64,000 nucleotides of DNA, taken from positions 396,487 through 460,486 of the forward strand of contig NZ_SAIQ01000002.1 in NCBI RefSeq assembly GCF_004118155.1. The letters run 5' to 3'. Positions within the stretch are counted from its first letter, which is position 1, and every line of letters begins with the position of its first letter. A program made the translations under genes and the position numbers. Below, in pieces: positions 1 to 64,000 of the stretch. Under the pieces are notes generated by a model. That model was not told the DNA's origin. It ran no database searches and saw only the letters and a program-made list of their open reading frames with translations. The stretch comes from Edaphocola flava. Its GTDB lineage: Bacteria > Bacteroidota > Bacteroidia > Chitinophagales > Chitinophagaceae.

Positions 1-483
1 ATGCAGCTCAAATACAGTATTGAAGCCGGTTCCGGTCTTGCCTTCAAGTGCTACAAAACGATAGCCGGCAGACCAACCCCAATGCATGGAAGGAGACTGG
101 AAAGACAAAGGGCTCAACGCAGGTTGCAAAGACGGATCGGCATTATTGGCAGGGCTGTCCACACCAATAGAGAAGCGGATGCCCTCAATATTGGTAATAT
201 TGAAAGTGCCCAGCAGCTCGCTTACCGTATTGCTGCCTTTGGCCAGGATGTAACGGTCCGGAACGGCTGTGGTCATTCCCCCGTCATGGATCAGGGTGAT
301 TTTGGAAATATAATAATCAATACGGGTTATCTGAAACTGTTGATTAAGATCATTCTGTGCTGTCTGGTTAAAAGCAAAGCTATTGCTGCCCAGTTTGTGA
401 TTGATCTTTAAAGTGACATTTTTCTGAGCATTTCCAATCAGTGCGGTGCACAGGAAGCCCAGTATGAACAGTATATTTTTCAT
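1..483 (-). CDS. MbnP-like protein, partial (3' end outside window)
   Basis: The reading frame opens at ATG 483 and stays open to base 1, so 161 N-terminal residues are visible. Residues 1-19 are a signal peptide ending at NA|Q. The mature part has the beta-rich pattern of the MbnP family (PF20243), including the diagnostic MHWGW at residues 133-137 followed by a YRFVALEGK segment. In methanotrophs MbnP is a periplasmic copper-binding protein whose Trp is modified by the dihaem enzyme MbnH; Bacteroidota carry many relatives next to cytochrome c peroxidase-like genes, but any such partner would lie outside this window. A Cys-rich secreted protein gene lies upstream on the same strand. Family call from motif recognition; metal binding here is inference. 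Confidence 0.8.
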   Translation of the reverse strand, partial: MKNILFILGFLCTALIGNAQKNVTLKINHKLGSNSFAFNQTAQNDLNQQFQITRIDYYISKITLIHDGGMTTAVPDRYILAKGSNTVSELLGTFNITNIEGIRFSIGVDSPANNADPSLQPALSPLSFQSPSMHWGWSAGYRFVALEGKTGTGFNTVFELH

Positions 484-630
484 TTGAATAAGTGATATTT
501 TATGTGAATATAGTACAATTATCTGCCTGTCTGCAAGGCAGTATATAACAGCGTCAACAACGTATGCTGTACCTTATGTAGCTTGATGATTAATGAGTAC
601 AGAGCACAATGTGGGCTGTACAGGTACTGT

Positions 631-1008
631 TTAGCCTATTTTAGGCGGTGTCCAGATAAAAGAATAATCTGAAGAAAGGAATGTGTAGGTAAACAGGTTG
701 AAGTTGTTTACATAAACAGGTTTGTAACTGTAGGTTTTAAAAGCACTATTGGTGAGCACAATAAACTGGTGGGCATAAGGAGCACAATGGCAGGTCTTTC
801 CGCAACCAGAACGGGAGCACTGATGGCAACGCTTGTATGGGGCTGCCTTTTTACAGCATGATTTTTCTTTCTTTGTCGTCTGCGTTGCAGATAGCGCTTT
901 GACCGGATCTGATTTTGCCTGATGCTTACCACAGGCTTGCATTAAAGAAGGGACACATGATAATATGATCATGAACAGAAAATATAATATGTGTTTTCTT
1001 GCAGGCAA
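631..1008 (-). CDS. Cys-rich secreted hypothetical protein
   Basis: 125 residues. The N-terminal 25 residues look like a signal peptide or membrane anchor (hydrophobic YFLFMIILSC core, possible cleavage after MQA). The middle is rich in Cys, His and Lys (CGKHQ, SCCKK, CHQCSRSGCGKTCHC, about residues 26-76) and could bind a metal or form disulfides. The C-terminal 45 residues are aromatic without Cys. It lies 147 bp upstream of the MbnP-like gene on the same strand, so a joint role in copper or redox handling is possible. I do not recognise a named family. Confidence 0.6.
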   Translation of the reverse strand: MPARKHILYFLFMIILSCVPSLMQACGKHQAKSDPVKALSATQTTKKEKSCCKKAAPYKRCHQCSRSGCGKTCHCAPYAHQFIVLTNSAFKTYSYKPVYVNNFNLFTYTFLSSDYSFIWTPPKIG

Positions 1009-1352
1009 TAGTTCCGTTTTTGCTTATTCTGTCAAAAATAAGTAAAAAATTACAGATTTTAATATACGCATATTTCATTTTGGTGTAAACCGCATGAACT
1101 TATTTGTCAAACCAGCGTAGCTATCGTTACACCTCAGGGTAAAAATAAAGGCAATCTTAGAAAAGATCGCCTCTTGAGCTGTAATGAAGAGATTGAGTTG
1201 AACTCAACGAGTTTTAAATAATTATCGATGGTTAACTCCATACAAAAGTAGAATATGTATTACAGTTAACGTCATCGTCGGAACAATCTTAAGTATGGTT
1301 TATCTGCTAAAAACACAGATCTTTCTTCAAAAAGTATGGGAAAAGTATTGTA
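1009..1352. other. Intergenic stretch without a recognised gene
   Basis: No convincing coding frame. It holds a minus-strand hairpin terminator (1141-1172), a 7-1-7 inverted repeat TTGAGTTGAACTCAA near 1193-1207 and several AAAAGTA-type strings (near 1243 and 1330) resembling the repeated element at 2092-2638. Confidence 0.5.
1141..1172 (-). terminator. Rho-independent terminator for the S1-like gene
   Basis: Read on the minus strand, a stem AGGC.ATCTT / AAGAT.GCCT with one internal mismatch and a 4-base loop is followed by a T-rich tail (TTATTTTTA). It lies about 180 bp beyond the stop of the minus-strand gene at 1353-1961. Confidence 0.6.
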
Positions 1353-1961
1353 TTATACTGCTCGCCTGATTTCGAGTATGGGTGTCTCTTTTTTCGTAAG
1401 CCCATGGAAAGAGGAGATACAGGTATCGCCTATATTCAACTGATCAAACATTTTTTCATTGGCATATGAATGCCGGTATGCAATACCGATTACAGATCCC
1501 GATTTCCAATCAGTGTACATGCCAAGATCAATAATCAGGTATTGGGGTGTTTTATGAAGTATAACACCTTTGTACGATATTTTTCTGGCCAGCCGGGGTT
1601 TGGTGGGCTCACCCTTGTCAATAGACACACGGATACTCAGTGGTTTAGATGATAACTCGGCGATCTTTCCCCTGAATCTTTTCTGGGTAAGGTGTGGCGC
1701 TGCTGATTTCCAGAATGACCTCTTGTCATACTCCCAGGGCATATCCTCAATGGATATAAAACCATAAAGGCCACCAATCTTTACCTGGAAGCCGCTTTTG
1801 AGCGGAAGGTATCTGACGATGTTAAATGCTGTAAGCTTCTCACTGATTCTCGCTTCTTCGAGTTTATAATACAATTTTAATAATGCCCCGTCCAGGACTT
1901 TAGCTTTCTTTTCTGTTGAATTAATGGTAAGCATTTTCATGAAAATTATAAAAATCAACAA
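1353..1961 (-). CDS. Hypothetical protein with two S1-like OB folds
   Basis: 202 residues with no signal peptide. Two segments (about residues 43-115 and 125-200) have the S1/OB-fold pattern of alternating beta strands: the first contains FQVKIGGLYGFISIEDMPW, the second YKGVILHKTPQYLIIDLGM followed by an F..L.IGD turn before the last strand. This suggests RNA or single-stranded nucleic acid binding, but sequence match to S1 is weak and no catalytic motif is visible. A second in-frame Met (MKMLTIN) 7 codons in could be the true start. It stands alone, with a minus-strand TACTTTTG promoter-like string about 87 bp upstream (2048-2055). Function unknown. Confidence 0.6.
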   Translation of the reverse strand: MLIFIIFMKMLTINSTEKKAKVLDGALLKLYYKLEEARISEKLTAFNIVRYLPLKSGFQVKIGGLYGFISIEDMPWEYDKRSFWKSAAPHLTQKRFRGKIAELSSKPLSIRVSIDKGEPTKPRLARKISYKGVILHKTPQYLIIDLGMYTDWKSGSVIGIAYRHSYANEKMFDQLNIGDTCISSFHGLTKKETPILEIRRAV

Positions 1962-2091
1962 TGTGTTTGACTTAATAAATACACAGTGTAGGTTGTAATG
2001 AGTAAGTCTCTAGTTTGGTTGTAGTATAGATTTTTGACGTATTTGAACAAAAGTATATCAATAAGGAGTACATCCTTAATTGGATAGGCAA

Positions 2092-2109
2092 AAACAGTAC
2101 ATAAGTTAG
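2092..2109 (+). repeat. 18-bp upstream element, copy 1
   Basis: AAACAGTACATAAGTTAG, one base different from copies 2 and 3. A TTCCTTTG string, one mismatch from TAnnTTTG, starts 31 bp downstream (2141), but I see no clean terminator hairpin after it. This copy may drive a degenerate or differently shaped unit. Confidence 0.6.
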
Positions 2110-2244
2110 TTGCAGAATAGACTGTTTGAACCCTTTATTTTTCCTTTGTTCTTACGTAATGCAGTGTGGTATTATGTTTTGTTGATTTTGCATCCACTGT
2201 TGTGCTTACTTTTTAGTTCAGCTTATGGATGTTGGTATGGGAAA

Positions 2245-2262
2245 AAACAGTACAAAAGTTAG
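2245..2262 (+). promoter_or_regulatory. 18-bp upstream element, copy 2
   Basis: AAACAGTACAAAAGTTAG, identical to copy 3. It ends 33 bp before the -7 box TAGCTTTG (2296-2303); no TTTG lies at the usual 19-bp -33 spacing. This suggests a binding site for an activator or alternative factor. A TGCAAA-CT-TTTGCA inverted repeat lies between the element and the -7 box (2272-2285). Confidence 0.55.
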
Positions 2263-2309
2263 TGCCGTTCATGCAAACTTTTGCAGACTGCTGAATAGCT
2301 TTGTAATAT

Positions 2310-2389
2310 CAGTAATAGTTAGTTCGTTACCCGACTTAAAGGGTATAATTTAGAGGAGATAGCAGTTCTTTTTAGGACTGCTTTTTTTT
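2310..2389 (+). ncRNA. Putative small RNA 1
   Basis: Predicted from a -7 box at 2296-2303 (start near 2310), a small hairpin TACCC/GGGTA (2328-2332 with 2341-2345), and a terminator hairpin AGCAGTTC/GGACTGCT (2361-2382) followed by seven T. About 80 nt, with no ORF of note. Its layout (element, 33 bp, -7 box, hairpin, terminator) repeats in small RNA 2. No Rfam family recognised. Confidence 0.5.
2361..2389 (+). terminator. Terminator of putative small RNA 1
   Basis: 8-bp stem with one G-T pair, 6-base loop and a TTTTTTT tail; the T run occurs only in the plus-strand direction. Confidence 0.7.
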
Positions 2390-2620
2390 ATGCCTGCACA
2401 TTAAACCTATTGCTGGCTTATATTGTAGCGGGTTATGCACGCCAGTGCGTCCTATTGTTGTAGCGTAAAAGCTTGTGTAGCGGTATACTGCGTATAAGTG
2501 ATTTCTTTACGGATTCTTCTGGGCAATATCTTTCTTGCATGTGTGGGGCACCAGTACAAAAGTATGGGGTATTTTCCGTTTTTGCAGAAAAGTATGGGTA
2601 GGGTATGGTTTTGGAAGAAT

Positions 2621-2638
2621 AAACAGTACAAAAGTTAG
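2621..2638 (+). promoter_or_regulatory. 18-bp upstream element, copy 3
   Basis: AAACAGTACAAAAGTTAG, identical to copy 2 and 376 bp from it. It ends 34 bp before a -7 box TATTTTTG (2673-2680), again with no TTTG at -33. A related string CAGTACAAAAGTATGGGG lies just upstream at 2552-2569. Confidence 0.55.
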
Positions 2639-2685
2639 GGGTAGTCCTAATCCATACACTATATAATGCTTCTATTTTTGTTGCC

Positions 2686-2753
2686 GGATGTTCATAATGG
2701 GATATGAATCCGGATTAGTCAGTTAATATAGCGGCCGTAAGGCCGCTATTATT
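2686..2753 (+). ncRNA. Putative small RNA 2
   Basis: A -7 box at 2673-2680 places the start near 2686, although the first hairpin begins at 2684. That hairpin is CCGGAT.TTCAT / ATGAA.TCCGG (2684-2713, one bulge). It is followed by a perfect 9-bp terminator-like hairpin ATAGCGGCC-GTAA-GGCCGCTAT (2728-2749) with an AT-rich tail. About 68 nt, no ORF. Two compact hairpins in sequence make a structured RNA likely. Confidence 0.5.
2728..2753 (+). terminator. Hairpin ending putative small RNA 2
   Basis: Perfect 9-bp stem with a GTAA tetraloop; the tail TATTATT is only moderately T-rich, so termination strength is uncertain. Confidence 0.5.
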
Positions 2754-3240
2754 ATAGTGTAACACGTTTCTAATTAGATACATTTTAAAGTGCAGGCTAG
2801 TTGCAGGATGATCAGTTAAAGAAATAGTATTTACCATTATGTTTGTATAATTCAACTGAGATGTGTAATTTGAATACAGAAGGCTGTTTTGTTGAAATGG
2901 TTTTCCTGGCTTTGAGCAAAGGATCTGCAAACCTGCCTGCCATCTGATGGCACAAAGGAAGCTCTTTAATGTACAGCAATTTTTTTTAATATCAGAGATA
3001 AAGCGGTTCAGATTGATGAATCGCTTTTGTAGTTTTTTGGTGGCTTTAATTTATCTCTCAGTAGGGAATTTTTTTCTTATGTTCCATATGATTCATTTTA
3101 GCTACAGTGTTGGAATTGTGTTTATATTGCATAAATTTAGTTGCGTTTTGTATGCTTGTATTGTTATGATACACTTATGGGTAGAGCTCCTATATGGCAT
3201 GACAGAGCGGTAATAATGTAAAATCAGTAATGAAGACTGT

Positions 3241-3882
3241 ATGATAAATGTAGCAATTGTAGCTGTCAATGAGGCGAACCGGCTGCTCTTGGAAACCATT
3301 GCACAAAGTGACCCCGAGTTTAGTTATATCGGTTGCTTCAGCAATGAACAAGAGACCATTGAGATGATTGGATTGCAGCAGGTGAACGTTGTGCTTATTG
3401 ACATTGATGTAATCGAGTCTGTGGGACTGGAAAGTATTGAGCGGATAAAGGCGGAATCTGAAGAGGTTAAGTTTATGGTGTGCTCCAGGTATAAATCAAA
3501 TGAAAATTCACTGGAAGCCATTAAAGCCGGTGCGGATGCCTATTTCGTGCTGGAAAATAGTAAGGCTTATCAGTTTATTGATGCTATTAAGGACCTGCAC
3601 GCAGGAGAAAGGCCCATAAGCAGCAGCATCGTTAAAAATATATGGGAATATCTGCATGATCAAACAGCAGATCAAAATGTAAAAGTTGTTGATTTTCAGC
3701 TTTCTAAGCGACAGATACAAATTATGGAATTGTTGCACGAGGGGCTGAATTATCGCGAGATGTCTAAACTCTTATTTATAAGTGTGTATACCCTCAAGTG
3801 GCATGTACATAATATATACCAGAAGCTAAATGTTTCCAACAGAACAGAGGCGATCAATGTTTATTTCAAGCGGAATAAGTAA
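3241..3882 (+). CDS. LuxR/NarL-family response regulator with degenerate receiver
   Basis: 213 residues: receiver-like domain (1-120) and a C-terminal LuxR HTH (about 148-212, with LSKRQIQIMELLHEGLNYREM and the recognition helix TLKWHVHNIYQKL). Asp54, the usual phosphorylation site, is present, but the acidic pair that holds Mg2+ is Ala8-Val9 and the conserved Lys104 is Leu. The paralogue at 5979 has Glu8-Asp9, Asp54 and Lys104 at the same positions. Phosphorylation-dependent switching is therefore doubtful; it may act constitutively or by dimerising with its neighbour. The histidine kinase gene follows 146 bp downstream. Confidence 0.9.
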   Translation: MINVAIVAVNEANRLLLETIAQSDPEFSYIGCFSNEQETIEMIGLQQVNVVLIDIDVIESVGLESIERIKAESEEVKFMVCSRYKSNENSLEAIKAGADAYFVLENSKAYQFIDAIKDLHAGERPISSSIVKNIWEYLHDQTADQNVKVVDFQLSKRQIQIMELLHEGLNYREMSKLLFISVYTLKWHVHNIYQKLNVSNRTEAINVYFKRNK

Positions 3883-4028
3883 TTCCTGAATAGGCTATCA
3901 GTCCGTATTGCGCGGCAGCTGATGACATACATGGGTGCTTTGGTGCCTGAATGGCTTTGTGGTATGGAGCTTCACTGACTTTTCAGCTGTATCTTTGTGG
4001 TTGACCGATAATGCTTCAGGGAAAATAT

Positions 4029-5969
4029 ATGCGCAGCGGATTTTTACTTTTATTGATAAGTATCACAATGGCTTTCGGGAGCTGTCGTTCCTGTTCGCCA
4101 CAGACAAGAATACTTGATCTTTCTTATAATGACTCCTTGGCTAAGGATTCCTTGGTCCGTAAAATATTTGAGATCAGGTATAATGAACCTGATCAAGTGC
4201 CTTCCCTCCTGGAGCAAGTCCGTAGAATAGAGCAAAAGTATGATCCTGCTATTGCAAACCAGAACTACTATAGCTCTCAGGTATTCCTGCTTTCGAATAT
4301 TAAGAAAAATCCCGATTCGGCAAGAATGTTCCTCGATAGCCAATTTCTGATGCTTAAACGAGGGGAACTAGATGCTGATAATCTTAAAGCAAAAACCGCC
4401 TTCTCCAAAGCCATTTATTTCCAGGGAAGTGAGCGGTACGATTCTGCTGTTAATAATGCATTGTCTGCACTGGATCTATTGCAGCATACAACTGATTCTG
4501 CCCTGTTATACAACATATATGGTACCATCTCTGATCTGTACGCTTACCAGGGCAATCTGAAAAAGGCATCGGAATACTATAAATATTTTATCCGGCAGGC
4601 ACTACAACTGAAGAATCCTGCAAGAGATGCTGTTATTCTTCTGAATGGTTACTGCAGGTTTGCAGAAGCCTCAGATTCCATTAAAAATATTGCGACCACC
4701 TACCTGTTTGCTGCAAAACATGCTGTGGATTCGCTGCACCTGGATGGTTTGAAACCCATTCTGTATACCAACCTGGCCAGTTATTATTACGATAAACAAC
4801 AGAGCGATAGTGGTAGATTGTATGCACAATTATCCATAAAGGAGATGGAGGAGCATCCGTCACCGAATAATCAGCCAGAATTGTCCTGCCTCATGCTGAT
4901 TAACCATTACATAAAACAGGATCAGACAGATAGTGCTGCGCTATTACTGCAGCAATTACTTACCTCTACAGATACGGCCAAATATTTCAGGCGGGACCTG
5001 AGAACCTATTACAAATACGCGTATTTACTGGCCAAGAAACAGCATCGCCTGGAGCATGCAGTAGCGTATCAGGAGCGATATGCTGCGCTGACAGATGAAA
5101 TGCACCAGGCAGAGAATAATAAACTGCTGCTTGATTATGAAGCGAAGATGACATATATGGCCAACGAGCTGGAGATCAAATCGAAAGAATATGATATGAA
5201 GCGGCAGAAAAATTATGTTATTTTTTCTACCATTATCACCATTCTGATGTTTGGCTTTACCATTTCTATTCTTTACTATAAGAAAAAGAAAAGAGTGATC
5301 GAGCAACAGTACTGGATGCAGTTGCAAATGCGCCGCGATTCAGAATACCGTAACCGGCTTTGGGAAGAGCGTAACCGTATATCCAGGGAGATGCATGATG
5401 ATCTGGGCTCTACGCTGACCTCTACATTAATGGCTGTGGAAATCGCAGAGCAGTTTCCGGAACAGAAAGAACATTTAAATATAGTCAAAGAACGCTCACA
5501 GAGCCTGCACCAGCAGATCAATGAAATTATCTGGAACCTGAATGTACAGAACGACAATCTGCGTAGTTTGAATCATTACATGATCAGGTTTGCAAAGAAC
5601 TTTCTGGAACAGGCTGGTATTGAATTCATCTGGGAAGAGCAGGTTAGCGATGAAGATACCGTGATCCAATCATTTCAGCGCAGAGCATTATATCTTTCGT
5701 TTAAAGAGATCATTCATAATATTGTTAAGCATTCCATGGCTACAAAAGTTGTGCTGGAGATCAATTGTGCAGATAAAATGTATTATTTTGCTGTTAGTGA
5801 TAATGGAATAGGATTAAAGAGGAAGAAGAATTCACCTGAAAGCAGTCATGGGTATGGAATGACCAATATTCACCGGAATATTTCAAACCTCTATGGTACT
5901 GTGAACTGGACCGATGGAGCAAATGGGATTGGGACCAGGGTGGAGGTTCGCATAGAAATGTTAACTTAG
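4029..5969 (+). CDS. TPR-containing sensor histidine kinase (HisKA_3/HATPase)
   Basis: 646 residues. An N-terminal signal with Cys after FGS suggests a lipoprotein or exported region, followed by a periplasmic TPR-like helical array (about 40-370), one membrane segment (about 396-416), a basic linker, a HisKA_3 domain with phospho-acceptor His456 in the REMHDDLGSTL motif, and a HATPase domain with an N box (IIHNIVKHS) and G boxes (DNGIG, GYGMTNI). This is the NarL-type kinase architecture. Start chosen at ATG 4029, which has AGGGA about 7 bp upstream; ATG 4011 is in frame but lacks such a site. Only 9 bp separate it from the regulator at 5979, its likely partner. The ligand is unknown. Confidence 0.92.
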   Translation: MRSGFLLLLISITMAFGSCRSCSPQTRILDLSYNDSLAKDSLVRKIFEIRYNEPDQVPSLLEQVRRIEQKYDPAIANQNYYSSQVFLLSNIKKNPDSARMFLDSQFLMLKRGELDADNLKAKTAFSKAIYFQGSERYDSAVNNALSALDLLQHTTDSALLYNIYGTISDLYAYQGNLKKASEYYKYFIRQALQLKNPARDAVILLNGYCRFAEASDSIKNIATTYLFAAKHAVDSLHLDGLKPILYTNLASYYYDKQQSDSGRLYAQLSIKEMEEHPSPNNQPELSCLMLINHYIKQDQTDSAALLLQQLLTSTDTAKYFRRDLRTYYKYAYLLAKKQHRLEHAVAYQERYAALTDEMHQAENNKLLLDYEAKMTYMANELEIKSKEYDMKRQKNYVIFSTIITILMFGFTISILYYKKKKRVIEQQYWMQLQMRRDSEYRNRLWEERNRISREMHDDLGSTLTSTLMAVEIAEQFPEQKEHLNIVKERSQSLHQQINEIIWNLNVQNDNLRSLNHYMIRFAKNFLEQAGIEFIWEEQVSDEDTVIQSFQRRALYLSFKEIIHNIVKHSMATKVVLEINCADKMYYFAVSDNGIGLKRKKNSPESSHGYGMTNIHRNISNLYGTVNWTDGANGIGTRVEVRIEMLT

Positions 5970-5978
5970 ACTACACAT

Positions 5979-6614
5979 ATGATAAAAATTCTTATTGTCG
6001 AGGATCAGCCAGAACATCAGCAGTACTTTAAAAGCATTGTGCTGAGCAATGAAAAATTTAAGTATCTCGGTATTGTACGTAATGGAAAGGAAGCTGTTAA
6101 GGTAATCAAAGAGCAGCAACCTGATGTAGTTATAATGGACCTGGGCCTTCCGGATATTTCCGGTATTGAATGCATCCGGCAGCTGAAGCCTTTGGGGCTG
6201 GACACTAAATTTATGGTATGCACCATTAATGAAGAAGACGACAGCATATTTGAGGCACTGAAAGCCGGTGCGAATTCCTATATAGTCAAGAAGAGTAAAC
6301 CTTACCAGATCATTGATGCCATCATGGAAGTTTTTGATGGAGAAATGCCTATAAGCAGTTGTATTGCTACCAAAATACTGAACTATATGCCTCAGTCCAC
6401 CGAGGAAGAGGATAAGCCGGAGGAGGAAGTTTCCTATTCTATTACTTTGAAAGAAGCTGAATTACTGGAACTTCTGGCCAAAGGACATAGTTATAAAGAG
6501 ATTTCTAATGAAATGACGATCAAGATAACGACGATCAAGTGGCATGTGTATAATATATACAAGAAGTTACAGGCCAAGAATCGTACAGAGGCGATTAATA
6601 AATACTTTAAATAG
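5979..6614 (+). CDS. LuxR/NarL-family response regulator
   Basis: 211 residues with a complete receiver: Glu8, Asp9, phospho-acceptor Asp54, Thr82 and Lys104, then an acidic linker (EEEDKPEEE) and a LuxR HTH (about 148-210, recognition helix TIKWHVYNIYKKL). It starts 9 bp after the kinase stop, so the two are almost certainly co-transcribed and form a cognate pair. A strong terminator follows at 6652. It is clearly paralogous to the degenerate regulator at 3241 across its full length. Confidence 0.94.
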   Translation: MIKILIVEDQPEHQQYFKSIVLSNEKFKYLGIVRNGKEAVKVIKEQQPDVVIMDLGLPDISGIECIRQLKPLGLDTKFMVCTINEEDDSIFEALKAGANSYIVKKSKPYQIIDAIMEVFDGEMPISSCIATKILNYMPQSTEEEDKPEEEVSYSITLKEAELLELLAKGHSYKEISNEMTIKITTIKWHVYNIYKKLQAKNRTEAINKYFK

Positions 6615-6651
6615 AACGTACTTATTCCGTACGGGATAGCACCACCGATAA

Positions 6652-6690
6652 CAGAAAGAGCAGACCTTAGGTCTGCTCTTTCTGTTGGCT
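6652..6690 (+). terminator. Terminator of the kinase/regulator operon
   Basis: A 15-bp perfect stem (CAGAAAGAGCAGACC and its complement, loop TTA) ends in a TCTTTCTG arm. It separates the two-component genes from the TetR operon. Confidence 0.75.
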
Positions 6691-6723
6691 CAAGATTAGT
6701 ATTCTTAAAATGTTGTGAATAAA

Positions 6724-6755
6724 TTGGAATATTCATTCCAATTTGTATACCTTTG
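6724..6755 (+). promoter_or_regulatory. TetR promoter and operator
   Basis: An inverted repeat TTGGAAT-ATTC-ATTCCAA (6724-6741) sits just upstream of a -7 box TACCTTTG (6748-6755). The transcription start would fall near 6760, at the proposed GTG start codon. A related site precedes the next gene (7334-7358), suggesting autoregulation and operon control. Confidence 0.6.
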
Positions 6756-6759
6756 TCCT

Positions 6760-7317
6760 GTGGATAAGAAAGAACAAATTATCGTAGCAGCCATGAAACT
6801 GCTGGCTGAGCATGGCGCACAGGCTACGCCCATGTCAGCTATTGCAAAAGCAGCCGGTACCGGTATGGGCACCATCTATAATTATTTCGCCACCAAAGAA
6901 GAGCTGATCAATGCCATATACCTGTACATTAAAGGTTCGGAAATAAACCTGGTATCCAAAAGTATTGATGAAGCAACACCCTTAAAAACCCGCTTCCTGT
7001 TTTACTATACCGCATTTATCAATTTCTACCTGAAACATCCGGAGGGCTTTGCTTTCATGGATCAATTCCAGCATTCTCCATTGATACTGGACAGTACCAA
7101 AGAGCAAGGTAAAGCTGGGTTTATACCCGTTTTTGCCTTGATTGAACAGGGACAGAAAGAGGGTATTATCAAAAATATAGATATGGAAGCTATCCTGTAT
7201 TTCCTGGCGGGCACCGTAACTACATATGTGCGCTGGATGATCAGCGCAGGTAAAGACAAGCACAAACAACACCTGGAGCAGCAACTGCGCCTGGTTTGGG
7301 ATGCTATTAAAGAATAA
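6760..7317 (+). CDS. TetR/AcrR-family transcriptional regulator
   Basis: 185 residues from GTG 6760. Residues 3-50 form the TetR HTH (IIVAAMKLLAEHG..., TGMGTIYNYFATKEELINAI); the rest is a helical ligand-binding and dimerisation domain. The in-frame GTG at 6715 lies upstream of the operator and -7 box and is rejected. It leads an operon with the SDR-like and metallo-hydrolase genes. The operator-like repeat at both its own promoter and the next gap suggests repression relieved by a small hydrophobic ligand, which is inference. Confidence 0.9.
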   Translation: MDKKEQIIVAAMKLLAEHGAQATPMSAIAKAAGTGMGTIYNYFATKEELINAIYLYIKGSEINLVSKSIDEATPLKTRFLFYYTAFINFYLKHPEGFAFMDQFQHSPLILDSTKEQGKAGFIPVFALIEQGQKEGIIKNIDMEAILYFLAGTVTTYVRWMISAGKDKHKQHLEQQLRLVWDAIKE

Positions 7318-7333
7318 ATATTTAATCATTTTT

Positions 7334-7358
7334 TTGGAATGAATATTCAGTCCATTTG
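7334..7358 (+). promoter_or_regulatory. Second TetR operator-like site
   Basis: TTGGAATGAATATTCAGTCCA shares TTGGAAT, ATTCA and TCCA with the site at 6724 and contains the palindrome TGAATATTCA. It lies 12 bp before the start of the SDR-like gene. Confidence 0.5.
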
Positions 7359-7369
7359 AATCAGACAAT

Positions 7370-8017
7370 ATGAAAAAGATAAAAGTTATTATAACAGGTG
7401 CTACCGGAATGGTAGGAGAGGGTGTACTGTTGCATTGCCTGCAGAGCGAAGCCGTATCGGAAGTACTAATGGTCAATCGCAGAAATTATGATATGCAGCA
7501 CCCTAAGCTGAAAGAACTGCTGGTAAAAGACTTTAAACATTTGGGAGCACATGCCACCGCCCTTGCAGATTATGATGCCTGTTTCTTCTGTGCCGGCATC
7601 AGTTCTGTAGGTATGAATGAAGCAGACTATACCAGCATTACTTATGATACAACGGTAAGTTTTGCCACAGCACTGCAGCAGGTCGCACCGCATATGGTCT
7701 TCAACTATATTACCGGTGCACATACCGATAGTAATGGGAAACAGATGTGGCAGAAAGTAAAAGGACGCACCGAAGAGGCCCTGATGCAACTGGGCTTTGC
7801 CGGACAGTACAACTTCCGTCCTGGATTTATGAAACCCGTAAAGGGACAGCGCAATGTACGCTGGTTCTTTAAACCTGTAATCGCATTATTTCCTTTATTA
7901 CTGCCTAAGCAATCGCTGACCCTGCACCAGGTAGGGCAAGCCATGATTCATGCGGTAACCAAAGGCTATTCAAAACAGATACTGGAAATAAAAGACATTA
8001 AAATACTGGCCCGCTAA
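7370..8017 (+). CDS. NAD(P)-binding SDR/epimerase-like protein
   Basis: 215 residues. An N-terminal Rossmann fold is marked by ITGATGMVGEGV (residues 8-19). It resembles the short atypical SDRs annotated as NAD-dependent epimerase or oxidoreductase in Bacteroidota. An N-Y-I-T-G stretch replaces the classical YxxxK catalytic pair, which I do not see clearly, so the reaction is uncertain. It lies 52 bp after the TetR gene and 29 bp before the metallo-hydrolase, an arrangement typical of a detoxification or lipid-related operon. Confidence 0.85.
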   Translation: MKKIKVIITGATGMVGEGVLLHCLQSEAVSEVLMVNRRNYDMQHPKLKELLVKDFKHLGAHATALADYDACFFCAGISSVGMNEADYTSITYDTTVSFATALQQVAPHMVFNYITGAHTDSNGKQMWQKVKGRTEEALMQLGFAGQYNFRPGFMKPVKGQRNVRWFFKPVIALFPLLLPKQSLTLHQVGQAMIHAVTKGYSKQILEIKDIKILAR

Positions 8018-8046
8018 GCATAGCCAGCCAAAGCCCTGAAATAATA

Positions 8047-9174
8047 ATGAAGAGATTTTTTAAAATAGTAAAACGTATGATCGCAATTATAGGAGTAATA
8101 CTACTGTTACTGGTATTGACTGTATTATTATATATGCAACAACCAAAGTTCGGTAAAGCACCATCTGGCGCAAGACTGGAGCGAATGAAGCAGTCCCCGA
8201 ATTTTAAAAACGGGATTTTTGAAAACAAAACCCATACCCCTTCACTTACCGAAGGTTATTCTATGGCAAAGATAATGTGGGAGTTCTTTTTCTCTAAAAA
8301 TCCAAATCAGAAACCACACCAGGATATCCCTTCTGTACATACCGATCTGAAGCACCTGCCTGCAGACAGTAATATAGTGGTATGGTTCGGACACTCTTCC
8401 TATTTCCTGCAAATGGACGGAGTAAAATTCCTGGTAGATCCGGTGTTCAGCGGCAATGCCTCGCCCGTACCAGGTTCTACAAAGGCCTTTAAAGGCTCAG
8501 ATGCCTATACAGTAGCCGATCTGCCGGAGATAGATTACTTACTCATTAGTCACGATCACTACGATCACCTCGATTATGAAACCATCAAGGCGCTTAAAGA
8601 CAAGGTGAAGAAAGTAGTATGCGGTCTTGGTGTCGGCGCCCACTTCGAATATTGGGGCTATGCCACAGATAAGATCATAGAAAGAGATTGGGAGGAAACC
8701 ATACCGCTGGAGCATGGTATGAAATTGCATACCCTCAGCTCACGCCACTTTTCCGGCCGCACCTTCAAACGCAACAATACCTTATGGTTATCCTTCCTGC
8801 TGGAAACACCGAAGGCAAAGATATTTCTGGGTGGTGATGGCGGATATGATGATCGCTTTAAGGCCATTGGCCAGCGATTTGGTACCATAGACCTGGCTAT
8901 ACTGGAAAACGGTCAGTATAATGTGGCCTGGCAGGCTATACACTGTCTGCCCGAAGAAACGCTGAAGGCCGCGAAAGAATTGAATGCGAAAAGAATTATG
9001 CCGGTACACTCCGGTAAGTTCTCCCTGGCTCTGCATGACTGGAACGAGCCGCTGCGGGAGATATCCAGGCTCAATGCCGGACAGATACCATTGGTTACGC
9101 CCCGTATAGGCGAGCCGGTTCACCTGGGCGATACGGCACAAGTATTTACCGAATGGTGGAATGATATAAAATAG
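8047..9174 (+). CDS. MBL-fold metallo-hydrolase, NAPE-PLD/UlaG-like
   Basis: 375 residues. A single N-terminal membrane anchor (about 11-30) precedes a metallo-beta-lactamase domain with the metal motif SHDHYDHLD (His169, His171, Asp173, His174), a later SSRHFSGR His, GGDGGYD and a C-terminal PVHSGKF His. This pattern matches the beta-lactamase_2 group that includes N-acyl-phosphatidylethanolamine phospholipase D. A membrane-associated phospholipid or phosphodiester hydrolase is therefore plausible, but the substrate cannot be read from sequence. Last gene of the TetR operon; a strong terminator follows. Confidence 0.9.
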   Translation: MKRFFKIVKRMIAIIGVILLLLVLTVLLYMQQPKFGKAPSGARLERMKQSPNFKNGIFENKTHTPSLTEGYSMAKIMWEFFFSKNPNQKPHQDIPSVHTDLKHLPADSNIVVWFGHSSYFLQMDGVKFLVDPVFSGNASPVPGSTKAFKGSDAYTVADLPEIDYLLISHDHYDHLDYETIKALKDKVKKVVCGLGVGAHFEYWGYATDKIIERDWEETIPLEHGMKLHTLSSRHFSGRTFKRNNTLWLSFLLETPKAKIFLGGDGGYDDRFKAIGQRFGTIDLAILENGQYNVAWQAIHCLPEETLKAAKELNAKRIMPVHSGKFSLALHDWNEPLREISRLNAGQIPLVTPRIGEPVHLGDTAQVFTEWWNDIK

Positions 9175-9186
9175 ACTATAAAAGCA

Positions 9187-9216
9187 GGGCTGTGGTAGAC
9201 ACCACAGCCCGTTTTG
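9187..9216 (+). terminator. Terminator of the TetR operon
   Basis: 9-bp perfect stem GGGCTGTGG/CCACAGCCC with a 6-base loop followed by GTTTT; it also separates this operon from the convergent HAD gene. Confidence 0.8.
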
Positions 9217-9244
9217 ATTAATGAAACTATAAGGGTACTTTATA

Positions 9245-9946
9245 TTATTTTACAGTAGCCAGCTCATACTCGCTGATCAGGCCCGTGAAGTCAGTAATAG
9301 AGTCTATAATATGGGTATGCGGGTATTGCTCCAGCACCTCTTTATTATTGGCTCCGCTCAATACGCCTACCACCAGAGCACAACCGGCACGGTGACCTTC
9401 TTCCAGGTCTACTGGTGTATCGCCTACCTTAGCTACCTGTTGGGCTTCCTGTATGCCGGTCAGTTCCATAGCTTTCAGGATCATATCCGGGTAGGGGCGA
9501 CCGTGAGTCACTTCATCGCTGGCCACACTTACATCCAGGATACTATCCCATCCCAGTCTGTTGATGATAATATCGGTAATGTCTCTGCTGAAACCCGTAT
9601 CCAGTCCTACTTTTATGCCTTTGGCCTGTAATGTTCTAAAGGTATCTGTAGCACCTTCAATCTCACAGATATCCGGGGCATTGCGGTAAAAGTCTTTCAT
9701 GATCTGCAGGAAAGAAGCATGCAGCGTATCAATGGAAATATGGTCCGTGTCGGGATAAAAGCGGTCCAGCAACATTTTGATGGCAACTGGTTTGGCAATG
9801 CCCATTACTTCATTGGCAGCAGACAGCGGAACAATATATTCATGTGTTTCCAGGGCTTTGCATAAGGCTTTGGTTACAAAATCATCATCATAGACAGTAG
9901 TGCCGGCCATGTCAAAAATGGCGAGCTTAATAGATTCGTTGTGCAT
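9245..9946 (-). CDS. Phosphonatase-like HAD hydrolase (TIGR03351-type)
   Basis: 233 residues. HAD motif I is FDMAGTT (Asp12), with Ala where general HAD enzymes have the second Asp, as in phosphonoacetaldehyde hydrolase PhnX. The cap contains MGIAK with Lys52 aligned to the PhnX Schiff-base Lys, and the usual motif III Lys is Arg150 in GRPYPD, also a PhnX-clade trait. Motif IV is VGDTPVDLEEG (Asp176, Asp180). These features fit the TIGR03351 family, proposed to cleave the C-P bond of phosphonoacetaldehyde or a hydroxylated analogue. It has its own promoter with an operator-like repeat and lies at one end of the cluster that ends with a TIGR03364-type oxidase, the known genomic partner of this family. 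Confidence 0.92.
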   Translation of the reverse strand: MHNESIKLAIFDMAGTTVYDDDFVTKALCKALETHEYIVPLSAANEVMGIAKPVAIKMLLDRFYPDTDHISIDTLHASFLQIMKDFYRNAPDICEIEGATDTFRTLQAKGIKVGLDTGFSRDITDIIINRLGWDSILDVSVASDEVTHGRPYPDMILKAMELTGIQEAQQVAKVGDTPVDLEEGHRAGCALVVGVLSGANNKEVLEQYPHTHIIDSITDFTGLISEYELATVK

Positions 9947-9973
9947 ATTAAATTTTTAAATTGATATGGTATA

Positions 9974-10018
9974 CAAAGGTAAAACAAATATTTATTTATA
10001 CTAAACTTTTATTTAGTA
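9974..10018 (-). promoter_or_regulatory. HAD gene promoter with operator-like repeat
   Basis: On the minus strand a -7 box TACCTTTG (9974-9981) has a TTTAG string 19 bp upstream. An inverted repeat TACTAAA/TTTAGTA (9999-10018) overlaps that region and the 3' end of the DUF5690 gene. Together these suggest a separate promoter under the XRE-cupin regulator. Confidence 0.5.
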
Positions 10019-11300
10019 ATTGTAAACTGTTGGTTTTGCGTTCGGCTCTTGCTTTTCGCAGGAAATACAGTGCAGAAGCGGTTTGGCTGATCAGGAGCAG
10101 TACGGCAATGAAAATGGTGGTATGGTAGAAAAAATCGACATAGCTCATTTTGCTGTCATAAAAATTCTTGTAAAACAACACGCCTATGCTGCCGCAATAG
10201 CCAAAGAAATCGGCCATTACCCCAATGAAACCTGCATTGCCCGGGTAGCGGAACACCGCCAGCATACGTTCAAAGAATATAGTATTGGCAGGTACATAAG
10301 CGATGTATAATCCGATACCCGTTGCACAGATCCAAACCTGTGGACTGATCATATGTGCCCCGTAGGCCAGGGTTCCGGCCAGCATAATAATGGCGCCCAT
10401 AAAACTGATGGCATGTATAAACATAAATGCTTTCAGGTTTTCACGAATGCGCTGCATTACAATCATGAGCAGGAGTATGATAATAGATACCGGAATCTCA
10501 CTGATCGTGAAAATAGAAGCATTCCCTTCAAATCCAAGCCCACGCCATATCTCCGGCGCAAAATTGTCCCTGAAGTCGCGGTAGCTGGTCATGAGGATAT
10601 AGCTTACCATGAATATAGCCAGCCCCATAAAGAAGAAGCGGAAAAAAGCCTGGCGTTCCTTTTTGCTCATCGGCACCCGTTCCGATTTCAAGGCAATATC
10701 TTCTGCGGTCTGGCGGGGCAGCTGCTCTAGCATCCATACTGCCAGTAATAATACCGGCAGGAAGCAGATGCCAACCAGGAAAGGCATCCAGATATCGGCT
10801 ACACCTAATGTATGGATGAAATATTGCCCGATACTTTTAATAAAACCAGAGGAGACAATTTGTGTAATGGTCAATCCGACAACCAGGATCTCTGTACTTC
10901 TGCGCCCTTCCAGGTAATTGAAAATTAAACCGAAGATCATACCAATAGGCAGCCCATTCAGGAATAAGGCCAGTATATTATATGGCGCCGGAATGAGGGC
11001 AAACAATGCCAGGGCGAGTACCGAGGTCAAGATGAGCCCTATAATATACCGGGGACGCTGCCTGGGTGTGTTCTCCGCAACGATTTTGATGCCGAAATAT
11101 TTAGATAAAGTATAACCGATAGTCTGTGCACTCACCAGCCATATCTTATAATCAACACCGAGAAAAGCTTGTCCGTCGTAAGTACCGGCTGCAAAAGCCT
11201 TGCGTACCGCGTACATAGCGGTATAGGTCAGGAAAGAGGCCAGTGTGGCAAAGCATATAAATAATAGGGAGTTTGCTTCCAGTCTGCGCTTGATATTCAT
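9996..11300 (-). CDS. DUF5690-family membrane transporter, MFS-like
   Basis: 434 residues, mostly hydrophobic, with about 12 predicted membrane segments. It resembles the DUF5690 family of Bacteroidota. The first-helix motif YTAMYAVRKAFAAGTYDG recalls the NYYFLRKNF region of organophosphate:phosphate antiporters such as GlpT and UhpT, which suggests import of an organic phosphate or phosphonate across the inner membrane; this is inference. A perfect TAAACT-AA-AGTTTA palindrome lies directly before its ATG. It sits between the HAD gene and the regulator on the same strand, with its own operator and probable promoter. Confidence 0.85.
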   Translation of the reverse strand: MNIKRRLEANSLLFICFATLASFLTYTAMYAVRKAFAAGTYDGQAFLGVDYKIWLVSAQTIGYTLSKYFGIKIVAENTPRQRPRYIIGLILTSVLALALFALIPAPYNILALFLNGLPIGMIFGLIFNYLEGRRSTEILVVGLTITQIVSSGFIKSIGQYFIHTLGVADIWMPFLVGICFLPVLLLAVWMLEQLPRQTAEDIALKSERVPMSKKERQAFFRFFFMGLAIFMVSYILMTSYRDFRDNFAPEIWRGLGFEGNASIFTISEIPVSIIILLLMIVMQRIRENLKAFMFIHAISFMGAIIMLAGTLAYGAHMISPQVWICATGIGLYIAYVPANTIFFERMLAVFRYPGNAGFIGVMADFFGYCGSIGVLFYKNFYDSKMSYVDFFYHTTIFIAVLLLISQTASALYFLRKARAERKTNSLQLLNKSLV

Positions 11301-11314
11301 TAAACTAAAGTTTA
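11301..11314. promoter_or_regulatory. Operator-like palindrome before the DUF5690 gene
   Basis: TAAACT-AA-AGTTTA, a perfect 6-2-6 palindrome directly adjacent to the ATG on the minus strand. It shares the TAAAC half-site with the sites at 12015-12085. Confidence 0.6.
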
Positions 11315-11361
11315 GTATTTGTATCTCGCTGCGAAGGTAAAAACCCTATGTTATCTTAATG

Positions 11362-11377
11362 CTAAATTTATGTTTAG
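11362..11377. promoter_or_regulatory. Operator-like repeat CTAAA-N6-TTTAG
   Basis: CTAAATTTATGTTTAG, a 5-6-5 repeat between the stop of the regulator gene and the start of the DUF5690 gene, with TTTGTTTAC just beyond. Similar to the 9999-10018 repeat, so a second site for DUF5690 control is likely. Confidence 0.45.
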
Positions 11378-11384
11378 TATTTGT

Positions 11385-11954
11385 TTACTTTTGGGTGAAG
11401 AAGTAAACAATGAGCATAATACATTTATCAGTACCTGTATTTTTAGGTAAGTGAGGCAGTCGTCCGTCAAAAAATAAGGAGTCTCCTTCTGATAAAGAAT
11501 ACGTTTCACCATTGATCATATACTCACATTCGCCCTGTATAATATATTTATATTCGAAGGCATCTGTGGTCACTTCTTCTCTTTTTGCATTTTTACTCAG
11601 CTCCAGGATCACAAAGTCTACCGTAGAAGCAGCAAGGCTTTTGACAAATATGCGTTTATATAAAAATCCCTTGGCATCCTCTTTGGTAAAGGATTCGTAG
11701 TCTTTTTTACGTTGTACGATTACATTAGGCGTCTGCAGGTTTATGCCGCTGAAGAAATGACTTACCGCCATCTCCAGAGATTGTATAATGCTGAACAGTA
11801 CCGGCAGGGAGGGGATGCTTCTTCCGTTCTCAATCTGGGAGATCAGGCCCTTGCTCACACCTGAACGATCGGCCAGCTGCTGTATCGTTAATCGTTTCTC
11901 GTATCGGAATTCTTTAATCCTCCGGCTTACTTCAAGTAGAAATGCTCCTTCCAT
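11385..11954 (-). CDS. XRE-family regulator with C-terminal cupin domain
   Basis: 189 residues: an HTH_XRE domain (about 8-62, LTIQQLADRSGVSKGLISQIENGRSIPSL) and a cupin sensor barrel (about 115-186, with EYKYIIQGECEYMINGE and an FDGRLPHLPKNTG turn). Such proteins usually sense a small catabolic ligand through the cupin. It stands divergently from the His-rich protein/TonB receptor arm and precedes the DUF5690 and HAD genes. TAAACA/TGTTTA repeats occur at its own promoter and on both sides, so it is the likely local regulator. Its minus-strand -7 box is TATCTTTG at 11974-11981. Confidence 0.93.
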   Translation of the reverse strand: MEGAFLLEVSRRIKEFRYEKRLTIQQLADRSGVSKGLISQIENGRSIPSLPVLFSIIQSLEMAVSHFFSGINLQTPNVIVQRKKDYESFTKEDAKGFLYKRIFVKSLAASTVDFVILELSKNAKREEVTTDAFEYKYIIQGECEYMINGETYSLSEGDSLFFDGRLPHLPKNTGTDKCIMLIVYFFTQK

Positions 11955-11965
11955 GTATAGTATCT

Positions 11966-12094
11966 GTAAACATCAAAGATATTATGTCTTTTTAACTTGG
12001 CATAATACCATTGTGTAAATATTTGTTTACTTCTTTTATTAACAATTTGGTAAACAAGAGTTAAGCATATGTAAACATGTGTTTATTAATTTTG
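11966..12094. promoter_or_regulatory. Divergent control region with XRE-cupin operators
   Basis: Sites: GTAAACA (11966-11972), GTAAAtatttgTTTAC (12015-12030), GTAAACA (12050-12056), and a perfect TAAACA-TG-TGTTTA palindrome (12072-12085). The last lies directly before the plus-strand -7 box TAATTTTG (12087-12094), so a bound protein would block RNA polymerase. The minus-strand -7 box TATCTTTG (11974-11981) overlaps the first half-site's neighbourhood. The arrangement suggests repression of both arms and autoregulation. Confidence 0.65.
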
Positions 12095-12123
12095 CGCTAT
12101 CAAAACAATAATTCAAACGTGTT

Positions 12124-12561
12124 ATGAAGAAGTTGGTATACCTGCTGGGTTTTACAGTATTAGGTGTTCAGGTGGCTGCTCAGGAAAAGCGGAGTAACCG
12201 GGAGCAAATGGCCATTGAGGTGCAGGTAGATATGCTGCAACACCGTTTGGGTATTGCCGGTAATCTGTATAAAGTGCAGAAGTATCAATTGCCTGTACAG
12301 GTTACAGAAAAGGCCGAAACAGTATTTGCATCCTGCATGGAAACCTATAAACAATTATATACTTCACTGCCGGAAGCGGAAAGAGCCTCCTTCTTTAAAG
12401 AAGACTTTTATATCAGTGTAATCCCGGTAGTACAGTATTTCAGAACACCGGAATATGCCAGCATGATGATTGCACATAAAAATGCCCTGCATCCCAGACC
12501 GGAAGCGCCGGACCCGAAGCATCATGAAGCAGACGGAGACGGAGACCATACACATAATTAA
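12124..12561 (+). CDS. Secreted protein with His/Asp-rich tail
   Basis: 145 residues. Signal peptide 1-19 (cleavage after AA|Q), then a helical region, and a C-terminal tail from about residue 123 with HPRPEAPDPKHHEADGDGDH, which could bind divalent metal. No recognised family. It is the first gene of the rightward arm, 25 bp before the TonB receptor, and starts about 30 bp after the operator-flanked -7 box. A role in metal supply for the downstream metallo-phosphatase or as a receptor accessory protein is possible but speculative. Confidence 0.75.
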   Translation: MKKLVYLLGFTVLGVQVAAQEKRSNREQMAIEVQVDMLQHRLGIAGNLYKVQKYQLPVQVTEKAETVFASCMETYKQLYTSLPEAERASFFKEDFYISVIPVVQYFRTPEYASMMIAHKNALHPRPEAPDPKHHEADGDGDHTHN

Positions 12562-12586
12562 TACATCAATAATATAATCTGTAATA

Positions 12587-15526
12587 ATGAAAAATATAGC
12601 TACATATATTGTTTGTAGTATTTTACCCGGAGCAGCTATCGCACAGACCGCTACCATTAAGGGTGTGGTGAAAGATAAGCAGGAGACCCTGCCCGGTATT
12701 ATTATATCACTGGCCGGTAAGCAATACCATACGGTTACAGAACTGGATGGCTCCTTCGCACTGGTAGGTGTACCCCTGGGACAGTATACACTAAAGGTAT
12801 CATCCATGGGATATAATGAATATTCGAAAGACATTGTACTGACTGCAGATACAGACCTGGGCAGCATTGAACTGAGTGAAAAAGAGCTGAATGAAGTTAC
12901 GGTTGTTGCAGACATGAAAGGCACCGAAACCAAGGCTTTGAATATGATGAAGTCTTCAATGGTATTTTCCAATATCGTATCGGCAGAGGGTGTGGCAAAA
13001 CTGCCGGATCGTAATGTGGCTGAGGCGGTACAACGCCTGCCCGGTGTGGTTATGGAATCAGATCAGGGAGAGGGGCGTTTTATCTCTTTCCGTGGTACAC
13101 CTTCTGACTGGAGTGCAGCACTGGTCAATGGTGATCGTATGCCGGTGGCAGATGAGGAGTCTAAAACCCGTGCGATGAACTTCGATATTTTTCCTTCCAG
13201 CCTGGTTGATTATATTGTAGTGTCCAAAACCCTGTCTCCCGATATGGAAGCGGATGCAATCGGTGGTAGTGCCAACTTTATTACTAAAAATGCACCGGCT
13301 AAAAAAGCGGTACAAGCTTCTATAGGCGCCGGTTTTAATGCACAGGCACAGAAGCCAGTATATAATGCAGCACTGTCTTTTGGGAACCGGAGTAAGAATG
13401 GAAAATTCGGGTACTTCGCCGGAGGTTCATTATACAGCCGTAACTGGGCTACAGATAATTACCAGGTGTTTTATGGCTCCAATATAGACCAGTCTTTATC
13501 GCGCCTGGAGCTGAGAGATTATGAAGGACAGCGAAATACACTGGGTGCTAATGCTGCACTGGAGTATAAATTTAATGATCGTGCCAGGATATATGCCAAA
13601 GGGGTGTATGGTCATATGAAAGATGAGGAATACAACCGCAAGACCATGTATAACTGGAGCACCGGCTGGGGACAGTCGATCAAGCTGCAGAATATTCACA
13701 ATATCATGCTTACCGATTTCTGGGGAGCAGAGCTGGGCGGGGAGCTGAAGCCCTCTGCAAAGCTATCGGCCAACTGGCGCATCGCCAGCTACAGTAACCA
13801 TTTCCAGTACGGACCGGTGCCTTTTGAAAAAGGAGATCCCCGTAACGGTTATCATGTAGTGGAGTTTGAAAAGTCTGTCAATTTTAAAGATTTTATCTAC
13901 CTCGATGAGAACGGAAAAGTAACGGATGAGCGCAATGCCTATGACCGCTTGAAACTCCTGGATATTGATAGTCCTGAGCCGGGTTATGGAGATCATTACC
14001 GCAACATACAACCGGTTTATGAAAATGTGCCCCTGGTCAATCCTTCGGACACCTCTTTTGCCTTTACCCGCGCCTACTCAGAAACCAATAATACCTGGGA
14101 GAAAGATCCTATTACCGCACAGATCGATCTGCAATACGCTGCAAAGAATAACCTGAAAATAAAATTCGGCGGAAAAATGCGTATGAAAGAAGGTCGCCGT
14201 AATGTAGGCCTGGAGCTGTGGGAGCGCAATAAAGATCTGAGTTCGTCTATTCTCTACAATACATTTAAACCGGCACAATTCAACGAGCGTGGTGGTTTCC
14301 TTGCAGAGCTGGGTAGCCCGTATACCGGTAAGCTGTTGCCTTTCCTGAGCGGAGACCAGATCGATAATTTCGTGTCCGGCCTGGGCGATACCTTGCGCCA
14401 TATTCCTTTCGGTACACAAACGCCTTACTTCCAGCAGATGGTAGGATCGAGCTATAGATACAAAGAGACCGTGTATGCAGGCTATGCTATGGCAGAATGG
14501 AGTCCTGTGGCGAAGCTGACACTGGTGCCTGGTGTAAGGGTAGAGTATACCAGTCCTACTGTTGAGGCAGATAGCATTATTACCATAGATCCGGCACTGG
14601 GTAGGGTTGCGTTGACACCGGTTCGTTCCGGCAAAAGCTACTGGTCTGTATTACCTATGCTGAATGCAAAATATACTCTTAGTAATAAGCAGAACCTGCG
14701 ACTGGCGGTAACCCGCACATTCCGGAGACCTAACTTTAACGAGATCAAACCTGGTGCTGCTGCCATTAATTACTCCAATAATGACCTGGTATATGGCAAC
14801 CCCAATCTGAAACCGACTTATTCATGGAACTATGACCTCGCCTATGAACGTTACCTGAGCGCCACCAGTATGCTGAGTGTTTCAGGTTTCTATAAACAGG
14901 TTAAAGACCACATCTACACTGCATTTGAAAGCAGTAGTGCGGACAATAACGGTGTATCGAATGAATTCCAGATTCCGGGTGGGGTAATCGCCAAGAAGTT
15001 TCAGAATGCACCGCAGGCCTTTGCAACAGGTATAGAAGCATCGCTGATGAGTAAGCTGCGTTTCCTGCCCGGCATATGGAAGAACCTGGGGGTGAATATC
15101 AACTACTCATATACCTATTCTCAGATGCGCATTGAAGCCAGAGACAAGCCACAGGCTTTGCCACGACAATCTCCTAATGTGTTGAATGTAGCCCTGTACT
15201 TCGAGAACCAGCACATCACTACCCGTATAGGGCTTAACTACCGCGATCCTTATCTGTATGAGCTGAATCTGTATGCTGTAAAAGATCCTGCTTCTGAAAA
15301 GATGCTGATCCTGCACCAGAACAATGACTATGATGTATATGTAGGTCGCAGCCTTACGCTGGATTACTCCTTCGCGTACAGTTTTAAAGATCATTTTTCC
15401 GTATTCGCAGAGATCAATAACCTGACCAATACACCATACACCATGTATCGCGGGCAAAAGGAGCGTCCCTTAAAAACAGAGTACTATTCTGTGAGAGGAT
15501 TGGTAGGGCTGCGATATAGTTTCTAA
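12587..15526 (+). CDS. TonB-dependent outer-membrane receptor
   Basis: 979 residues. Signal peptide (1-19), carboxypeptidase-regulatory-like domain (about 22-100, GVVKDKQETLPGI...), TonB-box-like ELNEVTVVAD, plug domain (about 115-240, with VAEAVQRLPGV and RGTPSDWSAALVNGDRMP) and a 22-strand-type barrel ending in a terminal aromatic residue (YSF). It resembles the TonB-Xanth-Caul (TIGR01782) receptor group rather than a SusC, and no SusD partner is present. Within this cluster it likely imports the substrate or product of the surface phosphatase. Co-transcribed with its neighbours (small gaps, same strand). Confidence 0.95.
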   Translation: MKNIATYIVCSILPGAAIAQTATIKGVVKDKQETLPGIIISLAGKQYHTVTELDGSFALVGVPLGQYTLKVSSMGYNEYSKDIVLTADTDLGSIELSEKELNEVTVVADMKGTETKALNMMKSSMVFSNIVSAEGVAKLPDRNVAEAVQRLPGVVMESDQGEGRFISFRGTPSDWSAALVNGDRMPVADEESKTRAMNFDIFPSSLVDYIVVSKTLSPDMEADAIGGSANFITKNAPAKKAVQASIGAGFNAQAQKPVYNAALSFGNRSKNGKFGYFAGGSLYSRNWATDNYQVFYGSNIDQSLSRLELRDYEGQRNTLGANAALEYKFNDRARIYAKGVYGHMKDEEYNRKTMYNWSTGWGQSIKLQNIHNIMLTDFWGAELGGELKPSAKLSANWRIASYSNHFQYGPVPFEKGDPRNGYHVVEFEKSVNFKDFIYLDENGKVTDERNAYDRLKLLDIDSPEPGYGDHYRNIQPVYENVPLVNPSDTSFAFTRAYSETNNTWEKDPITAQIDLQYAAKNNLKIKFGGKMRMKEGRRNVGLELWERNKDLSSSILYNTFKPAQFNERGGFLAELGSPYTGKLLPFLSGDQIDNFVSGLGDTLRHIPFGTQTPYFQQMVGSSYRYKETVYAGYAMAEWSPVAKLTLVPGVRVEYTSPTVEADSIITIDPALGRVALTPVRSGKSYWSVLPMLNAKYTLSNKQNLRLAVTRTFRRPNFNEIKPGAAAINYSNNDLVYGNPNLKPTYSWNYDLAYERYLSATSMLSVSGFYKQVKDHIYTAFESSSADNNGVSNEFQIPGGVIAKKFQNAPQAFATGIEASLMSKLRFLPGIWKNLGVNINYSYTYSQMRIEARDKPQALPRQSPNVLNVALYFENQHITTRIGLNYRDPYLYELNLYAVKDPASEKMLILHQNNDYDVYVGRSLTLDYSFAYSFKDHFSVFAEINNLTNTPYTMYRGQKERPLKTEYYSVRGLVGLRYSF

Positions 15527-15589
15527 ATCAATCTTTATTCATTAATCCATTCAATATAAAATAGTAACAACTTATACAATCAAACAGAA

Positions 15590-16891
15590 ATGAAAATGAT
15601 TAAAAAATTACTAACCGGCGCTTTACTGATCGGTTCCACAGTAACCGTATCGGCACAAACAGGCACGCCTAAAAAGCCTAAAGTATTATTTATCGGTATC
15701 GACGGTGTACGCGCAGATGCTTTACTGCAGGCCAATACACCAAATATTGATACCCTGATGGCACATGGTTTGTATACCTTCGACTCCTGGCATTGTGGTG
15801 CGACCTCCAGCGGTGCATCATGGTCTACGATGATGACCGGTGTGTGGGAAGCCAAACACCAGGTGACCAACAATAGTTATACCAATCCTAACTATGCCAA
15901 CTATCCGTATTTTCCTAAGAGAGCCAAGGAATGTCTGCCGAACCTGAAAGCAGTACAGATCATTACCTGGGACCCGATGAATGATCCGACCAATAGTAAT
16001 AACAGCGCAGGATTCGTATTCAACAGCGGTTTCAACCAATCTATCGATGCCGGTACACACGGGCAGGGTGCGGTAACTGCAGCGGCAAAGATTCAGCTGA
16101 ACGATCCTAACCTGGACATCCTGTTCATTCACTATGATGAATGTGACGCAGCGGGCCACTCTTCAGGCTTCAACCCTGCCAATCCGCAGTATATGAATGC
16201 TATCCAGACCGTAGATGCTGAGATTGGTGAAGTGATCGCGAAATTATACCAGCGTCCTACCTACAACCAGGAAGACTGGCTCATCCTGCTGACTACAGAT
16301 CATGGTGGTATCGGTACTACACATGGCGGACAATCCAACACAGAGCGTCATATCTGGTGGGTAGCTTCCGGACCAAGTGTACCGCACCTGCAGATCACCG
16401 GACCAGATCCGGGCAGCTATTACATGCCGACCAATCCTGTAGATACAACTTTACTGAACAATACTCCCGTACTGACCGACATCGCAGTTACCGCACTGGC
16501 ACACATCATGAAAGGATCTGCCTGCGAGAGCCCGGAAACCAATCCTGCATGGAATCTTGACGGTAAGTCATGGTTACTGCCGGTAACCGATACTACAGAT
16601 ACCACCGGTAATCCTACTTATGTAGAAGATGTACGCAATGCGGCTATTGAATTCGGTATTTTCCCTAACCCGAACAATGGTGTATTCAAAGTAGCCTTTA
16701 AAGATGTTGCCGGTAAGATCGACATCCGCATCCAGAATATGAATGGTGTAGCGGTGCAGAGCAAAACCACACAAGGTACTGCAGGCTTAACGGTTGTACC
16801 GTTCGATCTTACTGCTCTGCCAAGAGGTATTTACTTCATGCACGTAATGAATAATGGTAAACAGACCGTAAGAAAAATCGTATTGCAATAA
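15590..16891 (+). CDS. Alkaline phosphatase-superfamily hydrolase with T9SS sorting domain
   Basis: 433 residues. Signal peptide (1-22), then an alkaline-phosphatase/NPP-type catalytic domain (about 28-330) with metal ligands visible: Asp38 in GIDGVRAD, a nucleophile loop Thr72-Ser73-Ser74-Gly, Asp186 and His190 in DECDAAGH, Asp237-His238 in TTDHGG, and His245. The nucleophile is most likely Ser74 by alignment with NPP enzymes. The C-terminus (about 350-433) is a T9SS type A domain with FPNPNNGVF, so the enzyme is exported to the cell surface. In this cluster it probably releases a phosphonate or phosphate compound from an ester; the exact substrate is unknown. Confidence 0.92.
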   Translation: MKMIKKLLTGALLIGSTVTVSAQTGTPKKPKVLFIGIDGVRADALLQANTPNIDTLMAHGLYTFDSWHCGATSSGASWSTMMTGVWEAKHQVTNNSYTNPNYANYPYFPKRAKECLPNLKAVQIITWDPMNDPTNSNNSAGFVFNSGFNQSIDAGTHGQGAVTAAAKIQLNDPNLDILFIHYDECDAAGHSSGFNPANPQYMNAIQTVDAEIGEVIAKLYQRPTYNQEDWLILLTTDHGGIGTTHGGQSNTERHIWWVASGPSVPHLQITGPDPGSYYMPTNPVDTTLLNNTPVLTDIAVTALAHIMKGSACESPETNPAWNLDGKSWLLPVTDTTDTTGNPTYVEDVRNAAIEFGIFPNPNNGVFKVAFKDVAGKIDIRIQNMNGVAVQSKTTQGTAGLTVVPFDLTALPRGIYFMHVMNNGKQTVRKIVLQ

Positions 16892-16953
16892 CATTTTATA
16901 GCGGATGTCGCAGGGCATCCGCTTTTCTTTAAGCTCATTTCAAATAAATCATA

Positions 16954-19900
16954 ATGAACACAAAATTACTGGTACGCGTACTGGCCTTGCTGTTTATGAG
17001 CATAGGTCTGGGGCAAAGCTTGTCTTCGTACGGGCAGGGTGCTGCAAAGGCCCTGAGTTTTAATGGCAGCAGCCATGTGAATATGGGCGACTCCTTATCC
17101 CGCTCCCTGTCACAATCTGACTTTACCATAGAGATGTGGGTAAAAGTCAGAAGCAATAGTTCTGACCCGGTATTCCTGGGCAATAAAAACTGGGCCAGTG
17201 GGGCCAATACTGGTATCGTCTGGTGTCGTTATGCCACGAACACCCTTCGCTTTAACTTCCGCGCTGCGGGTCGTACCCGTAAGGATATGAATATGACCCT
17301 GGATTATGGTAAATGGAATCATATTGCCGTTACCGTAAAACGTAATGGAAACATCACGGGTTATGTAAATGGTGTACAGAACGGTACAGCCGTAAGCATT
17401 GCCGCAGATTCCGGTTTCGCTATTGATGCAGGTTTGCCTTTACGCCTGGGTGCAGATGGTAATGCTGCTTTCGGTATCGATGGGGATATGGATGAGGTAC
17501 GCATCTGGAATACTGTACGCACCGTGGCCGATATCCGCAATGATATGTGTCATAAACTGACCGGAGCAGAAACCGGGCTGATGGCTTACTACCGTATGGA
17601 TGAGACTACCGGCACCACGGTAACAAACTCCGCGGCAACAAGCACCGGATTTTTCAACGGTACCTTTGTTAATACACCGGCAAGAATAGCCAGCGGTGCA
17701 TCTGTCGGAGATGAATCGGTACAACTGTATGCTGCAACGTACACCGGACAGACATTAAGCCTGACCTCTCCTGCGAACGGAACCGTACAGCTGGATAATA
17801 TCAGCAATAATACTAGCGGTATACACCTGTTCAAAGTGAATGCCGTACCGAATACGACTTCCGGTATTGCCAATCCGGGTACAAATAATGTGTACTACGG
17901 TGTATTCCCGGTATCAGATACCAGCAGTTATAACCTGGTGTATAATTATACCAACTATCCGGCAGCCAATACATTTGAAGGTGGTATAGACCTGTTTAAG
18001 CGCTACAGCATGGATTCTGTATGGAGCTTATGGGCAGCGACTAAAAATATAACCAATAATACCCTGAGCAAAACGGGTGTTTCGGGCAGACAGGAATTAA
18101 TCATCGGTAGCTTCGTTACCTCTGTGACCTGTAATACACCTACTGCATTAAATGCACAGAATATCACCACCAGTGCGGCACAGCTGAGCTGGATCACTGG
18201 CGGTTCTAATGCCTGGAACCTGGCATACGGTCAAGGAACCTTTACTCCGGGTAATGGCGGTACTGTAGTGAACAATCTTTCTGCTGCAAACTATACCGTA
18301 AATAACCTGCAAAGCAATACTACTTACCGATTCTATGTACGTGATACCTGTGCCACTATTAATAGTGCCAGTGCATGGGCCGGACCGTATACGTTTACGA
18401 CGGCTATGGACTACAGCACTTATGGCAGTGGTTATGCAATGAACTTTCAGGGTACGGGCGCTAATGAGCATGTAAACCTGGGTGATTCTTTATCCGGTGC
18501 TATGGCAAAAGGCAGCTATACTTTAGAGACATGGGTTAAGTTCAATAACCCTTCCAGCGATCCTTCCTTTATTGGTAACAAAGACTGGAACAGTGGTGCC
18601 AATACCGGTATTCTCTGGTGCTGGAACGGTGGCGGTAACCTGCGTTTCAATTTCAAGCCTGCTGGCGGTACCCGAAAAGATTATGACATCAATTTACCGG
18701 ACCCGGCAGAGTGGAATCATATTGCTATGGTGGTAGACCGTAAAGGAAGCCTAACTGCATACCTGAATGGGGTACAGGCTGGCAGCCCGATCAATATCGC
18801 TGCAGATTCTTTACTAAGCCTTGATGGTGCATTACCGATGCGTATCGGTCAGGATGGTACCGGTGTGTACGGTCCTAAATTTAAAGGAGCAATGGATGAA
18901 CTGCGCGTCTGGAAGAAAGCAATGACGGTTGAAGAAATCAGGGCAAATATGTGTCATAAGATCAATACTACTGATACCAATTTACTGGCCTATTATCGTA
19001 TGGATGAAGCCAGTGGTACGGTACTGACCAACCTTGCGGCAACCGGTACGGTGTTTAACGGTACGCTGCTGAACAATCCGCAACGCGTGATCAGTGGTGC
19101 TGCTATCGGAGATACCAGTATACAAGTGTATCCTAACGGATGGAACGGGGTAAGCCTTTCATTAGGCAGTAATGCTATGGGACAGATCACGATCGATTCT
19201 GTAGAAGCCAATACTAAAGGGCTACAGTTATACCGCATCAATACTGTGCCGAATATGGTGAATGGTATTGTGCAATTAGGTACAACCAATCAATACTTCG
19301 GTGTGTATACCCCGGGCAATAAAACAGCTCAGTATAAAACAGTGTATAATTACAGCAGTTATCCTAATGCCGTAAGCAATAATGCAAACCTGCACCTGTA
19401 TAACCGTAAAGCGAATGATGATACTTTGTGGACACAGAGTGTAGCGGCCAACAATACAACTGCACAGCAACTGAGCTTAATGCAGGCTTCGGGTGTGAAG
19501 CAATTTGTCCTGGCAGACTTCTCTGCTCCGGCCTGCGCTACACCGCAGAACATTACGATTACTAATATCGACACCGGCAATGCTACTATCAGCTGGACTT
19601 CCGCTGCGGGCAAACACCTGATAGAATACGGTAATACCGCTTTCTCGCCAGGCACCGGTACTGCCGTAACGAGCACAACTGCTTCGCTGACCTTAACGAA
19701 CCTGAATGCTTCGCAGACATATAAGTTTTATATGAAAGACTCCTGTAGCGCAACAAGCGCAAGTACTTGGGTTGGACCATTCTACTTCACTACGCTGAAC
19801 CCTTGTCCGCAACCGTTCAATGTACATGCAGATAGTATTACAGCTGCTGCTATGGTCCTGAAGTGGGAAGATAACGGTATCGTTACCCAGGATTATATCG

Positions 19901-20613
19901 TAAGCTGGGGCACACAAGGATTTGGTAATCCGGCATTTGGTATCCAAACCAATGTTGTGGACAAACGTTTTGAGCTGACTGCGGCAACACCGAATACTAC
20001 TTATGATTTTTATGTAAGAGCTAACTGTAATTCCAGTGTGACGAACAGCGGATGGGTTGGGCCATTCTCCTACACCACGCTGCCATGTGAGCCGGCACAT
20101 AATGTTGTAGTGAGCAACATTAATGCAAGCGGTGCAAAAGCTACCTGGACCAGCACTGCGGGTTTATGGAACCTGAGCTATGGTACGACTGGTTTCGTTC
20201 CGGCTAATGGTACCATCGTTGCGAACCTGAGTGCTGCACAGTATACTTTCTCCGGACTGACCAACAATACGGATTATGAGTTCTACATACAGGATAGCTG
20301 TACATTAGGACTGAATCCATGGCAGGGACCATTTACCTTCTCTACAGCAGATCCAAACAGCATTAAGGAATTGGGTGCAGATGATTTCAGACTGTATCCT
20401 AACCCGGCTGCGGATCAGCTGCAGGTAGTCCTGAATGGTACTGCACAGGCCAAACTGGTGATGCATAACCAGATCGGTACAGTAGTACTGCAACAGGTAA
20501 TCAACAACAGATTGACAAGTCTGGATGTACAGACCTTACCGGCAGGCGTATATTTCATTACCGTAAATAATGGTAAAGCATCAGGAACACAGAAAGTAGT
20601 GATCCAACATTAA
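16954..20613 (+). CDS. Large secreted LamG/fibronectin-III protein with T9SS sorting domain
   Basis: 1219 residues. Signal peptide, two LamG/concanavalin-like domains (about 35-215 and 495-690; both contain a W...V..R.....GY/AYLNGVQ core and a DEVR/DELR-W strand), each followed by a beta module, then four Fn3-like repeats (about 395-480, 865-950, 955-1040, 1043-1130) with repeating ..F.PGNGT and W.GP..F(T/S)T signatures, and a T9SS type A tail with YPNPAADQL. Likely a surface binding or adhesion protein that holds substrate near the phosphatase. The repeats suggest internal duplication. No catalytic motif is visible. Confidence 0.9.
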   Translation: MNTKLLVRVLALLFMSIGLGQSLSSYGQGAAKALSFNGSSHVNMGDSLSRSLSQSDFTIEMWVKVRSNSSDPVFLGNKNWASGANTGIVWCRYATNTLRFNFRAAGRTRKDMNMTLDYGKWNHIAVTVKRNGNITGYVNGVQNGTAVSIAADSGFAIDAGLPLRLGADGNAAFGIDGDMDEVRIWNTVRTVADIRNDMCHKLTGAETGLMAYYRMDETTGTTVTNSAATSTGFFNGTFVNTPARIASGASVGDESVQLYAATYTGQTLSLTSPANGTVQLDNISNNTSGIHLFKVNAVPNTTSGIANPGTNNVYYGVFPVSDTSSYNLVYNYTNYPAANTFEGGIDLFKRYSMDSVWSLWAATKNITNNTLSKTGVSGRQELIIGSFVTSVTCNTPTALNAQNITTSAAQLSWITGGSNAWNLAYGQGTFTPGNGGTVVNNLSAANYTVNNLQSNTTYRFYVRDTCATINSASAWAGPYTFTTAMDYSTYGSGYAMNFQGTGANEHVNLGDSLSGAMAKGSYTLETWVKFNNPSSDPSFIGNKDWNSGANTGILWCWNGGGNLRFNFKPAGGTRKDYDINLPDPAEWNHIAMVVDRKGSLTAYLNGVQAGSPINIAADSLLSLDGALPMRIGQDGTGVYGPKFKGAMDELRVWKKAMTVEEIRANMCHKINTTDTNLLAYYRMDEASGTVLTNLAATGTVFNGTLLNNPQRVISGAAIGDTSIQVYPNGWNGVSLSLGSNAMGQITIDSVEANTKGLQLYRINTVPNMVNGIVQLGTTNQYFGVYTPGNKTAQYKTVYNYSSYPNAVSNNANLHLYNRKANDDTLWTQSVAANNTTAQQLSLMQASGVKQFVLADFSAPACATPQNITITNIDTGNATISWTSAAGKHLIEYGNTAFSPGTGTAVTSTTASLTLTNLNASQTYKFYMKDSCSATSASTWVGPFYFTTLNPCPQPFNVHADSITAAAMVLKWEDNGIVTQDYIVSWGTQGFGNPAFGIQTNVVDKRFELTAATPNTTYDFYVRANCNSSVTNSGWVGPFSYTTLPCEPAHNVVVSNINASGAKATWTSTAGLWNLSYGTTGFVPANGTIVANLSAAQYTFSGLTNNTDYEFYIQDSCTLGLNPWQGPFTFSTADPNSIKELGADDFRLYPNPAADQLQVVLNGTAQAKLVMHNQIGTVVLQQVINNRLTSLDVQTLPAGVYFITVNNGKASGTQKVVIQH

Positions 20614-20629
20614 TTTAAATATAATACCC

Positions 20630-20664
20630 ATATTGTCTCCGGCTAGCCGGAGACAATATATTTT
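20630..20664 (+). terminator. 30-bp palindrome/terminator between LamG and FAD genes
   Basis: A perfect palindrome (15-bp half-sites, CTCCGGCTAGCCGGAG core) is followed by ATTTTG. It may attenuate transcription before the oxidoreductase gene, which starts 26 bp after it. Confidence 0.65.
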
Positions 20665-20689
20665 GCACTTAGAGACACAAAATAGACAC

Positions 20690-21856
20690 ATGACAAAACA
20701 GTTTGACGTAATCATTATCGGAGCCGGAGCCCTCGGCGTATTTCATGCTTATCATGCCCTGAAGGCAGGCAAGACGGTAATGTTACTGGAGAAGGATAAG
20801 CGTGCCCAGGAAGCCACTGTACGCAATTTCGGACAGGTCGTGCCTTCTGGTCTGATACCAGGCAGTGAATGGCATGAATACGGTCGCATCGCTACAGAAT
20901 TATACAAAGAAATACAAAGTGAATTCCATATTGGTATCCGCAACAATGGTTCCTGTTATATAGCCAATACCGCGTCTGAAATGGCCGTACTGGAAGAGTT
21001 GCAGGCAAAGTTCCATGCAGTAGATTACACAGCTGAATTATGGACCGCTGCACAGTTGCTGGAGCGCTACCCGATGGTGCAGACCGGTTATGCTAAGGGG
21101 GCACTATTCTTTCCGCAGGAAGTATCTGCCGAGCCGGAGATCCTGGTGCATCGTGTACTGGAATACCTGTCTGTTAAATTTCCGCAGCGGTTCCGCCACC
21201 GGAATAATTGCCCTGTAGTGGGTACAGAAACTGCCGGAGATACCGTAAGGGTAAGCACTGCTGACAAGCAGGAGTATGCGGCAGCTCATTGTTTTATCTG
21301 CTCTGGCAGAGAGTTTAAACTACTATTCCCGGAAGTGTTTGCCACAAGCGGGCTCATCGTATCTAAACTAAATATGATGGCGACTTACCCGCAACAGCAT
21401 ACGGTGTTGCCAGGCAATATCCTTACCGGGCTTACCATAAGACGCTATGAGAGCTTCACGGCCTGTGACAGTTACCAGCAGCTGGATGCAGCAGATGTAC
21501 CACAGGATTGTGTGGATTACGGCATTCATATCCTGTTTAAACAAAGGGTAGACGGTAGTGTGATCATCGGAGATTCTCATCTCTATGCACCCATAGAGGA
21601 TCAGGATGACCTGAGCATATTCTATAATGATATGCACATTAATGAGATCATGCTGAGGGAAGCAAAGAAGATCATGCAACTGGACAACTGGAATATAGCC
21701 CAGAACTGGACCGGTTTTTATGCCCAGCATGAAGATGAGATCTTCTGTCATACCATAGACAAGCGCATTCATATTGTTACGGGTATCGGCGGCAAGGGCA
21801 TGACCACCTCTGCCGGTTTTGCACAACACAATATCAGCAAAGTATTGAACAGTTAG
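20690..21856 (+). CDS. FAD-dependent oxidoreductase, TIGR03364-type (aminophosphonate oxidase candidate)
   Basis: 388 residues from ATG 20690. N-terminal FAD motif IIIGAGALGVFHAYHALKAG (GxGxxG) and EKD at the end of strand 2, the family signature ATVRNFGQVVPSG (about 44-56), and a C-terminal TGIGGKGMTTSAG FAD loop, as in the DAO superfamily. The whole pattern fits TIGR03364, oxidases found beside TIGR03351 phosphonatase-like genes and proposed to deaminate an aminophosphonate to an aldehyde. The reported upstream in-frame start (20633) lies inside the terminator palindrome and is rejected. It supplies the likely aldehyde substrate for the HAD enzyme at 9245. Confidence 0.9.
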   Translation: MTKQFDVIIIGAGALGVFHAYHALKAGKTVMLLEKDKRAQEATVRNFGQVVPSGLIPGSEWHEYGRIATELYKEIQSEFHIGIRNNGSCYIANTASEMAVLEELQAKFHAVDYTAELWTAAQLLERYPMVQTGYAKGALFFPQEVSAEPEILVHRVLEYLSVKFPQRFRHRNNCPVVGTETAGDTVRVSTADKQEYAAAHCFICSGREFKLLFPEVFATSGLIVSKLNMMATYPQQHTVLPGNILTGLTIRRYESFTACDSYQQLDAADVPQDCVDYGIHILFKQRVDGSVIIGDSHLYAPIEDQDDLSIFYNDMHINEIMLREAKKIMQLDNWNIAQNWTGFYAQHEDEIFCHTIDKRIHIVTGIGGKGMTTSAGFAQHNISKVLNS

Positions 21857-21876
21857 TGGAATTTCTGTTCAATGTA

Positions 21877-21906
21877 AAAGGAGCATCGTAAGATGCTCCT
21901 TTCTTT
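21877..21906. terminator. Bidirectional terminator
   Basis: An 11-bp stem AAAGGAGCATC/GATGCTCCTTT with a 4-base loop between the convergent oxidoreductase and kynureninase genes; the A and T arms serve both directions. Confidence 0.75.
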
Positions 21907-21923
21907 ATATAATTCAGGTTCAA

Positions 21924-23204
21924 TTAATGACCCTTCAGGAATTGCTGTAACAGGTCTGCAAAGCGATATACATCTTCAAAGCTGTTGTACATGGGCACCG
22001 GTGCGATGCGGATTACATTTGGCTCGCGCCAGTCTGCAACTACACCATGAGCAGTCAGGTGATCAAATGCAGCTCTGCCTTTGTCTTTGAATAACAGGGA
22101 CAGCTGCGCTCCACGGCGATGCGGTTCTTTTGGTGTAATAATTTCAAAAATACCGGCTGCTTCCAATGGTTGCAACAGGAATTCTGCATAAGCAGTCAGC
22201 TTCAGACTCTTTTCTCTGAGTTGTGCTACAGATGTTTTGTCAAAAATATCCAGGGAAGATTTGTGCGCGATCATATTGAAGACCGGCGCATTACTCATCT
22301 GCCAGCTGGCAGCACCCTTAGCAGGGATAAAGCCTTTCTTCATTTTGAAACGGGTAGACTCATCATTGCCCCACCAACCGGCAAGACGCAGGGTATCCGG
22401 GTTATTGCCATGTTTTTCATGAACAAAAATACCCGCTACACCACCAGGGCCAGAGTTTAAGTATTTGTAAGAACACCAGCAGGCGAAGTCTACATCCCAG
22501 TCATGCAATTGCATCGGCACATTACCCATAGCATGTGCGAGGTCAAAACCGCACAGAGCGCCAACTTCATGCGCTGCTTTAGTAATTGCCGGCATGTCAA
22601 ATAACTGACCGGTATAATAGTTTACACCACCCATCATCACACAAGCCAGCTGATCGCCGGTGTCTTTGATGGCCTGTAAAATATCTTCATCTCTCAGGCA
22701 ATACTCCCCATCTCTCGGAGTCAGTTCTATAATGGCTTCATTAGGATCAAATCCGTGCATTTTTACCTGCGTTTCCATTGCATACTGATCAGAAGGGAAT
22801 GCACCTGCCTCCATAATGATTTTATAGCGCTGCTGGGTAGGACGGTAAAACGAGATCATCAGTAAATGCAGGTTCACCGTCAGCGTATTCATGGCCACAA
22901 CTTCTGAAGTATCGGCTCCTACGATTCTGGCCAGGGAGGTGCTGAACTGATGGTGGTAATGCATCCATGGGTTCTCTGCCTGGAAGTGACCTTCTACACC
23001 ATACTTAGCCCAGTCAGCCAGCTCTTTCTGAAACAGCCAGGAAGCACTTCTTGGCTGTAAACCCAATGAGTTGCCGCAGAAATAAAGCACATCATTTCCA
23101 TCATGCTGAGGGAAATGGAAGCGCTCACGGAAAGAATGTAATATATCTACATCATCTAGTGATAATGCATATTCAAGATTGTTTTCGAACGTGTACGTAG
23201 TCAT
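21924..23204 (-). CDS. kynU: Kynureninase
   Basis: 426 residues, the usual length. A fold-type I PLP enzyme with Asp221 in GFDLAHAMGN and the PLP Lys247 in SYKYLNSGPGG, a kynureninase signature. It cleaves kynurenine or 3-hydroxykynurenine to anthranilate or 3-hydroxyanthranilate plus alanine, in tryptophan degradation or NAD synthesis. It is convergent with the phosphonate-type cluster and followed upstream by lspA on the same strand, with a 43-bp gap. No other kyn gene is in the window. Confidence 0.96.
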   Translation of the reverse strand: MTTYTFENNLEYALSLDDVDILHSFRERFHFPQHDGNDVLYFCGNSLGLQPRSASWLFQKELADWAKYGVEGHFQAENPWMHYHHQFSTSLARIVGADTSEVVAMNTLTVNLHLLMISFYRPTQQRYKIIMEAGAFPSDQYAMETQVKMHGFDPNEAIIELTPRDGEYCLRDEDILQAIKDTGDQLACVMMGGVNYYTGQLFDMPAITKAAHEVGALCGFDLAHAMGNVPMQLHDWDVDFACWCSYKYLNSGPGGVAGIFVHEKHGNNPDTLRLAGWWGNDESTRFKMKKGFIPAKGAASWQMSNAPVFNMIAHKSSLDIFDKTSVAQLREKSLKLTAYAEFLLQPLEAAGIFEIITPKEPHRRGAQLSLLFKDKGRAAFDHLTAHGVVADWREPNVIRIAPVPMYNSFEDVYRFADLLQQFLKGH

Positions 23205-23247
23205 GTCGAATGAGTAATGTTATGTAATGAATGAAGTGAAATAAAAT

Positions 23248-23931
23248 TTAAGATGCATGCTCAGCAGCATTGGCCTTTTCGGTAACGGCTTTATTCATGT
23301 CTGTCTTCAAGGCTTTTTGTTGGAACAGTAACAGGATAATTACGCCCAGTGAGATAGAAGCATCTGCAAAGTTGAAGATCGGATCAAAGAAGGTAAAGCG
23401 TTGTCCGCCCACCATGGGCATCCATTTCGGCCATTGGGTATCGATTACCGGGAAGTAGAACATATCTACCACACTGCCATGCAGCAGCCCGGAATAACCC
23501 TTGCCGAATTTGGCTACGCCAAGATAACTTACATAGTCATTTACAGCAGGATCGAATGCCAGGCCGCGATCAAACATCATTCCGTAGAACATACTGTCGA
23601 TCAGGTTGCCCGCTGCGCCTGCCAGGATCATAGCCGCACATATTTTTACGCCATTGCTCAGACCACGTTTCACCAGGGTCTTTACCCAGTAAAAACCGAA
23701 ACCTACTGCTACCAGGCGGAAGAGGGTCAGGATTACTTTACCGGTGGTAGAATCCATGATCTTCATCCCGAAGGCCATTCCGGAGTTCTCGATAAAGTAC
23801 AACTGGAACCATTTCTGGCCCATGACGTTGATACTGTCACCGTAATTGAAATTAAGTTTAACGTATATCTTGATGAACTGGTCTATGAGGATAATCAGGA
23901 AGACGAGGAGTAAAATATGTTTATACTTCAT
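23248..23931 (-). CDS. lspA: Lipoprotein signal peptidase
   Basis: 227 residues, longer than the E. coli enzyme (about 165), as is common in Bacteroidota because of an extended periplasmic loop. Four membrane segments and the catalytic Asp pair in AAGNLIDS and FNFADASIS identify signal peptidase II, which removes lipoprotein signal peptides at the inner membrane. A -7 box TATTTTTG on the minus strand at 24005-24012 probably drives it. Confidence 0.96.
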   Translation of the reverse strand: MKYKHILLLVFLIILIDQFIKIYVKLNFNYGDSINVMGQKWFQLYFIENSGMAFGMKIMDSTTGKVILTLFRLVAVGFGFYWVKTLVKRGLSNGVKICAAMILAGAAGNLIDSMFYGMMFDRGLAFDPAVNDYVSYLGVAKFGKGYSGLLHGSVVDMFYFPVIDTQWPKWMPMVGGQRFTFFDPIFNFADASISLGVIILLLFQQKALKTDMNKAVTEKANAAEHAS

Positions 23932-24046
23932 ATAATTTGCAGCAATGCTTCGCCGGTTTTGATGCGGGCGAATAAATAAATACAGGTTTTTTTTAAAAAC
24001 GAAACAAAAATAAGGTAATCCGTGTGAATTGCCTGTTATACATAAT

Positions 24047-24075
24047 AAAAAAGCAGCCTTTCGGGCTGCTTTTTT
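24047..24075 (-). terminator. Terminator of the TPR gene
   Basis: A 12-bp stem AAAAAAGCAGCC/GGCTGCTTTTTT with a short loop; the run of six T on the minus strand fits termination after the gene at 24091. Confidence 0.8.
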
Positions 24076-24090
24076 ATTGATTGTGTTATT

Positions 24091-24744
24091 TTATCCCGGT
24101 ATGCGGGCAATTTGTTTGTTCATTTCTTTCAGTTGCTCTACAATCTCTGCATTTTTAGGCTTAGCAGCCTTTGCTTTTGCAAAGTAAAATTTACAACCGC
24201 GGTAATCTCTTCTCTGTGCGCAGATAGAAGATAACTGCATATAAGCTCTTGCTGTAGTATCTGCATCCGGTAAGCCCAGTTGCACTGCTTTACGCAATTG
24301 CTCATAAGATTCTTTCAGATTTCCTTTCTGAGCAGAGATAAAGCCTAACTGCAGTAAAGCCATCCCTTCAGCATCCTTATCTGTAGCACCTGAAGCCAGT
24401 CCTTTTCTCAGTTGCTCTTCAGCAGCATCCAGGTCATTATTCATGGTAGATAAGTTTGCCTTCAGCATATAAAAGCCGGATCTTACCTGTTTGAACAGCC
24501 ATTCTGGTTTTTTTACAGAATTAATTAATTTCTGAGCTTCTTCTACATCGCCACTTTCAATATAATGCGGGAGAATAGTCATCGGGCCGATCAGGAAATG
24601 TGCGGCAGCGGTCAGTAAACCGATGAGGATAGGCAACCAGCCCAGCCACCAGGTTACTTTGATACCTGAAAATATACCTAATGCGATAAATAGCACTGCC
24701 AGCAGCAGACGGTTCTTGACTAAAAATCTACGTAATGCAAACAT
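24091..24744 (-). CDS. Membrane protein with TPR repeats
   Basis: 217 residues. Two N-terminal membrane segments (about 15-31 and 33-52) are followed by TPR-like helical repeats (about 60-200, e.g. AEEQLRKGLASG and YEQLRKAVQLGLPDADTTARAYMQLS). The repeats face the cytoplasm or periplasm depending on topology. The function is not known; such proteins are common conserved hypotheticals in this phylum. A minus-strand promoter TAACTTTG lies at 24768-24775. Confidence 0.8.
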   Translation of the reverse strand: MFALRRFLVKNRLLLAVLFIALGIFSGIKVTWWLGWLPILIGLLTAAAHFLIGPMTILPHYIESGDVEEAQKLINSVKKPEWLFKQVRSGFYMLKANLSTMNNDLDAAEEQLRKGLASGATDKDAEGMALLQLGFISAQKGNLKESYEQLRKAVQLGLPDADTTARAYMQLSSICAQRRDYRGCKFYFAKAKAAKPKNAEIVEQLKEMNKQIARIPG

Positions 24745-24938
24745 GTTGTTCTTTCTGATTTGAGCCGCAAAGTTAATTGAAAATATTCCTTTTGTAAAAC
24801 ATATTTGTAACCTTTACCTGAAGCGCATATGCGGGGAATGGACGCCATTTTACTTGTATGTACAGGCAATTTATTAACATTCTGTATCTCAATAGCTTAG
24901 ATTATTGTATTAATATTGGGGTAACCAAAAACGATTTT

Positions 24939-25166
24939 ATGAAAAGAATAGCATCAATCACCGCAGCCTTAGCCATTTTTGGCGGTGCCATTGCATTTGG
25001 TACCTCGTGTAACAAACCTAAAGACTGGAACTGTGAATGTACCGTAAATGGCAATACCAGTACTTCTATCATCCGTGATAAAACGTATAAGGAAGCAAAA
25101 GCAGAATGTAATCGCTCCGGAAGTGTATTGGGAGTTGATTATAATTGTAAAATAACTGTATTCTAA
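24939..25166 (+). CDS. Small secreted Cys-containing protein
   Basis: 75 residues from ATG 24939. The N-terminal signal (MKRIASITAALAIFGGAIAF) is followed by GTSC, a possible lipoprotein site, and then a small domain with Cys at CNKPKDWNCECTV, a Cys in AECNRSG and a Cys in DYNCKITVF, compatible with two disulfides. A longer in-frame start at 24858 adds a sequence with no signal peptide and is rejected. Unknown function; a terminator follows. Confidence 0.7.
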   Translation: MKRIASITAALAIFGGAIAFGTSCNKPKDWNCECTVNGNTSTSIIRDKTYKEAKAECNRSGSVLGVDYNCKITVF

Positions 25167-25184
25167 AACAAAACAAGTAATGTA

Positions 25185-25227
25185 AATAAGCCCGTGGTGC
25201 AACAATGCATCACGGGCTTATTTTTTT
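25185..25227 (+). terminator. Terminator of the small secreted protein gene
   Basis: A 17-bp stem with one mismatch (AATAAGCCCGTG.TGCA and its complement, loop ACAA) ending in TTTTTTT. Confidence 0.8.
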
Positions 25228-25322
25228 GCATCAGGTTTAAAACAGCATTACGCTGACCGGTATTGTGCCGGAACCCTGTTACTTTGATACCAGACTGTGG
25301 CTCATTAAATATGTTGTAAGTG

Positions 25323-26390
25323 TTATGGATACAGACTGATCTTAGGTTTGCCATCCCGTTCCCATTCATATACTTTTTTGGAGATAAGGCGATAGCTACC
25401 AATGCCTTGTTTCAGTCCACGGTTCTGAAGGTACCAGTGGTATACATCTATAGATAATCCGCGGAAGCTGCTTTTGTATTGCTTTCTCAGCTTTTTCAGG
25501 GCTTCGATATCTTCCCGCACCGTGGCATTGAGGGTTTCGTATTTTGCCTTGCCCATAGTGGAGTCGATTTCAAACAGCTCCCTGTTGGCATACAGGAACA
25601 GGTTCAGGTAACCCGAGTATTGCATACCGGGCATACTATCCTGCACGCAGATCATATAGGCAATAAAATTGGCATCTCCTTCGGAAGCGATACCCGCCTG
25701 GTGGGCCATTTCGTGCGCAACCACGAAGCCCCACATAAACGGGGGCAGGGAAGTGGCAAACTGGCCTTCTCCCGTCAGTGGATTGTAATAACCCTGTATG
25801 CCGAAATAATGCAGGCTGCTGCCAAAAAGCGTGGGCTTTACATTTAAGAGCGGCACCTTTGGCCCAAACATATTCTGGTAGTCGATATTGATACGCTTGT
25901 TGAGCTGCGCAAGGTTAAGCGGATTGTCCGTATTCGGTAATCGATTAAGCTCTGCCACAAGTGTATCATTGAGGGCAATAAGGGTAGCCGTATCCAGGGT
26001 GCTGCGGCTTTCCGGTATCAGGGGCTCGCGTTTATAATTGGCCCCCCAGAGTATGATAAAGCTTGCGTAGAGAAACACAAGGGTTGCCGCAAAGCGTAAC
26101 AGCTGGTTGCCGACAATATGCTTGCCTAAACGATGGCTGAGTATAATATTCCGTACAAAGCGGAACAAGGAAATCAGCAGCCAGATCAATAAACCGATAT
26201 AGATAAGGTCTCCTAGGCTAAAGGGCAGGTACTGCAGGATTTGGCTGCGTATATTTTGTAAAGGCAGGTATATATAAGGTACATAGTAAGGCATGCCATA
26301 AGAAGACTGCAGCCATAGCGCTGTGATCAGGTAGATCGCCAGTGCCAGGAATAAGATCAGTCCTCTTTTATGTTTCCGCAATATGGTCAT
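25323..26390 (-). CDS. DUF3810 membrane zinc metallopeptidase-like protein
   Basis: 355 residues. About three N-terminal membrane segments (10-30, 50-75, 98-115), then a soluble domain with HEMAHQAG, an HExxH zinc motif, plus a downstream Glu in ASEGDANF. This matches DUF3810, a conserved Bacteroidota family of predicted membrane metalloproteases with unknown substrates. Single gene with no obvious operon partner. Confidence 0.85.
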   Translation of the reverse strand: MTILRKHKRGLILFLALAIYLITALWLQSSYGMPYYVPYIYLPLQNIRSQILQYLPFSLGDLIYIGLLIWLLISLFRFVRNIILSHRLGKHIVGNQLLRFAATLVFLYASFIILWGANYKREPLIPESRSTLDTATLIALNDTLVAELNRLPNTDNPLNLAQLNKRINIDYQNMFGPKVPLLNVKPTLFGSSLHYFGIQGYYNPLTGEGQFATSLPPFMWGFVVAHEMAHQAGIASEGDANFIAYMICVQDSMPGMQYSGYLNLFLYANRELFEIDSTMGKAKYETLNATVREDIEALKKLRKQYKSSFRGLSIDVYHWYLQNRGLKQGIGSYRLISKKVYEWERDGKPKISLYP

Positions 26391-26531
26391 TAATGTATGT
26401 TTCCGTAATGTTACTAGCTAAAATACGGCAATAAACATTGTTTGTCAATAGATTGAAGCCTAAGACTCTGTTATTATTTTATGAACATACTCTAATGCTA
26501 AGCTCAATGAAGCATTGCATAGTGGGCAGTA

Positions 26532-26566
26532 GATAAAAAAGCGACTAACCATGCTGGTCAGTCGCT
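26532..26566 (-). terminator. Terminator of RNase P RNA
   Basis: On the minus strand: AGCGACTGACC - AGCAT - GGTTAGTCGCT followed by TTTTTTA. Confidence 0.85.
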
Positions 26567-26580
26567 GTATGGATAAAATT

Positions 26581-26945
26581 AAACTACAAACCCTGTAAGC
26601 CGGATTTTGTACCCTCCGTTGCCGGAGTGCCGCTATCATTTATCTACGCGGTACATCACTGTACAACTGTATCTGCCTACCCGCAAGCATCGGACGTGCC
26701 GCCCTTAATCGCTTGCCTATTGGGCATTTCAGCACGCAAGGTTTACCCGTAAAGACAGTTGCCTGCTCTTACCGTGCGCTCTTACCGCACATTTTCACCC
26801 TTACCCTTTGCAGGGCGGTTATTTTCTGTGGCACTTGCTGTTATGCGTTGCCGCATACCCACCCGTTAGGTGGTGCATTGCACTATGCTGTCCGGACTTT
26901 CCTCTCGGGCATTGAGCCCCAGCGATAGCGCGGATTTGTAGTCGC
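26581..26945 (-). ncRNA. rnpB: RNase P RNA component
   Basis: About 365 nt, the catalytic RNA of RNase P that processes tRNA 5' ends. Class A hallmarks on the minus strand: GAGGAAAGTCCGGAC near the 5' end, several conserved internal stems, and CGGTACAAAATCCGGCTTACAGG near the 3' end (reversed at 26590-26610). The two ends form stem P1 (ACTACAAATCC with GGGTTTGTAGTT). The 5' boundary is set by a -7 box TACCTTTG (26948-26955). Confidence 0.95.
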
Positions 26946-26947
26946 GG

Positions 26948-26955
26948 CAAAGGTA
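26948..26955 (-). promoter_or_regulatory. -7 box of RNase P RNA
   Basis: TACCTTTG on the minus strand, an exact TAnnTTTG; the transcription start would fall directly at the P1 stem. Confidence 0.7.
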
Positions 26956-26985
26956 CGTCTTATTTGACGGATATTTAGTGTCGGT

Positions 26986-29112
26986 TTACTCCTCTGTCTT
27001 CTTTTTACGGGGTTGAGGCTTTTTGGCTTCTACCGTAATCCATTCATCCATTGTAATGGTAAAGGGCATATGACCGATACGGACAATCGCCTTTTTACCT
27101 TTCACTTCTACCAGGCGTCCGATCTGGTGATTATCTTTATTCCGCATCAGGTCACCTACCTCCGGTTGCTTCGCGGTGATCACATAGTTCTTATCTGCTT
27201 TGGTCGCTGCAGCCTGGTTCTGGATTATATGCTTTTTCTTAAAGAGTATTTTTTCGGCAGATTCAATGACCTCCTGCTTGTTATCGGTACGCTTCCAGTC
27301 AAACACAATCTGTTTGAATTTACGTTCCATATCCCGCAGGTAATCCAGTTCTTCTTTCTTTATCTTGTTCTGTAATTTCAGCGTCTGGTAATGCTGCTCC
27401 AGGCGCTCCTTATCGATCAGCTCTTCGTATTTAGATTTCAATTTCTCATTTTCCTTTACCAGCTGATCCAGGTGTCGCTCCTTACTGGTCATGCGCACCG
27501 ATTGCTGCTCCGTCTGGTGCAGCATCTTGTCCAGCTTAAAGTGGCCCTTGTCTGTGATCTGGCGGGCCCGGTTGATCACATGCTCTGGCAGGCCGCTGCG
27601 TTGCGCTATCGAGAAAGTGTAAGAACTACCCGGTTTGCCCAGTACCAGTTGGTACAAGGGTAATAGTTTCTCTTCATCAAAAGCCATGGCGCCATTAAAA
27701 ATACCAGGTACTTTGCCCGCCATGACCTTCAGGTTGAGGTAGTGAGTGGTAATGATACCCATGGCTTTTTTATTGGCCAGCTGCTCCACAATTGCTTCGG
27801 CAAATGCTCCGCCGAGATTAGGATCAGAACCGCTACCCAGCTCATCTACGAAGAACAGGGTCTTGCCATTGGCCTGTTCCAGGAAATATTTCATATCCCT
27901 CAGGTGGGCACTGTAGGTACTCAGTTCATTTTCGATACTTTGGGTATCCCCGATATGAATCATGATCTGTTTGAAAATACCGATCTCAGAAGTATCATCT
28001 GCCGGAATCAGTAAACCTGCCTGACACATGGTCTGCAACAGGCCGATCGTTTTCATCGATACCGTTTTACCGCCCGCATTCGGACCGCTGATCACCAGGA
28101 TGCGGTTGTCCTTATCCATAGAGATGGTGAGCGGATATGTAGGTTTACCCAGCGTCTTGTTGTGTAAGAGCAGCAGGGGGTGGTATGCTTTGATCAGGTG
28201 TGTGCCGGGATTGGAACTCAGCCTTGGCATATGGGCATTCATATCCTGCGCCAGCAAAGCCTTGGCACGGATAAAGTCATATACACCACATAATTTAAGA
28301 TAAGACTCCAGGTTGGGATGATATACCTGCAATGATGCGGTGAGGTCTTTCAGGATGCGGTAGACCTCACGGCCTTCTTCTCTTTCCAGGCTGGAAATAT
28401 CATTGTTCAGTTCGATGGTCTCTTCGGGTTCTATAAATACGGTCTTGCCCGATTCACTTTCACCATGCATGATTCCTTTTACAATACGCTTTTGCTCCGC
28501 CACAACCGCTACAGTTCTGCGACCGTTCATAAAGCTCTCTGAAATATCGGCCAGGTAACCCTGTTTGTTCAGCTTACGCAGGATGCCCTCAAATACTTTA
28601 CGGAGTTGCTGTCTTTTCTTTTCAATATCATGACGCAGGCGCATCAGTTCTGTAGAGGCGGAATCTCTTACTACACCTGCATCGTCGATCATTTCATTGA
28701 TGATCTTTGGAATTTCTTTCTGATAGGTAACTGTAATGGCAATCTCTTCCAGGCTGGGGTAGAGGTTGTTCTGGCGCTTTAGCCACAGGAGTATATCCCT
28801 TACGGTAAGCGTCAGTTTATTGATCGACAGAAAATCCTCTCCTTTCAGTACCGCACCGGGTACGCGCAGGAGTTTGAGTTCACCGGTAATATCCTTAGTG
28901 AAATCATTAGGGAAATAATCGCTGCCGCCCAGCGTTTGTTTGTATTCATACACCTGTTGCAGGGCCTCCTCGAGGTACTCCTTTTTGGTGTGAAACTTTA
29001 TATTCAGTGCTGCTTGCTTCGCATAATTAGTTCTGCATTTTGCTAAAAGCAGCTGTCTTATTTTTTCGAATTCCAATCGCTCTAAAGCCTGTTCCGGATA
29101 AAACTGTAACAT
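26986..29112 (-). CDS. mutS2: MutS2-family protein lacking the Smr domain
   Basis: 708 residues. MutS-type core (about 250-530) with Walker A SGPNAGGKT, Walker B FFVDELGSGSDP and the switch TTHYLNL; then a long coiled coil (530-640) and a KOW-like C-terminal segment (about 655-705). Unlike B. subtilis MutS2 (785 residues), it ends without the Smr endonuclease domain. MutS2 acts in suppression of recombination and in ribosome rescue in Firmicutes; loss of Smr argues for a role without its nuclease. Promoter-like TATTTTTG lies at 29191-29198 on the minus strand. Confidence 0.94.
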   Translation of the reverse strand: MLQFYPEQALERLEFEKIRQLLLAKCRTNYAKQAALNIKFHTKKEYLEEALQQVYEYKQTLGGSDYFPNDFTKDITGELKLLRVPGAVLKGEDFLSINKLTLTVRDILLWLKRQNNLYPSLEEIAITVTYQKEIPKIINEMIDDAGVVRDSASTELMRLRHDIEKKRQQLRKVFEGILRKLNKQGYLADISESFMNGRRTVAVVAEQKRIVKGIMHGESESGKTVFIEPEETIELNNDISSLEREEGREVYRILKDLTASLQVYHPNLESYLKLCGVYDFIRAKALLAQDMNAHMPRLSSNPGTHLIKAYHPLLLLHNKTLGKPTYPLTISMDKDNRILVISGPNAGGKTVSMKTIGLLQTMCQAGLLIPADDTSEIGIFKQIMIHIGDTQSIENELSTYSAHLRDMKYFLEQANGKTLFFVDELGSGSDPNLGGAFAEAIVEQLANKKAMGIITTHYLNLKVMAGKVPGIFNGAMAFDEEKLLPLYQLVLGKPGSSYTFSIAQRSGLPEHVINRARQITDKGHFKLDKMLHQTEQQSVRMTSKERHLDQLVKENEKLKSKYEELIDKERLEQHYQTLKLQNKIKKEELDYLRDMERKFKQIVFDWKRTDNKQEVIESAEKILFKKKHIIQNQAAATKADKNYVITAKQPEVGDLMRNKDNHQIGRLVEVKGKKAIVRIGHMPFTITMDEWITVEAKKPQPRKKKTEE

Positions 29113-29198
29113 AATATGAAATCTAAATAAATGGTATCCGCAAAGTATGGTGTTAATACTTACGCGGTCTTTTCATGTGATAATATGGTGCAAAAATA

Positions 29199-29240
29199 AA
29201 CAATCAAAACGGTACCTGCGGTACACGTTTTGATTGTTCT
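29199..29240. terminator. Bidirectional terminator between mutS2 and mscS
   Basis: A 10-bp stem CAATCAAAAC/GTTTTGATTG extended by an internal GGTACC..GGTAC pairing; T-rich arms on both strands. Confidence 0.6.
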
Positions 29241-29260
29241 TAATATGGAATAGAGATTCT

Positions 29261-30433
29261 TTAAGAGGCCTGGTCTGTCAGTACATTGTTGATTTCCTGC
29301 GTGTTGACCTGTGCCTGTGTCGGATAAGGGAATCCGGCACCATAGCGGTACATGATCTCGTAAATCTCGTAATTGATCTGTTCTTTTATCTTATCAAAAG
29401 GTGTAGCAGATTGTGTTTTTACAAAATAAGCCACACTGATATTGATGGCAGAATCGCCGAAGCTTTCTAAAAATACATTTGGTTTTTCGACAATATCGGG
29501 GTGTTGCTGTATGCGGCTGGAGATCTGCTCTACAATGGTATTCAGCTGCGTTTTAGATAAACCGTAGGTGGCGCCCACCACCATTCTTACCCTGCGTGCG
29601 CCTCTTTCCGAAAAGTTTTCCAGGCTGTTGCTGATAAGGTTACGGTTGGGTAGAGAAACCAGTGTTTTCTCCGGGGTGCGGATATGGGTACTCCGGAATC
29701 CGATCTTTTCTACATTACCTTCCACACCATCAATCTTGATCAGGTCTCCGATCACAAATGGCTTGTCCAGCAGGATCATGAAAGAGGATAATAAGTTCTC
29801 CAGGCTGTCTTTCAGTGCAAAAGCAACTGCAATACCACCCATACCCAGGCCCGCGATCAGCGTCGCTACATTGACCTGGAAGACGACACCGAGTATGACG
29901 AAGAACATAAAGGCCCAGATCACTACCCGCAATACATCTCTCAGCAGTGGCAGCAATTGTTGCCGTTCACGATCGCCATTCTTGACCGCCTTGTCGGTCA
30001 GCATCCTGAAGATAAAACTGATCACTTTAACCAGCAAGCCGGTTGCCGTAAAGATGATGATAAAGAAAAAAATGCGATCGGTAAGGTCCATCAGTGTGAA
30101 CGCTTTAACCGCAATCATGTTCTTGGTATCCGTTGCCAGTGCTGCACTACCTCGTTTGAACAGCCACACACGCTCCAGCAAAGGGGCTATCTGGTTGATG
30201 CCGATATAGGCAAAAATCGTAAACAGCAGGTTGCCAAAGGGTTTGTTGATATGCGCAGAAAAACGCTCATAATACTGTTCTCCGGAAGTGTTCCGGAATA
30301 AACGATAGGCAAGCCGTGCCAGTATTTTAGAAAGCACACCTTTGAGCAGCCAGGCAAATAATATAATTAAAACCAGGCGTAGGTAAGCGTATAAAGAAAG
30401 TCCCAGGAAAGTCTGTTCCAGTATTTGCGTCAT
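29261..30433 (-). CDS. MscS-family mechanosensitive channel
   Basis: 390 residues. Four or five membrane segments, with the MscS pore region and beta domain (about 200-285, with GLGMGGIAVAFALKDSLENLLSSFMILLDKPF and GDLIKIDGVEGNVEKIGFRSTHIRT) and a cytoplasmic alpha-beta domain. It opens under membrane tension to relieve osmotic downshock. Translation ends 9 bp after the GldM-like gene upstream, so the two are probably co-transcribed. Confidence 0.95.
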   Translation of the reverse strand: MTQILEQTFLGLSLYAYLRLVLIILFAWLLKGVLSKILARLAYRLFRNTSGEQYYERFSAHINKPFGNLLFTIFAYIGINQIAPLLERVWLFKRGSAALATDTKNMIAVKAFTLMDLTDRIFFFIIIFTATGLLVKVISFIFRMLTDKAVKNGDRERQQLLPLLRDVLRVVIWAFMFFVILGVVFQVNVATLIAGLGMGGIAVAFALKDSLENLLSSFMILLDKPFVIGDLIKIDGVEGNVEKIGFRSTHIRTPEKTLVSLPNRNLISNSLENFSERGARRVRMVVGATYGLSKTQLNTIVEQISSRIQQHPDIVEKPNVFLESFGDSAINISVAYFVKTQSATPFDKIKEQINYEIYEIMYRYGAGFPYPTQAQVNTQEINNVLTDQAS

Positions 30434-30442
30434 AGTATTTGT

Positions 30443-31153
30443 CTAGTTTTTGAGATCAAAGATAAGATCATCAAGCTTTATGGTCTTATTATCGTACTGA
30501 CATTTAACATTGATAAACAGTAACATATACCCAGGCTTTAACTGTTTGAATGCAGCAATGATGTCTGTGTCAAATTCGGGATCTGTCATTTTCTTACTGA
30601 AAATGCGCTCATCATTTTCCAGGATCAGCACTTCATAGGAATTCAGCTTCAGCTTGCCGCTTTTGACCTCCGGAGTTTCCTCCAGGTTCAGGCCTTTCTG
30701 TTTTTGCAGGATCAGTTTGCGTATGTCGCCTCCTTTAAGGCCGCCCAGCATAAGCTTAGGTTTGGTAATAGGAGGTGCATCATCCTTTTGTTTCGCAGTT
30801 TTATTGCCCTTCTCGGAAGCCATGTTCCCTGCATTTTTTTCGCTAACCACTTTAAACGCGCGGGTACCCAGGTCAATGATATTGCCATTTACTACTTTGC
30901 TGATGGCAATATTACACTCACCGGCGCGCAACGGAATGAGGATATAGGTACAGTCGCCGATCTTCTTCAGCTTACCATTGTCGGTTCGAACCAGTATATT
31001 ATTACAGGAAATATTGTCTACCCGTGTCTGGATAATATTTTCTGTTGTAGCGACCACATAGTTGCGGGGGCAGGTTACTTTAAAGTCCTGTGCCCATATT
31101 GTTGTTATGCTGCAGCACAACATGCATATAATACTGTTAATATATTTTAACAT
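30443..31153 (-). CDS. Secreted GldM C-terminal-like protein
   Basis: 236 residues. Signal peptide (1-21), then domains resembling the C-terminal Ig-like domains of GldM: VTCPRNYVVATTENIIQTRVDNISCNNI followed by an ILIPLRAGECNIAISKV strand and G(T/E)RAFKVVSEK, and a C-terminal GG-containing module with FDTDIIAAFKQLKPGYMLLF. GldM is the T9SS motor stalk; this gene lacks its N-terminal membrane helix and sits beside mscS, so it is an orphan GldM-like surface or periplasmic protein. Family recognition is moderate. Confidence 0.65.
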   Translation of the reverse strand: MLKYINSIICMLCCSITTIWAQDFKVTCPRNYVVATTENIIQTRVDNISCNNILVRTDNGKLKKIGDCTYILIPLRAGECNIAISKVVNGNIIDLGTRAFKVVSEKNAGNMASEKGNKTAKQKDDAPPITKPKLMLGGLKGGDIRKLILQKQKGLNLEETPEVKSGKLKLNSYEVLILENDERIFSKKMTDPEFDTDIIAAFKQLKPGYMLLFINVKCQYDNKTIKLDDLIFDLKN

Positions 31154-31162
31154 ATATAATCA

Positions 31163-31216
31163 AAGCCTTAGGAACCCGGCAGACCAACGGTCTGCACAAC
31201 GTATTTCCTAAGGCTT
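31163..31216. terminator. Nested double hairpin between dapD and the GldM-like gene
   Basis: An outer 12-bp perfect stem AAGCCTTAGGAA/TTCCTAAGGCTT encloses an inner 7-bp hairpin GCAGACC-AAC-GGTCTGC. It probably terminates dapD transcription, although its T tail is weak. Confidence 0.55.
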
Positions 31217-31243
31217 GGGTTTTATAAGTGTAACAAAAACGGT

Positions 31244-32050
31244 TTATACCGCTACATTAAAATCTCTCAGAGCATCGTTAAGTGATGTTTTAAGATCGGT
31301 GCTTTCTTTGCGCTGACCAATAATCAGTGCACAGCTCACCTGGTAGTCTCCGGCAGGGAATGATTTGGTATAGCTACCCGGAATCACTACACTGCGGGCC
31401 GGCACACGACCTCTGTATTCTACCGGTTCTGCACCGCTTACATCAATAATCTTGGTACTTTTGGTCAATACTACATTGGCGCCCAGTACCGCTTCTTTCT
31501 CTACATGCACCCCTTCTACAACAATACAACGGGAGCCGATAAAGCAACCGTCTTCTATAATTACCGGAGAAGCCTGTAATGGCTCCAGTACACCACCGAT
31601 ACCCACGCCACCGGAAAGGTGTACGTTCTTACCGATTTGCGCACAGCTGCCCACTGTAGCCCATGTATCTACCATAGCGCCTTCATCTACGAATGCACCG
31701 ATATTTACATAACTGGGCATCAGCACTACATTCTTAGCAATATAGGCACCATAACGAGCCACTGCATGAGGTACCGCACGTACGCCCAATGCTGCATAAT
31801 CTTTCTTCAGTTCCATCTTGTCATGGAATTCAAATGGTTCCAGTGTCCAGGTTTTCATCTTCTGGATACCGAAATACATCAGGATTGCCTGCTTCACCCA
31901 TTCATTCACTTTCCATCCGTCTGCAGTTGGTTCTGCTACACGCAGGGTGCCCTTATCTACCGCTTCGATTACAGATCTTACGGCTTCTTCATAGTTTGGT
32001 TGTTGCAGTAATGAGCGGTCTGCAAATGCCTGTTCAATTAATTGTTGCAT
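31244..32050 (-). CDS. dapD: 2,3,4,5-tetrahydropyridine-2,6-dicarboxylate N-succinyltransferase
   Basis: 268 residues, typical for DapD. Left-handed beta-helix hexapeptide repeats (about 100-220, e.g. IGAFVDEGAMVDTWATVGSC and IGKNVHLSGGVGIGGV) and the C-terminal KS(T/S)-rich loop match the family. It succinylates the cyclic intermediate in lysine and meso-diaminopimelate synthesis, for cell wall formation. It has a 200-bp leader after engB with several inverted repeats (CCCTTAAAGGG, AGGA/TCCT) but no recognised riboswitch. Confidence 0.96.
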   Translation of the reverse strand: MQQLIEQAFADRSLLQQPNYEEAVRSVIEAVDKGTLRVAEPTADGWKVNEWVKQAILMYFGIQKMKTWTLEPFEFHDKMELKKDYAALGVRAVPHAVARYGAYIAKNVVLMPSYVNIGAFVDEGAMVDTWATVGSCAQIGKNVHLSGGVGIGGVLEPLQASPVIIEDGCFIGSRCIVVEGVHVEKEAVLGANVVLTKSTKIIDVSGAEPVEYRGRVPARSVVIPGSYTKSFPAGDYQVSCALIIGQRKESTDLKTSLNDALRDFNVAV

Positions 32051-32250
32051 GTTTAGTTAATATATGTGTATATAGTTGAATGTATTGTTGTAGTATAAAG
32101 TTGACCGCCTACACAACGCGCCCTTAAAGGGAGACGATGTCGTGTTTCGGGTTCCTGCATTCCGCTGAAGGACAGATAAGTCGCCAGAGCAGAAAAATAT
32201 AATTCAGGAATGATTCGAAACAACAGAAACGGGTCCGTAAGGTAAATAAA

Positions 32251-32895
32251 TTATTGCTCCAGCAATTGGTTGCCTTGTTCTTTGTACTGATCATTCAATT
32301 CCTGTACATAGGCCAGTATTTCCCTTCTCCCGTTTTTCTTGACGGTAGAGGTGATGAAGGTACGGGGGATGTATTCCCACTCTTCTTTCATCTTATTGAT
32401 GAACATTTTGGTATTTTTTGAAGTGTCGGCCTGTGTATTTTTGTCGGACTTGGTAAATACTATGTTGAACGGAACTCCGATTTCGCCTAAGTGCCCCAGG
32501 AATTCAAGGTCAATGGCCTGAGGAGATAAACGACTATCTACCAGTACAAATACCGTAACCAGGTTCTCTCTTTTGGAGAAATAATCAGTCATTGTCTTCT
32601 TCCATTGCTCTCTCTGCGTTTTAGAACGCTTGGCATAGCCATATCCCGGAAGATCGACCAGGTACCAGCCCCCTTCATCTTTTGCATTAGCATTAATCAG
32701 GAAATGATTGATCATTACTGTTTTACCAGGACTGGCCGATACTTTGGCCAGCGCATTCTGGTTAGTCAGCAGGTTGATCAATGATGATTTACCTACATTG
32801 GAACGGCCGATAAATGCATACTCCGGACGATCTGGTGTCGGACACTTAGATACGCTCGGGCTGCTGATGAGATATTTTGCTTTATTTACTTCCAA
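32251..32895 (-). CDS. engB: Ribosome biogenesis GTPase EngB (YsxC)
   Basis: 214 residues. GTPase motifs are visible: G1 IGRSNVGKSSLIN, G2 Thr region near KVSASPGKT, G3 DLPGYGYAK and G4 TKSD. EngB binds the large ribosomal subunit late in its assembly. It ends at 32251 and begins 15 bp after pdxA, on the same strand, suggesting co-transcription. Confidence 0.95.
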   Translation of the reverse strand: MEVNKAKYLISSPSVSKCPTPDRPEYAFIGRSNVGKSSLINLLTNQNALAKVSASPGKTVMINHFLINANAKDEGGWYLVDLPGYGYAKRSKTQREQWKKTMTDYFSKRENLVTVFVLVDSRLSPQAIDLEFLGHLGEIGVPFNIVFTKSDKNTQADTSKNTKMFINKMKEEWEYIPRTFITSTVKKNGRREILAYVQELNDQYKEQGNQLLEQ

Positions 32896-32910
32896 AACTA
32901 TTATATTAAT

Positions 32911-33960
32911 TTATCGTTCTTTGGCAATATGGTTTCTTTTTAATGGATTGGTCGTATTGGCAGCATACTCTGCTCTTTGTTGCAGGATCTGCACCGCCTG
33001 GAATACGGCCTCACGCAAGCTGTCCGGGCTGGCAATACCTTGTCCGGCTATGTCAAATGCCGTGCCATGATCAGGAGAGGTACGCACGGCTGGTAAGCCG
33101 CAGGTATAATTCACACCTTCACTGGCTGCCAGCGATTTGAACGGGATCAGGCCCTGGTCATGATACATGGCCACTACTACATCAAACTTATGGTGTTGTG
33201 CATGAGCAAAGAAGCCATCGGCACTGTATGGTCCGAATACCTGCATGCCTTTTTGCTGCAGTGCATCAATTGCCGGTTTGATCACCAGTTCTTCTTCTTT
33301 CCCGATCAGGCCGTTATCACCGGCGTGCGGGTTCAGACCCAGCACCGCAATTTTAGGTATATTGATGCCGAAGTCTTTTTGCAAAGAGTCTTTTATGATA
33401 CCAATCCTGCTCATGATCAGTTCTTTAGTGATGTGTTTGCTCACTTCAGCAACCGGCAGGTGTTCTGTGATCAATGCTACACGGAAATTATCGGCATACA
33501 GCATCATCACCACATCTTTAGCGCCGAACTCTGCTTTGAAAAAAGGAGTATGACCGGTAAAGTTAAACTCTGCAGACTGGGTATTCTTTTTATGTATAGG
33601 AGCAGTTACAATGGCATCAATAAGTCCTTCTTTCAGGCTTTGTGTTGCCACCTGCAGAGAACGTACGGCATATTTGCCGGCGATCTCCGTCAGTTCTCCC
33701 GGTTGTATCATTACTTCTTCTTCCCAGCAGTTGAAAATATTGACCTGCTTAGGATTGATCGCATCAAAACTCTTGATGCTGGCAAACTTAAGTTCAAATT
33801 CAGGAAGCAGTTTACGGTAAAAGTTAATCACTTTATTAGAACCGAATATGACCGGAGTACAGAACTCTATCATCCGGTTGTCCGATAATGTTTTAATAAT
33901 CGTTTCCACACCTACACCATTCAAATCACCTGTAGTAATACCGATAATGGGTTTTTCCAT
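32911..33960 (-). CDS. pdxA: 4-hydroxythreonine-4-phosphate dehydrogenase
   Basis: 349 residues from ATG 33960. Family signatures include ITTGDLNGVGVE near the start, APIHKKNTQ, FTGHTPFF, LNPHAGDNGLIGKEE and DQGLIPFKSLAASEGVNYTCGLPAVRTSPDHGTAFDIAG, which hold the metal-binding His residues. It catalyses the oxidation and decarboxylation step before pyridoxine-phosphate synthesis. A longer in-frame start (34065) overlaps the promoter region of the divergent cystathionine beta-synthase gene and is rejected. Confidence 0.95.
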   Translation of the reverse strand: MEKPIIGITTGDLNGVGVETIIKTLSDNRMIEFCTPVIFGSNKVINFYRKLLPEFELKFASIKSFDAINPKQVNIFNCWEEEVMIQPGELTEIAGKYAVRSLQVATQSLKEGLIDAIVTAPIHKKNTQSAEFNFTGHTPFFKAEFGAKDVVMMLYADNFRVALITEHLPVAEVSKHITKELIMSRIGIIKDSLQKDFGINIPKIAVLGLNPHAGDNGLIGKEEELVIKPAIDALQQKGMQVFGPYSADGFFAHAQHHKFDVVVAMYHDQGLIPFKSLAASEGVNYTCGLPAVRTSPDHGTAFDIAGQGIASPDSLREAVFQAVQILQQRAEYAANTTNPLKRNHIAKER

Positions 33961-34038
33961 TTTGATTATGCTTGTATTGACAATAATGTTGCAAGTTAAG
34001 AAATGATTTGGTATTAATGCTGATAAGCAATTAAACAT

Positions 34039-34046
34039 TACCTTTG
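34039..34046 (+). promoter_or_regulatory. -7 box of the cystathionine beta-synthase gene
   Basis: TACCTTTG, exact TAnnTTTG, 46 bp before the chosen start. Confidence 0.6.
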
Positions 34047-34091
34047 CAGATTCTGACAACATCATTAAACATCATAAAAATCAGACTGATA

Positions 34092-35465
34092 ATGGATGCA
34101 TCCAAAAAAGTATATGATAATATTTTACAAACTATAGGAGACACGCCTTTAGTGAAATTAAATAAAACAGTGGCCGATTTACCTTGCCCTGTTTATGCTA
34201 AAGTGGAGTTTTTTAATCCGGGAAACAGTATTAAGGACCGTATGGCCCTGAAAATGCTGGAAGTGGCTGAACAGGAAGGCAAAATTAAACCAGGTGGTAC
34301 TATTATCGAAGGTACCAGCGGAAATACCGGTATGGGTCTGGCATTAGCAGCCATCCAAAAAGGCTACCGTTGTATCTTTACTACTACAGATAAACAATCT
34401 AAAGAAAAAGCAGATATCCTGAAGGCTCTGGGTGCAGAAGTAATCATCTGCCCGACCAATGTAGAGCCGGAAGATCCGCAATCATACTACTCTGTATCGA
34501 AGCGTCTGGCAACAGAAGTGCCGAACAGCTGGTATGTAAACCAATATGATAACCTGGCCAACCGACTGGCGCACTATGAGCAGACTGGTCCGGAAATCTG
34601 GGAACAGACCGAAGGCAAAATTACACATCTGGTAGTCGCTACCGGTACAGGTGGTACCATTACCGGTACAGGTAAATACCTGAAAGAAAAGAATCCTAAC
34701 ATTAAAGTCTGGGCTATTGATAGCTATGGCTCTCTGCTGACCAAATGGTTTAAAACCGGTGAGCTGGATATGAACGAGGTACACCCTTATATTACAGAAG
34801 GTATCGGGGAAGATTTTCTGCCTGAAAACTATGCCAAAGATGCAATTGACCACTTTGAGCAGGTAACTGATAAAGACGGTGCGGTTATGGCTCGTCGTAT
34901 TACTAAAGAAGAAGGTATTTTCGTAGGTTACTCTGCAGGCTCTGCAGTAGCAGGTCTGAGACAATTAAAAGACCAGCTGACTAAAGATGATGTAGTTGTA
35001 GTGATCTTCCATGACCATGGCAGCCGTTATGTAGCGAAAATCTATAATGATGAGTGGATGCTGGATCGTGGCTTCCTGGATGTAAATACCGTACAGGATC
35101 TGATCGGTGGTCTGGGCAGAAGAAGACTGGTTACCGTAGAGGCAGGCGATAAAGTTTCGCAGGCAATGGAACTGATGCAGAAATATGATATTGAGCAGAT
35201 ACCGGTAATGAAAGCAGGCGAAATCGTAGGAGCCCTGTCGCAGAACGGACTGTTCAAGAAATTAATGGCTGATGTACAGGTAAAAGAACAGGAAATAGAA
35301 ACCGTTATGGAAGCAGCTATACCGCTTGTAGCCATGAACACACCTCTGGAGCGCCTGACCAGCTATATCAATAAAGATAACAATTCAGTACTGGCCAAGG
35401 ATGAAAGCGGTAACGTACATATCCTTACCCAATATGATGTACTGAATGCCCTGTCTAAAGGCTAA
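34092..35465 (+). CDS. Cystathionine beta-synthase with CBS domain pair
   Basis: 457 residues from ATG 34092. PLP-dependent fold-type II core (1-330) with the PLP Lys in FFNPGNSIKDRMALKML and the phosphate loop EGTSGNTGMGLAL, followed by a tandem CBS domain (about 335-457), as in bacterial and eukaryotic cystathionine beta-synthase. It condenses serine (or acetylserine) with homocysteine to cystathionine in transsulfuration. The upstream in-frame start (34044) overlaps the -7 box region and is rejected. Some such proteins act as cysteine synthases, so the exact sulfur donor is not certain. Confidence 0.92.
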   Translation: MDASKKVYDNILQTIGDTPLVKLNKTVADLPCPVYAKVEFFNPGNSIKDRMALKMLEVAEQEGKIKPGGTIIEGTSGNTGMGLALAAIQKGYRCIFTTTDKQSKEKADILKALGAEVIICPTNVEPEDPQSYYSVSKRLATEVPNSWYVNQYDNLANRLAHYEQTGPEIWEQTEGKITHLVVATGTGGTITGTGKYLKEKNPNIKVWAIDSYGSLLTKWFKTGELDMNEVHPYITEGIGEDFLPENYAKDAIDHFEQVTDKDGAVMARRITKEEGIFVGYSAGSAVAGLRQLKDQLTKDDVVVVIFHDHGSRYVAKIYNDEWMLDRGFLDVNTVQDLIGGLGRRRLVTVEAGDKVSQAMELMQKYDIEQIPVMKAGEIVGALSQNGLFKKLMADVQVKEQEIETVMEAAIPLVAMNTPLERLTSYINKDNNSVLAKDESGNVHILTQYDVLNALSKG

Positions 35466-35512
35466 AAAAGGCGAAAGAAAATAAATATTATGGTTATTTA
35501 AAATAAATATCC

Positions 35513-35520
35513 TACCTTTG
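35513..35520 (+). promoter_or_regulatory. -7 box of rpsO
   Basis: TACCTTTG, exact TAnnTTTG, 40 bp before the start codon. Confidence 0.6.
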
Positions 35521-35560
35521 CCAACCAATTTTGTGACAAAGTATAAATAATTACAATAAA

Positions 35561-35839
35561 ATGGCTAACGCAACAATCGACGCTAAAAAAGCAAACATTT
35601 TTAAAACATACGGTGGTTCTGAAAAAAACACTGGTTCTGTAGAAGCACAAGTTGCTTTGTTGACAGAGCGTATCAACCACATTTCAGCTCATATCAAAGG
35701 TGGTAACAAGAAAGACCACTCTAGTAACCTGAGCCTGATCAAGATGGTAGGTCAACGTAAACGTTTATTACAATACATGAGCCGTACTAATCTGAACGGT
35801 TATCGTGAATTAATCGCGAAATTAGGTTTACGTAAATAA
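35561..35839 (+). CDS. rpsO: 30S ribosomal protein S15
   Basis: 92 residues, full length. The S15 signature is present ([22 protein letters not shown]... and [23 protein letters not shown]). It binds 16S rRNA at the platform and starts small-subunit assembly. It stands alone with its own promoter and terminator. Confidence 0.98.
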
Positions 35840-35866
35840 TCTTAGCAATCTTTGCCTACAATATTG

Positions 35867-35896
35867 AAGCTACCTTCCATCGGAAGGTAGCTTTTT
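35867..35896 (+). terminator. rpsO terminator
   Basis: 12-bp stem AAGCTACCTTCC/GGAAGGTAGCTT with a 3-base loop and a T tail. Confidence 0.85.
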
Positions 35897-35955
35897 GTGT
35901 ATCTGCATTATGCTATCTACATACAGGTAATCTGCACTGATGCGAATTGATACTA

Positions 35956-36001
35956 ATGCAAAAGGTCTGGCTGATATCAGCCAGACCTTTTGCATTTTTT
36001 T
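35956..36001. terminator. 40-bp perfect palindrome between rpsO and the Spy-like gene
   Basis: 20-bp perfect arms around a GATATC centre (35956-35995), followed on the plus strand by six T. It probably works as a bidirectional terminator for these convergent genes. Confidence 0.6.
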
Positions 36002-36008
36002 GTAAGAA

Positions 36009-36413
36009 TTATTTTTTGAGTTGCTTGAGCAGGAGATCTTTGAATTCTGCCTCTGCCAGGTACATATTGTTCAGTTGTGTTGCAGATACAATATTCAGAA
36101 ATTCATTTTTGTATTTCGCTTTGATCGCTAATTTCCTTTCATCCAGTTTTTGTCTTTCATCTATAATTTCCTCGGCAGTCATACCCCTTTGGGTTCTCAA
36201 CGCACCGGAAGCTTTCCAGATTACACGCATTTCATTTTCGTACTGGTTGTATACAGGCCAGAACTTGGTAGCCTGCTCTGAACTCAATCTCATTTTGTCT
36301 GTCAGCAGTGAAATTTTAATCGCCCTTATTTTGGCATCGCTCGTGCTCTGAGCATAGATAGGGGCCACACTAAAACTCAGTGAGAGCAGTAAAAGAATCA
36401 AGTAACGTTTCAT
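36009..36413 (-). CDS. Periplasmic Spy/CpxP-like helical protein
   Basis: 134 residues. Signal peptide (1-21) and a highly charged helical domain with KISLLTDKMRLSSEQATKFWPVYNQYENEM, matching the LTxxQ pattern of Spy/CpxP-type periplasmic chaperones. It is the last gene of a sigma factor/anti-sigma operon (gap 56 bp), so it likely acts in an envelope stress response. A chaperone role here is inference. Confidence 0.75.
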   Translation of the reverse strand: MKRYLILLLLSLSFSVAPIYAQSTSDAKIRAIKISLLTDKMRLSSEQATKFWPVYNQYENEMRVIWKASGALRTQRGMTAEEIIDERQKLDERKLAIKAKYKNEFLNIVSATQLNNMYLAEAEFKDLLLKQLKK

Positions 36414-36469
36414 AATGGGTCAAATTTAAGGTATAATACTGATTAATCATAATACACCAAAATAGTTTC

Positions 36470-37336
36470 TTAGTATGTATTCAGGTATGCCTGTATGTCT
36501 TCGTCAGAAATATCTCCGATGGCAGCTTCCAGGTTTTTTGTCTGTTCTGTAGCCGGTACACTGGCCAGGTTTGCTTCTAAAATAAACTCATCAAATTCCT
36601 CTGAATGCTGCTCTACATATTCTGCCAATGCCTGGTCAGGTATGTTCGCCAATAATTTACTCGCCTTCACATTCACATTTTCACTAGCCAGAGATTGAGT
36701 AGGCACGCTGTTCATTTTATTGGTTTGTAACCACATGGCGCCCAATACAAAGAAGATGGCTATAGAAGCAGCTGCAGACCACTGAGCAAAAGAAAGGCGT
36801 CTTCTTATTGCAAACATCGGACTTTCCTTTTTGGTTTTGACTTCAGGTTCCGGTTTTACGGTGCTGAAAATCTGCTCCATATTGACACTGATTTCCGGTG
36901 TGCTGAATGGATTTGATTGCTTCAGTGAAGCCAGCAGGGGAGAGATACTCAGTTCTTCTTCCGGTGCTACTTCTGCATGAATCTTGTGCATCAGCTGGTC
37001 GGCCAGCTGATCAAAATACTGTGGGGCAGGGGCTTCGAAAGGATTCTGTTTACTCAGTCCTTCTATAGAAGTATTACGGGTTACCGATTCGAATGCCTGT
37101 GCCTGTTGCAGTAATTGCAGCGGCAATGCTTCAAAATAACCGGGCGGTACCGAGTAAGCTTCTTCCGTAACGGGAAATCCGGCTTTCGTATCCGGGGCAG
37201 AAACCAGGCTTAGCATGGTTTCCGGGAAGGTGTCGAAATAATTGTCTGGAATCTTGAAAGATGGCAAGGCAATTTGGCTGTCGAATTTCGCTCCGATAGC
37301 TTCCCACTCTTTTTGTATGTCAATATTCCTTTTCAT
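36470..37336 (-). CDS. Membrane anti-sigma-like protein
   Basis: 288 residues. A Glu/Pro/Gln-rich N-terminal cytoplasmic region (1-185) is followed by one membrane segment (about 186-204, SAAASIAIFFVLGAMWLQ) and a periplasmic tail. No clear ZAS zinc motif is visible, so it is a non-canonical anti-sigma or sigma-linked regulator. It lies 34 bp after the ECF sigma gene and upstream of the Spy-like protein, an order common for regulator-target operons. Confidence 0.7.
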   Translation of the reverse strand: MKRNIDIQKEWEAIGAKFDSQIALPSFKIPDNYFDTFPETMLSLVSAPDTKAGFPVTEEAYSVPPGYFEALPLQLLQQAQAFESVTRNTSIEGLSKQNPFEAPAPQYFDQLADQLMHKIHAEVAPEEELSISPLLASLKQSNPFSTPEISVNMEQIFSTVKPEPEVKTKKESPMFAIRRRLSFAQWSAAASIAIFFVLGAMWLQTNKMNSVPTQSLASENVNVKASKLLANIPDQALAEYVEQHSEEFDEFILEANLASVPATEQTKNLEAAIGDISDEDIQAYLNTY

Positions 37337-37370
37337 AACACTTTTATAGACATTGGCCCGTGTTAAAAGT

Positions 37371-37931
37371 TTAATCCTTCTTTAAAAATTCTTCTACTTT
37401 TTTCACCGCATGATGATATGATGCTTTTAAAGCACCTGTAGAAGTCTCCAGGACTTTTGACATTTCTTCGTAAGGCATTTCATCGTAATAACGGAGCAGG
37501 AAAACCTGCTTTTGCTTATCGGGAAGGGATTGTATGGCCTGTTGCAAACGCCATTCCAGCTTATTTGCATCGAAACCTTTTTCTGCCTGTAGTTTATTGG
37601 ACAAGCCGCTTTCGTGATCGCTGAAAGAAAGGGAGCTGCGCTTTTTCTCTTTTTCAAGAAACGTCAGTGTTTCATTGGTAGCGATCCGGTACATCCAGGT
37701 ATATAGATTGGACTCCTCACGGAAGTTCTCCAGGTAGGTCCATATTTTAATAAATACATTCTGCAGCACATCATTGGCATCCTCATGATTGATCACCATG
37801 CGGCGGATGTGCCAGTACAGACGCTCCTGGTATTTTTTGACGATGCGGGTATAGGCACGTTCTCTGGTCGCTTCAACTTTAAAAGCTGCCAGTAAGTCTT
37901 TGTCATCTTCCATCGGAATATCCTGTGCCAT
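37371..37931 (-). CDS. ECF RNA polymerase sigma factor
   Basis: 186 residues from ATG 37931. Sigma2 domain (about 20-85, with the DANDVLQNVFIKIWTYLENF helix) and sigma4 domain (about 120-180, RLQQAIQSLPDKQKQVFLLRYYDEMPYEEMSKVL). Such sigma-70 family members direct RNA polymerase to stress-response promoters. The predicted transcription start is near 37957, so the longer start at 37976 would be upstream of the transcript. Leads the operon with the anti-sigma and Spy-like genes. Confidence 0.92.
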   Translation of the reverse strand: MAQDIPMEDDKDLLAAFKVEATRERAYTRIVKKYQERLYWHIRRMVINHEDANDVLQNVFIKIWTYLENFREESNLYTWMYRIATNETLTFLEKEKKRSSLSFSDHESGLSNKLQAEKGFDANKLEWRLQQAIQSLPDKQKQVFLLRYYDEMPYEEMSKVLETSTGALKASYHHAVKKVEEFLKKD

Positions 37932-37963
37932 ACGTCTCGTTAAAGTATAAGAATGAAATGTAA

Positions 37964-37994
37964 CAAAAATAGCCATTTATAGGCAAACGCCAAA
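37964..37994 (-). promoter_or_regulatory. Sigma-A promoter of the ECF operon
   Basis: On the minus strand TTTG (37991-37994), exactly 19 bp, then TATTTTTG (37964-37971): a complete Bacteroidota -33/-7 promoter. Confidence 0.8.
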
Positions 37995-38016
37995 TTTTGT
38001 TCCTGGCTCCTGAATG

Positions 38017-38904
38017 CTATCTTTTATATCCTAAATTGACCAGGTAAACACCCAATGCAATACAGAGGAAAGACAGGAGCGTATACATAGTCAGCGGCTC
38101 GCCAGCCAGTTGCCAGCCCAGCAGTACCGCTACCAGCGGATTGATATAGGCATAAATCATTACGACACCTACAGGCAGGTGTTTTAAGGCGTACATATAT
38201 GCGGTATAAGCCAGTACCGAGCCAATTGTGATCAGGTACACGATCGCCATTAAGGCATGGGTATTCTGCAGATTGATTTTATTATAGTCATCAACCAGCG
38301 GGCTGAACAGCAATAAGAAGATACCTCCACTGAATACCTGTATCGCACTGTTGAAGACAGGATTAGCATCTGACTTGTTGCGTTTGCCCATAATACTACC
38401 GTATGCCCAGCTGGTGGTAGCTACTAATGTAGCAATAATACCCATCAGGTATTTGGTATTGGACAAGTCGCTTACACTATCCTTGAAGTTGATGGCTACA
38501 CCGGCAAATCCCAGGAGCATACCTATAATAATGAATGCATTAACGCGCTCCTGTTTGTGCCTGATCAGGGTGATGAGTACAGACATTACCGGCATGGTGG
38601 CACATACCAGGGCGGCTACACCACTGGGTATATATGCTTCTGCCCAGCTCACTAGGCCATTACCAAGGGTAATCAGCAGGAAACCGATCAGCGCTTGTCT
38701 GCCGATGTTGGCCATAGACCAGTCATTTGCTTTGCGGTTGCTCAAGGCCATCAGACCTATGATCAGACCGGCAATGGTTTGCCTTACACCAGCCATCAGA
38801 AAGGGAGGGAGGGCCTCCAGTCCGTATTTTATACCCAGATAGGTAGTGCCCCAGGCAATACAGATGAAGACGAGTGCAATCCAGGCCTTAGTGTTTTGTT
38901 GCAT
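38017..38904 (-). CDS. EamA-family metabolite exporter
   Basis: 295 residues with about ten membrane segments in two EamA repeats (TWAYGSIMG and WGTTYLGIKYGLEALPPFLMAGVRQ motifs). Members export amino acids or other small metabolites. The substrate is not evident. It is followed downstream by a 12-bp perfect stem hairpin and the transketolase gene, all on the minus strand. Confidence 0.9.
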   Translation of the reverse strand: MQQNTKAWIALVFICIAWGTTYLGIKYGLEALPPFLMAGVRQTIAGLIIGLMALSNRKANDWSMANIGRQALIGFLLITLGNGLVSWAEAYIPSGVAALVCATMPVMSVLITLIRHKQERVNAFIIIGMLLGFAGVAINFKDSVSDLSNTKYLMGIIATLVATTSWAYGSIMGKRNKSDANPVFNSAIQVFSGGIFLLLFSPLVDDYNKINLQNTHALMAIVYLITIGSVLAYTAYMYALKHLPVGVVMIYAYINPLVAVLLGWQLAGEPLTMYTLLSFLCIALGVYLVNLGYKR

Positions 38905-38940
38905 AAGTTTAAAGGTTACAGTTATTATAGGTATATAACG

Positions 38941-38970
38941 CGAAAACGCGCCGGAAGGCGCGTTTTCGAA
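38941..38970. terminator. GC-rich hairpin after the transketolase gene
   Basis: CGAAAACGCGCC-GGAA-GGCGCGTTTTCG, a 12-bp perfect stem between two minus-strand genes; the T run lies inside the stem, so strength is uncertain. Confidence 0.6.
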
Positions 38971-38990
38971 GATAATATTTCTGTTACAGA

Positions 38991-39956
38991 TTATTTCTGT
39001 TTACGCGCGATTACTTTTTCTACTGCAGCAATAATATTGGTTTGGCCTAAACCATATTTTTCCAATAATTGTACTGGCTTGCCGCTTTCGCCGAAAGTAT
39101 CATTTACAGCTACATATTCGTGCGGTACAGGACAGTTACGGGAAGCCACATTAGCAATAGCATCACCCAGACCACCATTAATCTGGTGTTCTTCTGCGGT
39201 AACTACACAACCGGTTTTGGTCAGTGATTTGATTACTGCTTCCTCATCCAGAGGTTTGATCGTGTGCATATTGATTACTTCAACACTCAGGCCTTTCGCT
39301 TCCAGTGTTCTTGCCGCTTCCAGGGCAGTCCATACCAGGTGTCCGCAAGCAATGATGGTTACATCAGTACCTTCATTCAGTACCTGTGCTTTACCGATTA
39401 CGAAGTCAGAACCGTCTTCTTTAGTGAAGTTAGCCCATTTTACTCTTCCGAATCTCAGGTATACCGGAGATTCTATTTTACTGATGGCAATAGTTGCCGC
39501 TTTAGTTTGGTTATAGTCACAAGGCACAATTACCGTCATGCCAGGCAGCATTCTCATCATACCGATATCTTCCAGGATCTGGTGTGTAGCACCGTCTTCA
39601 CCTAAAGTCAGTCCGGCATGAGAAGCACAAATTTTTACATTTTTATGGCTGTACGCAACAGACTGGCGAATCTGATCGTACACACGTGATGTCGAAAAGT
39701 TTGCAAAGGTAGTCGTGTAAGGAATCTTACCTGCAGTAGCCAGACCGGCAGCAACACCAATCATATTCGCTTCTGCAATACCGCACTGTACAAATCTTTC
39801 CGGGAAGTCTTTGATGAAGTTGTTGAGCTTTAAAGATCCGGCAAGGTCAGCCGTAAGCGCCACCACATCAGGGTTTTGCTTTGCCAGCTCATAAATGCCG
39901 TCGCCAAAACCGGCGCGGGTTTCTTTTTCGCTTGATGCGGTATAATCCTGCAACAT
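38991..39956 (-). CDS. Transketolase C-terminal half (split transketolase beta)
   Basis: 321 residues. Pyrimidine-binding domain (1-170) with the family start TRAGFGDGIYELAKQNPDVVALTADL and SHAGLTLGEDGATHQ, and a C-terminal domain (about 185-310). The N-terminal TPP half must be encoded elsewhere; it is not next to this gene. It acts in the non-oxidative pentose phosphate pathway. A complete -33/-7 promoter precedes it. Confidence 0.92.
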   Translation of the reverse strand: MLQDYTASSEKETRAGFGDGIYELAKQNPDVVALTADLAGSLKLNNFIKDFPERFVQCGIAEANMIGVAAGLATAGKIPYTTTFANFSTSRVYDQIRQSVAYSHKNVKICASHAGLTLGEDGATHQILEDIGMMRMLPGMTVIVPCDYNQTKAATIAISKIESPVYLRFGRVKWANFTKEDGSDFVIGKAQVLNEGTDVTIIACGHLVWTALEAARTLEAKGLSVEVINMHTIKPLDEEAVIKSLTKTGCVVTAEEHQINGGLGDAIANVASRNCPVPHEYVAVNDTFGESGKPVQLLEKYGLGQTNIIAAVEKVIARKQK

Positions 39957-40001
39957 AATGGATGTTTATTGAAGTACTTTGAGATTGTTATAATATGCTT
40001 G

Positions 40002-40032
40002 CAAAAGTATTATTATTTGACAATCTTTCAAA
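40002..40032 (-). promoter_or_regulatory. Sigma-A promoter of the transketolase gene
   Basis: On the minus strand TTTG (40029-40032), 19 bp, TACTTTTG (40002-40009): a full consensus. Confidence 0.8.
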
Positions 40033-40129
40033 AACCAATTTTCCGGAATTAATTATCCACAAAAAAGAACTACAGGTAGCGCTATATTGTTTTTTTACTG
40101 AAATTTGCTTTTCGAATATTTTATATCAG

Positions 40130-40414
40130 ATGAAAACGGTTTTAAGAATCATTACCAACAAGTATATGCTGGCCATCGTTGTGTTTGCCTTGTTGATGCT
40201 GTTTTTTAGCCCTTATGATCTGTTTACCATCCGCGAAAGCCAGAAAGAGCTCGATGAACTGAATAACAAGATCGAGTACATGACGCTGGAGTCTGACAGC
40301 ATGGATACGGAGTTACAGCAACTGAAGACCAATCCTGAAGTCCTGGAGCAATACGCCCGTGAGAGCTACCACCACAAAAAGGACGGGGAAGACGTTTATG
40401 TCATCGTCAAATAG
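40130..40414 (+). CDS. FtsB/DivIC-like septum protein
   Basis: 94 residues from ATG 40130. One N-terminal membrane helix (about 12-28) followed by a coiled coil (about 35-65, RESQKELDELNNKIEYMTLESDSMDTELQQLK) and a C-terminal ARESYHHKKDGEDVYVI tail typical of DivIC/FtsB septum proteins. It binds FtsL in the divisome. The longer in-frame start at 39995 adds a sequence overlapping the divergent transketolase promoter and is rejected. Confidence 0.88.
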   Translation: MKTVLRIITNKYMLAIVVFALLMLFFSPYDLFTIRESQKELDELNNKIEYMTLESDSMDTELQQLKTNPEVLEQYARESYHHKKDGEDVYVIVK

Positions 40415-40539
40415 CCGCCAGTCGGCCATTTCACAAAAAGCTTAGAACATATTTGTTAAAAATTTCTTTAGAATCTCATTTTCATACGATAATAATGTGA
40501 GCTGCCGTTATAATTGGAAAGCACACTAAATAATATCGA

Positions 40540-40755
40540 ATGGGACTACTTTTACATCATACTTCATCACATCATACCGATGCCAATGGTGCCGCAATCG
40601 AAATGATTGCAGATCTGGATTTATATAATCAATATTCCAGGGAACTGAACATCCTGCACCAGGTCAATATAGAGCCGAGCGCGGCTTGTCTGACCGAACT
40701 ATTAAAAAGAATAAAGGCCGTAGCCGAAGAGCAGCAGGGAAGCCCTAAGCTTTAG
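40540..40755 (+). CDS. Small hypothetical protein
   Basis: 71 residues, mostly helical in appearance, with a His-rich start (HHTSSHHTDANG) and an ELLKRIKAVAEEQQ end. It overlaps the 3' end of the convergent ketoacyl synthase gene by 11 bp. No Shine-Dalgarno, which is common in this phylum. Coding character is only moderate. Confidence 0.45.
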   Translation: MGLLLHHTSSHHTDANGAAIEMIADLDLYNQYSRELNILHQVNIEPSAACLTELLKRIKAVAEEQQGSPKL

Positions 40756-41941
40756 AAATAACCAGGGCTGAGCAATTGCCTCCGAATCCGAATGAATTGG
40801 ATAATACATTACGGATAGGCTTTGCTACACTCTGTGTACTGGGCTGCCAGTTCAGGCTACTGATAGGGGTTTGCATGCGCAAGTGCGGCCAGGTTACCTG
40901 TTTTTCTATCGCTAATACAGAAAATACGGCCTCAACTGATCCGGCTGCGCCTAATGTATGCCCGGTATAGGCCTTTGTAGAGCTGGCTTCAGGAATGGTA
41001 TAGCCTTCAAATACTTTTTCAATGGCAATGCCTTCTGAAGAATCATTATTTGCCGTACCTGTACCATGCAGGTTGATATAATCAATGTCACCGGGTTGCA
41101 AACCCGCCTGTGCCAGTGCACCCGCCATAGCCAGCTGGTTTCCGGTACCGTCCGGTGATGATGCAGTCTGATGGTGTGCATCATTAGCATTTGCATAACC
41201 GGAAAGAATAGCTCTCTTTGCAGCGCCGGTCTGTGCCACGGCACGTTCACTCATCAATACCACATAAGCGGCAGCTTCTCCTAAATTAAGTCCCTGGCGG
41301 TTTTCGTCAAACGGACGACACAGTTCCTTGTCTAGTATCATCAGTGAATTGAAGCCATTAAGGGTAAATTTAGAAAGACTGTCCGCACCACCGGCAATGA
41401 CAATGTCCAGTTTGCCTTGCTCAATCAGTTGTGCTCCCAGCATAATTGTATTGGCAGAAGAAGAACAGGCGGTGCTTATAGAAGTAGACCAGGCATCTTC
41501 CAGTCCGATCGCATATGCGGTAAGCTCCGTAATAGAGCCGCATTCATGATACCATAGTTTGCGTTTATCCATTGCTTTTCTTTCTGCAACCGATTCAAAC
41601 ATGGTTTCAGAAAGATCCATCCCGCCAACGGTATTGGCCGATATCACTCCAGCCTTCAGGCCTTCCGTTTTACCGATGAATGGAGCAAAAGCCTCTTTCG
41701 CCGCAATAATACTCAGTAAAGCCGTACGCGGAAAAGTAGGGAGTACACCCGCTATTTTCGCCAGCTCTTCATTTGAATACCTGATTTCACCCACCGGAAA
41801 GGGATGTATTGTCTGCAGGTACGTAGCCGGAGCAATGCCGGCCCGCTCTTCAGTCAATGCGGTACAGTTTTCGGCTACATTGTCTCCGATAGCGCTGATA
41901 ATGCCTATCCCGGTTATATATGCTGGGGTACTTTTATTCAT
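40745..41941 (-). CDS. Beta-ketoacyl-ACP synthase, FabF-like
   Basis: 398 residues from ATG 41941. Catalytic triad Cys-His-His is present (STACSSSANTIMLGAQ, NLHGTGTANNDSSE, TGHTLGAAGSVEAV). It extends fatty-acyl-ACP chains. As the last gene of a brkB-aroC-ubiA-maf operon it may serve a special lipid or pigment pathway, but generic fatty acid synthesis is equally possible. The extra upstream residues (start 41989) have no support. Confidence 0.9.
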   Translation of the reverse strand: MNKSTPAYITGIGIISAIGDNVAENCTALTEERAGIAPATYLQTIHPFPVGEIRYSNEELAKIAGVLPTFPRTALLSIIAAKEAFAPFIGKTEGLKAGVISANTVGGMDLSETMFESVAERKAMDKRKLWYHECGSITELTAYAIGLEDAWSTSISTACSSSANTIMLGAQLIEQGKLDIVIAGGADSLSKFTLNGFNSLMILDKELCRPFDENRQGLNLGEAAAYVVLMSERAVAQTGAAKRAILSGYANANDAHHQTASSPDGTGNQLAMAGALAQAGLQPGDIDYINLHGTGTANNDSSEGIAIEKVFEGYTIPEASSTKAYTGHTLGAAGSVEAVFSVLAIEKQVTWPHLRMQTPISSLNWQPSTQSVAKPIRNVLSNSFGFGGNCSALVISKA

Positions 41942-41993
41942 GATATTCTGGTATGAAAGATTGCAATGGCCACAAAAATAACAATTCAAATAT

Positions 41994-42575
41994 TTATACG
42001 GCGAAAATATTCCAGTCGGTCAGGACATTAGCCAGTTTGTTGACCGGCAGCCCGATGACATTATAAATGTCTCCGTTTATATGAGATACGCCAATAAGGC
42101 CGATCCATTCCTGGATCGCATAGGCCCCGGCTTTGTCAAATGGTCTGAATTTTTCAATATAGTAATCAATCTGCGTATCCGTAATCGGGTTGAAGGTTAC
42201 GGATGTGATACTATGAAAACTCTGCGCAGCTTCACCTTTTAACAGGTATACTCCGGTAATAACACGATGCGTTTTGCCGGACAGTTTCTGCAATATCTTT
42301 TTGGCATGTGCAGCATCATCAGGCTTGCCTATGATTTCATCTTCCAGTACAACCACTGTATCTGCAGCGATAATAATGGCGTCAGTAGCTTTTTCTGATA
42401 ACAAAGCTTGTACGGCCAGGGCTTTCTCACGGGCTATATATTCCGGAACCTGATCTATAGGTAAGCTTTCCGGAAAGGACTCATCTGTATGGGCCACGAC
42501 AATATCAAAAGTATAACCGGCATCGCTGAGTAGTTGTTTTCGTCGGGTAGAGGCAGAGGCAAGAATCAGGTTCAT
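41994..42575 (-). CDS. Maf-family nucleotide pyrophosphatase
   Basis: 193 residues. Starts with LASASTRRKQLL and contains ADTVVVLEDEIIGKPDDA and SGKTHRVITGVYL, the Maf signatures. It hydrolyses non-canonical or normal dTTP/UTP, avoiding misincorporation. It starts 13 bp after ubiA and ends 52 bp before the ketoacyl synthase. Confidence 0.95.
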   Translation of the reverse strand: MNLILASASTRRKQLLSDAGYTFDIVVAHTDESFPESLPIDQVPEYIAREKALAVQALLSEKATDAIIIAADTVVVLEDEIIGKPDDAAHAKKILQKLSGKTHRVITGVYLLKGEAAQSFHSITSVTFNPITDTQIDYYIEKFRPFDKAGAYAIQEWIGLIGVSHINGDIYNVIGLPVNKLANVLTDWNIFAV

Positions 42576-42588
42576 GTACGCAGAATTG

Positions 42589-43542
42589 TTATTGAATAAT
42601 GTAATATAAAATGAGGGTAAAGATACCTAAAAGCATCAGAATCTTTAAGTATTTACTGTAATAGGCAAAGTGTTTCTGGGTAAGAGATTTGCCAATATTA
42701 ATGCCCAGGTAGATCATAGGGAAGGTCAGTGCCAGCAGGGCATAGGCTCCTAGTACCCACCAGGAATGCATAAACAGGTATGCAGTTGCCATCAGCACCG
42801 GGATAAGGGTCAGTGTGGTCAGTATCCTGATGAAGAGGATTGTTTTTTGCAAACCTATCCTGATCGGCATGGTTACACAACCATCTTCCGCATCGCCCTT
42901 AAAATCTTCCATATCTTTAATGATCTCCCTGATCCAGGTCAGCATAAAGGCAAAAAAACTATAAACCAGTAAAATCCATACCGGGTTCAGCTTCATAATA
43001 CCTTCGGAGGTCTCTAGCAGTACAGCAGAAATGTAGCGTTGTGCTAAAGGCTCATATGCAATGAAAATTGCAATAGACATGGCAGTGAGTATGGCTACGA
43101 CTACATTGCCGATCACATATTGCCGCTTAAAGTGTGTGGAGTAAAACCAGAGCAATATCGTAGAGATAAAAGGAATGGCGAATGCAGCCGGACTTTTTAA
43201 CTGGTAGGCCAGTAGTGCAGCAATGATCAGCCCTGCTACATTACAAAAGTTATGCAGCAGTATAGCTACTTTAGGATTTATATCCTTACCGATCAGGGAT
43301 TTCTCCGGACGGTTAATCGCATCGATCTTCACATCAAAGTAATCATTGATAACATACCCCCCTGCAGCGATCAGCACTGTGGAAAGGCTAAGCAGTAGTG
43401 CATTTGCAGCATCAAGGAATAAAGGCTGTCCTGTGATCCCGGATAGCGGCAGCAACAGGCAGAACCAGATCAGCATCTGCGTGCCCCATACAATAAGCAG
43501 GTTAGGCAGGCGCACCAGTTTGGCAATTTCAGAAAAAGTCAT
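42589..43542 (-). CDS. UbiA-family prenyltransferase
   Basis: 317 residues with about eight membrane segments. The two Asp-rich motifs are NDYFDVKIDAINRP and DMEDFKGDAEDGC. It joins a prenyl chain to an acceptor; Bacteroidota homologues are often annotated as geranylgeranylglycerol-phosphate synthase or quinone-type enzymes, and the acceptor is uncertain. Two bp separate it from aroC. Confidence 0.92.
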   Translation of the reverse strand: MTFSEIAKLVRLPNLLIVWGTQMLIWFCLLLPLSGITGQPLFLDAANALLLSLSTVLIAAGGYVINDYFDVKIDAINRPEKSLIGKDINPKVAILLHNFCNVAGLIIAALLAYQLKSPAAFAIPFISTILLWFYSTHFKRQYVIGNVVVAILTAMSIAIFIAYEPLAQRYISAVLLETSEGIMKLNPVWILLVYSFFAFMLTWIREIIKDMEDFKGDAEDGCVTMPIRIGLQKTILFIRILTTLTLIPVLMATAYLFMHSWWVLGAYALLALTFPMIYLGINIGKSLTQKHFAYYSKYLKILMLLGIFTLILYYIIQ

Positions 43543-43544
43543 TT

Positions 43545-44525
43545 TTAAATTCTTGCTTTATGTAACATCATCAGGTCAACCAGTACGAGGGCTGCCATTG
43601 CTTCTACGATCACGGGTGCACGAAGGGCAACACAAAGGTCATGTCGTCCTTTTACAGAAAAGGGTTCAACTTGCTGAGTCGCCTGATTAAAAGTCTGTTG
43701 TTCTTTTGGTGTAGAGGCAGTCGGTTTGAAGGCCAGCCTGAAGCTAAGGTCATTACCATTAGAGATGCCTCCTATAATACCCCCTGCATGATTGGTACGG
43801 GTATGCCCGTTTATATCCAGGTAAGCATCATTATGCTCCGAGCCCATCATCCGGGCGGCTGCAAAGCCTGAGCCGAACTCAATGCCCTTTACAGCAGGTA
43901 TAGAGAACATTGCCTGGGCCATACGGCTCTCTATACTATCCCAGAAGGGTTCGCCCCAGCCAACAGGTACATGCTTAATCGTACAGGATACGATACCGCC
44001 TATGCTGTCTTTAGCCGCAATAGCTTTCTCCAGTGCTGCATCAATATCCTGCAGGCCACCGGCTTCGGTAACAAGTGCTTCAAAAGTAATACTGCCCAGG
44101 ATTTTTTTGGCAATTACACCAGCGGCTACAATACCAGTCGTAAGCCGCGCACTGAAATGGCCGCCGCCCCTGTAATCTTCAAATCCGCCGAATTTTTCAT
44201 GTGCTACAAAGTCGGCATGTCCCGGACGGTAAACGTCTCTTTGCTTGGTATATGCCTCAGATCGGGTATTATTATTCTCAAATAAAATAGTGAGTGGTGC
44301 ACCGGTTGTATACCCGTTAAAATAACCGGACACGATCTGTGGAATATCTTCCTCAACCCTTGGTGTACCGCCTTTCTGTCCTCCTTTTCTGCGTGCCAGA
44401 TCCGGAAGAAAGTCGGAGGTCTGTATGGCTATACCTGCAGGTACATGATCAAGGGTAACCCCAACCAATGGGCCGTGCGAGGCGCCAAAAACCTGTATAT
44501 TGAAAATAGTATTGAAACTATTCAT
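43545..44525 (-). CDS. aroC: Chorismate synthase
   Basis: 326 residues, slightly short but as usual for this phylum. Signatures GASHGPLVGVTLDHVPAG, ARRKGGQKGGTPR and GHADFVAHEKFGGFEDYRGGGHFSARLT are present. It makes chorismate, the precursor of aromatic amino acids and quinones, using reduced flavin. Co-transcribed with its neighbours. Confidence 0.97.
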   Translation of the reverse strand: MNSFNTIFNIQVFGASHGPLVGVTLDHVPAGIAIQTSDFLPDLARRKGGQKGGTPRVEEDIPQIVSGYFNGYTTGAPLTILFENNNTRSEAYTKQRDVYRPGHADFVAHEKFGGFEDYRGGGHFSARLTTGIVAAGVIAKKILGSITFEALVTEAGGLQDIDAALEKAIAAKDSIGGIVSCTIKHVPVGWGEPFWDSIESRMAQAMFSIPAVKGIEFGSGFAAARMMGSEHNDAYLDINGHTRTNHAGGIIGGISNGNDLSFRLAFKPTASTPKEQQTFNQATQQVEPFSVKGRHDLCVALRAPVIVEAMAALVLVDLMMLHKARI

Positions 44526-44530
44526 GTCTG

Positions 44531-45496
44531 CTATTCAATTAATGATTTTGATCCAGAGGAGTCTTTATAATGTTGTTCCAGGTGCTCTTTGAGCAGCAGG
44601 CGGTCACTATATTCTGCATATGTTGTGGGCTGTATCCTCAGTCCCTGTTCCTCCATGTATGCCCGGGTAAATTCGGCCCCAAAGTAAAGAATTAAAGCGG
44701 AATAGTAGATCCAGAGCAACAAGATAATTACGGAACCTGCTGCTCCGTACAAACTCGCTATAGTACTGCTGCTGATATACAGACCGATCAGGTATTTACC
44801 CAGGAAGAAAAGCAGGGTAGTAATGATGGCCCCCGGCAGTACCTGTGTCCAGCGAATTTTTACATCGGGCAGCATCTTAAAGATCACCATAAACAGGAAG
44901 GTCAGTATCACAAATACAAAACCGGTATTGACACTATCCAGCAAGGCAACCGGTATGAAAGGAAGCTTGCTCATCATAAATTTACCAAACCCCAGCAGTA
45001 GTGCATTCAGCACAAGAGATACGAGCAGTAAGAATCCAAGCCCAATGATCATGGTAAAGGAAAGTGCACGGGTGATCAGCAGTTTGATAAAACCTTTCTT
45101 GGCTTTGGCCCGTACGCCCCAGATCATATTGAGCGAATCCTGTATTTCTGCAAAGATCCCTGTGGCACCAATCGTCAGTACTACAATACTGATGGCAGTA
45201 GCCAGTCCGCTGTTTTTCTGGAAATTTATCTTAGACATTACCTCCTGTATCTGGAATGCCGTGTTGGGGCCTATATACTGCTGCAATTCTAAAAATAGCC
45301 GGCCTTCCAACGCTTTCTGCCCGTAGAATGTACCACCGATAATAATGATAAGGAGCAGCATGGGCGGCAGTGAGAAAATAGTGTTATAAGCCAATGCAGC
45401 ACTGAGTTTGGTAGCACGGTCATTGGCAAAGCCATTGCCGGCATTAATGAGTATGCGCCAGTATTTCTTCAGTATAGGAATAGCTTTTCTTCTCAT
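44531..45496 (-). CDS. YihY/BrkB-family membrane protein
   Basis: 321 residues from ATG 45496, the start that matches the family N-terminus (KKYWRILINAGNGFANDRATKLSAALAYNTIFSLPPMLLLI). Six membrane segments. The family's molecular function is unclear. An earlier ATG at 45544 adds 16 residues and is possible. It lies 5 bp before aroC and probably leads the operon. Confidence 0.9.
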   Translation of the reverse strand: MRRKAIPILKKYWRILINAGNGFANDRATKLSAALAYNTIFSLPPMLLLIIIIGGTFYGQKALEGRLFLELQQYIGPNTAFQIQEVMSKINFQKNSGLATAISIVVLTIGATGIFAEIQDSLNMIWGVRAKAKKGFIKLLITRALSFTMIIGLGFLLLVSLVLNALLLGFGKFMMSKLPFIPVALLDSVNTGFVFVILTFLFMVIFKMLPDVKIRWTQVLPGAIITTLLFFLGKYLIGLYISSSTIASLYGAAGSVIILLLWIYYSALILYFGAEFTRAYMEEQGLRIQPTTYAEYSDRLLLKEHLEQHYKDSSGSKSLIE

Positions 45497-45532
45497 TAAC
45501 AGTAAAATTATACTATTAAAGTTAAAATGTGA

Positions 45533-45540
45533 TACATTTG
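45533..45540 (+). promoter_or_regulatory. -7 box of the MarR gene
   Basis: TACATTTG, exact TAnnTTTG, about 53 bp before the MarR start. Confidence 0.55.
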
Positions 45541-45592
45541 CCATTAGTATATATCTTAATGTTTATTAAAATATTGTTGCCAGCCTAGTGTT

Positions 45593-46045
45593 ATGAAGTT
45601 AGAAGAAGTGTTGATGACCCAGACTATCCGGGACAGTTTCCATAAAGTTTGCCTGAATGTTATTTTCTCTGGTATCTGGATAGACCAGAAGATGTCTCCT
45701 ATGTTTAAATCACATGGTATTACCAGTGCACAGTACAATGTACTGCGCATACTTAATGGCAGCAATACCCCGCTTACCGTAGCCTCTATACAACAACGTA
45801 TGTTGTTTAAAGCATCTAACGTAACACGTATTATAGATAAACTGCTGGATAAGGGGCACATTAAAAAAGAGATGAGCAAGGTAGACAAGCGTGTCGCGCT
45901 GGTAACTATTTCTGTGAAGGGAAAGGAGTTCCTGGATATGCTCACGCCTAAAGTACTGGACCAGGAGCATGCGATAATGTCTAAAAATCTTACCGAAGAG
46001 GAAGCAATGCTGCTTTCCGACCTTATGGATAAAATGCATGACTAA
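45593..46045 (+). CDS. MarR-family regulator
   Basis: 150 residues with a winged helix (about 45-105, ITSAQYNVLRILNGSNTPLTVASIQQRML and KDKR-type wing DKGHIKKEMSKVDKRVALVTIS). Divergent from brkB. The stop overlaps the xerD start by one base (TAATG), so they are co-translated. Confidence 0.92.
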   Translation: MKLEEVLMTQTIRDSFHKVCLNVIFSGIWIDQKMSPMFKSHGITSAQYNVLRILNGSNTPLTVASIQQRMLFKASNVTRIIDKLLDKGHIKKEMSKVDKRVALVTISVKGKEFLDMLTPKVLDQEHAIMSKNLTEEEAMLLSDLMDKMHD

Positions 46046-46944
46046 TGCTGGCTGCAGATTATATTACCGGATTTAAAGCCTATCTGCAACTGGAGAAGTC
46101 TTTGTCTCAAAACTCCGTTCAGGCTTATGTACACGATGTACAGCTTTTGTTGCAGTTCCTGGATCGCAAATACCCGGACATAAGGTTTGAAGCCATAGAA
46201 TTACATCATCTTTTATCTTTCCTGGAATCTATTAATGAAGTGGCTATGGCCGCTACATCTCAGGCCCGTATTGTGTCCGGGCTAAAATCTTTTTTTTATT
46301 TCCTGCTTGTAGAACAGGTGATCAGTACCGATCCTACCACTTTCCTGGAGACCCCCAAGATTCAGCGAAAGCTTCCGGATGTATTGAGTCTGGAGGAAAT
46401 CAATCTTTTGTTTGAACATATCGATCATAGTACTTTTGACGGGCAACGTAACCGTGCTATACTCGAAACCATGTACAGTTGCGGACTGCGTGTTTCTGAA
46501 CTGATCGGACTGAAGATATCGAACCTGTATATCGATGCCGGCTTTATTCGAGTTATTGGTAAGGGAAATAAAGAGCGCCTGGTGCCCATCGGTGATGAGG
46601 CGGTCAAGTATATTAACCTGTATAAAGACCATATCCGTAAACAAGGAAAAATTGTCAATGGATTTGAGGATATACTGTTCCTGAACAAACATGGGAAGGG
46701 GCTAAGTCGTGTCATGATTTTCCTGATCATCAAAAAAGCTGCAGCCTCAGCAGGTATTCAGAAAAATATCTACCCCCATACTTTGCGCCACAGCTTTGCG
46801 ACACATCTGGTAGAGAACGGAGCAGATCTGCGTGCAGTACAGGAAATGCTGGGTCATGAGAGCATTACCACAACAGAAATATACACCCACCTGGACCGCA
46901 ATTTCTTGCAACAGACATTACAGAAATACCATCCCCGTTTTTAA
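46045..46944 (+). CDS. xerD: Tyrosine recombinase XerD
   Basis: 299 residues, full length. Core-binding domain (1-100) and catalytic domain with Arg149 (GLRVSEL), Lys173, His245, Arg248 (HTLRHSFATH), His271 (LGHESI) and Tyr280. It resolves chromosome dimers at dif with XerC. No dif-like site or integrated element is visible nearby. Confidence 0.95.
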   Translation: MLAADYITGFKAYLQLEKSLSQNSVQAYVHDVQLLLQFLDRKYPDIRFEAIELHHLLSFLESINEVAMAATSQARIVSGLKSFFYFLLVEQVISTDPTTFLETPKIQRKLPDVLSLEEINLLFEHIDHSTFDGQRNRAILETMYSCGLRVSELIGLKISNLYIDAGFIRVIGKGNKERLVPIGDEAVKYINLYKDHIRKQGKIVNGFEDILFLNKHGKGLSRVMIFLIIKKAAASAGIQKNIYPHTLRHSFATHLVENGADLRAVQEMLGHESITTTEIYTHLDRNFLQQTLQKYHPRF

Positions 46945-47017
46945 ATACGCTGTCTTATGCAGCATTTCCCCTAATTTTGCAGGTCCTGATCACTGATAAT
47001 CCTTTTCAATACCGATT

Positions 47018-47683
47018 ATGGCCGTATTCAAAACCTCAAAAGCGAAAGAAAATATCCTGAAGCGGGTGCGTGCAGCACTACAGGATGAAAGTGTGCGTAA
47101 GCCATTCCCGGAATTAGATAATATTCCGCCGGTCAATGTATATGCCCCTATGGAGCAGGTCAGCCCGGAAGAGAACTTTGCGTATGAATTCAGTAAATCG
47201 GGCGGAAATTTTGTGTACTGTAGTGATGAAGACGATTTCAGCGTACAATTAAGAGAGCTTGCACTGGCAAAACAATGGAAGGAGATCGTATGTGCCCCGG
47301 CCAATATCTTTACCTTCCTTGTACATAAACAATTGAATTTTGTCCGTGATCTTAATCTATGGAATACCCAGGCCGATGCCTGTATTACTGAGTGTGAGGC
47401 TGCGGTAGCCCGTACAGGAAGTCTGCTTTTTAGTAGTAAACAACCTTTTGGCCGTACAGCACCTATCTATTTTCCCGTACATATTATTGTTGTATATCCG
47501 CATAATATTGTCGATGATGTAGATATTGCCCTGAAGCTGATGCAGAATAAGTATGGGGTACATAATATGCCTTCTATGATCAACCTGAATACCGGTCCAA
47601 GCCGTACTGCAGATATTGAAAAAACACTGGTTACCGGTGTACACGGGCCTAAAGAGGTCTATTGCTTTTTTATCAATCAATAA
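47018..47683 (+). CDS. LUD-domain protein (LutC/YkgG-like)
   Basis: 221 residues. The LUD fold is visible in the C-terminal half (ITECEAAVARTGSLLFSS and the PVHIIVVYPHNIVDDVDIAL segment). LutC is part of the lactate utilisation complex; here no lutA or lutB is next to it, so the exact role is unclear. Gap to queA is 3 bp. Confidence 0.85.
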   Translation: MAVFKTSKAKENILKRVRAALQDESVRKPFPELDNIPPVNVYAPMEQVSPEENFAYEFSKSGGNFVYCSDEDDFSVQLRELALAKQWKEIVCAPANIFTFLVHKQLNFVRDLNLWNTQADACITECEAAVARTGSLLFSSKQPFGRTAPIYFPVHIIVVYPHNIVDDVDIALKLMQNKYGVHNMPSMINLNTGPSRTADIEKTLVTGVHGPKEVYCFFINQ

Positions 47684-47686
47684 TTA

Positions 47687-48919
47687 ATGCACCCTAAAGA
47701 TATTAACATCGCGGCATACCGTTACGGACTGCCGGATGAGAAAATTGCCAAATACCCCTTAGCGCAGAGAGACCAGTCTAAGCTGCTGGTGTACCAGGAT
47801 GAAGCTATTACCGAAACTGGTTTCGGACAATTACCAGAGTTTATTCCTTCAGAGAGTATGATGGTCTTTAACCAGACCAAAGTGGTACATGCCCGACTGT
47901 TGTTTCAAAAACCGACCGGGGGCAAAATAGAGGTATTCTGCCTGGAACCGGATGCTCGCTACCCGGATATACAGACTGCAATGTCAGAGCGGGAGCAAGT
48001 CTACTGGACTTGTTTTCTCGGTGGTGCAGGAAAGTGGAAAGAAGCTCAGGTACTGGAACTGAAGGTTTCTGAGGAACTGATGGTCTTTGCCGAAATGGTA
48101 CAGAAGAATCCCGGAACGTATACCTTAAAATTATACTGGAATCAGCCGGAGCTGAGTTTTGCAGAGATTTTGCACCTGGCCGGTAAAGTGCCCTTGCCAC
48201 CTTACCTGAACCGTGAGGCAGAGCCGGAGGATGAACAAACCTATCAGACCATATTTGCCAAAGAAGAGGGTAGTGTTGCTGCACCCACTGCTGCCCTGCA
48301 TTTTACCGACTGCATTCTTGAAGGGCTGGGCCAAAAAGGAATTAAAGAAAATTTTGTAACCCTGCATGTCGGCGCCGGAACCTTTAAGCCGGTAAAGAGC
48401 GAAACGATGGAGGGGCATGAAATGCATGCAGAGTGGATAGAAGTAACCCTGAGCTGTATAGAACTGCTTTTACAACAACTTCAATCGGCTAAGCCACTTA
48501 TTGCCGTAGGTACAACTTCCTGCCGTACGCTGGAAAGCCTGTACTGGATCGGCGTATTGCTGCACCAGGGGCATACATTGGATGAGGTTGCGGTAAGCCA
48601 ATGGATTCCTTACAGTACGGAAACCGATCTTACTGCCGTAGAAGCCTTACAACAGATCATCAACTATCTGTATGAGCGCAACAGTAATCGGCTGGTAACC
48701 AAGACGCAGATTATTATCGCACCGGGGTACCGGTTCCGGATGATTGATGGTCTGGTAACCAATTTTCATCAGCCGGAGAGTACTTTGTTACTCCTGGTTT
48801 CTGCCCTTATCGGTCCGGATTGGGAGAAGGTATATACTTATGCACTGGAGCACGATTTCCGTTTTCTGAGTTATGGAGACAGTAGTCTTTTGTGGAAACG
48901 GAGGTCTAAAACGGGTTAG
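47687..48919 (+). CDS. queA: S-adenosylmethionine:tRNA ribosyltransferase-isomerase
   Basis: 410 residues. QueA signatures include YRYGLPDEKIAKYPLAQRDQSKLLVY, GKVPLPPYLNR, APTAALHFT and LHVGAGTFKPV. It transfers a ribosyl part of SAM to 7-aminomethyl-7-deazaguanine in tRNA, to form epoxyqueuosine. Confidence 0.95.
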   Translation: MHPKDINIAAYRYGLPDEKIAKYPLAQRDQSKLLVYQDEAITETGFGQLPEFIPSESMMVFNQTKVVHARLLFQKPTGGKIEVFCLEPDARYPDIQTAMSEREQVYWTCFLGGAGKWKEAQVLELKVSEELMVFAEMVQKNPGTYTLKLYWNQPELSFAEILHLAGKVPLPPYLNREAEPEDEQTYQTIFAKEEGSVAAPTAALHFTDCILEGLGQKGIKENFVTLHVGAGTFKPVKSETMEGHEMHAEWIEVTLSCIELLLQQLQSAKPLIAVGTTSCRTLESLYWIGVLLHQGHTLDEVAVSQWIPYSTETDLTAVEALQQIINYLYERNSNRLVTKTQIIIAPGYRFRMIDGLVTNFHQPESTLLLLVSALIGPDWEKVYTYALEHDFRFLSYGDSSLLWKRRSKTG

Positions 48920-49005
48920 ATTTTTTGTTAAAGTTTGTGTATTTGCAGAATTTATCACTTAATTTTGCTTTATTATTTTATAAATACTTTTAAAATTCGA
49001 GCGAG

Positions 49006-49233
49006 ATGGCAATATCTTCATTAAATCCGGCCTTATTAATTTCTATGCCAAGCGGCGGCGAATGGTTGTGGATCGTTTTGGTAGTAGTTATTTTATTTGG
49101 CGGCCGTAAGATTCCTGAGCTGGCAAAAGGCATAGGAAGAGGTATTAGAGAGTTCAACGATGCTAAGGAAGGTGTGAAAAAAGAGATCGAAAGCGGCATC
49201 AATGAAACACCTAACGCTAATCAGAACAAATAA
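49006..49233 (+). CDS. tatA: Twin-arginine translocase TatA/E
   Basis: 75 residues. A single membrane helix (about 18-31, WLWIVLVVVILFGGRKIPELAKGIG) followed by an amphipathic helix with FNDAKEG, the TatA pattern. It forms the pore-like oligomer of the Tat export system. tatC is not in the window. Confidence 0.93.
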   Translation: MAISSLNPALLISMPSGGEWLWIVLVVVILFGGRKIPELAKGIGRGIREFNDAKEGVKKEIESGINETPNANQNK

Positions 49234-49261
49234 TAACGTATAACGTACGTACATTTTAGGT

Positions 49262-49312
49262 AAAACCGGGTAAGACTTATATCAATATAAGCCTTGCCCG
49301 GTTTTAATTTTT
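49262..49312 (+). terminator. Terminator after tatA
   Basis: A long interrupted stem (AAAACCGGG.AAG.CTTATAT and complement) followed by a TTTTAATTTTTTA tail. Confidence 0.75.
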
Positions 49313-49479
49313 TATTATTTTTTTTACAAAAAAATTGTTATTATTGTATTAGAATTAATGCATCGGTATTAAACAATGCCGATGTATTTCGTTCTAATGA
49401 AGTGTATGGATTCGGGTTTGTTTATTATATCAAAAATAAGCTTGCTGGAATTGTTTTTTAACCGATTAAAATAGTAAAA

Positions 49480-50670
49480 ATGCCTTGGAAAAAGATTTTT
49501 TGTGCGGTGATGATGTACGTGCCAAGTGTAACTTTTGCACAAAAGAAGGTAAAAGAAGACAATAAACCCCTCGCAGAAAATGTATCTCCCATGAAAGCTG
49601 CTGCTCCGAAACCCTTGGAGAAAACAGCGCAACCAACCAACCTGACACCCGCATCATTAACCAAAACAAACACGCCGACAACTGCGGATGCGCCGCATAA
49701 GCTTACAGAGCGCAGCCGTAAAGAAAAAGGAGATCAATACGTGCCTATAGCTGGTGAGATCGCCTATTTTGGAAAGAATAATGATTATGTACTGAATTAT
49801 GTCAAGAACTATTATCAGAATAACATAAGACATTTCAGTACCATTAAGCAAAGAAGCAACCGCTACTTTAAAATTATCGACCGTACTTTCGACAGAAGGG
49901 AAGTGCCACTGGAGATGAAATATCTCTGTGTGATCGAATCTGCCTTTAACAGCAGTGCCACCTCTCCTGTAGGAGCAGTAGGTCCATGGCAGTTTATGCC
50001 GGCTACCGGACAGTTTATGGGCCTGGTAGTGAATGAAAAAGTAGATGAGCGTAAAGACTGGGGTAAATCGACCAACGCAGCTGCTAAATATGTAAACTAT
50101 CTGTATGATCAGTTCCAGGACTGGTTACTCGTAGTTGCAGCATATAACAGTGGCCCGAGACCCGTAATGGATGCAATTAAGAAGACCGGTAAAGCAGATT
50201 TCTTTGCAATTAAGAAATACCTGCCTGCCGAAACGCAAAACCACGTTATGGCTTTTATTGCAACGGCTACGGTGATGGAGCGTATGGAAAATTATGTAGG
50301 AAGCAGCTTACCGGGCAACTTTAACTGGAAGTGGTTGAATGTAGGCCTTGACAAACCTGGTGCTGCCGCAGATTCAATGCCTGCAAAACCTAAAAACCCA
50401 TTGCTGTTACGTTTCTCAGAAGAGGAATTGAAAACAATGGCGATCGTGGAAATCAAAAAACCGATCGATATGGATGTGCTGGCCAATGTACTGCAGGTAG
50501 ACCGCAGGTTGCTGGGTAAATGGAACTATGACTTCTACAGCTTTGTAGATGATTTTAATGCCGGAGAAAAAGTGAAATTCCACTTACGTATTCCTAAAGA
50601 TAAACTGGATACATACCTTGAGAAAAAGGACTTTATCGAAAGACAAAAAACAGATTTTAGCAATTTGTAA
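49480..50670 (+). CDS. Lytic transglycosylase, MltD-like
   Basis: 396 residues. Signal peptide (1-20), a low-complexity Ala/Pro/Thr-rich linker (30-80), SLT domain (about 130-280) with catalytic Glu in CVIESAFNSSATSPVGAVGPWQFM and AAYNSGP, and a C-terminal region (about 310-385) of unclear type. It cleaves peptidoglycan glycan strands in the periplasm. Confidence 0.92.
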   Translation: MPWKKIFCAVMMYVPSVTFAQKKVKEDNKPLAENVSPMKAAAPKPLEKTAQPTNLTPASLTKTNTPTTADAPHKLTERSRKEKGDQYVPIAGEIAYFGKNNDYVLNYVKNYYQNNIRHFSTIKQRSNRYFKIIDRTFDRREVPLEMKYLCVIESAFNSSATSPVGAVGPWQFMPATGQFMGLVVNEKVDERKDWGKSTNAAAKYVNYLYDQFQDWLLVVAAYNSGPRPVMDAIKKTGKADFFAIKKYLPAETQNHVMAFIATATVMERMENYVGSSLPGNFNWKWLNVGLDKPGAAADSMPAKPKNPLLLRFSEEELKTMAIVEIKKPIDMDVLANVLQVDRRLLGKWNYDFYSFVDDFNAGEKVKFHLRIPKDKLDTYLEKKDFIERQKTDFSNL

Positions 50671-50680
50671 CGCAACAAAT

Positions 50681-50726
50681 AAAAAAGAAAGCGCGGAACT
50701 GATTCAGTTCCGCGCTTTCTTTTTTA
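50681..50726. terminator. Bidirectional terminator
   Basis: A 22-bp near-perfect palindrome (AAAAAAGAAAGCGCGGAACTGA and its complement) between the convergent transglycosylase and beta-barrel genes, with T runs on both strands. Confidence 0.85.
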
Positions 50727-50737
50727 TCATTTAAGGA

Positions 50738-51301
50738 TTAGAATCTTAAAGTGATACCCGCATTAGCCGGGCTCAGGTTGTCATAACCAACTTCCGCATA
50801 AACAGCGAATTTAGGGTTGAAATAGTATCGCGCCCCAGCTTTACCTATGATCACCGGAGTTACATCGGTAGCATCAGCAAAGTTATCGCTCACGATATTT
50901 ACACCAACACCAACACCTGCATATACGTCCAGTTTAGACACAGGGATGAGTTTGTTGAAGTGATAATAACCCATCGCTGCCAGTGTAGTTTCTACATAAC
51001 CGTAGCGGTCACCTCCAAACTTGTATGAACCGGTACCCACGCCACCTAAGAAACCGATACCGATTTCATTGGCCACACCGTGTTCATATTTTACATACAA
51101 CGGTGGTAAGCCCATTTTGTAGTTACCGTATACATCCGGTACGCCAATACCGATAGAAAGCAAGCCGGTGCTTTTACTGAAAGAACCACTGTTTCTTGTT
51201 TTGTAAGGTTGGCTGTAAAAGCCTCTTTTTTGTGCATAGGTAGATACGCTTGTACCTAATACCAATGCCAGGGCAGTTATGGATAATGCAATTTTTTTCA
51301 T
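50738..51301 (-). CDS. Outer-membrane beta-barrel protein
   Basis: 187 residues. Signal peptide (1-23), then about eight amphipathic strands with alternating aromatics (e.g. LLSIGIGVPDVYG, IGFLGGVGTGSYKF, YYFNPKFAVYAEVGYDNL) and a terminal Phe. This is an OmpX/OprF-like small barrel without other domains. Confidence 0.85.
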   Translation of the reverse strand: MKKIALSITALALVLGTSVSTYAQKRGFYSQPYKTRNSGSFSKSTGLLSIGIGVPDVYGNYKMGLPPLYVKYEHGVANEIGIGFLGGVGTGSYKFGGDRYGYVETTLAAMGYYHFNKLIPVSKLDVYAGVGVGVNIVSDNFADATDVTPVIIGKAGARYYFNPKFAVYAEVGYDNLSPANAGITLRF

Positions 51302-51436
51302 AAAAAATAATGTTTGTTACCTGCAAAACTACGACAACGAGTGTCAATATAGAAGCCCTACTTTGCAAGTAAAGGGTTAAACTTTCTTAATTAATTGATA
51401 ATATTCTGCTGATATTCTGTATTTTAAGAATACGAA

Positions 51437-51859
51437 TTACCAATTGCTGTATTTCTTTAATGTGTCCGTAACGGCTTCAATGGCATGAGCGCGGGTAATG
51501 CGGCTCTTTACCTGCAATTGCTCATCGCAGATGACGAGCATAGGGAATACCCCATCCGGGTTCAGCACCTCTGCCCAGGCATCATTCAATTGCTTGTCTT
51601 CAGGAGGTAATTTTTTACGTTGCGGAAAGTCTGCATTATAGTATACATAATAGGTGTTTATTAATTGCTGTATACTATCCTTTTGCAGGACATGGTTATT
51701 AAAGTAGTGGCAATGGCTGCACCAGTCTGAACCGGAGAAGTACACTGCTATGTATTTATGCTCCTTACTGGCCTGCTCTGTAAAGCGGCTTAAGTGCTGT
51801 TTGTCCGGCGGAGCCATCAATAGCAGAAGACTGATTAATCCTGATATAAATGTGCTCAT
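51437..51859 (-). CDS. Thioredoxin-like protein
   Basis: 140 residues. N-terminal signal, then a thioredoxin fold with CxxC at Cys47-Ser-His-Cys50 (SDWCSHCH), and a cis-Pro loop at VFPML. A periplasmic thiol oxidoreductase; it lies upstream of nothing but downstream of the CcmF/CcsA gene, so a role in cytochrome c thiol reduction is possible but not shown. Confidence 0.82.
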   Translation of the reverse strand: MSTFISGLISLLLLMAPPDKQHLSRFTEQASKEHKYIAVYFSGSDWCSHCHYFNNHVLQKDSIQQLINTYYVYYNADFPQRKKLPPEDKQLNDAWAEVLNPDGVFPMLVICDEQLQVKSRITRAHAIEAVTDTLKKYSNW

Positions 51860-51891
51860 TGTAATACAAGGTTATTTGTCAGCAATTTACG

Positions 51892-51932
51892 CATAAAATG
51901 GGCCGGAAGCTATGCTTCCGGCCCATTTTATG
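51892..51932. terminator. Palindromic terminator after the CcmF/CcsA gene
   Basis: A 19-bp perfect stem with a 3-base loop (CATAAAATGGG.. and its complement), between two minus-strand genes. Confidence 0.7.
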
Positions 51933-51951
51933 AAACGTTAACGATTATATA

Positions 51952-54420
51952 TTAAGCGGCATTAATTCCTTTTCTAGCCCATAGGCTGATAAAGAAGCCG
52001 ACAATCATAATAATGATACCCAGCCACAGTAACCATATCATCGGGAATATCAGGGCTTTCATCACGATGTAATCATCCTGTTGTGCTCTTTGTCTGATAC
52101 CCAGGGTAATGGTTTCCTTGATAGGATCTATTTTATCTACTTTAATAAAAGTACCGAGTGCATTCAGAGAGTCATATGCAGTACCGGTCTCATTACCTCT
52201 TACAAAGAATACAGGCTGTATCGTACCCACACTGCCGTTTACATCATAACCGTGCAGGTTGATACCAACGGGCACATCTCCTTCGGTTTTGGTGTAATTC
52301 TTGTTACGGATATTCGGGTCAAAGTCTTCGAATACAAAGTATCCGTTGCTTACATAAATACTGTCTCCTTTTTTAACCTCCAGCGGATGGTAAGAGCTGG
52401 TATCGGTTTTGCCTTTAGGATCCGGGGCAGAGGTGATGTATACGAAGATATCTCTGTTCCAGTAATGGCGAGCATCCGGGTTAGAGCTCAGGCCTTCCTG
52501 ACCTTTAGCATTGATGAATGCATCCGGGTAGAGCATAAATGACTCTGTTGTTGCTCCGGTTTTAGGATCTGTTTTTTCGAAACGTAAACGGAAGTAAGTG
52601 ATCGGCGGATCATTTTTAGTATCCGTACTATCGCCCAGGTAACGTACCATATAATCGCCCATTGGTAATGCCGTATTGCGGTATAGCATAACGTTGTTAC
52701 GGCTTTCCTGAGCATTTTCTTCGAAGGTTTCCTTACCGAAGTTCATTACCTTACCGCTGATGTCTTTAGAGATCACTTCCTTCTTGTATGAAGAGAACAG
52801 GATACCCAGCAGCATCATCGCAAAACCAATATGGGTTACCGAACCACCGGCTTTCTTCAGATTGCCTTTCTGTGCAGTAAACAGGTAGTAGATATTGCCG
52901 AACAGGGCGTATAAAGATACACACAGGTACACCATGTATTGTACATGAGCAATCTTCTGCCAGTTAATCACCCATAGGCTAATAGCCAGGGATAATAACA
53001 TCAGGATACCGGTTACGGTCCAGAACTTTTTCAGGTTACCCGATTTCTTGAATTTCAGGAATTGAGTGGCGCCGGTAAGCAGGGCAATAACAATGGCAAA
53101 CCATACCTGTATATTGTTATAGTAAGCTTCCCTGTTGGTCGGAGGAGCGATGTCCGTTCCGAATATCTGTTTGTATAAAGGTGCCCAAACCGGGAGAGAA
53201 GTAGCGGCAATAATCTGAATAGAACTTAATAAGAAGGCTATCGATCCGATCAGCATCCAGAATTCACGGCTGCTGGTCTCTTCTTCACCTGCGATATGAG
53301 GCATTTTGCGCCAGCGACCGATCATCAGTGCAATACCCCAGATCAGCAGAATAAAGATAGCGATCAGCAGATGCCATTTCATAGAAGCACCTTCACCGGT
53401 AAAGGCGTGTACAGAAGTGTCGCCCAGTATACCCGTACGGGTAAGGAAGGTAGAATACCAGATCAGTACATACTGAAGTATAAAGAAGATAAGGGTTATT
53501 TTCAGTGAGCGTCCCGTACTCTTATAGATCAGTAGGGTATGTAGTCCGGCAATCACGATCAGCCATGGCACTAGCGAAGCATTCTCCACCGGGTCCCATG
53601 CCCAGTAACCACCAAAGGTAAGACTCTCATATGCCCATGCTCCACCCATCATGATACCTGTGCCTAATATAGCACCGGTAGCCAGGGTCCAGCGTAAGGC
53701 CGGGTTGATCCATGTTTTATATTCTCCTTTCCATAAGGCAGCAATGCCGTAGGCAAATGGAAATAAAGTGAGCGCAAAGCCCAGGAACAGTACTGGAGGG
53801 TGGATTACCATCCAGTAGTTCTGCAGTAAAGGATTCAGGCCCTTACCGTCCGTAATAAACTCCATGTAATTGGCCTGGCGGAAGATAGGGGCATCCTGCA
53901 TTTCATTACGCAGCAGGGTGAAGGCAGAGCCTCCGATCTTGGTATCGCCAAAGTAAATGCCCAGCTGTAAGGTACACAGTATAGCCTGTACTACCAGTAC
54001 AACGACCATTACACGGCTTTCCCACTGTTTGCCACGCCACAGTACGAAGAAGCCCAGTACGGCATGCCAGAAGGTCCATAGCAGGAAGCTACCTTCGGAA
54101 CCTTCCCAGAAACAGGCCAGCAGGTATTTAGCCTTAAGACCTATAGAGCTGTGCTTCCAGGCATAATGGTACTCGAATAAGTGGTTTTGAATAATGTAAA
54201 AGAGGGTAATAAAAATCCCGATGACAGCAAAGGCGTGCAGCACATAGCTCATACGGGATAGTTTCAGCCAGCTCAGACTAAGGTCTGGCTTTGAGGTTTC
54301 AAATTTAGTAACCTGCAGGTAACTGAATAAAGAAAATAAAGATGCGACAAAGGAAAATACCAACAAGAACTGCCCGATCTGCCCAGGCAATAAATGTTCT
54401 CCTGTAAATGTTTGTTCCAA
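51952..54420 (-). CDS. CcmF/CcsA-type cytochrome c haem lyase
   Basis: 822 residues with about 15 membrane segments. The WWD-type motif GGYWAWDPVENASLVPWL binds periplasmic haem, and conserved His residues lie in MVIHPPVLFLGF and RTGILGDTSVHAF. It is a CcmF-like protein that attaches haem to apocytochrome c. A large periplasmic domain lies near 590-770. It follows ccmE by 23 bp on the same strand, so they are co-transcribed. Confidence 0.9.
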   Translation of the reverse strand: MEQTFTGEHLLPGQIGQFLLVFSFVASLFSLFSYLQVTKFETSKPDLSLSWLKLSRMSYVLHAFAVIGIFITLFYIIQNHLFEYHYAWKHSSIGLKAKYLLACFWEGSEGSFLLWTFWHAVLGFFVLWRGKQWESRVMVVVLVVQAILCTLQLGIYFGDTKIGGSAFTLLRNEMQDAPIFRQANYMEFITDGKGLNPLLQNYWMVIHPPVLFLGFALTLFPFAYGIAALWKGEYKTWINPALRWTLATGAILGTGIMMGGAWAYESLTFGGYWAWDPVENASLVPWLIVIAGLHTLLIYKSTGRSLKITLIFFILQYVLIWYSTFLTRTGILGDTSVHAFTGEGASMKWHLLIAIFILLIWGIALMIGRWRKMPHIAGEEETSSREFWMLIGSIAFLLSSIQIIAATSLPVWAPLYKQIFGTDIAPPTNREAYYNNIQVWFAIVIALLTGATQFLKFKKSGNLKKFWTVTGILMLLSLAISLWVINWQKIAHVQYMVYLCVSLYALFGNIYYLFTAQKGNLKKAGGSVTHIGFAMMLLGILFSSYKKEVISKDISGKVMNFGKETFEENAQESRNNVMLYRNTALPMGDYMVRYLGDSTDTKNDPPITYFRLRFEKTDPKTGATTESFMLYPDAFINAKGQEGLSSNPDARHYWNRDIFVYITSAPDPKGKTDTSSYHPLEVKKGDSIYVSNGYFVFEDFDPNIRNKNYTKTEGDVPVGINLHGYDVNGSVGTIQPVFFVRGNETGTAYDSLNALGTFIKVDKIDPIKETITLGIRQRAQQDDYIVMKALIFPMIWLLWLGIIIMIVGFFISLWARKGINAA

Positions 54421-54443
54421 GATTAAAGGGATAAAAAGTGAAA

Positions 54444-54842
54444 TTAGGCTGGCTTGTTGGCAACAACGACCTGGTCGTTTTCGTATTTAGACGGACATTT
54501 CATCTGAATTTTTTCACAGTGAAATTCGTTGTCTTTTACGAAACCGGTCATGACCAGCTGCTCTGAGCGCTCAAAGTCCTGAGGTTTGGTGCCGTTAAAG
54601 ATGACACGCAGCGGCTTGCCTTTCTGATCTTTTGCGTAGAATACAAATTTGTTGGCATCTACCTTTGGATCATACTCCATAGCCTGGCCTTTATCTAATG
54701 TGCCCATTACGACAAATGTGTTGCCTGGCTTTTCTGCCGCAGAGGCAAAGGTTTCATAAGTGCTGAAACTGCCAAATGAGGATACAATAACGCCAATCGT
54801 AACTGCAATCAAAACTAAGACAATGATACTTGACTTTTTCAT
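54444..54842 (-). CDS. ccmE: Cytochrome c maturation haem chaperone CcmE, CxxxY variant
   Basis: 132 residues. One N-terminal membrane anchor (5-22) and a beta-barrel OB fold (about 40-115). In E. coli CcmE, haem is bound covalently by His130 in a HxxxY motif; here the aligned residue is Cys116 with Tyr120 (KCPSKYEN), a CxxxY motif. Natural CcmE proteins with CxxxY are known from archaea and some Desulfovibrio in a Ccm system without CcmH. It is encoded directly before the CcmF/CcsA-type lyase. Promoter-like TAATTTTG is at 54869-54876. Confidence 0.9.
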   Translation of the reverse strand: MKKSSIIVLVLIAVTIGVIVSSFGSFSTYETFASAAEKPGNTFVVMGTLDKGQAMEYDPKVDANKFVFYAKDQKGKPLRVIFNGTKPQDFERSEQLVMTGFVKDNEFHCEKIQMKCPSKYENDQVVVANKPA

Positions 54843-54967
54843 GTTTAAACCTGAATTGAATATTTGTGCAAAATTAACTCAATTTCGGCGAGTCTTGAGG
54901 CATTTTTAATAGCTTTTCTCTATAGGCTTTTTTTTGCTGACAATTCCGTGACAATGTGTTTTTAGAA

Positions 54968-57202
54968 TCAGGACTGGTGCATATTACGGGCCTCATATGC
55001 TTTTCCGATTTTGAGATCATTGAAGCTGTAATCAGCGCCCAGCATCTCTTTAAGTTCTGTTAAAGTTTTATGAGGGTTATCTTCCAGGGCTTTGCGGACA
55101 GCAGAAAGCTTGTCCTTGCTCAGGAGCTGTTCTGCTTCAATAGTGCCATCGGTAACACAGTCGGCCAGGTGGCCAAATATGGTATTGACACTCATATTGC
55201 GTGTTTCGGCAATCTTTTCGATAGACATACCTTCTTTGAAGAGTTCCAGGCTTATCGCTTTGGACTGGCCCTTTTCTGCCTTAGGTTTAGGCTCTGCATC
55301 AGCAGCGGTAGCAGATGCTGCGTCGATCGGTACCGGAGCAAACATTTTATGCACCTCCTGCATTACCGTGTCCATATTCAGTTGTACAGAAAGTCCCATA
55401 GCCACTGCCGCAGCCTGCTCGATCTGTATCTGTTTGCGCTCCAGCGCTTGTATCTGTGCTTTTACCTCGCTGATGTATTTTTTTGTTTTCTGTTTTACCC
55501 GGTATGCTTCGGCATGTTGTCTTACTGCCTTCAATACAGTGGTCAGTTTATTCAGGAACCAGCCCGCACCCGCCTGTACACGATCATTTAATTGCTGATA
55601 ACGGTTGGCATCATTCAGGTTCAGTAACTGATGGATCTGGGGCACGAATCTCCTGCCGGTCTGCTCCATTTCTTTAACCAGGTTCAGCATCTCCAGGGCA
55701 AATTCAGAGGCCTCTTCTTTTTCCGGTATCGCACGCCTGATCATATCCTTGGTGAAATCCAGCCAGAGATCATAAGCCTCTGCCAGGTCAAATGCCTGTG
55801 CAATGGCCTGTTCTGCAAATATTTTCTGGCTCATGCGCAACTGGTTGTCCAGGGCGTCTTCGGGACTTTCGTTTTGGGCAAAATCAATAATCCGGGGATC
55901 GGTATTGATACTGGCCGGAGTGATCTTTGATTTCAGCACCATGCCATCGATCCGGGTAAGCCGGCTGAGCGCCACATATACCTGTCCGGGAGCGAATGAT
56001 TGTCCGGCATCGATAATGGCCTTTTCAAAGGTAAGCCCCTGGCTTTTATGGATGGTTACTGCCCAGGCAAGGCGAATAGGGTACTGGGTATAAGTGCCCA
56101 GTTCTTGTTCCTTTATTTCATCGTTTTCTTTATCGAAATCGTATTTGATATTTTTCCAGGTCTCTGCCTCCAGCACCAGCAGGTCCTCTTCATTGGGGAA
56201 ACGGACGGTTATATGCTTTGCATCTGCATCGATCTGCTCAATGGTGCCGATTTTACCGTTGTAAAAACGCCTGTTCTCACCCTTGTCATTTTTGATAAAC
56301 ATAATCTGGGCACCGGCTTTCAGTACCAGTTGTTCATCGACAGGGTAGGCATTCTGAGGAAATTCGCCCGTGATCTTTGCCTCAAATACAACAGGAGCCG
56401 ACATGAGTTGCTCCAGGGCGCCCTGGTTTATTTCATCGGCCTTGTAATTGTGCGTGGTCAGGGTAATGTAGGCCGAATGGGCATCGGGGATAAAGTAAGG
56501 ATCGTAATGCTCATTCAGGATCTCCAGGTCCTCTTCATTGCAGGTATTATTGCGCACATTGTTCAGGATCTTAATAAAGAGCTCATCGCTTTGGCGGTAA
56601 ATCTTTTTCAGTTCAATGTATACCGGCTCAGCTTCCTTCATGACCAGTGCATCGAAGAAAAACGGCGAATTATATACTTCCTGCAACTGCTCCCATTCCT
56701 CGTCTTTCACAACAGGCGGCAGCTGGAACATATCACCGATAAAGATCATCTGCACTCCGCCGAAAGGCGTGTCCGGCTTATATCGTACCATTCGCAGCAG
56801 AGCGTCAATCGCATCCATTGTATCGGCCCGCACCATAGATATCTCATCTATAATCAGGGTATCGAGACTCTTGATGATATCACGTTTAATACTGGTCAGT
56901 TTAGCTTTTGCAAAGAGTTGGTTCTTGTTGTATACATTGGCATAAGCACCGCCCCAAACCGTTTTGTTGGTGGGGATATAAGTGCCGAAGGGTAGATTGA
57001 AGAAAGAGTGTATTGTTGTACCACCGGCATTAATAGCCGCCACACCTGTAGGGGCGATCACGGCCATACGTTTATGGCTATGTTCCTTGATATGCCTTAA
57101 GAAGGTGGTCTTACCCGTTCCGGCTTTACCGGTCAGGAATATAGGTTGGTTGGTCTGGTTTACAAAGGCTACTGCTTTCTCAAAAATACTATTCGGCTCC
57201 AT
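54968..57202 (-). CDS. PIF1/RecD-like helicase with C-terminal HTH
   Basis: 744 residues. SF1 helicase: Walker A GKAGTGKTTFL, DEAD-type II motif LIIDEISMV, a PIF1-like IDEISMVRADTMD region, and motif VI VALSRLTRIDGM. The C-terminus (about 650-735) has an HTH_40-type helix-turn-helix seen in RecQ and related helicases (LELFKEGMSIEKIAETRNMSVNTIFGHL). It unwinds DNA, possibly G-quadruplex or forks. Lys-rich linker before the HTH. Confidence 0.93.
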   Translation of the reverse strand: MEPNSIFEKAVAFVNQTNQPIFLTGKAGTGKTTFLRHIKEHSHKRMAVIAPTGVAAINAGGTTIHSFFNLPFGTYIPTNKTVWGGAYANVYNKNQLFAKAKLTSIKRDIIKSLDTLIIDEISMVRADTMDAIDALLRMVRYKPDTPFGGVQMIFIGDMFQLPPVVKDEEWEQLQEVYNSPFFFDALVMKEAEPVYIELKKIYRQSDELFIKILNNVRNNTCNEEDLEILNEHYDPYFIPDAHSAYITLTTHNYKADEINQGALEQLMSAPVVFEAKITGEFPQNAYPVDEQLVLKAGAQIMFIKNDKGENRRFYNGKIGTIEQIDADAKHITVRFPNEEDLLVLEAETWKNIKYDFDKENDEIKEQELGTYTQYPIRLAWAVTIHKSQGLTFEKAIIDAGQSFAPGQVYVALSRLTRIDGMVLKSKITPASINTDPRIIDFAQNESPEDALDNQLRMSQKIFAEQAIAQAFDLAEAYDLWLDFTKDMIRRAIPEKEEASEFALEMLNLVKEMEQTGRRFVPQIHQLLNLNDANRYQQLNDRVQAGAGWFLNKLTTVLKAVRQHAEAYRVKQKTKKYISEVKAQIQALERKQIQIEQAAAVAMGLSVQLNMDTVMQEVHKMFAPVPIDAASATAADAEPKPKAEKGQSKAISLELFKEGMSIEKIAETRNMSVNTIFGHLADCVTDGTIEAEQLLSKDKLSAVRKALEDNPHKTLTELKEMLGADYSFNDLKIGKAYEARNMHQS

Positions 57203-57229
57203 TACGGTCTTTGTCTCTGTTGGAAATAC

Positions 57230-57267
57230 TAAAAAAGATGTCAGTGTAGCATTACCCCTGACATCTT
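57230..57267 (-). terminator. Ferritin terminator
   Basis: On the minus strand a 10-bp stem AAGATGTCAG/CTGACATCTT is followed by TTTTTTA, after the ferritin stop. Confidence 0.75.
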
Positions 57268-57306
57268 GTTGTTTATTGATTTGATATTGTTTTACTTAAG
57301 CGATAC

Positions 57307-57831
57307 TTATCCCGCTGCGTTATTATCTTTACTGACCGCACTGCGGAACAGCAGGATGTCTTTGTCGAAAAGGTAAATACCACCCTTGTCATCGCCCACC
57401 AGTTCCAGCTTATCATTCAGGGTACGTGCCAGTGCTTCTTCTTCCAGTTGCTCGGTTACATACCATTGCAGGAAGTTATGTGTAGAAAAATCTCTTTCCT
57501 GTAAGGCCAGGCCCACCAGTTCGTTGATACTTTCAGATACTGCGATCTCATGTTTCAGGAATTCTTCAAATACACGTTGCAGAGATTGAAATGTAATATT
57601 AGGCTGTTCCAGGCTAGGAACGATTGCAAATCCACCACGTTCATTAATATAGCGAATCAGTTTCAGCATGTGTACACGCTCTTCATCACTTTGCTGATAG
57701 AAGAAGTTGGTAACACCATCCAGACCGGGTTGAATTTCGGCCCAGCTGGCCATTGCGAGATATGCTTGAGAAGATGCTGCTTCCATAGCGACCTGTTTGT
57801 TCAGGGCATCTTGCATTGTTTTCGATAACAT
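57307..57831 (-). CDS. ftnA: Ferritin
   Basis: 174 residues from ATG 57831. Four-helix ferritin with ferroxidase Glu residues in AMEAASSQAYLAMASW and SDEERVHMLKL, and EEEALA later. It stores iron in the cytoplasm. The longer reading (start 57891) begins upstream of the -7 box TATTTTTG (57857-57864) and is rejected. Confidence 0.95.
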   Translation of the reverse strand: MLSKTMQDALNKQVAMEAASSQAYLAMASWAEIQPGLDGVTNFFYQQSDEERVHMLKLIRYINERGGFAIVPSLEQPNITFQSLQRVFEEFLKHEIAVSESINELVGLALQERDFSTHNFLQWYVTEQLEEEALARTLNDKLELVGDDKGGIYLFDKDILLFRSAVSKDNNAAG

Positions 57832-57912
57832 ATATTTTCTTGTTTTAGTGCGTGTACAAAAATACGTTTTTTTGCTGAGGGAAAGGTACAAAAAAACTGC
57901 TGTAATCTTGAA

Positions 57913-58452
57913 TTAGCCTTTCTTTAAGAGTTTCAGATAACGCTGTAACTTTTTCTCTTTAGGCGGGTAATCTTCCACATCGGGCAGGCGCATGCTGATG
58001 ATCTCGGCCAGTTGTGTGTAGTGCGTCGCAGGGATATGTTTTGTAGCGGTTTCGGCATAGCTCGGCAATTGATTGACCGGACTTTTCAGTACCTCATCCA
58101 GCAGCAGGGCAGTAGTCGTATCTGTATAGTGCTGCTCCTGCGAGAGCATCGCCAGCATACGTACATAAGCATCTCTTGCAATTACCGAAGGACCATCTGC
58201 AATAGCGGCAAAAAGACCCAGGTGTTCGAAGATCGCTTCTTTGTCCAGGTGCGCACACATACTGATGAGCATCATTACGCCCCATTTCAGTTTCTCAGGA
58301 CCTTCTTTCGCTTCAGTAAAGAGTTGAGGGAAATAGGGTACAATGACTTCCGGTTCCCGTTCTGCAATAATCTTCAGGTCTTTCAGGGCCTGAATCTTAA
58401 TGGCAAATTTGCTTTGGAATAAAGCGTCAAACAGATGCTTATAAGGATCCAT
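57913..58452 (-). CDS. HEAT-like repeat hypothetical protein
   Basis: 179 residues of helical repeats (e.g. KIQALKDLKIIAEREPEVIVPYFPQL and VIARDAYVRMLAMLSQ), like short HEAT/armadillo arrays. The start overlaps the upstream SatD-like gene by 14 bp, which indicates translational coupling. Function unknown. Confidence 0.75.
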   Translation of the reverse strand: MDPYKHLFDALFQSKFAIKIQALKDLKIIAEREPEVIVPYFPQLFTEAKEGPEKLKWGVMMLISMCAHLDKEAIFEHLGLFAAIADGPSVIARDAYVRMLAMLSQEQHYTDTTTALLLDEVLKSPVNQLPSYAETATKHIPATHYTQLAEIISMRLPDVEDYPPKEKKLQRYLKLLKKG

Positions 58453-59065
58453 ATACTTCCGTAATCGTGGTTAATTCGTTTTTATAATATTGATTGAGCT
58501 GGACTAAAAGGTCAAAATGAGCTCTTTTCCTGCGCTGACTCACGGCCGATTGCCGGATGCGGAGCCAGTCGGCGATTTCCTGCTGGCTTTTTTCAGGAAA
58601 GATGATGCTGAGTTCAACAATTTCAGCTTCCAGTACAGACCATTCGTTCATACTGACCAGTGCAAAATCCAGAAGGAGATTGAACTGGCGGTCGAATGAG
58701 GTATTGGCCGATTGCAGTGCAAAGGTAGCCTGTTTGGGAATACGCTCTTCTGCCTTCCAGTTGCTGTAATCATATGCTGTTCCGGCTCCATTGCGCAACG
58801 ATGATCCGGTTTGCTCTTCTGTACCCAAACCGATGGAGAGGGCAACATCCAGATCCGGTACCTGCCGGAAGATTGCTTTGATGCAAATTGCCGTCCACAG
58901 GGCATCCTGTGCCGCTACTTTTAAGAGTAGGGCATTGCCACCAAAAATCTCCCAGTGTAGCGGGGGCAGACCAAAGCTGCTGAGGTACTGCTTCAGTTTA
59001 AATAACCACACATTGGGGTTTACTTTCCAGGCATTCAGTATTTTGCCGCTGATGATCGCAATCAC
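58439..59065 (-). CDS. SatD-like protein with C-terminal HTH
   Basis: 208 residues. The N-terminal domain (1-150) begins MIAIISGKILN, like SatD family proteins, with a C-terminal HTH-like segment (about 158-185, KSQQEIADWLRIRQSAVSQRRKRAHFDLL). SatD is part of a poorly known regulatory system in Streptococcus. Its gene precedes and overlaps the HEAT-like gene. Confidence 0.7.
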   Translation of the reverse strand: MIAIISGKILNAWKVNPNVWLFKLKQYLSSFGLPPLHWEIFGGNALLLKVAAQDALWTAICIKAIFRQVPDLDVALSIGLGTEEQTGSSLRNGAGTAYDYSNWKAEERIPKQATFALQSANTSFDRQFNLLLDFALVSMNEWSVLEAEIVELSIIFPEKSQQEIADWLRIRQSAVSQRRKRAHFDLLVQLNQYYKNELTTITEVYGSL

Positions 59066-59183
59066 AGGCTGAAAATAGATTTATTTTACCGGAAAATAAC
59101 AGAAATTATTTGGGCATTTGATGCACATATTGTTCCTTCGCTGGTCCTCCCGATTTTTCTTGATTTTATTTAAGAAATATATG

Positions 59184-59191
59184 TACCTTTG
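59184..59191 (+). promoter_or_regulatory. -7 box of prs
   Basis: TACCTTTG, exact TAnnTTTG, 27 bp before the prs start. Confidence 0.65.
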
Positions 59192-59218
59192 CACTCAATT
59201 TTCTAAAAAGTTGATTTA

Positions 59219-60166
59219 ATGCAACCATCAGTAAAAATCTTTTCGGGTACCGTGTCCCAATATTTGGCGGAAGCAATTGCCAAAGCAGCAGGAAAGAAAC
59301 TAAGTGAAGTAAGTATTCAGAAGTTTAGTGATGGTGAGTTTCAGCCGGTTTTTAAGGAGTCCGTACGTGGAGATCATGTTTTTTTAGTACAATCTACCTG
59401 TGCTCCTACAGACAACTTAATGGAGTTGTTGATGATGATCGATGCTGCACGCCGTGCTTCTGCAGGTTACATCACTGCGGTAATTCCTTATTACGGATTC
59501 GCCAGACAGGATCGTAAAGACAGACCGCGTGTATCTATCGCGTCTAAATTAATTGCTAATCTGTTAACCGAAGCAGGTGCAGACCGTGTAATGACTATGG
59601 ATTTACACGCTCCGCAGATCCAGGGTTTCTTTGATATCCCGGTGGATCACCTGGACAGTTCAGCTATCTTTATCCCGTATATCGAGAACCTGAAACTGGA
59701 CAATTTCATTTTTGCTGCTCCGGATGTAGGCAGTACCAACCGTGTAAGAGAAGTAGCCAGCTACTTTGGTGCGGAAATGGTAATCTGTGACAAATACCGT
59801 AAAAAAGCCAATGAAGTTGGTTCTATGACGGTAATCGGAGATGTAAAAGGTAAGAATGTAATCCTGATCGATGATATTTGTGATACTGCAGGTACGCTGT
59901 GTAAAGCAGCTTCCATCCTGATGGAAAAAGGTGCATTGAGTGTTCGCGCATTCTGTACACACCCTGTATTAAGCGGTAAAGCATACGAAAACATCAATAA
60001 TTCTGTACTGGAAAAATTGGTTGTATGTGATACAATGCCTCTGAAAGGAACGTCTGATAAAATTGAAGTACTGACTAGTGCGCAATTATTTGCCATAGCC
60101 ATCAAAAATACTTTTGAGAACAAGTCTATTACAAGCTTGTTTGCACATAAACCAAAACTGGTTTAA
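59219..60166 (+). CDS. prs: Ribose-phosphate pyrophosphokinase
   Basis: 315 residues. PRPP-binding loop VILIDDICDTAGTL, ATP-binding loop RQDRKDRPR, and FSDGEFQPVFKESVRG near the start. It makes PRPP for nucleotide, His and Trp synthesis. Followed by rplY with a 143-bp gap, possibly co-transcribed as in many genomes. Confidence 0.97.
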   Translation: MQPSVKIFSGTVSQYLAEAIAKAAGKKLSEVSIQKFSDGEFQPVFKESVRGDHVFLVQSTCAPTDNLMELLMMIDAARRASAGYITAVIPYYGFARQDRKDRPRVSIASKLIANLLTEAGADRVMTMDLHAPQIQGFFDIPVDHLDSSAIFIPYIENLKLDNFIFAAPDVGSTNRVREVASYFGAEMVICDKYRKKANEVGSMTVIGDVKGKNVILIDDICDTAGTLCKAASILMEKGALSVRAFCTHPVLSGKAYENINNSVLEKLVVCDTMPLKGTSDKIEVLTSAQLFAIAIKNTFENKSITSLFAHKPKLV

Positions 60167-60309
60167 GTAAGAATATAAACTACGTGTTTAACAACAAAAT
60201 CTGGTGAAGCCCTGGGGGCAAAAAAATAAATTTAATATTCATCACGATTCAGCTTTAGACGTTTGCCAGAATACCGTTTAACACTGAAAAGTACAAGTTA
60301 AAACAAATT

Positions 60310-60894
60310 ATGAACACAGTTGTTATCGAAGGACAATTGAGAACTGACTCAGGCAAGAAAGCCGCTCGCGATCTGCGTAGCCAAGGTAATGTATTAGGCG
60401 TTATCTACGGTGGTAAAGAAGAAGTACACTTCTATGCTCCGGTATTAGCATTCCGTTCTCTGGTGTACACTTCTGCATTCCAGATTGCTGAAATCAAAGT
60501 TGATGGTAAAAGCTACAAAGCGATCGTTAAAGATCTGCAATTTGATGTAGTAACTGACCGTCTGAACCACATCGATTTCCTGGAGCTGGTTGAAGACAAG
60601 AAAGTAATCGCAAACCTGCCTTTCATTTTTGAAGGTCAGCCTGCCGGTGTTAAAGCGGGTGGTCGTCTGCAATTACGTCTGAAAAAAGTAAAAGTACGTG
60701 CTTTCCCTAAAGATCTGACTGAAGGTATTAAAGTTGATCTGACTAACCTGGAACTGAACGGTAACTTACGCGTTGAAGATATCGCTGCAGGTAACATAGA
60801 AATCATGATGTCTGGCCGTCAACCGGTAGCATCTGTAGTAATGACTCGTGCACTGCGTCAAGCTGAAACTGAAGCAGCAAAAGGTAAAAAATAA
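60310..60894 (+). CDS. rplY: 50S ribosomal protein L25/CTC family
   Basis: 194 residues, the long CTC form. The N-terminal L25 domain (1-90, with SGKKAARDLRSQGNVLGVIYGG) binds 5S rRNA; the C-terminal TL5-like domain follows (about 95-185). A strong terminator follows. Confidence 0.96.
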   Translation: MNTVVIEGQLRTDSGKKAARDLRSQGNVLGVIYGGKEEVHFYAPVLAFRSLVYTSAFQIAEIKVDGKSYKAIVKDLQFDVVTDRLNHIDFLELVEDKKVIANLPFIFEGQPAGVKAGGRLQLRLKKVKVRAFPKDLTEGIKVDLTNLELNGNLRVEDIAAGNIEIMMSGRQPVASVVMTRALRQAETEAAKGKK

Positions 60895-61300
60895 TCAATC
60901 TAACATTGATATAGTAAAGCGCAAACCATACGGTTTGCGCTTTTTTAATGCCCTTTAATCAGGCTATCTGTGTATAAAGCGAATAGATCCACCTTTGGTC
61001 TGAAATTCAAGGTCAGAGATGTATTTGTGCCCATTATTACCTGATCTTGCTTTCATACGTATTAAGTTCAGATCTATTATCATTTTAAGTGTAAGCTGGC
61101 AAAATCCTGCATATTATTGAGGAAAAGCAGATGTATGTACTGAACTCCTGAGCCAATTGATGGACATGCAGCAGTGTTTTTTTTGCTACATGTATATTCT
61201 ATTTATTTGTTTGTAATGTATTGACTATTAATCATTATGTATATTTTGTTTGGTGTTTCTACCAGTCTCCTTTACTGATGTGAAAATATTTTTCAGAAAA
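60895..61300. other. Intergenic sequence after rplY
   Basis: Only the rplY terminator (60916-60946) is recognisable; the rest to 61300 is AT-rich with no ORF, repeat or structured motif I could support. Confidence 0.6.
60916..60946 (+). terminator. rplY terminator
   Basis: 11-bp stem AAGCGCAAACC/GGTTTGCGCTT with a 4-base loop and six T. Confidence 0.85.
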
Positions 61301-61304
61301 AAAA

Positions 61305-61337
61305 TTTGGTGGATTGAAATCTTTGCTATTACCTTTG
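61305..61337 (+). promoter_or_regulatory. Promoter of the SAM riboswitch transcript
   Basis: TTTG (61305-61308), 21 bp, TACCTTTG (61330-61337), placing the start about 15 bp before the aptamer's first stem. Confidence 0.65.
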
Positions 61338-61356
61338 CAGCAGTTCTTTAAAAAAT

Positions 61357-61470
61357 TACTTATTCAGAAAGGTAGAGGGATATGGCCCGATGACACCTTG
61401 ACAACCTGCTTTTGCCTCCGGGCGAAGTAAGGTGCCAACTCCAGCTCGCAGCAATGCGGGAAAGATAAGT
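61357..61470 (+). ncRNA. SAM-I (S-box) riboswitch aptamer
   Basis: A SAM-I core is clear: AGAAAGGTAGAGGGA, GGCCCGATGACACC, GGCAACC-type GACAACC, AAGGTGCCAACTCC and GGGAAAGATAAG. P1 forms between ACTTAT (61357-61362) and ATAAGT (61464-61470). It binds S-adenosylmethionine and lets the terminator at 61506 form, shutting off the transsulfuration gene when methionine/SAM is plentiful. Confidence 0.95.
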
Positions 61471-61505
61471 TCAGAATTCTTGCAATCAATAAACGTACGA
61501 TATTG

Positions 61506-61539
61506 AAAAGCGCTTCTGACTATCAGGAGCGCTTTTTTC
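61506..61539 (+). terminator. SAM riboswitch expression-platform terminator
   Basis: AAAAGCGCTTCTG and its near complement CAGGAGCGCTTTTTT; a 6-T tail. It lies 36 bp after the aptamer. Confidence 0.85.
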
Positions 61540-61608
61540 ATTTTAGGCGCTTCTGTGAGTACACTGCATAAGTGATTTATTTTTTAACCTGAAAAAAATA
61601 AAATCACA

Positions 61609-62793
61609 ATGAGTATCAACACAACACAACTGATTCATTCTCTTCCAGTAGACCCATTAACCGGCTCTATCTCTGTACCCATCTACCAAACAGCAACATT
61701 CGTGCAGGATGCACCTGGTGTACACAAAGGCTTTGACTATGCCCGTTCTAACAATCCTACCCGCGCGGCGCTGGAGCAACTCGTTGCACATCTCGAAGGA
61801 GGAACAAATGCTTATGCATTCGCAACCGGATTAGCTGCTATCGATGCGGTACTGAAGCTGTTAAGTGCCGGAGATGAGATCATTGCGGTAGATGATATCT
61901 ATGGTGGCGCTTATCGCCTGTTTACACATGTATATGCCAAATTCGGTATCAAAGTGCACTATGTCGATACTACCGAAGCAGATAATGTACTGCAGTATAT
62001 CAATGAAAAAACAAAGCTGATCTGGCTGGAATCTCCTACCAATCCTACTTTGAAAGTTTCCGATATTGAGCGCATTGCTGCAATTGCAAAATCCTTCAAT
62101 GCACTGGTTGTAGTAGACAATACTTTCGCTTCTCCGGTGGCACAACAGCCATTCCAGCTGGGAGCAGATATCATCATTCATAGCGGTACCAAATACCTGG
62201 GTGGGCACTCAGACCTGGTTGCCGGACTGGTTGTGGTAAACAACACAGAACTGGCAGATCAGATCAAATTTATTCAAAACGCATCCGGCGGTATTTTAGG
62301 ACCGAATGATTGTTGGCTGCTGATCCGTGGTATTGAAACACTGACCCTGCGGGTAACCCGTCAATGTGAAACAGCGCTGCAGGTCGCTACCTTCCTCGAG
62401 TCGCATGATGCTGTAGCTACTGTATACTATCCGGGTCTGAGCAGCCATAAGAATCATGAAATTGCGGCCAGACAACAAAACGGCTTATTCGGAGGTGTTA
62501 TATCCTTCACCCTGAAAGAGGATACTGAAGCGGCTGCCAATGCGCTGGTGACCAATACGCAATATTTCAAACTGGCTGAGAGCCTGGGTGGTGTGAAAAG
62601 CCTGATCTGTTCTCCTCCGCAAATGACGCACAAATCTATTCCTCGTGAAAAACGTTTGCAGTCCGGTGTTGCCGACTCCCTGATCCGCATCAGCTGTGGC
62701 ATTGAAGAAGCCGAAGACCTGATCAAGGACCTGGAGCAAGCCCTGGTAAAAGCACAGGTGAGTGCTACAGTAACTGCCGCACAAGCCGTTTAA
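61609..62793 (+). CDS. Cystathionine gamma-synthase/transsulfuration PLP enzyme
   Basis: 394 residues. Cys/Met metabolism PLP enzyme: PLP Lys in SGTKYLGGHSD, YARSNNPTR and VVVDNTFASPV motifs. Cystathionine gamma-synthase and gamma-lyase share this architecture; control by a SAM riboswitch favours a synthetic role in methionine synthesis, either cystathionine gamma-synthase or a homocysteine-forming sulfhydrylase. It precedes homoserine dehydrogenase. Confidence 0.93.
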   Translation: MSINTTQLIHSLPVDPLTGSISVPIYQTATFVQDAPGVHKGFDYARSNNPTRAALEQLVAHLEGGTNAYAFATGLAAIDAVLKLLSAGDEIIAVDDIYGGAYRLFTHVYAKFGIKVHYVDTTEADNVLQYINEKTKLIWLESPTNPTLKVSDIERIAAIAKSFNALVVVDNTFASPVAQQPFQLGADIIIHSGTKYLGGHSDLVAGLVVVNNTELADQIKFIQNASGGILGPNDCWLLIRGIETLTLRVTRQCETALQVATFLESHDAVATVYYPGLSSHKNHEIAARQQNGLFGGVISFTLKEDTEAAANALVTNTQYFKLAESLGGVKSLICSPPQMTHKSIPREKRLQSGVADSLIRISCGIEEAEDLIKDLEQALVKAQVSATVTAAQAV

Positions 62794-62810
62794 TCTTCCT
62801 TATATATAGC

Positions 62811-62890
62811 AGCGACCGCATAGCTTAACCGGCTATCGGGGTAGTGAGTACACTACCTTAGGGGATCTACATGCCTGACGGTCGCTTTTT
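62811..62890 (+). other. Cloverleaf-like structured RNA with terminator stem
   Basis: An outer 8-bp stem AGCGACCG (62811-62818)/CGGTCGCT (62879-62886), followed by TTTTTC, encloses three arms: ATAGC/GCTAT (62820-62836), GGTAGTG/CACTACC (62840-62857) and TTAGG/CCTGA (62858-62878). The outer stem plus T run make a terminator; the three inner arms are unusual for one. It lies between the transsulfuration gene and homoserine dehydrogenase. It is not a tRNA (no T-loop or anticodon-arm match). Confidence 0.55.
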
Positions 62891-62918
62891 CTTTACTTTT
62901 TTAATATTTAATACAACA

Positions 62919-64000
62919 ATGAGCCATAAAAAATTAACCATAGGCCTTTTCGGATTCGGAGTAGTAGGAGAGGGTATATATCGTGTACTGCAGGATACGC
63001 AGTCCTTAAATGCAAGTATAAAAAAGATCTGTATCAAGCATATTGACAAAGAGCGTAATGCACCGGCAGCGTTATTTACAGACAATGCAGATGAACTGCT
63101 GAATGATGAAGAGATCAATGTAATAGTAGAGTTGATTGATGATGCGGATGCTGCGTATAGCATTGTTACCAAGGCACTCCGCCAGCATAAATCTGTAGTA
63201 TCGGCCAATAAAAAACTGATTGCGAATCACCATCAAGAGCTGATTAGCCTGCGCGACGAGTTTGGTGTATCCTTCCTGTACGAAGCGGCTGTTTGTGGCA
63301 GTGTACCGGTGATTCGTAACCTGGAGGAATATTATGATAATGACCTCTTATCTTCTGTTTCGGGTATTGTAAATGGCTCTACCAATTACATCCTGACGAA
63401 GATGAAGGAGGAGCAACTGCCTTATGAAACGGCCCTGAAACAAGCACAGGAACTGGGTTTTGCAGAGAGTGATCCTACCCTGGATGTGGAAGGTATAGAT
63501 GCCGTGAATAAGCTGACGATTATACTGAAGCATGCTTATGGTATTAATGAGATTCCGGAAGATATCCTGTACAGCGGTATTACCCAGATCCATGAAAGGG
63601 ATATTCAGTACGCGCAGGAAAAAGGATTTAATATCAAGTTGATTGCACAATCTATACAGGTTGAGGCCGGAAAAGTCGCTGCATTTATCTTACCCACATT
63701 TGTAGACCAGGAGAACCGCCTGTTCAGTGTACGTAATGAGTTTAATGGTGTACTGATAGGAAGTAAGCTGGCCGATGAGCAATTCCTGTACGGGAAAGGT
63801 GCCGGTCGTTATCCGACTTCTTCAGCTGTCCTGAGTGATATTGCAGCACTGCGCTACGATTATAAGTATGAGTATAAGAAGACTGCTCTGGGCATTCAGA
63901 ATGAGCTGAGCAATGAGGTGTATCTGCAGGTATATGTTAGTTTTGAATCCTGGGATACTATAGAGAAGGAACATTTTGTAGCTATCGAGCAGGTGTTCAA
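62919..64000 (+). CDS. Homoserine dehydrogenase, partial (3' end outside window)
   Basis: About 360 residues are visible from ATG 62919, open to the window end. NAD(P)-binding motif IGLFGFGVVGEG, substrate loop YEAAVCGSVPVI, and catalytic region GIVNGSTNYILTKM and FAESDPTLDVEGIDAVNKL. It reduces aspartate semialdehyde to homoserine, the precursor of methionine and threonine. The C-terminal part is outside; an ACT domain may start near the end. Together with the SAM-riboswitch-controlled gene upstream it forms a methionine pathway locus. Confidence 0.95.
   Translation, partial: MSHKKLTIGLFGFGVVGEGIYRVLQDTQSLNASIKKICIKHIDKERNAPAALFTDNADELLNDEEINVIVELIDDADAAYSIVTKALRQHKSVVSANKKLIANHHQELISLRDEFGVSFLYEAAVCGSVPVIRNLEEYYDNDLLSSVSGIVNGSTNYILTKMKEEQLPYETALKQAQELGFAESDPTLDVEGIDAVNKLTIILKHAYGINEIPEDILYSGITQIHERDIQYAQEKGFNIKLIAQSIQVEAGKVAAFILPTFVDQENRLFSVRNEFNGVLIGSKLADEQFLYGKGAGRYPTSSAVLSDIAALRYDYKYEYKKTALGIQNELSNEVYLQVYVSFESWDTIEKEHFVAIEQVF

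Follow-up and report, generated by a model that had tools for sequence, protein, structure and literature searches.

A predicted aminophosphonate utilisation cluster of Edaphocola flava with a DUF5690 protein as likely importer

Introduction

The chemistry of the oxidase family at the centre of this work has already been published (PbfD). PbfD1, an annotated TIGR03364 member, converts N-methyl-AEP and AEP into phosphonoacetaldehyde in vitro and leaves sarcosine, taurine and beta-alanine untouched, and according to the same source both PbfD1 and PbfD2 prefer N-methyl-AEP while also accepting AEP (PMC10590968). As for uptake, it was stated in 2021 that no AEP transporter had been identified for most bacteria carrying PhnWX or PhnWAY, and three were added (PMC8316502). 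SusCD-like loci with phosphonate enzymes are mentioned for Flavobacterium in a passage that names neither the enzymes nor the transporters (PMC8115612), and bacterial phosphonate biosynthesis is said to be devoted for the most part to surface-bound phosphonates (PMC6697681).

Here, we describe a cluster of Edaphocola flava that is probably a substrate-induced system for AEP or N-methyl-AEP, in which a surface hydrolase, a TonB receptor, a DUF5690 carrier, an oxidase and a HAD enzyme would work one after another, so that the substrate is released, imported and mineralised. It may represent a route by which soil and plant-associated Bacteroidota mine surface-bound phosphonates. New here are the assignment of DUF5690 as an importer, the link to a surface enzyme and the swapping of modules.

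The gene cluster

The window is the whole stretch of DNA that was analysed, 64,000 nt of E. flava (GCF_004118155.1, contig NZ_SAIQ01000002.1, forward strand, 396,487 to 460,486). The cluster occupies positions 9245..21856 of it and consists of two arms around an XRE-cupin regulator gene:

9245..9946, minus strand: phosphonatase-like HAD hydrolase (TIGR03351, 215 bits; catalytic residues)
9996..11300, minus strand: DUF5690 MFS transporter of the inner membrane, predicted aminophosphonate importer (PF18943, 481.9 bits, cut-off 25)
11301-11314 (exact) and 11363-11376 (one mismatch): two sites predicted to be operators for the regulator (from scanning the window for TAAAC-N4-GTTTA)
11385..11954, minus strand: XRE-cupin transcriptional regulator (HTH_3 and Cupin_2)
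12016 and 12051 (one mismatch each) and 12072-12085 (exact): three predicted operators in the divergent promoter region (TAAAC-N4-GTTTA search)
12124..12561, plus strand: probably secreted protein of 145 aa with a signal-like start and a His-rich C-terminal tail, possibly metal-binding
12587..15526, plus strand: TonB-dependent outer-membrane receptor, no SusD (TIGR01782, 425 bits, cut-off 310)
15590..16891, plus strand: T9SS-tailed alkaline-phosphatase-superfamily hydrolase, predicted phosphonate-ester/phosphodiester hydrolase of the cell surface (PF01663, TIGR04183)
16900..16923, plus strand: terminator-like hairpin between the hydrolase and LamG genes (consensus match only)
16954..20613, plus strand: T9SS surface protein with LamG and Fn3, predicted to bind glycans (domains, T9SS tail)
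20690..21856, plus strand: predicted FAD-dependent aminophosphonate oxidase of the PbfD/TIGR03364 type (351.3 bits, cut-off 285.1)
21877..21902, plus strand: terminator-like hairpin closing the plus arm (consensus match only)

Open reading frames were found at every gene position given in the original prediction, and the families named there were borne out, with the single reservation that the HAD scores just under the TIGR03351 cut-off (215 versus 218.9 bits, a shortfall of 4 bits). The gene at 12124-12561 (plus strand) is the one cluster gene absent from that prediction. An alternative upstream start, TTG at 20633, is available to the oxidase frame. Terminator-like hairpins number 14 in the region versus 10.0 expected.

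DUF5690 and its neighbours

That DUF5690 genes would keep company with the two phosphonate families across genomes was confirmed for the window's family (195 genomes). DUF5690 is present in every one of the 66 genomes with the oxidase and in 65 of the 66 with the HAD, and 56 of the 66 oxidase genes are no more than 500 bp away from it. The corresponding Fisher p values are 5e-32 for oxidase and DUF5690, 1e-29 for HAD and DUF5690, and 8e-41 for oxidase and HAD; these values are nominal, the genomes being related. In a phylum sample of 395 genomes, a hand count found DUF5690 in 30 of the 33 genomes with the oxidase and in 28 of the 29 with the HAD.

A phosphonate enzyme occurs within 10 kb in 76 of the 99 DUF5690 loci of the family, and an alkaline-phosphatase-superfamily gene in 58, of which 56 have a phosphonate enzyme as well; neither was seen in any of 20 control loci. 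PhnW, PhnY and PhnA stand alongside DUF5690 in four of the 99 loci. At one locus (L135), PhnW (481), phosphonoacetaldehyde dehydrogenase (683) and PhnA (506) all score above the NCBI cut-offs and adjoin DUF5690, SusCD and an alkaline-phosphatase-superfamily gene, and two further DUF5690 loci have PhnA with PhnY (L141) or PhnW (L088) above these cut-offs. The AF2 model of the DUF5690 protein (pLDDT 89) matches carriers of the G6PT/GlpT type and other MFS carriers, including some with unrelated substrates. At the sequence level, no NCBIfam family was found at E 0.001, hence none of the GlpT/PgtP models, and no solved transporter in the PDB was matched. Together, fold and gene neighbourhood suggest that DUF5690, which had no assignment before and is not named in the literature searched, is likely an aminophosphonate importer. 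Since no phosphonate enzyme is within reach in 23 of the 99 loci (a few of them on short contigs), the family may carry other substrates too. A protein found with several kinds of AEP route has now gained an assignment that can be tested directly.

The surface module

The surface hydrolase matches PF01663 with 75.2 bits (cut-off 23), and the T9SS sorting tail TIGR04183 is found both here (44.2 bits) and in the LamG protein (47.9 bits; cut-off 23). Residues D38, S74, D186, H190, D237 and H238 are invariant in 50 sequences; their roles we presume from alignment to ENPP/XacNPP. The CxPxR formylglycine motif, which we take to be the mark of phosphonate monoester hydrolases, is not present in the hydrolase, whose nucleophile site reads S-G-A-S-W (consensus S-G-P-S-W). 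In fold comparisons its top matches do not separate phosphodiesterases, phosphatases and sulfatases, XacNPP, PafA and ENPP7 being among those tied. The enzyme is predicted to act on phosphonate esters or phosphodiesters.

The LamG protein has two LamG and three Fn3 stretches, and homologues hold the same position in related loci. Profile searches found no family for the 145-aa protein, whose counterparts in five other loci (L044, L045, L046, L184 and L187) keep the His-rich tail. The TonB receptor stands alone, and neither a SusD protein nor a glycoside hydrolase domain was found in the cluster.

Among the 79 best surface-enzyme loci, 66 have a TonB receptor of the same type, adjoining the enzyme in 32, and 58 contain a phosphonate gene (oxidase, HAD, DUF5690, HD, PhnW or TIGR03366-like ADH). 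The remaining 21 comprise 16 with a short flank and five with at least 8 kb on both sides. The full set of TonB receptor, T9SS enzyme, DUF5690, oxidase and HAD is present in 40 of the 79, 30 of these being from Chryseobacterium. In the window's own family this T9SS form is in the minority: enzyme, receptor and LamG protein of the window's type occur beside DUF5690 in only six of the 99 loci. Where other family DUF5690 loci have a surface part, it is mostly SusCD with a different alkaline-phosphatase-superfamily subfamily.

The cytoplasmic part could be devoted to aminophosphonate and the surface part to organic phosphorus in general, the hydrolase being an ordinary phosphodiesterase or phosphatase for phospholipid head groups or nucleotides, while free AEP would enter by the same receptor without ester cleavage. 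This is a somewhat doubtful yet serious possibility, with which the tie between XacNPP, PafA and ENPP7 is consistent, as are Flavobacterium PUS loci with phosphodiesterases thought to target lipid head groups (PMC8115612) and the five well-flanked surface-enzyme loci devoid of phosphonate genes. A general phosphatase need not track phosphonate genes, yet 48 of the 53 surface-enzyme loci with both flanks of at least 8 kb have them, the exceptions being the five mentioned above. Two further phosphonate routes are likewise found with the enzyme: a TIGR03366-like ADH with a GlpT-like carrier (L047 and L049), and PhnW (L219 and L222). In addition, the inner genes are co-inherited with the type of surface module, requiring 6-8 changes versus at least 28 in shuffles that ignore relatedness. 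These points speak against a general surface part.

Oxidase and HAD hydrolase

The TIGR03364 oxidase at 20690 is the sole copy above the cut-off in its genome. That this family oxidises aminophosphonates had been given as a proposal; since the work on PbfD1 in vitro (PMC10590968) the substrate class is more than that. The TIGR03364 family description had guessed 1-hydroxy-AEP as substrate.

For the HAD, the second-best family is the TIGR01422 phosphonatase (PhnX), at 107.5 bits and below the cut-off of 220; the TIGR03351 cut-off is exceeded in 12 of the 66 genomes with a match in the family sample. The motif Asp12-x-Ala14-Gly-Thr-Thr is present, and Lys52 aligns with Lys53 of PhnX, a position occupied by Arg in chain 2ioh. 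Both a Schiff-base lysine and an Asp-x-Ala nucleophile motif, which we take to be the catalytic features of PhnX, are therefore found. Among 120 distinct HAD relatives, the lysine is kept in all, and the D+2 column is Ala in 114 and the phosphatase Asp in none. By these residues the active site is of the phosphonatase rather than the phosphatase type, and the reaction predicted for the enzyme is C-P bond cleavage in phosphonoacetaldehyde. PhnX His56 and Tyr128, which presumably assist the Schiff base, are replaced by Ala55 and Phe119; the relatives have His in the former column in one of 120 and Tyr in the latter in 47 of 120.

These two replacements would also suit another phosphonate or a mixed substrate, for instance 1-hydroxy-AEP or a novel phosphonate, with the HAD acting on a substituted phosphonoacetaldehyde. 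The oxidase is just 27-31% identical to the commoner type within its family, and sister clusters contain Phn-HD genes, the named relatives of which use 1-hydroxy-phosphonates as substrates. No Phn-HD was found in the E. flava genome itself, however, and the acceptance of AEP besides N-methyl-AEP by PbfD1 and PbfD2 (PMC10590968) likewise speaks against such a substrate. Moreover, the HAD adjoins PhnW, whose product is phosphonoacetaldehyde, in two loci (L066 and L068). A different phosphonate thus appears unlikely. The position of PhnW next to the HAD, and of PhnW, PhnY and PhnA with DUF5690, points to AEP or N-methyl-AEP as the substrate, processed via phosphonoacetaldehyde. TIGR03351-type HADs thereby obtain a probable substrate.

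Regulation

The nearest NCBIfam model of the XRE-cupin regulator is PuuR, whose cut-off of 211 is not reached (52.8). Regulators of this type lie within 10 kb in 32 of the 99 family DUF5690 loci and in 42 of the 79 surface-enzyme loci. Exact TAAAC-N4-GTTTA sites occur in the window solely in the two gaps flanking the regulator gene, and the remaining genomes from the genus (L044, L045, L046) have sites that are exact or deviate by one mismatch. The exact motif precedes six of 84 regulator genes (79 distinct) versus eight of 1757 background regions, three of the six being the window and the two records of its nearest relative. As a predicted operator, the motif is convincing in this genus only.

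A chance neighbourhood of an amino-acid oxidase, a phosphatase-like HAD and outer-membrane genes without joint function is highly improbable: these genomes commonly carry TonB receptors and T9SS proteins, and control loci show SusC in three and SusD in two of 20, but co-occurrence and adjacency are conserved over many genera and operator-like sites are found in both arms, the co-occurrence counts refuting it for the core genes and leaving the LamG and 145-aa genes alone as potential bystanders.

Proposed pathway

Utilisation of AEP or N-methyl-AEP may start with the T9SS hydrolase, which, aided by the LamG/Fn3 protein, would cut the P-O ester that holds a phosphonate to a lipid or glycan. The product could then cross the outer membrane via the TonB receptor and be carried into the cytoplasm by the GlpT/G6PT-shaped DUF5690 protein, as suggested by its fold and its PhnW, PhnY and PhnA neighbours. 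There, the PbfD-type oxidase would form phosphonoacetaldehyde, as shown elsewhere for PbfD1 and PbfD2, and the HAD, given its catalytic residues and the PhnW-HAD neighbours, would hydrolyse the C-P bond to afford phosphate and acetaldehyde. The XRE-cupin regulator is predicted to bind TAAAC-N4-GTTTA before both arms and to respond to the substrate.

The core of the original prediction, a dedicated phosphonate system that reaches from the outer membrane to C-P cleavage, finds good support in the co-occurrence, in the PhnW, PhnY and PhnA neighbours of DUF5690 and the surface enzyme, and in the HAD residues, while the polymer- or lipid-linked nature of the substrate is something that we infer. 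More tentatively, though still quite conceivably, the cluster could exemplify a widespread "phosphonate utilisation locus" of Bacteroidota, a phosphorus counterpart of the PUL. Here, a T9SS phosphonate-ester hydrolase would harvest AEP from the phosphonolipids and AEP-decorated glycans of others, a receptor with or without SusD and DUF5690, as a new family of aminophosphonate carriers, would import it, and a swappable FAD oxidase, PhnW or alcohol dehydrogenase (for hydroxyethylphosphonate) would feed one HAD C-P hydrolase.

Comparison with known systems

The cluster shares a PbfD-type oxidase and a phosphonatase-type HAD with the PbfD-PhnX pathway, which consists of PbfD2 and PhnX and has no PhnW (PMC10590968); likewise, no PhnW above the cut-off was found in the E. 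flava genome. The HAD of that pathway belongs to TIGR01422, in contrast to the TIGR03351-like enzyme of the cluster, and neither TonB nor DUF5690 is mentioned in the main text of that paper. The surface hydrolase resembles the phosphonate monoester hydrolase/NPP branch in fold and in the invariant Asp, His and Ser set, at about 14-24% identity to these fold matches, and differs by its T9SS tail and by having Ser74 where that branch has the formylglycine motif or, in NPP, a threonine. AepP, a GlpT-like 2AEP permease of Pseudomonas putida, is likewise an MFS AEP carrier co-localised with catabolic genes (PMC8316502); its relation to GlpT shows in the sequence (28%), that of DUF5690 in the fold alone. 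The PusCD system of Flavobacterium combines PusC with PusD, a SusD-like protein, and is switched on when phosphate is depleted (PMC8115612), whereas the cluster has an XRE-cupin regulator and no SusD; unlike it, sister clusters of the window's family do contain SusCD. With the PUL (SusCD), finally, the cluster has in common a surface hydrolase, a TonB receptor, an inner-membrane carrier and a regulator within one locus, and it departs from the PUL in having neither SusD nor a glycoside hydrolase domain and in its cargo, which is predicted to be a phosphonate.

Cluster organisation and predicted operator sites

The cluster comprises two divergent arms around a gene for an XRE-cupin regulator. 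The original prediction had read it as a system that may scavenge and degrade an organophosphonate from the outer surface to C-P cleavage, and every gene and family that it named was borne out at its position by the open reading frames and family scans of the window.

Features of the cluster and its surroundings (window coordinates)
8047-9174, plus: hydrolase of metallo-beta-lactamase fold (PF12706, 116 bits); its gene converges with that of the HAD
9245-9946, minus: TIGR03351-type phosphonatase-like HAD; minus arm, after DUF5690
9996-11300, minus: DUF5690 carrier; minus arm
11301-11314: exact TAAAC-N4-GTTTA site directly in front of DUF5690
11385-11954, minus: XRE-cupin regulator, between the two divergent arms
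12072-12085: exact TAAAC-N4-GTTTA site in the divergent gap
12124-12561, plus: 145-aa probably secreted protein; first gene of the plus arm
12587-15526, plus: TonB receptor; plus arm
15590-16891, plus: T9SS-tailed alkaline-phosphatase-superfamily enzyme (surface enzyme); plus arm
16954-20613, plus: T9SS LamG/Fn3 protein; plus arm
20690-21856, plus: TIGR03364/PbfD-type FAD oxidase; plus arm
21924-23204, minus: kynureninase (TIGR01814, 465 bits); its gene converges with that of the oxidase
26580-26941, minus: bacterial RNase P RNA (255 bits)
61357-61471, plus: SAM riboswitch (78 bits)

The host genome spans 3.5 Mb on 15 contigs, and its closest relative among the named genomes seen is Edaphocola aurantiacus, with a 99% identical surface enzyme. 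Neither flanking gene was retained as a cluster member: both the kynureninase, which is probably a bystander, and the metallo-beta-lactamase-fold gene adjoin the cluster in L044 (L numbers denote other genomic stretches compared with the window), but not in L045 and L046. The 145-aa protein is without known family and carries a His-rich tail that is conserved in L044, L045, L046, L184 and L187; it might supply zinc to the surface metalloenzyme.

Exact TAAAC-N4-GTTTA sites occur twice in the 64 kb, both beside the regulator gene. Three further sites, each with one mismatch, share these two gaps; four are found elsewhere in the window. With one mismatch allowed, nine sites compare with 3.1 expected, a number reached in 2 of 100 shuffles. 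Among 84 regulator genes (79 distinct proteins), six have the exact motif upstream, compared with 8 of 1757 background regions; three of these six come from the window itself and its nearest relative (two records), and beyond the genus the motif is weak. The cluster is predicted to be induced by its substrate.

Co-occurrence of the carrier with phosphonate enzymes

A check of co-occurrence across genomes, as proposed with the original prediction, came out in its favour. Using thresholds of E up to 1e-50 for the TIGR03364 oxidase and 1e-35 for the TIGR03351-type HAD, DUF5690 was found in 90 of 195 genomes of the Chitinophagaceae, the oxidase in 66 and the HAD in 66. Both enzymes are present together in 62 genomes, and DUF5690 accompanies the oxidase in 66/66 and the HAD in 65/66. 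DUF5690 is at most 500 bp from the oxidase gene in 56 and at most 12 kb from it in 64 of 66 cases, and at most 500 bp from the HAD gene in 50 of 71; for 13 of the 71, it is more than 12 kb away or absent from the contig. In a sample of 395 genomes from the phylum, DUF5690 occurs in 43 (42 over the cut-off), the oxidase in 33 and the HAD in 29, with DUF5690 also present in 30/33 and 28/29 of the respective genomes (lists read by hand). Six stretches outside the family, picked for having matches, all contain oxidase and HAD, and five of them DUF5690.

The neighbourhoods were inspected in 114 family stretches with DUF5690, oxidase or HAD matches outside the window. ORFs were called mechanically, and genes were marked with HMMs whose seed loci came from this very set and hence match by construction. 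Within 10 kb of 99 DUF5690 genes, any phosphonate enzyme was found in 76 cases, the oxidase in 62, the HAD in 53, TonB/SusC in 49, SusD in 47, HD in 43, XRE-cupin in 32, PhnW in eight and PhnA in four. An alkaline-phosphatase-superfamily gene lies there in 58 cases, 56 of which also have a phosphonate enzyme. Twenty control stretches at hand-picked coordinates in genomes carrying the cluster contained SusC in three and SusD in two cases, and the remaining marked gene types in none. DUF5690 is predicted to import an aminophosphonate; its profile matched no PDB sequence. The 23 of 99 loci with no phosphonate enzyme within 10 kb (e. g. L094, L113, L119, L121, L125 and L126) may represent solo carriers or serve another substrate.

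A recurrent sister order runs from XRE-cupin via SusC, SusD and a secreted, roughly 360-aa enzyme of the alkaline phosphatase superfamily to an HD protein (201.7 bits for TIGR03276; cut-off 214.6), HAD, DUF5690 and oxidase. It is unbroken among the marked genes in 5 of 115 stretches (window included), and in 31 of 115 SusD adjoins the alkaline-phosphatase-superfamily gene and DUF5690 the oxidase. Genes of about 680-930 aa of unassigned type lie near SusD or HD genes in L057 (13175-15958, minus), L079 (13210-15927, minus), L091 and L096. Phospholipase-C-type genes stand beside the cluster in L051 (12366-14699, plus; PF04185 and PLipase_C_C) and, by eye, in L060 (16537-19098, minus) and L054 (17451-20000, minus), a placement that would agree with phosphonolipids being a source.

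The complete textbook pathway for 2-aminoethylphosphonate (AEP) accompanies DUF5690 in 4 of 99 loci. L135 encodes SusC, SusD, PhnA (506 bits; cut-off 407.55), phosphonoacetaldehyde dehydrogenase (683; cut-off 635.65), an alkaline-phosphatase-superfamily gene, DUF5690 and PhnW (481; cut-off 400.8). The order in L141 is XRE-cupin, PhnA (500 bits), PhnY (655), DUF5690 and PhnW; L088 and L133 are arranged likewise (L088 PhnW 485 bits, other genes by set-built HMMs). Beside PhnW and DUF5690, the latter two encode an FAD-oxidoreductase-like protein of about 410 aa (L088, 10878-12107, minus; L133, 12225-13457, minus), which in L088 matched no NCBIfam model at E 1e-60 and is perhaps a PbfB/PbfC-type enzyme.

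Identity of the enzymes

Genes, families, co-occurrence, catalytic residues, predicted folds and motif sites are what the analysis shows; the substrate, the direction of transport, ester cleavage and induction are inferred from them. A formylglycine sulfatase or a phosphonate monoester hydrolase was rejected for the surface enzyme, which lacks the required motif. A reading of the cluster as ordinary amino acid oxidase plus phosphatase was likewise rejected, as the co-occurrence and the active-site residues argue against it, and so was a phosphate-ester phosphatase for the HAD, as none of 120 relatives has the second Asp of a DxD motif. The window HAD scores 215 bits against TIGR03351 (cut-off 218.9), a cut-off exceeded in 12 of the 66 family genomes with a match. 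In L066 and L068, the HAD gene adjoins PhnW (475 and 488 bits, respectively). Since PhnW produces phosphonoacetaldehyde, a hydrolase of this compound is the simplest assignment for the HAD. A search of the host genome gave neither PhnW nor TIGR03366 over cut-off and no match for Phn-HD.

The surface module and its inner partners

The trio of TonB receptor, T9SS hydrolase and LamG protein is a minority surface part, present in 6 of 99 family DUF5690 loci. Together with DUF5690, oxidase and HAD it occurs within the genus as well as in Taibaiella koreensis (L044-L046, L050), while Taibaiella soli (L047/L185) and T. lutea (L049/L192) combine the trio and the same HAD with a different inner part, in which an alcohol dehydrogenase resembling TIGR03366 (L047: 317 bits; cut-off 328.1) is joined by an MFS carrier of GlpT/PgtP type. 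This second cluster type of HAD, alcohol dehydrogenase and GlpT-like carrier was seen in L047, L049, L052, L063, L065 and L083 (dehydrogenase called by NCBIfam in L047 and L063, by a set-built HMM in the others), with an alkaline-phosphatase-superfamily gene in five and XRE-cupin in four of the six. It looks like a hydroxyethylphosphonate route. 2-Hydroxyethylphosphonate is not oxidised by the tested PbfC and PbfD oxidases (PMC10590968); the alcohol dehydrogenase module would therefore add that substrate. Hence, the surface part may handle linked phosphonates, presumably by ester cleavage, and the inner part would be chosen by the oxidisable group, amine or alcohol.

The surface-enzyme profile was also run against named genomes, and the best 79 of at least 558 relatives were kept; a few genomes are represented both by named and by unnamed loci. 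Among these 79 loci, set-built HMMs marked a phosphonate gene in 58 (48 of the 53 with both flanks of at least 8 kb); 39 of the 58 hold DUF5690, HAD and oxidase and no other listed phosphonate gene. The same receptor type is present in 66 of the 79, receptor, DUF5690, oxidase, HAD and surface enzyme together in 40, and these plus the regulator in 35. Chryseobacterium accounts for 30 of the 40 complete loci; the other ten include Edaphocola, Taibaiella, Owenweeksia, Crocinitomix and Flavobacterium. Twenty-seven loci share the compact order receptor, DUF5690, oxidase, HAD, surface enzyme, and L219 and L222 have a PhnW-like gene (set-built HMM only) directly after the surface enzyme. The outer-module type (TonB/T9SS vs. 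SusCD) changes 6, 8 and 7 times on the trees of oxidase, HAD and DUF5690, compared with at least 28, 28 and 31 changes in 200 shuffles, which ignore relatedness.

Comparison with known systems

In the literature searched, which excluded subscription papers, no mention of DUF5690 was found, and the titles and abstract beginnings among the matches listed do not describe the present system; neither its surface-to-cytoplasm assembly nor the DUF5690 assignment was found in print among those matches. In Flavobacterium, phosphonate-degrading enzymes adjoin PusCD transporters, according to one report (PMC8115612). The chemistry of PbfD-type oxidases is already known: oxidation of N-methyl-AEP and AEP was shown for PbfD1, which is annotated as TIGR03364, and PbfD2 (PMC10590968).
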